22,532 nt of DNA, taken from a virus. Every line of letters starts with the position of its first letter. Positions within the stretch are counted from its first letter, which is position 1. The DNA lies in IMG/VR virus record IMGVR_UViG_3300032770_000094, positions 1-22,532 of that record; one strand, given 5' to 3'. Both the position numbers and the translations under genes were made by a program. Shown here piece by piece: positions 1 to 22,532 of the stretch. The notes below the pieces were generated by a model. The model had not been told where the DNA came from. It made no database searches and saw only the letters and a program-made list of their open reading frames with translations.

Positions 1-337
1 CGCCCAGGATGCCGGAAACTTCCGACACGAAGGGGTCGTAGGCCACATAGTCAATCTCATCCGTGTAGCCGATCCACGCGCCGTAGAAAACGGGCGTGGC
101 CGTGATCTGCGTGATGGAGGGAGCCGACTGCTCGCCGGGGGTGGTGCCCTCGGTCACGGCGGTCGTCACGGTGGAGAGGCTGTTGTACTTGCGCCACTCC
201 AGGCTGCCGAAGCGGGAAATCTTCGCCTGCACCCCGGCGCGGTTATGCACCAGGCGCGGAACGGCGCGCATCAGCAGACGACGCTCGTACATCGTCTTGA
301 CGCCCGCCGCAAAGGAACTAGTTGATACGTTTGCCAT
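1..337 (-). CDS. Major capsid protein, N4-gp56 family (N-terminal part, cut by window edge)
   Basis: This is the start of the protein that would form the capsid shell. I translated it by hand from the minus strand. The ATG is at 337-335 and the frame stays open to base 1, giving 112 residues. The N-terminus begins MANVSTSSFAAGVKTMYERR. Further in are a segment like FGSLEWRKYNSLSTVTTAVTEGTTP and then TQITATPVFYGAWIGYTDEID. This pattern (a basic helix, then 'TEG.TP', then 'I.AT...YG.wi..TD..D') is what I know from the N4-gp56 major capsid family. A Shine-Dalgarno GGAGAG lies at 345-350, about 7 nt upstream. An out-of-frame ATG at 344-342 reaches a stop after eight codons and is not the start. 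The gene follows the putative scaffold gene by 37 nt, and a palindromic motif sits in that gap. Scaffold-then-capsid order supports the call. The C-terminal part is outside the window. Confidence 0.85.
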   Translation of the reverse strand, partial: MANVSTSSFAAGVKTMYERRLLMRAVPRLVHNRAGVQAKISRFGSLEWRKYNSLSTVTTAVTEGTTPGEQSAPSITQITATPVFYGAWIGYTDEIDYVAYDPFVSEVSGILG

Positions 338-344
338 CGCTCAT

Positions 345-350
345 CTCTCC
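345..350 (-). promoter_or_regulatory. Ribosome binding site of the capsid gene
   Basis: On the minus strand the sequence is GGAGAG, about 7 nt before the ATG at 337. It decides between two overlapping ATG codons at 344 and 337. The first opens only an eight-codon frame, and the second opens the capsid frame. Confidence 0.7.
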
Positions 351-354
351 TGCC

Positions 355-371
355 GAAGTTAGGCGAACTTC
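355..371. promoter_or_regulatory. Palindromic motif, copy 1 (between scaffold and capsid genes)
   Basis: The plus-strand sequence is GAAGTTAGGCGAACTTC. The arms GAAGTT and AACTTC are perfect inverted repeats around a 5-nt centre, and seven of the eight base pairs match. The core 15 nt (356-370) is the exact reverse complement of copy 3 at 13580-13594. It lies between the stop of the scaffold gene and the ribosome binding site of the capsid gene. It could be a protein-binding operator, or a small hairpin in the mRNA. There is no U-run, so it is not an intrinsic terminator. Confidence 0.6.
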
Positions 372-374
372 CCA

Positions 375-1118
375 CTACGCAGCGGGCGCGCTCTCCGGCG
401 GAATAGGGATCACGGACGGCGGAAGCTGCCCGTTCTCCACGGCTCGATAGAGTGCTTCTTGGTTGGGCAAACCGTACTGCTTCAACACTTCGGGAAACGT
501 CGCCGGAGCGGGAGGTGCGCCGGTTTGGGTCGCCACAGTGGGCGCGGGCACCACAGGCACGGTTGAAGCAGGGACCGTCTGCCCGCCAGCAGCCGGCGCT
601 GGATTGCCGGCGTCTTGGGCGGGGGCGGAGGCACCGCTTAGCTTCTCGCGGACGTAACCCCAGCCAGTTTCCAACAGCGTGTCCGGCGTGCTGCTGTCAA
701 GCCGCTCGCGGGGCACACCCAACTCGGCAAAGTAGTTCACCCACTGCTGGGTGATCGTTTGCGCCTGGAGCTGAGCTTGCAGTTGTTGGTTCTGAGCCTG
801 GAGTTCTTGGGCTTGCTGAGCAACGAGCTGCGCATCATAAGCGCGTCGTTGTTCGTCGGGAAGTCCGCGCGTCTGCGCCTCATACAGTTGGCGTTGAAGG
901 CCCGCCATCTGCGCCTGGACTTGCTGCTGATATTGCGCGAAGCGGCGGTCCTGTTCGGATTGCAGCTTGCGCAGATCAGCTTCCGGCACCATCCTCGGCT
1001 GGGCATTGTTCGGCGCGGGGCTGGGCGTCCCGGCAGGAACCCCAGCAGGCGCGGGCGTCCCTTGCGGAACCCCGCCCTGTGCCGCACCGGCAACCGGAGC
1101 GTTCGTTGGTAGAGACAT
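375..1118 (-). CDS. Putative capsid scaffolding protein
   Basis: This 247-residue protein probably guides assembly of the capsid and is then removed. The call rests on position and composition, not on a recognised domain. Residues 1-45 are Pro/Ala/Gly-rich and disordered. Residues 46-125 are a Gln-rich, strongly helical, coiled-coil-like stretch (for example QSEQDRRFAQYQQQVQAQ). Residues 126-165 look folded (WVNYFAELGVPRERL). Residues 165-205 are a Pro/Ala/Thr/Val linker. The last 40 residues form a short structured tail containing EVLKQYGLPNQEALYRAVEN. Scaffolds of tailed phages typically have this mix of helix and disorder and lie directly upstream of the capsid gene, as here. The start ATG is at 1118 with a GAGG about 9 nt upstream. 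It is transcribed from the promoter at 1198-1169. It could instead be a minor head protein. Confidence 0.6.
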   Translation of the reverse strand: MSLPTNAPVAGAAQGGVPQGTPAPAGVPAGTPSPAPNNAQPRMVPEADLRKLQSEQDRRFAQYQQQVQAQMAGLQRQLYEAQTRGLPDEQRRAYDAQLVAQQAQELQAQNQQLQAQLQAQTITQQWVNYFAELGVPRERLDSSTPDTLLETGWGYVREKLSGASAPAQDAGNPAPAAGGQTVPASTVPVVPAPTVATQTGAPPAPATFPEVLKQYGLPNQEALYRAVENGQLPPSVIPIPPESAPAA

Positions 1119-1168
1119 TACGGTAATCCTCGTCCTTTCAGGTCTATCACGGTTTTTCCACAGTCGCC

Positions 1169-1198
1169 ATTGTAAAGGGGTGTTCTGTGAAAAGTCAA
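1169..1198 (-). promoter_or_regulatory. Sigma70-type promoter for scaffold and capsid genes
   Basis: On the minus strand there is a -35 TTGACT at 1198-1193, an 18-nt spacer, and a -10 TACAAT at 1174-1169. Each hexamer matches five of six consensus bases. The expected start of transcription is near 1162, giving a leader of about 44 nt before the ATG at 1118. The -35 abuts the stop codon (TAA, 1201-1199) of the giant gene. It sits in an AT-richer 80-nt gap in an otherwise tightly packed operon. It would give the capsid gene its own supply of mRNA. Confidence 0.6.
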
Positions 1199-4100
1199 TT
1201 AGCCCACTGTCTCGATCACCGGATTGGCATTAGCCTGGGTGCCCGCGCCGCCAGCCGGCGTCGGCACGGCCTCGCGGTTGCCCTTCTGATCCTCGATGAT
1301 CGGCTGGAGGTACGTCTGGTACTGCGGGTTAGACAGCGCCAGGGATGATAGGAAATCGGTCAAGGGCTGGCTGGGCACCCCCGCCGCAAGCTGCTGGATA
1401 GCGGTCGTTCCCAGCGCGTCGGCCAGGCCCGGCGGCGGATGTCCATAGCGCGCCCACAGGTCGTCGGGCCAGTTGGGCGCGCCGCCCAGCTTGCCAGTCC
1501 CCAGCTTGGTGGCGTCCAGATAATCTAGGATTTCTCCCGCGCTGCGGCGAGCCATCGGGATGAAGTCGCGCCGGATGGCGGCGTTCATCTGGACCGAGGT
1601 CAGTGGCCTGGGTGCAGCGGCGGCGCGGGGCGCGGCGGATTTCCGGGTCGCCGTCGTGGCGCGGGTGGTGCGGGTGGTTGTCCCACCCGTCGTTGTCCCC
1701 GCGCCGCTGCTGCTGGGTGGAACCGGCAGGCCGGTGTTAGGGTCCACCAGGACTGCGCCGGAGGTAGCATAGGCCGAGGGGTTGAGGCCGAGTTTTTGGG
1801 CGATGTAGGTATCATAGTAGATGGCCCAATCCGGGTGCTGGGTCCCATAAGCATCTTTGGCGTCGTAGAACTTGGTGATGCGCGGATCGGCGGCGCGCAT
1901 GGCGGTGCGGGCGCTGGTGGAAGCCGCGCCATAGTCCGCGATCACATTGAGGATGTCGGGTCCGAACTGCGCCGTAGCCTGCTGCTGCCAGGCTTGGTTG
2001 AGGTTCTGAACTTGCAGCCAGCGGGTAAGCTGGTCGGTGGTGGGCGGGCCGAGTTTGAGAGCGGCGGCGGCCTGCTGCAACTGGCCGACGAAGGTAGCGA
2101 GCTTGGTGGGGTCCTTCCAGGCTCCGCCGGTGTCGTAGAACACGTCAATGTCACTGCGGCTGCCGCCGGCCTTGATGAAGGCGTTGATGAGGTTGGTCTG
2201 GCCCGCGCCGGGACCGGCCTCGTCCAAGATATCATAGGCTTGCTGCTGCAAGGCGGTGGTGTCGTCGGCGGGGCGTGTGCGATCCGAGATGCTCTCCTCG
2301 CCCTGAGACTGCGCGGCCTGCACCAACTGGTCGTAAGTGAACTTGCCCGCCGGGTAGTTATTCATCACCCAGGTCGCCAGTTCGTCGGGCGTGGGCGGGT
2401 TGGGATGAGCCTGGAGGAAGGTCTGCTCGGCCAGGGTGTAGTTGTAGCCGCTCTGGCCGTTCACGGCGTTCCAATACGGGTCCCAATAAGTTGTGCGCCA
2501 GGCGTTGTTGAGCGCATCCAGCGGCGTGTCGTTGGCCTTGTTCCAATCGTCGTAGCTCTGCGGGGTGGTGTTGGCTGTGAGCCACTGCACGATCTGGTTG
2601 GACTTCGCCAGCCCCGCTGTCTGTTCGGCGTTGGTGGGAGCTTGCAGCGCGTCGGAGTTGGCCTGGTCCGCGAAGGACTTGGACAACGATTGCACGATCT
2701 GCGGGAAGCTATCGCGCCAGTTCTGCACCGCCGCCTGCCAATCGGTGTATGACTGCCCGTTGGCCTGATCCCACTGCGGCTGGGTGGCGCGGATCATTTG
2801 ATACCACTGGTCGGTGTAGTGCTGGGCCAGCAGTGGGTCGGGCTTGATGCTTTGGGTCCAGGGGCGCTGCGCGTCGGCGTAGGCCGGGCTGTTCTCGATC
2901 TGCTGGCGCTGGTTGAAGTACCAGTCCCACACGGCGCTGGTGACGGTCGGATCGCCCCCAACCGGCAGGGCGCGCAGGCGGGCGTTGAGCTGGTCGCTGA
3001 GCGCCGACAGCGCGGAGTAGTAGCTGGAGGTGTCCTGGTCCTGGGTGATGGACTGGCTGATGAGGTCGCGCCGCTGCTGGCCGTAGACCGGCACACCCTG
3101 CGGCGTCTGCGTGAAGCGGATGTCGTTGTAGAGCGTGACCAAGTAACCGTCCGGGGTGTTATAGCGCCGGTCGGTATAGGCGTTATAGCGCGCGGCGCTG
3201 TCGCCGGGCACGTCGAACAGGGCGGCGTTGGTTTCGCTGTTGATGCTGTCGCGCAGTTGGTTGACTTGATCGCGCAGCGCCGCCAGTTCCGCCGCGCCCT
3301 CGCTGTACTGCTGCGGGAACACGCCGGTAAAGAACCCGGCCAGATCACGCCCGTACTCCTGGTTCTGCACGCTGCGCAGGGCCACATCGTAGGCCGGGTT
3401 GCCTTCGCGCTGGGTGAGCGCATCCCGCGCGTCGGTCGCCAGCGACATCTTCTGGTCAGGCGTCAGGTTGGGATTGTGCATCTGGTCGAGGGCGTTGCGC
3501 AGCACCTCGCGCTCGACCAAGTAATCCTGCCAGGGCGGGGTCGGGTTGATGTAGTTGTACCAGAAGTCCTTGATGCCGGGCGAGGCCGCCCGCGACAGCT
3601 TCTCCATCACATCGCTCTCGACCCACGGCGGCACCAGTTGCAGCTCCGGCACCAGCGAAAACGACGGCAGGCGGTTGGTGTCAGCCACGTCCAGCGCGCG
3701 GGCCGGGATTGTCACCCAGGGCGGCAGGTAGAAACCCAGGTCGCGGCCCATCTGGTCCAGATAGGTATAGGTCTGCTGGAGCGGGGTCTGCGCCTCGTCC
3801 ACATCGTTATAGGCTTGCGAGGCGCGCGGCAGCGCGTAGCGGAAGCGCAGCATCGAGGTTGGGTTGAACCAGACATTGGTTCCCGGCAGCGGAAAGTAAC
3901 CTTCCAGCGATGGCAGTTGATGGCCGTCCGAGGTGGTCGCCCCGGCGGCATATGACACGCGCTGTGATGTTTCAACCAGCTTGGCATAGGCCGCCGGCAG
4001 CCAGGGATGGCTCGCCATGTATTCAAGGTAGAACGGAATGCTGCGGCTGGGCATCATCCAGAACGGGAAGATGGTGCGCATGATCTGGTCGAAGTTCGTT

Positions 4101-7100
4101 TGATGCTGATAGTTCAGCATGAACTTGTTGGTGTGCGGCAGCGCGCCCTCGATCCCGCTGGCGGGGTTGCCGTTGGTGGCCTGGTCCAGCAGGCTGTACT
4201 TGGCTTTGGCCGCCTGGTCGGCCCAGGTAGCGAACGTGCCGCGCTGCTGATCGGTCAGTTGGGTCGCCATCGGATCGCCGGAGTTGGCCTTGTCCAACAG
4301 CCAGTCGCGCCAGTAGTGCAGGGTATCGGTGGCGGCGTCGGCCTGCGCCTGGATATTCTCAGCCCGGCCCAGCCAGGTCTTGATCTCATCCGGCAGTTGC
4401 CAGTACGGGATCATCACCGGGAACTGCGCCGCCAACTGCTGCTCGCGGGCCGAAAGCTGCTCCGGCAAGAGCGCCTGGTTGGCCTGCATCGCCTGCGCCC
4501 CGAACGAACGCGCCTCCTGTTGGATGTACTGGAGCGCCGAGGTCAGATCGTCGGCGCGCGGGCCGTAGTTGGTTTTGAGCCGGTCAATCGCATCAGAGAT
4601 GTAGCTGTCGAAGCCGGCCTGGGTCTTGGTCGCCTGCGCCGGCCAGACCTCTCGCAGTGAGCGCCCATCTGGATAGCGCGGCGCGGCGGCCCAGGCATCC
4701 CAGGCGCGGGCCAGTTCCGCCTCGATGTCGTTCTGCTGCTTCTGCGCCAGCCAGGCCCCGGCGTCCGAGATACCGTTGACGGACTGGAACTTGGCGGTGG
4801 CGTCATCGAGGATCGCCTGCGGCGCGTTGATCTTGGACAAGATGTAGGGATTGGGCGGATTGTAGGGCGTGCCGTGCGTGAGTTCGCCCGCCGCGTATTC
4901 GTACATCCGGCTGACCAACGCGCGGGTTTCGGGGTCCATCGGCGCATCCGGCGCGCGGAACATCTCATTTTCGAGGAGCTTGTTGAGGACCACGCGCGGG
5001 TTGTCCCATTCCGGCGCGCCCGCGATCACGTCCGACCAATGCGGGTATTCGCGCAGCAGATCGGAATAGAAGTCGCCCTCGGTCCCGACCGACCGAAGCT
5101 CCTGCTGCATCCAGCGAAAGGTATCCTTGAAGGCGGTGTGGATGAGCGGATCGGTGTCGGTGCGCAACAAACCCAGCGCGCGGGCCGGAGCGATCTCGGT
5201 GAAAGTCTTGGGGTCGTCGGTCGCGCCCAGGGCCTTGTCGAACACCGCCCGGATCGAGGGGTTGATGTTGACCCCATCGAAGTAGGCGGCCATGTTGGCG
5301 TACACCCGGCCCATGTAGTCGCGCAGGTAATTCATCGTCGGGGCCAGTTCCGGCGTGGGCGGCAGGCCGTCCCGAACGTATTGCTCGGCGGCCTTGGCAA
5401 ACTTTTCCTTTTCCGCTACCCCCCACTCGGCCAGCGGTTTGCCCATCCAGTCTGAGACCGCCTGCACGCTTTCGGGCGGCAGTTGCGTTTCGAGGATGTG
5501 GCCCAGGACTTCATGCGGGATGGCGCTCAGGTTGGCCCCGGAGAAGAAGTGCAGCCAGGCTCGCCCATCATCGAGGAACTGCACTGCCGCCCGTACCTGG
5601 CCGCGCGTCTGGAACAGCGGCATCCCTTGTAGGGCGCTGGTTTTCATCGCATCGTTGATTGGTAGATAATGGAAAGTTTGATAGGTCGGCTCGATGCGAC
5701 TGCTTTCCACAATCGGCAGATGGGCATACTCGCTGCCCGGCGTCTGGTGCAGCAGATCGGCGTGGGCGGCGGCTTCCTGAAAGGTGTCGTAAGGCTCACT
5801 GACCGGCTCATACATATCGGGCCGGTTATACTTGGCGAAGCCCGGCTCATCTGTCCAGTAGCGGTTGAGGTCGTCCTGGGTTTGCAGGTATTGGTCGCCA
5901 GAGGTACGCACCTCGCGCAACAAGCTGTCGGCATCGGTGCGATCTTCAGGCGGCACGAAGCCCAGCGCGTATTCCAGGTAGCTCAGCCCGTTCTGACGGT
6001 TGCGGCCCGGCTCCGGCTCCAGACCCAGCGCCTCATCCGCCATCGAGCCGATACTATCGGGGTCGAGCGGCTGGCCGTTGTCGGCGCGCACATGCGCGCC
6101 TATCCAATCTACCAGCTTGCTGCGGGTGGCGGCCACCTGATCCTGTGCGGTTTGCGCTGCTTGTTCCAGCTCGCCGCGAATGTCGTCCACAGTCGCGCGG
6201 AACACCTGATAGGTCGCCACCGACTGCCCGCCGGTCTGGAGCGGCAGATCGCTCACGCTCACCCCGAACGGCTTGCCCATCCGGCCAGCGATAGACGAGA
6301 TTTTCTTATCGTAGGCTTCGCCCATGCCCAGCCCGCCGACCTGCATGTTGTCGCCCAGGATGGTGTCGCTGGAGGCCCCGGCGCGAATACGATCCTTGAT
6401 CGCGTCGGTTATGTCTTGACCAACATACTCATGCAGCCTGCCCAGCGGGGTGGAGGTGTTCAGAGTGCTCTTGCCGAGTTTGCTGCCCTTGAGCGTGACG
6501 CTGGCGGCGTCCATATCCTTGAACGCGCTGGGATACTGTTCTTCCAGATCGGCCAGGGAGAGGCGGCCTTGCAAATAGTCCATCACCAATGAGTTCTGAG
6601 TGTTGGACCCGACCGGAGGCAGCACGGTGCCTTGCGGCACAGACCAATCCAACTGGTCAACATAGTGGGCCAAGCTGTAGCGATTTGATTGAGTTGCCCC
6701 GGTCGTCCAGGCCAGCCCATCATAACCGCCATCCTCCGCCGCCTTGCGCAGCATATAGTTCAGCGCCAGCTTGTTATAGCTGTCCGCCCACGGCGTTGGC
6801 GGAGCCATCAGGTAAGAGGCCGCCTGGGCTTTCTCCAAGATTGGAACCAGCGCCTCACGCCGGCCCGCCGCGATGTCGGCGGGGTTCTTGCCAGCCGCCT
6901 CGGCCAACTGCTGGAGCGCCTGGATGCGCTGCACGACCTCCGGGGTGTAAAAGCCCTGGTCGCGCCCGCGCTGGGCCAGGTCGGATTGAATTTCCTCAAT
7001 CGCCAGGATGCGCCGACCATCGGTGTCCAGACGATCTTTGTAGCGGATATGCACCGCGATGGGGTTGCGGCTCTTGATGTCCCGGCCGTGAAAATCGGAG

Positions 7101-10100
7101 AACTGACGATACTTATTCTCCAGCTCATCCGCTCCGCTCTCCTGCGCCGCCTTAGTAGCGGCGTAGGTGCGCTGGTTGGCCGCCGCGAACGCCTGGTCGT
7201 CATCGGCTGACAACGGCGGAACGGAGTTACGCTGATCGAAGTCCATGCCCGATGGTCGCCAGTAGGTGCCATCGGAGGCGCGCCAGCCCTGCGGATACTT
7301 CTCCGACAGTTCTTCGTACAGGCTGTCGTAAGCCTCATAAGCGGAGGTCAGCTCTTGCTGCTGCGGCGACTTGGGGGCCTTGAACAGCAGCAGCGCCTCG
7401 CGGTAATTGGTCCCACCGGGCGAGGTGCGGTCGCTCCACAGCGTCGGCTGCTGGTTGTGCATGTACTGCGAGGCCGAATAGCGGGCGCGGCCATCGGCGT
7501 TGATGTCCTCCCAGGTCTGAGCGTCATCCCCCCAGCGTTCCGGGTTGGGTGAGCCATACTTGGCGGCCATCGCATCGCGGAAATCCTGGCGCAGTTGGCC
7601 GACCTCATCATAGTCAAAGACCGGATGAGGGTCCGCCGCATAAGCGCGCAGCTCTGCCGCCGACCCGGCGTGCTGGGCTTCCTGCGGCGTGGCAAACGGG
7701 ATGGAGGAATGATCCCGGCTGTTGACCAGGAACCAATCGTCGTCACGCCCGATGCGGACCTGGTAGTGCGCGCCGTCGTAGCCGACAGCGGTGAGATCGT
7801 CGCCACCCAGCGACACCCAATTCAAGGGGATGGGTTCGGGCTTAGGGCCTTTCTCGCCCAGCACCATCGGGATGAGTTCGGGGGTGTTCTGGTCGAGGTG
7901 ATCGAGAAGCTCCTGCTGCGTGACCTTGCCCCCAGAGCGCGCGGCCAGATAGCTGTCCAGGCCGGTAGCCGCGAGTTCTTCCTGGCTGACCTGCCCGCGC
8001 AAAAAGTTCTGCACGGCCTCGACCGGCTGGGTCTTGGCCGAACGCATCTTCTGCTGGATCAGCCGGCGTGATTTCAGATACCAGCTACTCGCCGGGTCGC
8101 TTTCGCTTTGGGCAAAGAACTGGCTGTGCGACAGGAACTCGTTGGTGCTGTCGAGATGGCGCTGGAGCTGCGCCACGCGGGCGGCATCGCCATCCGCCGA
8201 AGCTTCGGCCAGATCAGAGATCAGGCTGTTGCGGTAGGACTGGAGCCGGCTGAACTCGCCGGGGCTGAGGCTGTCGGGGCTGCCGCTAACTGCGCCCGGA
8301 GGTGGGCCTGAAACCACCCGCTCAATCTGGCCTTGTCCTCGGGTGTAAATGGCTCGCCCGCTTTCGCCTTCGCCCGGAACCAGTTGGGCAAAGGCAGCAC
8401 CATCCTGCTGGGCCGCCGTCCGGCCTGGTTCGGTGTCGAGGTAGAGAGGTTGTCCGTTGGTGTAGTCATAGATACTCGCTTGTCCAGAAGTGATGCCCTG
8501 CTGGATGGCACTGTACTCGTCGGGCACGTTGCGTGAAACGTTCAACACCACGTCGGCCTCGCCCCCGGCGTGATCCCAGGTGATGTAGCTATCATCCCGC
8601 AATAGCTCCGGCAGGTGCTCGGTGGCATAGTCGGCCAGCAGATCACCTTGCCGCTGTGGATCGGCAAAGAACTGCGCTGCCGGGATCACGCGGGTCGCTG
8701 CCGGAGCGTTCACACCAAAGCCGGTCGGAGCTGCCTGCTCCTGCACCGGGTTGAACGAGCCGGAGCCGCCCGGAGTGATCGAGGGAAACGGCTTCATGTC
8801 CACGTCCTGCACCAGTTGCTCGCTGGCCTGGGTCAGCGCGCCTTCGGGCAGTTCGTGGATGCCGCGCGGGTAGCGGGTCATCCCGGCGAACGTTTCCTTA
8901 TACCAGTCCTGCCCCGGATGCAGGTTTTCCCACGCGCCGGCCAGCGCATCGAGGAAATGCTGGTCGGCTTGGGCCGCGTCGGTGTTGAGGTGCAGGTTGG
9001 TCTTGAGCCACTCCAGCAGCTTGTCGCGCTGGATGTCGCCGGTGTAGTTGACCGGGGTGCGCGTGCCCTTCGGCGCGGGCGTGCCCGCCGAAGTTAGCCT
9101 AACTACCGGCGTGTCCGCCGAGATCGGCTTGGGCACATCCACCGGCGCGCGCACGGCGTTGATGTAGCCTTTGGCGGTCGTCTCCAACTCGTCCAGCGGC
9201 ATCGCAATCGCCTTGTCCGCCGTCAGACCATCCGGCAGCCCGCGCGGGAACAGAGGCCGGAGCAGGTTGCTCTCCAGGCCGAGGATCGTGATCGGGTTGG
9301 TATACACCCGGTCGGAGGTGCCGTTCGGGCCGGGCATCGTGATGCGCGCGATGTGGCCGCCGGCATCGTAATCGAGCTTCATGCCGCTGCGGGTCAGCAT
9401 CTCGTCCAGGGAAGGCATCGTGATGGTTTCCCCGCGCAAGGTCGCTCGCTGGAGTTCCTGGGTCCAGTCCGCCACCGCCTGGTAGTTCTGCGCCCGCAGC
9501 TCATCGAAGTAGTCCCAGGCGGAGCGGCGCGCCTTGCCGGTGTTGTGGAGCGGATCGGGAGCGAAGTCCAGCCACCAGTTGTGCAGCCAGCCTTGCGCGG
9601 CGTCCATCGTGCGCATGGCCTCGTTGCCGTTGGTCCAGGCTTCGTTGGTGACGGTGCCGGCGTCCAGCGCTTCGCGCATCATACGGGAGAAGGTGGCGCG
9701 TGAGGCCGCCTGGTTCTGGCCGGCGGCCTGCACGGCGGGGGCGGTCTGGTAGACGCGGCTGCCGATGCGGTCGTTGAGAATTTTGGTGTAGTCAATCGGG
9801 CCGAGGCGGTAGCCCTCGTCGGACACGTCCTTGACGATGGAGCGGTAGTCAGGCAGCGGCGTGCCCAGCAGCCCCCGGAAGGTAGCGTACACCTCCGGGT
9901 TGCGGTCGAGGGTTGTGGCGATGGCCTCGGCCAGCTTGGGGTTGGCGCGCTGCACCGCCGCTGGATCGGATAAGAATTGCTGCACGCGCACAGCCAGGGA
10001 AGCCGGGTCGCCAAACATCGCCAGGTCCGGACCGCCAAGCTGGGCGGCCAACCGGCTGACGCCATCGTACAGGCGCACGCGCGCATCGCTGGGAGATAGC

Positions 10101-13100
10101 TTTGCCAGGGCTTCCGCATCGTACTCCAGCAGTGGTTTGCCGGCTGCATCCAATCCGACCCGCACCATCTCCGGGCCGAGGCCGGCAGCCGGCTGCACCG
10201 TCGCCACCCCATCCAGTATGCCCTTGACGGCCCCGGTGATGGCATCGGTGTTTTTGCCAGACAGGGCTTTGGCCTGCGCCGCCATCGCCAGGGTCTTGTC
10301 CGCCGCTGCCTGAGCCGCCGCCTCGGCTGCTGGAGCCGTGGCGCTGGGCGCGCGGGCAGCCGCCGACACGGCGTAGTCTTGCAGTTGGCGCTCGATGTCG
10401 CCAAAGACCGTGCGGATCGTCACGTCGTCCAGCGGACGCATGGCCTGCGTGTTGCGCAGTTGGGTCAAGACGTGGTTCATAAACAGCGAGCGGTCGGAGG
10501 GCGTCATCGCTCCGACGTGGCCCATGATGTCGGGCGGCACCAGCCGGGTGTACTTGGCTCCCATGCCCGCCGCCTGGCCCAAGAACTCTTGGGTTAGCTG
10601 CTGAAAGCGATCCGGGTCCTTGCCGGCCTCGTTCCACAGCGACATCGCAATCGGGTAAAGCTTGGGGTCGCCGGCCACCAGCTTCATGGTGTCGGGCAGC
10701 AGGTTTTGCTCCAGCCCGTCGTAGGTTGAATTGAGGACCTCATGGAACATGCGCGCCCGCAGGTTGAAGGATACCGCCTGGTTCCAATCCGACCAGCCCC
10801 CGATCCAGGCTTTCCAGGCATCCCGCGCGGCCTTGATCGCGCCCTTGCCGGTGTCGGCCACTGGCGGCAGTGGATCACCCGCCAGCTTGTCCATCAGCGG
10901 CGCGCCGTCCGCCAGACCCGCGCTGGCCGAGGCCGCCAGGTCTAGCAGGCCATTGGTAGCCGGATTGCGCAGCGCGTTCCAGCGGTCAGTGATGGTTGTG
11001 AGCGGTCCCCAGGTCGGACGCCAGCCAGCCAGCAGCCGATCCGCCACCGTGCCGGTCGCGCCCATCTGCCGATTGAGGAGCGACTGCGCCAGGTCCGCCG
11101 GCAGAAGCATGTCCATGTCCTGCGCTTTGGCGAAGTCGGTGGTCAGGATCGAACCCAGGTCATCGAACAGGTGCCCACCGCCGATCATGTATTGAAACAG
11201 CGCGTTGACGTTGCGCGTCACCGATGAGCCTGGCCGGGCCAGCGAGGTGGCCGCCATCCAGTTGTTGGTCAGCCAGTCGGCCATCCCGTTCACCATCTGA
11301 ATGCCCGGCTTGGCCTGTTCCAGCACGCCCAGCTTGCGCGCGATCAGCGCCAGCAGGTCGTCATCGGAAAGCGCCGTGCCAGGGATGATGTGCGCCGCGC
11401 GATAAGCGTCCGCGAACTGCCCCGCCAACTGCGGCACGATAGACTTGGGATTGGACACCAGACGCTCGACGGCATCGTTTACCTGGGAGGTGACGAACTC
11501 GGTCTTGGCGTTGAGCGCCGCCAGCCGGGCAGCCTCCAACGCATCGGCGGCGGCGGGAGCCGCTTCTGATGCGCTGGAGGCCGCAGCGGCTCCCGCCGCC
11601 CGCAGCGCATCTACCACATCCTGGGGCGTCATGCTGCCGGTAATTTTGACGCCATTCTCCCCCGCGATGCGCTCCAGGTTCTTGGTAATCATCGCAGGCA
11701 TTCCCCCTGCGTCTACCTTAGCTAGAAATTCCTGGGCTTCCTGGGTCAAGCCGGGCGCGGCCTGGGCGGCACCCGCTGTTGAGGCCGATTGGGTCGCGGA
11801 TGACAACACACTGTCGTAGACTGCCTGAGCTTGCGGCGAGGCGTTCCAGGCACGCCGGTAAGCCGCGCTGGCTTGCTGGCGCAGATTGTTGGTGGCGTCA
11901 TCGGCCAGCTTGCTCCACTGATCGCCGCCGTTCACCACGTTGCGCATACTCTTGAGCACTTGATTTTCGCGCTCGCCAATCGAGGCCGCATCCAGTACTC
12001 CGCCGTCACCCGCCGTTTTGAGCATGTCGTTGAAGCTGTCCATGTCAGTGGCGGCGTTCGCCAACCGCCCCAGGGTGTCGGAGGCGGTCGCCGCCAGCCG
12101 GGCCGCCGCTGAGCGGTTGGTTTCTTGCAGCAGGTAGCGGGCGAAGTCGCCCACGACCGGCAGCGTGGAGGCGAAGTTGCCAAACTTGGTCGCCAGGGTA
12201 GCCCTAACCTGGCCCTGCGCCATGACGTTGCCGAGAGCCTGGAGCGCGCCGTCGCCGCCCAGGATGGTTGAGTTCGCCAGCTTGTTGCCGATAAACTTGC
12301 TGGCATCGCCCAGCAGTTCGCCCGGCTTTTCATACAGCCCCAGGATGTTGAACAGGTCCAGGGCCACCTCACCCGGCAGCTCCTCCCACGGATCAACGAA
12401 GTGGTCCTTGATGGAGTTGATCTCGTAGCTGTCGAGCGGAGCGCGCTTCTCCATCTCGGCCTCGACCAGCGCCGCCCGGAAAGCGTCACGCCGGGCCGGG
12501 TCCACATCGAAGGTGTAGGCGAAGGTCGGATCGCCCCAGCCGGCAGCTTTCTGAGTTTCGAGCTGCGCCTGAGAGATGAGACTTTTGGCCTGATCGAGGT
12601 CGGCCTGCGGGATCGTTCCAGGGGTGGCGAGGATGGCATATGCCGCGCGGCGGTTGTCCTGAGCCATCCCGTTCAACCCGCGACTGTCAGCCACGATCTT
12701 GTCGTAAGCAGCGTCCCAGCGGTTGTTATCAATAACCGTCTGGAGATCGGGCGGCATCCCCTGGCGCAACTGGCCGGTGGCTGGGTCAATCGAGAAACCA
12801 TAGACGTTGTTCTGGATGCCAGGCGGAGCCATGTTGTCGCGGATCGCCCGCACCCGCGCCACGCTGTTGTTGAGCGCGGCGTGGGCGTTGTCCTCTAGCG
12901 CCTGGCGGGTGGCGACGGAGGTCAGCACGTCTTGCGGCAGCAGCCCGGAGGCCGCCAGGGCGTTGGTGATGCCGAGATGGTCTGGCGCGTTGAGCGCCTG
13001 AATGCCCTTGTAGGTCGCTGCCGCGAAAACGGTGCGACCCAGCGCGCCCGATAGCGGTCCCCACTTAGCCGCCCACTGGAGCGTGTCGCTGATCGGCGCG

Positions 13101-13579
13101 GGCAGGTTGGGGTTGCCGATGATCTCTTTGGGGATATTCATGCCCAGCCCCAGGACCTTGAAAAGCTGATCGGTCCATGAGGGTCCGTTGGTATCCGCCG
13201 GGATGTTCTGCACCTGCTGATCGGGGGCGGCGAAAGGGTTGTGTATCTGGTAGGTGGTTGGCGGCGCGAAGGGCGAGGCCGGATGCTGGGTCAGGAAATC
13301 CGAAAGCTGCGCGCTGGGTCCGAACATCCCCTGCGGTTTGGACTGCTGCTGATCGGAGCCAGCGGTGGGATCGGTCGGAGGGTTCGCGCCAGGGATGGGC
13401 GTGCCCTCCGGCGCGGGCGAGGTGTTTACCGTCTGCGGCGTCCAGGGCGTGGTATCACTCGGCAGCGACTTGCCGCCCACGCCGAAAGTTCCAGAAGATG
13501 CAACCGGCCCAACCCCGGAGGGTTGGGCCTTATTGAACTCTTGCTGGAACTCCGGCGTTTCCCAAAAGTTTCCGGCCAT
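1199..13579 (-). CDS. Giant phage polyvalent-type protein (4,126 residues)
   Basis: This is a single open frame of 12.4 kb. Regions in order: residues 1-130 are Pro/Gln-rich and disordered; 130-760 are largely helical; around 774-800 is an ARPGSSVTRN segment seen in phage internal proteins; 1490-1500 is a linker; 1826-2435 is the long module with AIEEIQSD (2193-2200) and WTTG (from 2291); 2653-2760 is a zincin-like segment with HEVLGH (2689-2694); around 3171 is FPFWMMPSRSIPFYLEY; about 3950-3985 is a Thr/Arg/Ala low-complexity linker; the tail is helical. From memory, this domain mix belongs to the large polyvalent proteins of phages and conjugative elements, many of which are thought to be packaged and injected with DNA. 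Placement between portal and capsid genes fits a virion component. The ATG at 13579 has no clear Shine-Dalgarno; a palindromic motif abuts it. No RNA polymerase motif was seen. Confidence 0.8.
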   Translation of the reverse strand: MAGNFWETPEFQQEFNKAQPSGVGPVASSGTFGVGGKSLPSDTTPWTPQTVNTSPAPEGTPIPGANPPTDPTAGSDQQQSKPQGMFGPSAQLSDFLTQHPASPFAPPTTYQIHNPFAAPDQQVQNIPADTNGPSWTDQLFKVLGLGMNIPKEIIGNPNLPAPISDTLQWAAKWGPLSGALGRTVFAAATYKGIQALNAPDHLGITNALAASGLLPQDVLTSVATRQALEDNAHAALNNSVARVRAIRDNMAPPGIQNNVYGFSIDPATGQLRQGMPPDLQTVIDNNRWDAAYDKIVADSRGLNGMAQDNRRAAYAILATPGTIPQADLDQAKSLISQAQLETQKAAGWGDPTFAYTFDVDPARRDAFRAALVEAEMEKRAPLDSYEINSIKDHFVDPWEELPGEVALDLFNILGLYEKPGELLGDASKFIGNKLANSTILGGDGALQALGNVMAQGQVRATLATKFGNFASTLPVVGDFARYLLQETNRSAAARLAATASDTLGRLANAATDMDSFNDMLKTAGDGGVLDAASIGERENQVLKSMRNVVNGGDQWSKLADDATNNLRQQASAAYRRAWNASPQAQAVYDSVLSSATQSASTAGAAQAAPGLTQEAQEFLAKVDAGGMPAMITKNLERIAGENGVKITGSMTPQDVVDALRAAGAAAASSASEAAPAAADALEAARLAALNAKTEFVTSQVNDAVERLVSNPKSIVPQLAGQFADAYRAAHIIPGTALSDDDLLALIARKLGVLEQAKPGIQMVNGMADWLTNNWMAATSLARPGSSVTRNVNALFQYMIGGGHLFDDLGSILTTDFAKAQDMDMLLPADLAQSLLNRQMGATGTVADRLLAGWRPTWGPLTTITDRWNALRNPATNGLLDLAASASAGLADGAPLMDKLAGDPLPPVADTGKGAIKAARDAWKAWIGGWSDWNQAVSFNLRARMFHEVLNSTYDGLEQNLLPDTMKLVAGDPKLYPIAMSLWNEAGKDPDRFQQLTQEFLGQAAGMGAKYTRLVPPDIMGHVGAMTPSDRSLFMNHVLTQLRNTQAMRPLDDVTIRTVFGDIERQLQDYAVSAAARAPSATAPAAEAAAQAAADKTLAMAAQAKALSGKNTDAITGAVKGILDGVATVQPAAGLGPEMVRVGLDAAGKPLLEYDAEALAKLSPSDARVRLYDGVSRLAAQLGGPDLAMFGDPASLAVRVQQFLSDPAAVQRANPKLAEAIATTLDRNPEVYATFRGLLGTPLPDYRSIVKDVSDEGYRLGPIDYTKILNDRIGSRVYQTAPAVQAAGQNQAASRATFSRMMREALDAGTVTNEAWTNGNEAMRTMDAAQGWLHNWWLDFAPDPLHNTGKARRSAWDYFDELRAQNYQAVADWTQELQRATLRGETITMPSLDEMLTRSGMKLDYDAGGHIARITMPGPNGTSDRVYTNPITILGLESNLLRPLFPRGLPDGLTADKAIAMPLDELETTAKGYINAVRAPVDVPKPISADTPVVRLTSAGTPAPKGTRTPVNYTGDIQRDKLLEWLKTNLHLNTDAAQADQHFLDALAGAWENLHPGQDWYKETFAGMTRYPRGIHELPEGALTQASEQLVQDVDMKPFPSITPGGSGSFNPVQEQAAPTGFGVNAPAATRVIPAAQFFADPQRQGDLLADYATEHLPELLRDDSYITWDHAGGEADVVLNVSRNVPDEYSAIQQGITSGQASIYDYTNGQPLYLDTEPGRTAAQQDGAAFAQLVPGEGESGRAIYTRGQGQIERVVSGPPPGAVSGSPDSLSPGEFSRLQSYRNSLISDLAEASADGDAARVAQLQRHLDSTNEFLSHSQFFAQSESDPASSWYLKSRRLIQQKMRSAKTQPVEAVQNFLRGQVSQEELAATGLDSYLAARSGGKVTQQELLDHLDQNTPELIPMVLGEKGPKPEPIPLNWVSLGGDDLTAVGYDGAHYQVRIGRDDDWFLVNSRDHSSIPFATPQEAQHAGSAAELRAYAADPHPVFDYDEVGQLRQDFRDAMAAKYGSPNPERWGDDAQTWEDINADGRARYSASQYMHNQQPTLWSDRTSPGGTNYREALLLFKAPKSPQQQELTSAYEAYDSLYEELSEKYPQGWRASDGTYWRPSGMDFDQRNSVPPLSADDDQAFAAANQRTYAATKAAQESGADELENKYRQFSDFHGRDIKSRNPIAVHIRYKDRLDTDGRRILAIEEIQSDLAQRGRDQGFYTPEVVQRIQALQQLAEAAGKNPADIAAGRREALVPILEKAQAASYLMAPPTPWADSYNKLALNYMLRKAAEDGGYDGLAWTTGATQSNRYSLAHYVDQLDWSVPQGTVLPPVGSNTQNSLVMDYLQGRLSLADLEEQYPSAFKDMDAASVTLKGSKLGKSTLNTSTPLGRLHEYVGQDITDAIKDRIRAGASSDTILGDNMQVGGLGMGEAYDKKISSIAGRMGKPFGVSVSDLPLQTGGQSVATYQVFRATVDDIRGELEQAAQTAQDQVAATRSKLVDWIGAHVRADNGQPLDPDSIGSMADEALGLEPEPGRNRQNGLSYLEYALGFVPPEDRTDADSLLREVRTSGDQYLQTQDDLNRYWTDEPGFAKYNRPDMYEPVSEPYDTFQEAAAHADLLHQTPGSEYAHLPIVESSRIEPTYQTFHYLPINDAMKTSALQGMPLFQTRGQVRAAVQFLDDGRAWLHFFSGANLSAIPHEVLGHILETQLPPESVQAVSDWMGKPLAEWGVAEKEKFAKAAEQYVRDGLPPTPELAPTMNYLRDYMGRVYANMAAYFDGVNINPSIRAVFDKALGATDDPKTFTEIAPARALGLLRTDTDPLIHTAFKDTFRWMQQELRSVGTEGDFYSDLLREYPHWSDVIAGAPEWDNPRVVLNKLLENEMFRAPDAPMDPETRALVSRMYEYAAGELTHGTPYNPPNPYILSKINAPQAILDDATAKFQSVNGISDAGAWLAQKQQNDIEAELARAWDAWAAAPRYPDGRSLREVWPAQATKTQAGFDSYISDAIDRLKTNYGPRADDLTSALQYIQQEARSFGAQAMQANQALLPEQLSAREQQLAAQFPVMIPYWQLPDEIKTWLGRAENIQAQADAATDTLHYWRDWLLDKANSGDPMATQLTDQQRGTFATWADQAAKAKYSLLDQATNGNPASGIEGALPHTNKFMLNYQHQTNFDQIMRTIFPFWMMPSRSIPFYLEYMASHPWLPAAYAKLVETSQRVSYAAGATTSDGHQLPSLEGYFPLPGTNVWFNPTSMLRFRYALPRASQAYNDVDEAQTPLQQTYTYLDQMGRDLGFYLPPWVTIPARALDVADTNRLPSFSLVPELQLVPPWVESDVMEKLSRAASPGIKDFWYNYINPTPPWQDYLVEREVLRNALDQMHNPNLTPDQKMSLATDARDALTQREGNPAYDVALRSVQNQEYGRDLAGFFTGVFPQQYSEGAAELAALRDQVNQLRDSINSETNAALFDVPGDSAARYNAYTDRRYNTPDGYLVTLYNDIRFTQTPQGVPVYGQQRRDLISQSITQDQDTSSYYSALSALSDQLNARLRALPVGGDPTVTSAVWDWYFNQRQQIENSPAYADAQRPWTQSIKPDPLLAQHYTDQWYQMIRATQPQWDQANGQSYTDWQAAVQNWRDSFPQIVQSLSKSFADQANSDALQAPTNAEQTAGLAKSNQIVQWLTANTTPQSYDDWNKANDTPLDALNNAWRTTYWDPYWNAVNGQSGYNYTLAEQTFLQAHPNPPTPDELATWVMNNYPAGKFTYDQLVQAAQSQGEESISDRTRPADDTTALQQQAYDILDEAGPGAGQTNLINAFIKAGGSRSDIDVFYDTGGAWKDPTKLATFVGQLQQAAAALKLGPPTTDQLTRWLQVQNLNQAWQQQATAQFGPDILNVIADYGAASTSARTAMRAADPRITKFYDAKDAYGTQHPDWAIYYDTYIAQKLGLNPSAYATSGAVLVDPNTGLPVPPSSSGAGTTTGGTTTRTTRATTATRKSAAPRAAAAPRPLTSVQMNAAIRRDFIPMARRSAGEILDYLDATKLGTGKLGGAPNWPDDLWARYGHPPPGLADALGTTAIQQLAAGVPSQPLTDFLSSLALSNPQYQTYLQPIIEDQKGNREAVPTPAGGAGTQANANPVIETVG
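5300..5617 (-). other. Zincin-like segment within the giant protein
   Basis: Residues about 2655-2760 contain AVQFLDDGRAWLHFFSGANL followed by SAIPHEVLGHILE. In related phage polyvalent proteins the equivalent segment ends in a classical zinc-metallopeptidase HExxH such as HELGH. Here the codons read H-E-V-L-G-H, so the two histidines are one residue further apart. Peptidase activity is therefore uncertain. Confidence 0.5.
6275..8104 (-). other. EIQSD module within the giant protein (residues about 1826-2435)
   Basis: The order of motifs is: SWYLKSRRLIQQKM and EELAATGLDSYL, with an ELLDHL helix; then GGTNYREALLLF; then HIRYKDRLDTDGRRILAIEE running into the IQSD motif; then ALNYMLRKAAEDGGYDGLAW and TTGATQSNRY; finally GGLGMGEAYDKKISSIAGRM. 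I recognise this series as a recurrent module of large proteins in proteobacterial prophages. I do not know a demonstrated activity for it. The boundaries are approximate. Confidence 0.6.
9091..9105. promoter_or_regulatory. Palindromic motif, copy 2 (inside the giant gene)
   Basis: The plus-strand sequence is AAGTTAGCCTAACTA. The inner 13 nt (9092-9104) is a perfect palindrome around its central base. It falls in a linker of the giant protein near residue 1492 and is read as V-V-R-L-T. The codons GTA, GTT, CTA and ACT end in A or T, unlike the G/C-ending codons around them. Confidence 0.55.
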
Positions 13580-13594
13580 AAGTTCGCCTAACTT
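13580..13594. promoter_or_regulatory. Palindromic motif, copy 3 (start of the giant gene)
   Basis: The plus-strand sequence is AAGTTCGCCTAACTT, the exact reverse complement of the core of copy 1. It abuts the ATG of the giant gene at 13579 and contains the stop codon of the 79-residue gene (13590-13588). It occupies the place where a Shine-Dalgarno would be expected, so a bound protein or an RNA hairpin here could affect translation of the giant gene. Confidence 0.6.
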
Positions 13595-13827
13595 TCAACT
13601 GTCTGAGGCTTGGGCTTGCGCCCGCGCCGAGGCTTTTCCTCTACGACTTCCGGCTCCGGTTCCGGCTCAGGGTTCGGCAGCGCCTCGCGCCGCACCAGCA
13701 CGATGTAGTGCCCGGTGACGTTGATATGAAAGCCCAGCACGTCCCAGGCTTCGCCCATCAACTGCTCCAGCCGGGCATTGGCCTGGATCAGGTTGGTGCC
13801 AAGATCAAGCAACTTCGTTTCAAACAT
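13588..13827 (-). CDS. Small protein with AT-hook-like tail (79 residues)
   Basis: I do not recognise this family. Residues 1-50 look folded (an amphipathic helix LIQANARLEQLMGEAWDVL, then strands with INVTGHYIVLV). Residues 50-62 are an acidic-proline stretch (NPEPEPEPEVVEE). The tail carries PRRGRKPKP, which resembles the R-G-R-P core of an AT-hook that binds the minor groove of AT-rich DNA. The ATG at 13827 has a good AGGAG about 8 nt upstream. The stop overlaps palindromic copy 3, directly before the giant gene, so the two are probably co-transcribed. A possible divergent promoter lies upstream (TTGACG, 17-nt spacer, GGTAAT), overlapping the promoter of the HNH gene. A DNA-binding regulator and a small virion protein are both possible; neither is shown. 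Confidence 0.65.
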   Translation of the reverse strand: MFETKLLDLGTNLIQANARLEQLMGEAWDVLGFHINVTGHYIVLVRREALPNPEPEPEPEVVEEKPRRGRKPKPQTVES

Positions 13828-13852
13828 TCAAGCAGCTCCTAACTGTGGCTAA

Positions 13853-13881
13853 TTGACAATTACCCCAACTCAGGGAATAAT
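13853..13881 (+). promoter_or_regulatory. Near-consensus sigma70 promoter of the HNH gene, leaderless
   Basis: A perfect -35 TTGACA lies at 13853-13858. A spacer of exactly 17 nt follows, then a -10 AATAAT at 13876-13881 (five of six). The expected transcription start, about 7 nt after the -10, is at 13887-13888, which is the A of the ATG. There is no Shine-Dalgarno at proper spacing. The -35 lies within the palindrome AATTGACAATT (13851-13861), which could be an operator. Confidence 0.7.
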
Positions 13882-13887
13882 CGTCAA

Positions 13888-14388
13888 ATGGCTAATTATT
13901 CCAGCATCATACCCCGACTAACCAAAGCGCAGATCAAAACCTTCTGGTCGCATGTGGACATCCGAGGCGAGGATGACTGCTGGCCGCTCAAACGCAGAAA
14001 CGGCCAGCCATTCACCACCAAGTATCGCCTTATCTGCATCGGGAATAAAATCCTCAAAGCCCATCGGGTTGCCTGGTCAATCGCCAACCATAAACAACCT
14101 GGAAAGCGAGAGGTACTCCACTCCTGCGACAACCCACCTTGCTGCAATCCAAAACATCTGTCGCGCGGCACCCATGCGGAGAACATGGCTGATATGGCCT
14201 CACGTCGCCGCTCCGCGCGGGGCGTCCAGCATGGGATGTCTAAACTAAATGAAGCCGATGTACGAGAGATACGCCGGTTGATTAGCGAGAAGAAACTGTC
14301 GCAAAGAGACATCGCTATCCGCTTCGATGTGCGCCAATCAGCTATCTCTAAGATTGCTCTAAACCAACGCTGGAGCCACATTCACTAG
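13888..14388 (+). CDS. HNH homing-type endonuclease with C-terminal helix-turn-helix
   Basis: This 166-residue protein is a predicted DNA-cutting enzyme of the phage HNH type. The N-terminus has DDCW (29-32), a feature of these enzymes. KAHRVAW is at 57-63. The core VLHSCDNPPCCNPKHLSRGT (77 onward) supplies H78, N87 and H90 as the HNH residues, with Cys80, 85 and 86 as possible zinc ligands. Residues 113-166 (KLNEADVREIRRLI, then QRDIAIRFDVRQSAISKI) are a helix-turn-helix DNA-binding end. It is the only plus-strand gene in a minus-strand late operon. Its GC is about 50% in hand-counted rows, against the mid-60s around it, which suggests recent transfer. Its stop overlaps the stop of the convergent neighbour in one CTAG. 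It is probably a free-standing homing endonuclease; its target site is unknown. Confidence 0.88.
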   Translation: MANYSSIIPRLTKAQIKTFWSHVDIRGEDDCWPLKRRNGQPFTTKYRLICIGNKILKAHRVAWSIANHKQPGKREVLHSCDNPPCCNPKHLSRGTHAENMADMASRRRSARGVQHGMSKLNEADVREIRRLISEKKLSQRDIAIRFDVRQSAISKIALNQRWSHIH

Positions 14389-15383
14389 CCTCCCAGCCAG
14401 GGATTAGGACGCTCGAACTGCCACTGCCCATTGGACTGCTTGGTGGCATCGCGCGCCGGCCCCAGGCCAGTGAACGGATTGATAAGCGCCTCCGCCGCCG
14501 GCCCGTAAGCCGACAGCAGGCCGGTGGTGCCCTGCGACTGCGCCAGGATCGGATCGAGCGCAGCTTGCTCCGCCAGGTATTGCCCGCGCGTCTGGTCGCT
14601 GTTGCCCGCGCCGCCGTATTGCTGCATCACCGAGGCGATGTCCTTGAGGTACTGGTAGCCCGGCCCGAAGTCCTGCGCGCTCTTGCCCATGCCCTTCGCC
14701 ATGCTGTTGAGCGTGTCGAGGATGCCCTGCGCCCGATTGGCGGTGAAGTATTGATACTGCACCGTGGGCGCGCCCTCGACTGGCGGCAGCGGCGCGGCGG
14801 GGGTGCTGCTCAAGGAATAGTCGCCCGGCTGCCCCACTGTGGCGGTCGGCTTGCCGCCCGCGAAGGGGTTATTGACCGAGGGATCGGTGGTGGATAGCTG
14901 CGACAGGTTTTCGGCTGCCGTGCGCTGATCCTCCGGCGACATATACGGAACGAGCGCGTTGACGATGGTCGCATACTCCGTAAGCGGGTTGAGGCGGTCA
15001 GGGGTCAGGCCCTTCCACCAGCTTGGCGCGCCCGGCACGGAATAGGTCGGCTTCCATTGAGTGCGGTAAGCGGCGGTCAGCGAGCTATAGTCTGGACCGT
15101 TAGGCGCGGGCGGCGTGGCTGCGCCGCCCGCGCCACCACCTCCGCCGCCGGTCTGGCCCCAGGTGCCCAGGTCGTTCAACGGGTAGGTGTACTCACGGTT
15201 GCCCTTCATGTCGGGATTGCCGCGCGGCTGACCCGCGTAGGAAGTGTCCGCGCCCTGCGCCACGGCATGAGCCTGGATATAGTCAAGGATGCCCTGCGTG
15301 CCGGCGTCAGGCACCTGCTGGCCCTGCTGGGGCTTGGACTTTTCCTTGAGCGGCTTGGGCGGCGGAGGCGGCCAGGTGCTCAT
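14385..15383 (-). CDS. Putative virion protein with VPDAGTQG repeat (332 residues)
   Basis: No known domain is recognised. The first 20 residues are Pro/Lys-rich. Residues 21-41 carry the peptide QQVPDAGTQGI and an AH helix end, which also occurs twice in the preceding gene. A Gly-rich linker follows (around 78-90). Then comes a Trp/Tyr-rich stretch (AAYRTQWKPTYSVPGAPSWW) and helical segments to the C-terminus, which ends NPWLGG. The ATG at 15383 has a strong GGAGGT 7 nt upstream and lies 3 nt from the stop of the LysM gene, so the two are translationally linked. The shared repeat and adjacency suggest that the two products work together, perhaps as neck, tail or head-fibre-like components. 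The function is unknown. Confidence 0.7.
   Translation of the reverse strand: MSTWPPPPPKPLKEKSKPQQGQQVPDAGTQGILDYIQAHAVAQGADTSYAGQPRGNPDMKGNREYTYPLNDLGTWGQTGGGGGGAGGAATPPAPNGPDYSSLTAAYRTQWKPTYSVPGAPSWWKGLTPDRLNPLTEYATIVNALVPYMSPEDQRTAAENLSQLSTTDPSVNNPFAGGKPTATVGQPGDYSLSSTPAAPLPPVEGAPTVQYQYFTANRAQGILDTLNSMAKGMGKSAQDFGPGYQYLKDIASVMQQYGGAGNSDQTRGQYLAEQAALDPILAQSQGTTGLLSAYGPAAEALINPFTGLGPARDATKQSNGQWQFERPNPWLGG
15261..15323 (-). repeat. VPDAGTQG peptide repeat, copy 3
   Basis: Residues 21-41 of the 332-residue protein. This copy is highly similar to copy 1 (15807-15869) at the DNA level as well as in protein, which suggests recent duplication or recombination between the two genes. Confidence 0.7.
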
Positions 15384-15386
15384 AAA

Positions 15387-16244
15387 CTACCTCCGAGGTG
15401 TTTGCTGGTACAGCCAGTTGGTACCGGGCGGAGGCGGAGGTGGCGCGCCGCCCCCACCGCCAAGATACGGCTCGTAGATCGAGCCGGGCATCGCCGTGCT
15501 GGGCATCCCGCTCATGGCCGCCACGTCCCACGGCTGAAACCCCTGGCGCGCGTGCTGGGCAGGCCGCAGCATCAGCGAGGTCGCCAGGGCAATCGGGTCC
15601 GTTCCGTTTACGGTCGGGGAAGCGTTGCCGGGGGCCATCGGGCCTTGCTGGATGCCGCCCGGCATGATGCCCGACAGGCCGGTGGGGTCCGCGCCATGCG
15701 CGATCAGGTATTGAGCTACGCCCTGAGTTTCGGCGTCGGGCACCGCTTGCTGAGACATGCCGGTGGTGTTGAAGCCGCCGGTGGGAATATCGTTGGGCTG
15801 GCCGCCGACACCATGCGCCTGGAGATAGCCCTGGATACCCTGCGTGCCGGCGTCGGGCACTTGCTGGCCCGGCCCGCCTGGGCTGACAGCGCGCCCGTTG
15901 CCGTTGCCACCGCGCCCGCCGCCAACCGTGTTGGATGTGCCGCCACCACCCCCACCGCCACCCGCCGCGCCGCCTCCACCGTTGGTCGGCGTAGCGCCCC
16001 GGCTGCCGCTCCACAGGTTGCCGCCATTGGGGAAGGGCGTGTTCTTGAGCGCGCCGATGATGCTGTTGAGGGTGGCCTGGTCCACCGCGCCGGGCTTATC
16101 CGGCACGTTGAGCACCTGGCCGGGATGCAGCATCAGGCCGCCAGGGTTAGCCTGGATCAGCGCGCCGAGTTGCCTCTGGTCGCCCATGTACTGGCCGGCG
16201 ATGGAGGCCCAGCTATCTCCCGGTTGAACAACGACTTGTGCCAT
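15387..16244 (-). CDS. LysM-domain protein with Gly-rich linker and VPDAGTQG repeats
   Basis: This 285-residue protein probably binds peptidoglycan as a virion component. Residues 4-48 form a LysM domain: VQPGDSWASIAGQYMG, then LGALIQANPG, then LHPGQVLNVP, matching the usual 'GD.l..IA..y', 'L...N' and 'l.pGq.l.iP' pattern. Residues 85-125 are a long Gly-rich linker. Two copies of the VPDAGTQG repeat follow (126-146 and 164-185). The C-terminus has a Gly/Pro tract (PYLGGGGGAPPPPPPG). No hydrolase domain is present, so this is not a complete lysin. The ATG is at 16244. The 3-nt gap to the small upstream gene and 3-nt gap to the downstream gene indicate co-transcription. A weak version of the palindromic motif abuts the start. 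Confidence 0.75.
   Translation of the reverse strand: MAQVVVQPGDSWASIAGQYMGDQRQLGALIQANPGGLMLHPGQVLNVPDKPGAVDQATLNSIIGALKNTPFPNGGNLWSGSRGATPTNGGGGAAGGGGGGGGTSNTVGGGRGGNGNGRAVSPGGPGQQVPDAGTQGIQGYLQAHGVGGQPNDIPTGGFNTTGMSQQAVPDAETQGVAQYLIAHGADPTGLSGIMPGGIQQGPMAPGNASPTVNGTDPIALATSLMLRPAQHARQGFQPWDVAAMSGMPSTAMPGSIYEPYLGGGGGAPPPPPPGTNWLYQQTPRR
15690..15755 (-). repeat. VPDAGTQG peptide repeat, copy 2 (divergent)
   Basis: Residues 164-185 of the LysM protein read with the core AVPDAETQGVAQYLIAHG. It keeps the VPDA, TQG, Y and AH positions of the other copies and differs elsewhere. Confidence 0.6.
15807..15869 (-). repeat. VPDAGTQG peptide repeat, copy 1
   Basis: Residues 126-146 of the LysM protein, with the core QQVPDAGTQGIQGYLQAHG. 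It is nearly the same as copy 3 in the next gene. Confidence 0.7.
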
Positions 16245-16247
16245 AGG

Positions 16248-16478
16248 TTAGCCTTTCTTGTGGACCAGCAGACGCTTTTCCATCTCGTTGATATAGCGCA
16301 TGGTTTCCTCAGCGCCGTAGCGCTGCCGCATCTTCTCGAAGTCGGCGCGCGTGTGCGACAGGTACAACACCAACTGCGGATCGCGCGGGCTGCCCACCAG
16401 ATCATGCACCCGGTTGGAAGCCTGTTGCGCGGCGATCTTGGCCGCCTCGATGCGGCGGCGCAGCGAGCTATGGTTCAT
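16248..16478 (-). CDS. Small helical protein (76 residues), unknown
   Basis: I do not recognise this family. The protein is charged and mostly helical: RRRIEAAKIAAQQASNRVHD, then a short strand QLVLYLSHTRADF, then MRQRYGAEETMRYINEMEKR. There is no signal peptide or membrane segment. Its ATG at 16478 is 1 nt from the stop of the portal gene, and its stop is 3 nt before the LysM gene, so it belongs to the same packed late operon. Head-to-tail connector or small head proteins often sit just after the portal, but nothing in the sequence proves that here. Confidence 0.7.
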   Translation of the reverse strand: MNHSSLRRRIEAAKIAAQQASNRVHDLVGSPRDPQLVLYLSHTRADFEKMRQRYGAEETMRYINEMEKRLLVHKKG

Positions 16479-16479
16479 C

Positions 16480-18375
16480 TCAGCCGATCACTCCCGTCAT
16501 GTCGGGGGTCGCCGTGGCTTGCTGCACCAACTGATCCTGCGGCGACTGGCCGGGCGGCATCCCGCCTTGCTCTTGCGGCGTGGGCAGCCCGGTCGAGCTG
16601 CTCAGGCCAAGCGGCTGTTCGGGCGCGTTCGGCTCGGTCGGACGGCCCGGCATCCCCGAAGCCTGGCCGTTGAGCATGGCCTGCAAGGCGATCTGCGCGC
16701 CCACGTCGCCCGCCGCTGCCATCTCGCGGAGCGCGGTGATGAGGATGTACTGCTGCATGGCCGGATGGTTGAGCACCTGTTCCTCCATCAGCATCTTCAT
16801 GGCCTCGTCGGGCTGGCGCACGCCCAGGTACTTTTGAATGATGATGCGCGCCGGCAGGATGCCCTTGACCTGGGTCGCCATCGCATGGCGGCGGGCCTCT
16901 TCGTTGGGGAACACCGGATGCACCACGGCGTTGACCTGATAGCCTTCCAGGTCGGTGCCCCTGACCGCCTCCGCGAAGTTGGCTCCGCGCACGTGTCCGT
17001 AAACGCGGATGGCCCGGTCGCCGGCAAACGAGCGGGTCATATCAATCGTCTTGTCGGCCCAGCGGGTGAAGAACTGGCCGAGGTGTGTGGTCGGCTGGGT
17101 CAGGCGGATGCGGTTCTGGTCGCCCAACTGGTTGATGGCGAAGCCCGATACCTGGCTCGCGCCGCTGCCGAACATCACGTCCGAGAAACCCGACTGCTGC
17201 ACCCGGCTCCGCAGGAACTCGATCTGCTGCTCCACGTCGGGGGCGTTGCCCGGCCAGTTGGGGAAGCCGATGTCCTCGTTGGGTCCCAGGTTGACGTGCG
17301 TGCCCATGCCAGGGTCAACCGACACCGCCCGGCCCGGCAAAGTTCGGCTAACTATCGGCAGCGAGGAATAAATATCAATCTGGCGGCTGCGGCGGTTGAC
17401 CGAACGCTCCAGCATCGCCACGGTCGTTTCCATCGGGCGGATGATGGAATGGCCCCAGCCTTCGGGCTTGTCACGCTTGACCGGCTTGAAGAACCCCAGG
17501 GTGTAGGGGTAGTCGCCATAGCCCGGCATCAGGCGCGGGGCCATCAGGAACTCCTCATCGAACAGCATGGCGTTCTGCATGGCATACGGGCGGTTGCGAT
17601 ACCAGGCTTCCAGCGGATCGCCGGGCGTGAAATGCGGCTTGGCGACCACCTCCCAAAAGTCAATGAAGTTGCCGTAGGTGATGAGCTTGGCGTCGTCGGT
17701 CAGCCCGGCGAACTTCTTTAGGCGCACGTTGTATAGCGTCTCGACATCGTAGACGCTCATGCGCTCCACCCGGAACATCTTGGCGTAACGGCCACGCCCG
17801 CCCGGCACCGCGAACATCTCGATCGGATCAATGACCTGAGTGCGGATCGGAACGTCCAGATAGGTGGGAATGTTCACCATCCCATCCGGCCCGGCCATCG
17901 GCACGTTCGCCAGGGAAGCCGCCGCGATGTCCGGGTCCCACACGCTATACAGCACCCCGGCTCCATCCCGCACGAAATGCAGGATGACCTCATAGGGGAT
18001 GTGGTAATCGTTGCGGCGGCTGTTGACCGCCAGCACCCCGGCCAGATATTTCTCGACCTTGCTGGAGGCTTCCTCCTCGGCCATGCTGGGCGTCCAGCCG
18101 CGCACGTCGAAGTCAATGTCCTCGCCCAGCAGCACGCCCACCGCCAGGTCCACCGTGTTGGTGTAGGTCGGATCGGCGTAGGTGGTTTCGCCCGGCTTGG
18201 GCCGGTAATCGAAGTGGTTGAACTCGTACAGCTTGCGCGAGCGCTCGATGTCCTTGTGCCACTGGTCGCATAGCGTCCGGGCCAGCCCCAGGGTCAGCGT
18301 GATGCGCGAGCGGTCCTTGAGGCTCTGGTCGGTTAGAACCGGATCAATAACGGTAGGGGCAGGCACGTCAGGCAT
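16480..18375 (-). CDS. Portal protein
   Basis: This 631-residue protein probably forms the ring through which DNA enters and leaves the head. The call rests on its place directly after the large terminase, its length and familiar portal features. The N-terminal region is helical (residues 20-60). Residues 65-95 (YTNTVDLAVGVLLGEDIDFD) are typical of phage portals. Residues 289-313 (YPYTLGFFKPVKRDKPEGWG, then HSIIRP) and 403-430 (GSGASQVSGFAINQLGDQNR) match the crown and stem-side segments I know from such portals. Residues about 570-631 are Pro/Gln/Gly-rich and disordered. The ATG at 18375 follows the terminase stop with no gap, so translation is probably coupled. Palindromic motif copy 4 lies within the gene, encoding residues about 341-345. 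Confidence 0.85.
   Translation of the reverse strand: MPDVPAPTVIDPVLTDQSLKDRSRITLTLGLARTLCDQWHKDIERSRKLYEFNHFDYRPKPGETTYADPTYTNTVDLAVGVLLGEDIDFDVRGWTPSMAEEEASSKVEKYLAGVLAVNSRRNDYHIPYEVILHFVRDGAGVLYSVWDPDIAAASLANVPMAGPDGMVNIPTYLDVPIRTQVIDPIEMFAVPGGRGRYAKMFRVERMSVYDVETLYNVRLKKFAGLTDDAKLITYGNFIDFWEVVAKPHFTPGDPLEAWYRNRPYAMQNAMLFDEEFLMAPRLMPGYGDYPYTLGFFKPVKRDKPEGWGHSIIRPMETTVAMLERSVNRRSRQIDIYSSLPIVSRTLPGRAVSVDPGMGTHVNLGPNEDIGFPNWPGNAPDVEQQIEFLRSRVQQSGFSDVMFGSGASQVSGFAINQLGDQNRIRLTQPTTHLGQFFTRWADKTIDMTRSFAGDRAIRVYGHVRGANFAEAVRGTDLEGYQVNAVVHPVFPNEEARRHAMATQVKGILPARIIIQKYLGVRQPDEAMKMLMEEQVLNHPAMQQYILITALREMAAAGDVGAQIALQAMLNGQASGMPGRPTEPNAPEQPLGLSSSTGLPTPQEQGGMPPGQSPQDQLVQQATATPDMTGVIG
17340..17354. 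promoter_or_regulatory. Palindromic motif, copy 4 (inside the portal gene)
   Basis: The plus-strand sequence is AAGTTCGGCTAACTA. It matches the shared pattern AAGTTMGSCKAACTW of copies 1-3. It is read as I-V-S-R-T in the portal protein, using ATA, GTT, CGA and ACT, codons that end in A or T in a G/C-ending context. Confidence 0.55.
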
Positions 18376-20691
18376 TTAGTAGTTGCTCCGCAGCGGCAGA
18401 GGCAGCCGCTTCTCTTGATCGTCCAGGGTCGCCGGCCAGGCCGAGACATCGCCAAAGGGCGAGGGCCAGACCACCGGCTGCGACACGTCCACCCCGCCGC
18501 TCTCCACCGCCAGATAGCAGGCCATCGCCAGAGCCACCGCGAAGTCCACCGGCTTGCTGTTGCGGCGCTTCTTATCGTTCTTGATAACCGGGTCCTTGAC
18601 GATGCGGAAGCCGCGCCCGGTGTCTTTAGCGACGGCGTTGCGCAGATGCTCGCGGGCCTCGTCGTCGGGATAGGTCGAGAACTTCTTTCCCCGCAGCAGT
18701 TCGTAGAGCTGCTGGCTGGCGGCGGCCATGTTGGACGGCGACTGGACGAACTCGACCATCGGCAGGCCGGCGGCGGTCAGCGTCACCATCGAGCGGTGGA
18801 ACTGGTTGGGGTCGTAGCCGATCTGGCGGATCAGGAAGCGCTTGTGCATCACCCGCAGCCAGAGTTCGACCGTGCCTTCCAGATCGAACAACTCGCCCTC
18901 GACCGGGGTCCAGATGCGGTGCGCCACCTGAGCCACCCGCCCCAGCTTGGCGTCGTAGGCCACCGCCACGGCGCTGGTGCGGTCGTGCTTGGTGCCCACG
19001 TCCACACCCAGGTAGAGCGGATAGCCCTTGTAGGGATGGTCGCCCCACAGCAGCGCGCTGCCCAGCGGGAAAGCTTTGGCGGCTTCGTCCCACCAGGCTG
19101 GATCAAGGAAGCTCTCATGCGAAGTCACCCAGCGGTTCTCATGAAAGCGCAGGTAGTCGGCGGGGCGCAGGTCCTTGCGCTGGTCGTCGTAATAGTCGTC
19201 GGTCTGCCAGGGCATCGTCGGCTCATGGTTCCAGTAGGTGAAGCGCCGGCCATTGACGTAGGTCGGAGCGTCCTCCGCCCCCGGCAGGGTGATCGCCTGG
19301 CCCTGACCCTCGTTGTGCTCCTCCGGCCCGACCCCCAGCAGATAGGTGTCCCACAGCAGATCGCTTTCATGCTCGTAGCCGGCATAGGTGGTGATGATCT
19401 GGAGCGAGAGCGGCTTGGTCGGGATGGGCGTCATCTCGCTGTACATGCGCCGCGCGCCCTCGGTGTTGTGGGAGGCGAAGCCCTCGGCTACGAAGGTTTT
19501 GCTGGTCGTGCCCAGCATAACCATCGGCTCATCATATCCCTTATACACGCCATCCACTGTCACCCACTCGTCGGCAGTCATCCGACCTAGCTTGTCAGGG
19601 TCGAACTTGGGCAGCAGCCGCTTAGGCCGGATCGTACCCAACAGCCGCATCACCTCACGCTTGTTGCCAACATTGTAGGTATAGCACGGGCGCTTCCCAT
19701 TCCGGCTATCGTTGCGGCATTGGATCGGATCAAAGCCCAGCAGACGCAGCGACTTGAGAACTTGATCCGACATCTCGTTCTCGCGCTGGGTATAGCGCAT
19801 CGAGTAACCCAGGCTCTCAGAATTGACCGAGAGGTGCCCTTCGCCGTCAAAAGCAGCCGCCAGATAAGCAGCATCCCAAGAACGATCCTCATCCCACACT
19901 GGCAGCACCCGCATTAGCTGATCGCCAGGCTGGAGGTCCTGCGCCTGAACCCATACCACATTATTGCGATCTAGCTTACGCCGCGCCAGCCAGCGATGGT
20001 CAGGCGTGCAAACAAGCCGCTGTGACCCAGCATGGATATGCACCGCCGGCAGCTTTTCGATCCTTGCCGACAGCACCCGCGCCGAACGCCAGGCGCGATA
20101 CGCATGATCGCCGCGTTCCTCATCGAAAGCAACCAACTCATCCCCAGGCCGCAAGCTGCCGGCGGCCACCCAGCGCAAGTCAGCGGTCAACACTCGATGG
20201 CTAGGACGAAGGCAACGGTAGCCCCACAACTCATCGAACAGCACCATCACGCGGGCGTTGCCGGCAGCCGAGGCGGCGTGCTGCGCCAGCACTTGCACGA
20301 AGGACCCATTGGCGGCCTCGACCCTGGAGTTGGTCACATAATGCCCGCGCCGCATGGCGTGATACATCAGGGCCTTGCCCATGTTGCCGATGCCTTGCTC
20401 GGCGTCGTTGGCGCAGATGAAGATTTCGGAGCCGGCGGGAAACTCCTCCAAAGCCCAGGCGGCAAAAGAGGCAGCCAGCGCGGTTTTGCCCGACTTCATC
20501 AAGGTGGAGTACAGGATGCGGTTGAAGCGCCAGCGCCCATCGGGTTGCAGGGTGAAGCAATAGTCGCAGATAGCGCGCTGGAACGGAAAGAGTTGCAGCT
20601 TGCCATCCGTGCCCCACACGCCGCGCTCAATGTCCCAATAATCCGCGACAATGAAGCCCTGGCTGTCCATCCACTCCAGATAATTGCGCAT
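18376..20691 (-). CDS. terL: Terminase large subunit, interrupted by an intein
   Basis: This is the packaging motor ATPase and nuclease. The 771-residue precursor is a 521-residue terminase plus a 250-residue intein. The ATPase part has Walker A STLMKSGKT (62-70) and Walker B VMVLFDE (148-154, D153, E154). After splicing, the downstream coupling motif ITTYAGYEHES (433-443) follows. The RNase H-like nuclease part has LYLGVDVGTKHD (559-570, D563), GYDPNQFH (625-632) and KPVDFAVALAMA (713-724, D716). The intein is inserted six residues after Walker B, between R159 and T410. The ATG at 20691 has AGGAG 4 nt upstream, preceded by a hairpin. Without splicing the ATPase would be split, so splicing is presumably needed. 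A small terminase subunit is not recognised in the window. Confidence 0.92.
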   Translation of the reverse strand: MRNYLEWMDSQGFIVADYWDIERGVWGTDGKLQLFPFQRAICDYCFTLQPDGRWRFNRILYSTLMKSGKTALAASFAAWALEEFPAGSEIFICANDAEQGIGNMGKALMYHAMRRGHYVTNSRVEAANGSFVQVLAQHAASAAGNARVMVLFDELWGYRCLRPSHRVLTADLRWVAAGSLRPGDELVAFDEERGDHAYRAWRSARVLSARIEKLPAVHIHAGSQRLVCTPDHRWLARRKLDRNNVVWVQAQDLQPGDQLMRVLPVWDEDRSWDAAYLAAAFDGEGHLSVNSESLGYSMRYTQRENEMSDQVLKSLRLLGFDPIQCRNDSRNGKRPCYTYNVGNKREVMRLLGTIRPKRLLPKFDPDKLGRMTADEWVTVDGVYKGYDEPMVMLGTTSKTFVAEGFASHNTEGARRMYSEMTPIPTKPLSLQIITTYAGYEHESDLLWDTYLLGVGPEEHNEGQGQAITLPGAEDAPTYVNGRRFTYWNHEPTMPWQTDDYYDDQRKDLRPADYLRFHENRWVTSHESFLDPAWWDEAAKAFPLGSALLWGDHPYKGYPLYLGVDVGTKHDRTSAVAVAYDAKLGRVAQVAHRIWTPVEGELFDLEGTVELWLRVMHKRFLIRQIGYDPNQFHRSMVTLTAAGLPMVEFVQSPSNMAAASQQLYELLRGKKFSTYPDDEAREHLRNAVAKDTGRGFRIVKDPVIKNDKKRRNSKPVDFAVALAMACYLAVESGGVDVSQPVVWPSPFGDVSAWPATLDDQEKRLPLPLRSNY
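19465..20214 (-). mobile_element. Intein with LAGLIDADG endonuclease domain in terL
   Basis: This in-frame 250-residue protein intron runs from Cys160 to Asn409 of the precursor. Block A is CLRPSHRVLTADLRW, with GSLRPGDELVAFDEE following. Block B is LVCTPDHRWL, with the TxxH signature (T229, H232). The C-terminal end is KTFVAEGFASHN, followed by Thr410 as the +1 nucleophile. These are the marks of a class 1 intein. The central YLAAAFDGEGHLSV (276-289) is a LAGLIDADG motif. Only one copy is evident. Three hand-counted rows of its DNA are 55-60% GC, against about 72% in one row of the extein, consistent with later acquisition. Confidence 0.9.
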
Positions 20692-20702
20692 AAGTCTCCT
20701 GG

Positions 20703-20724
20703 CGGGATGCTAATGCACATCCCG
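20703..20724 (-). promoter_or_regulatory. Hairpin upstream of the terminase ribosome binding site
   Basis: The perfect 7-bp arms CGGGATG and CATCCCG are separated by 8 nt. The structure ends about 12 nt before the terminase ATG, right beside the AGGAG. It could shape translation, or mark an RNA processing point. It has no U-run. Confidence 0.4.
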
Positions 20725-20730
20725 TTGGGC

Positions 20731-20783
20731 CGTCAAATAGAAACCGGCCCGCAGTTCCCTGGGAAGGGAACTGCGGGCCGGTT
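20731..20783 (-). terminator. Strong intrinsic terminator-like hairpin ahead of terL
   Basis: Two arms of 19 nt (20783-20765 and 20760-20742) are perfect inverted repeats, closed by a 4-nt loop. On the minus strand the stem is followed by TTTCTATTTG, which is U-rich. It would end transcription from the upstream methyltransferase operon and from the promoter at 20824. Because the late genes lie beyond it, it may need antitermination. Confidence 0.65.
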
Positions 20784-20818
20784 CCGCCACGCTCACCGAT
20801 AGGAGGACTGACGCCGGG

Positions 20819-20827
20819 ATTATACCA
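20819..20827 (-). promoter_or_regulatory. Extended -10 promoter upstream of the terL leader
   Basis: On the minus strand the sequence is TGGTATAAT: a perfect TATAAT at 20824-20819 with the TGn extension. There is no recognisable -35 at the right distance, but extended -10 promoters do not need one. Transcription would start near 20812 and meet the 19-bp hairpin after about 30 nt. Confidence 0.5.
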
Positions 20828-20831
20828 CACC

Positions 20832-21053
20832 CTAGCGCGCCGCGCGCCGGGACTTCGATTTGGGCTTGGGTCCGGGCGGGGTGCGGTAGACGCGGCGCAC
20901 GCTGCGCCCATCCACGCGCGGGCGCTCCTCGATGAAGCCGAAGCCGTAGACTTTCAGCCGGCGCTTCAATTCATCCCACCGCTCGGCCTCCATCGTCACG
21001 AACGGCCCATTGAGGGTGACATGGATGTAGCCATTGAGCGGGTCAACGGTCAT
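20832..21053 (-). CDS. Small basic protein (73 residues), unknown
   Basis: I do not recognise this family. The N-terminal part looks like strands (LNGYIHVTLNGPFVTME) and a helix (AERWDELKRRLKVYGFGFIE). The tail is strongly basic and Pro-rich (RTPPGPKPKSKSRRAAR), suggesting contact with nucleic acid. The ATG at 21053 overlaps the TGA of the upstream gene in an ATGA, so the two are translationally coupled. It is the last gene before the hairpin that separates this operon from terL. It is too short, and lacks features, to be called a small terminase. Confidence 0.65.
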   Translation of the reverse strand: MTVDPLNGYIHVTLNGPFVTMEAERWDELKRRLKVYGFGFIEERPRVDGRSVRRVYRTPPGPKPKSKSRRAAR

Positions 21054-21265
21054 GGCACCAGCACCTTATCGGCGGTCACGCGCGCCGCCCAGGAGTGATG
21101 GCCGTCCAGGTGATCGAAGTTGTCGAGAGTGGCCTGATTGCGGGCCGCCCGGATGGCGCTGTCCTGGTCGAGCGCCTGGACCGGATACTCTTTCAAGATG
21201 GCCTGGTTCTTGACTAGGAACACCTGCCAGAGCTTGGGAATTTGTGAAGCGCGGGTGATAGGCAT
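21050..21265 (-). CDS. Small protein (71 residues), unknown
   Basis: I do not recognise this family. It has a compact strand-helix look: LWQVFLVKNQAILKEYPVQA, then DQDSAIRAARNQATLDNFDH. There is no membrane segment or signal peptide. The ATG at 21265 has GGAGG about 5 nt upstream. It begins 12 nt after the stop of the methyltransferase gene and overlaps the next gene by 4 nt (ATGA), which shows an operon with both neighbours. Confidence 0.65.
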   Translation of the reverse strand: MPITRASQIPKLWQVFLVKNQAILKEYPVQALDQDSAIRAARNQATLDNFDHLDGHHSWAARVTADKVLVP

Positions 21266-21277
21266 AGAACCTCCAGA

Positions 21278-22366
21278 CTATTCACGGATGATATGGTTGA
21301 GGCTGATCCCCAGCCGCTCCGCGATCATGGGCACGTACCTCGGCTCGATCTCGATGCCGATGGCCGCCCGGCCCATTTCGCGGGCGACTTGCAGGGTGGT
21401 GCCGGTGCCGGCGAAGGGATCGAGCACCGTGCCTCCCGCAGGACAGCCAGCAGAGATACATCGGCGGGGCAGCTCCGGGGGAAAGGTCGAGAAGTGGCCG
21501 TTCTTATAGGGCACGGTCGGAAAGCTCCACACCGCGCGGCCCCGGCGCACGTCCGCGCCCTGCCAGGGAACGCCGATCTTGAAGTTTGTCCGATGCTCCG
21601 GCTGATGATTGAGAAGGCGGCGTTTGTTGCCGTTACCTTCGCCCGTTGCCTGCTCCTGCATCGCCTTCCAGTTGTAGAAGTAGCGCGGGGAGCGGGTGAA
21701 CAGCAGGATCGTCTCGAAGTCAACGTTGGGGCGATCCTTGACCGGATGCGGCAGGGCGTTGGGCTTGTGCCAGATGATGAGGCTGCGCCAGTACCAGCCG
21801 GCGGCCTGCATCGCCAGGGCGAAGCGGTAGGGCACGCCCAGCAAGTCCTTCGGCTTGCCCCCGTCGCTGCGGCGCACGCGCGGGGTGCGCCCATTGACGT
21901 GCTTGCCCGAACTGGCCCCGCCCCACTTGCCGTTGGTCGAGTAGCTGTCGCCCAGGTTGACCCAAACGGTGCCGGAGGGTTTGAGGACGACCCGCACCCG
22001 GTCGAACACCTCCACCAGATGCGCCACATACAGGTCCACGGTCGGCTCCGATCCCAGCGCTCCGTACCACGCGCCGCACCGCCGGCAGGCAGCGAAGGGC
22101 TGGGCCGGCACGGTCTGGAAGTTCTCGCTGCCCTTGATCTTGAGCTTGGGTGTCCGGGTGCCGCCTGATACGGCGCGGGTGGCGTGCTGGGTCCATTCGT
22201 GCCGGCAGGCCGGCTGCCCGCCCCATATTTGCTGCATGGCCTTTGATCCGGCGCGCAGGCCGAAGTAGGGTGGGCTGGTCACGACGCAATCCACTGAGTT
22301 GGGGTCCAGCAGTTGCAGCCTGGCGCGCACGTCGCCCAGGCCAAGCCTCACTTTTGCCACGGCCAC
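21278..22366 (-). CDS. DNA methyltransferase (N6-adenine or N4-cytosine), orphan, with Cys/His insert
   Basis: This 362-residue enzyme transfers a methyl group from S-adenosylmethionine to an exocyclic amino group in DNA. The catalytic motif IV TSPPYFGLR (30-38) comes first, and the cofactor motif DPFAGTGTT (316-324) is at the end, an order typical of the beta class. LGDSY is at 138-142 and IIWHKPNALP at 197-206. An insert at 54-97 carries C54, H56, C94 and C97 (ACRH and CRRC), a possible zinc site I know from phage relatives. The start is GTG at 22366, with GGAGG about 8 nt upstream. It overlaps the preceding frame by 19 nt. No restriction endonuclease is beside it, so it may protect phage DNA or act in regulation. 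Whether the target is adenine or cytosine cannot be read from the sequence. Confidence 0.88.
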   Translation of the reverse strand: MAVAKVRLGLGDVRARLQLLDPNSVDCVVTSPPYFGLRAGSKAMQQIWGGQPACRHEWTQHATRAVSGGTRTPKLKIKGSENFQTVPAQPFAACRRCGAWYGALGSEPTVDLYVAHLVEVFDRVRVVLKPSGTVWVNLGDSYSTNGKWGGASSGKHVNGRTPRVRRSDGGKPKDLLGVPYRFALAMQAAGWYWRSLIIWHKPNALPHPVKDRPNVDFETILLFTRSPRYFYNWKAMQEQATGEGNGNKRRLLNHQPEHRTNFKIGVPWQGADVRRGRAVWSFPTVPYKNGHFSTFPPELPRRCISAGCPAGGTVLDPFAGTGTTLQVAREMGRAAIGIEIEPRYVPMIAERLGISLNHIIRE

Positions 22367-22532
22367 TTGAGGCCCCTCCAGCTATTCATCGTGCCCGGCG
22401 CGGGATGGCGGGCCAGGCCCCACACCTCCGCCGTCACCAGCAGGCGGGCGGTGAACCAGCGGAGCGACTGCGCCAGCCTGCGGCTGGCAACCACCCAGCC
22501 GGCCCACAGCCCGCCCCAGGCATCGGCGCGCA
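22348..22532 (-). CDS. C-terminal end of an unidentified protein (cut by window edge)
   Basis: A frame open from the window edge to TGA at 22350-22348 gives 61 codons that overlap the methyltransferase start by 19 nt. Almost all of its codons end in G or C, as in real genes here, while the competing frame that stops at 22384-22382 does not show this. The sequence is Trp-rich and helical (WGGLWAGWVVASRRLAQSLR, then WFTARLLVTAEVWGL) with a basic end (LKWPWQK). The function cannot be told from this piece. Confidence 0.5.
   Translation of the reverse strand, partial: RADAWGGLWAGWVVASRRLAQSLRWFTARLLVTAEVWGLARHPAPGTMNSWRGLKWPWQK

Follow-up and report, generated by a model that had tools for sequence, protein, structure and literature searches.

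A giant phage protein with two conserved arms and a variable cargo slot: a probable virion polyvalent protein

The DNA analysed here (the window) is an IMG/VR stretch of 22,532 bases. In a preliminary description it was said to contain a single 4,126-residue gene filling 55% of its length and located between portal and capsid genes, which proved accurate: one open minus-strand frame runs from 13579 to 1199 (54.9% of the window), flanked by a portal match and an N4-gp56-type capsid gene.

1199..13579, minus strand: whole giant ORF P0001, 4,126 aa, ATG start

Within this interval the other five frames contain 35-150 stops, about 110 being the chance expectation for a frame of this size at the local G+C, whereas the P0001 frame contains the terminal stop only. 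GC3 remains between 0.76 and 0.91 from one end of the ORF to the other, and a chance or antisense ORF was ruled out as a reading of P0001. Longer proteins of this sort exist: one family member has 4,251 aa and, among the matches listed, an EIQSD-bearing ORF reaches 5,408 aa.

The genes are arranged on the same strand in the order DNA methyltransferase, intein-containing terminase, portal, LysM protein, Pro-rich protein, giant, scaffold-like protein and N4-gp56-type capsid protein.

18376..20691, minus strand: terminase large subunit, carries an intein
16480..18375, minus strand: portal protein (E 1.5e-4; 41% identity to the relatives' portal-position genes)
15387..16244, minus strand: LysM-bearing Gly-rich protein
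14385..15383, minus strand: Pro-rich protein, at the same position in relatives
375..1118, minus strand: scaffold-like coiled protein
2..337, minus strand: N4-gp56-type major capsid protein (MCP), cut by the contig end

The methyltransferase gene upstream of the packaging genes (21278-22366, minus strand) is of the N6/N4 type and has a GTG start. The terminase intein consists of 251 residues (158-408; window positions 19468-20220, minus strand) and includes a LAGLIDADG endonuclease; the closest known inteins (41%) belong to mycobacteriophage terminases, for example those of LRRHood and Alice, and the 49% identical terminases of L007-L010 have no intein. The motif VPDAxTQGxxxYxxAHG, which might be a binding motif, is repeated in the adjacent Pro-rich and LysM genes, and direct DNA repeats are located at 15266-15327, 15721-15743 and 15812-15873. 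The 805 bases upstream of the giant (13580-14384) contain no convincing gene, the ORFs on both strands having a GC3 of 0.61 compared to about 0.82 elsewhere, and a promoter-like plus-strand site near the consensus, TTGACA-17-AATAAT, is found at 13853-13881. A search for structured RNAs and tRNAs found none, and no related prophage was found in the genome contigs.

Neither the portal nor the full-length protein gave any relatives in exact-peptide searches of viral and genome contigs; the relatives were reached via terminase and capsid searches and later via arm-C profiles (the arms are defined below). At least 13 other uncultured phages possess complete single giant ORFs of 2,515-4,251 aa with the C-terminal arm in common, the arm-C homologues being represented by 14 other giants and one cut giant. 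All the family members come from metagenomic contigs, several of which were recovered in more than one assembly, and the portal, the Pro-rich gene, the giant, the scaffold and the MCP follow each other in the same order in most of the relatives' contigs.

L016/L031: giant of 4,251 aa
L132: giant of 3,849 aa
L116: giant of 3,725 aa
L118: giant of 3,470 aa
L032: giant of 3,316 aa
L121: giant of 3,264 aa
L133: giant of 2,935 aa
L139: giant of 2,934 aa
L024/L030: giant of 2,846 aa
L115: giant of 2,835 aa
L130: giant of 2,764 aa
L140: giant of 2,567 aa
L129: giant of 2,515 aa

Two long segments of P0001, hereafter the carrier arms, are conserved among these proteins, and a short motif is located near the N-terminus.

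9305..12604, minus strand: carrier arm N, residues 326-1425
1283..4933, minus strand: carrier arm C, residues 2883-4099, predicted largely as alpha-helix
13547..13567, minus strand: FWETPEF motif, residues 5-11

With an HMM built from the relatives only, P0001 being left out, arm N was matched at residues 332-1418 (E 2e-72) and arm C at 2905-4096 (E 1e-285), and with more relatives in the HMMs the matches span 326-511 (E 1e-27) and 694-1425 (E 1e-56) for arm N and 2941-4096 for arm C, in which a Gly/Thr-rich linker precedes the last 100 or so residues. Neither arm has a match in Pfam, PHROG or PDB. The predicted model of arm C (residues 2900-3990) is all-helical with a pLDDT of 60 and has no fold match in the structural libraries searched; given this low confidence and the lack of a fold match, the carrier role is assigned to the arms on the basis of their conservation and position. 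A motif of the FW-x3-[EKGQD]-F type occurs within the first ~140 residues in 10 of the 15 family members and is missing from the other five, and the original pattern has two matches in a background of 118,845 aa. It was derived from eight sequences, and its relaxed pattern was seen in two of the six members found later, so it is to be regarded as common and not universal; FW-x3-EF near the N-terminus may be an addressing signal.

The region between the arms is referred to here as the cargo slot.

4934..9304, minus strand: cargo slot, residues 1426-2882 (the sister protein L024 lacks it)
8135..9304, minus strand: part of the slot without a recognised relative, residues 1426-1815
5588..8134, minus strand: EIQSD module, residues 1816-2664 (E 1.7e-67 with a profile made from solo EIQSD proteins)
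6980..6994, minus strand: EIQSD signature, residues 2196-2200
5207..5623, minus strand: zincin-like metallopeptidase segment, residues 2653-2791 (E 5.8e-19; PHROG 9880, E 1.4e-10)
5498..5515, minus strand: HEVLGH (HEXXXH) zinc-binding motif, residues 2689-2694

The EIQSD module, the zincin-like segment and the long helical regions had all been named in the preliminary description, and each was recovered, the helices being those predicted for arm C. Its suggestion of a polyvalent protein agrees with the domain repertoire, with the modular make-up of the relatives and with a location beside virion genes. The accompanying idea that the anonymous length would mostly carry new effectors found no support: the conserved two-arm carrier accounts for roughly two thirds of the protein, and effector-like content is limited to the slot of about 1,460 residues. 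For the first ~390 of these (1426-1815), the collections searched contained no relative. GC3 is lower in the slot (0.789) than in the arms (0.842; p 5e-5).

The EIQSD module, interrupted in P0001 by a lineage-specific insert at about 2458-2631, is among the commonest anonymous phage modules, at least 512 viral contigs having a copy. Among the matches listed, seven of the 80 EIQSD ORFs (305-5,408 aa) also have a recognisable zincin, and PHROG 7348 matches the EIQSD region of the relative L028. A 2,387-aa protein of the Dolichospermum phage Dfl-JY45 (L004 9469-16632) carries four ART-PolyVal stretches and two EIQSD modules. The model of residues 2031-2830, predicted from 48 sequences with a pLDDT of 73, is closest to AtaT (6gts; Z 8.8, rmsd 4.1, 121 residues aligned), a value to be considered middling as helical matches from other families reach Z 8.3. 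Nearly all the structures matched over the beta-sheet part are GNATs (the bacterial toxins AtaT, KacT and TacT2, which are acetyltransferases, then NatD, Gcn5 and Naa50). Foldseek returned nothing below E 0.001 for this model in the PDB, and in the viral library it was matched by phage proteins named polyvalent or ART-PolyVal. At the sequence level no GNAT match was obtained for the 48 members in Pfam or for the EIQSD profile in the PDB, and the acetyl-CoA signature [QR]xxGx[GA] after beta-4 is not matched, a conserved QxGRxxG being found at the expected place. A GNAT-like fold can be offered as a tentative lead from the predicted model, with about an even chance of being right.

The zincin segment belongs to the polyvalent type with its zinc-ligand histidines intact and with Glu 2725/2732 downstream of HEVLGH; HEXXXH is a zincin variant noted by Iyer et al. 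2017 (PMC5512222). The EIQSD module and the zincin could also be structural instead of enzymatic; a zincin copy in the relatives L016 and L028 has lost the histidine motif.

The distance between the arms is 19 aa in L024 and 89 in L115, 281-990 aa in L129, L130, L032, L118, L116, L139, L140 and L133, and 1,155-1,685 aa in L016, L121, P0001 and L132, the error in these borders amounting to some tens of residues and being larger for the most diverged proteins, in which arm N was only partly matched. The slot of L132 contains an EIQSD module and a HEMSH zincin, a pair similar to that of P0001. Other slots possess PBECR5 (L016, E 1.7e-14), ART-PolyVal (L032, E 8e-9) or ART-PolyVal (E 6e-17) together with GGDEF (E 8e-12) and a HELGH zincin (L116); PBECR5 (E 3e-21) and ART are found in the cargo of L119, and a HELGH zincin lies just upstream of arm C in L118. 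Degenerate zincins without HExxH follow arm N in L115, L116, L118, L016 and L028. Residues 2263-2365 of L016 match PHROG 14016 and resemble a methyltransferase-type domain in the cargo. The slot contents of the relatives are classic polyvalent domains, and the combination of conserved arms with an interchangeable, sometimes empty cargo slot is newly delimited here from sequence comparison.

Exchange of the cargo can be followed in close relatives. In the flanking DNA, L119 and G003 are 96.9% identical on one side of the cassette and 91.8% on the other (further along, L119 and the sister record G002 share 95-97% DNA identity), and between these flanks there are 1,728 bases in G003 and 18 in L119. 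The difference of 1,710 bp, or 570 codons, is in frame and corresponds to the EIQSD module. Compared over L119 1-657, L119 and L028 differ by a clean in-frame EIQSD cassette, a natural presence/absence pair in near-identical phages. In the arm-C tree the sister of P0001 is the empty L024 (100/97), followed by L132 (99/99), and L115, which is likewise empty, belongs to another well-supported clade. Arm C of P0001 matches that of L132 with an E value of 6e-172, and the EIQSD module of P0001 is closer to those of unrelated phages (E ~1e-26), chosen as its best matches, than to that of L132 (E 1e-11). The empty slot of L024 is compatible with gain followed by loss and with separate gains alike. 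The tripeptide LFQ at module borders was tried as a processing or recombination site and rejected, with 7 occurrences in slots compared to 2.8 expected and 69 in EIQSD ORFs compared to 71.6; its position at the borders is explained as the end of EIQSD/ART-type modules.

In the relatives both long ends are kept, while the enzymes between them are exchanged, missing or substituted, which gives the protein the look of a delivery arm whose payload can be changed. P0001 is probably a polyvalent protein in the virion of a podovirus-like phage, consisting of a carrier and an exchangeable payload, and we infer for it virion presence, ejection, proteolysis, acetyl transfer and a host target in the following way. 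The two long, presumably helical arms (326-1425 and 2883-4099) would do the packaging, threading and delivery, and effector modules would be recombined in frame into the slot between them; the cargo of P0001 would be the EIQSD module, probably acyltransferase-like by its predicted fold, followed by the HEXXXH zincin just before arm C. During head assembly the protein would take its place beside the portal, perhaps by means of the FW-x3-EF motif, and it would later be ejected with the DNA domain by domain as "beads on a string", as proposed for the N4 virion RNA polymerase (vRNAP). In the host cell the zincin would release the payload or cut a host protein, and the EIQSD enzyme would modify a host target or protect the incoming DNA. 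A bolder reading, plausible to us but at somewhat less than even chances, is that the family is a general protein-delivery device, i.e., an N4-vRNAP-like ejection carrier with a swappable slot at the position of the polymerase, the EIQSD module being a GNAT-like acyltransferase effector.

The alternative that survives best, though we consider it rather unlikely, is a self-processing polyprotein, the chain being cut by the zincin during head assembly so that the arms and the cargo become separate virion proteins and the giant chain is never delivered whole. P1 DdrB provides a precedent, being cleaved before packaging (PMC5512222), and the location of zincins with intact motifs just before arm C in P0001 (HEVLGH, at the border with the cargo), L116, L118 and L132 agrees with it. 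However, no active zincin was detected in most members (L024, L032, L115, L121, L129, L130, L133, L139, L140), so cleavage is not essential for the carrier; LFQ, the candidate cleavage motif, is not enriched, and the N4 vRNAP, according to that paper, carries a zincin domain and yet is packaged unprocessed.

Less probable still is an inner-head structural or core protein, a portal-associated body staying in the capsid with the cargo domains as decoration. The constant position between the portal and the scaffold/MCP genes agrees with it, as does the existence of empty-slot members, in which the arms must serve some purpose without cargo; the repeated origin of the cargo from host-acting enzyme classes (ART, PBECR nuclease, GGDEF) would nevertheless be odd if the protein remained in the head throughout.

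It is very improbable that P0001 is a divergent relative of the N4 vRNAP with a hidden polymerase domain. N4 gp50 consists of a helical N-terminal domain (1-907), the polymerase (998-2103), the zincin-like C1 (2124-2375) and the 1,125-residue helical C2 (2376-3500), and for its passage through the tail a "beads on a string" mode has been proposed (PMC12633501). Its layout is paralleled by a ~1,000-residue, putatively helical N-terminal domain, an enzyme region, a zincin and a helical C-terminal domain of ~1,100-1,200 residues, the order fitting for EIQSD, zincin and helical arm C, which is the modelled arm. Each is a single chain (~3,500-4,100 residues in the two), and an N4-gp56-type capsid gene lies near P0001. 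However, the middle of P0001 is EIQSD and zincin, both absent in L024; the N-terminal domain of the N4 protein has a membrane-spanning helix, and a hydropathy scan of ten P0001-family members found none; the N4 vRNAP gene is downstream of the MCP, and that of P0001 is between the portal and the MCP. Comparison of both arms with gp50 gave nothing in hmmsearch and hhalign (probability below 1%) and E above 1 in BLASTP, and no RNA polymerase domain was matched anywhere in the chain by sequence profiles (Pfam, PHROGs, NCBIfam, PDB), though a relative at the level of the fold is conceivable. As the sequence comparison is negative, the likeness to gp50 is one of working alike and not of membership. 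An assembly fusion of several separate genes, named earlier as the reading that would overturn the description, would account for the unusual length only and can practically be dismissed, since complete single-ORF homologues of 2,515-4,251 aa span the same borders in contigs from independent assemblies, most of which also agree in the neighbouring genes, and reading frame, GC3 and strand are uniform.

If the preferred reading of a carrier with an exchangeable payload is right, giant injected phage proteins would, as far as we know, have their carrier and payload told apart for the first time. Nature supplies carriers that are empty (2,846 and 2,835 aa), swapped cargo, and two near-identical phages that differ in a single cassette. 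With these it could be tested which part directs the giant protein into the virion, whether it is the payload that acts on the host, and by what means a chain of more than 400 kDa gets through the phage tail. The predicted fold would also be the first structural lead for EIQSD, a module absent from Pfam.

Of the systems with known behaviour, P1 DdrB/DarB are packaged, zincin-bearing, multidomain and delivered with the DNA, as described in PMC5512222; P0001 is likewise zincin-bearing and multidomain, its domains differ from theirs, and the sequences were compared through family libraries only. PHROG 9880 (zincin segment) and PHROG 7348 (EIQSD region) do not cover the arms. The assignment of P0001 to the polyvalent proteins as defined by Iyer et al. 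2017 is well supported. Like the proteins that they treat, it combines at least two biochemically disparate domains (EIQSD and zincin) in one polypeptide and is encoded beside the late/virion genes of a terminase-portal phage; zincin (including the HEXXXH type), ART, PBECR and GGDEF occur in the P0001 family too, and solo versions of the cargo exist. The portion of their paper considered here does not describe the conserved arms, the EIQSD module or the empty slot, and it presents free accretion of domains, whereas here two arms common to at least 14 phages bracket one variable slot.
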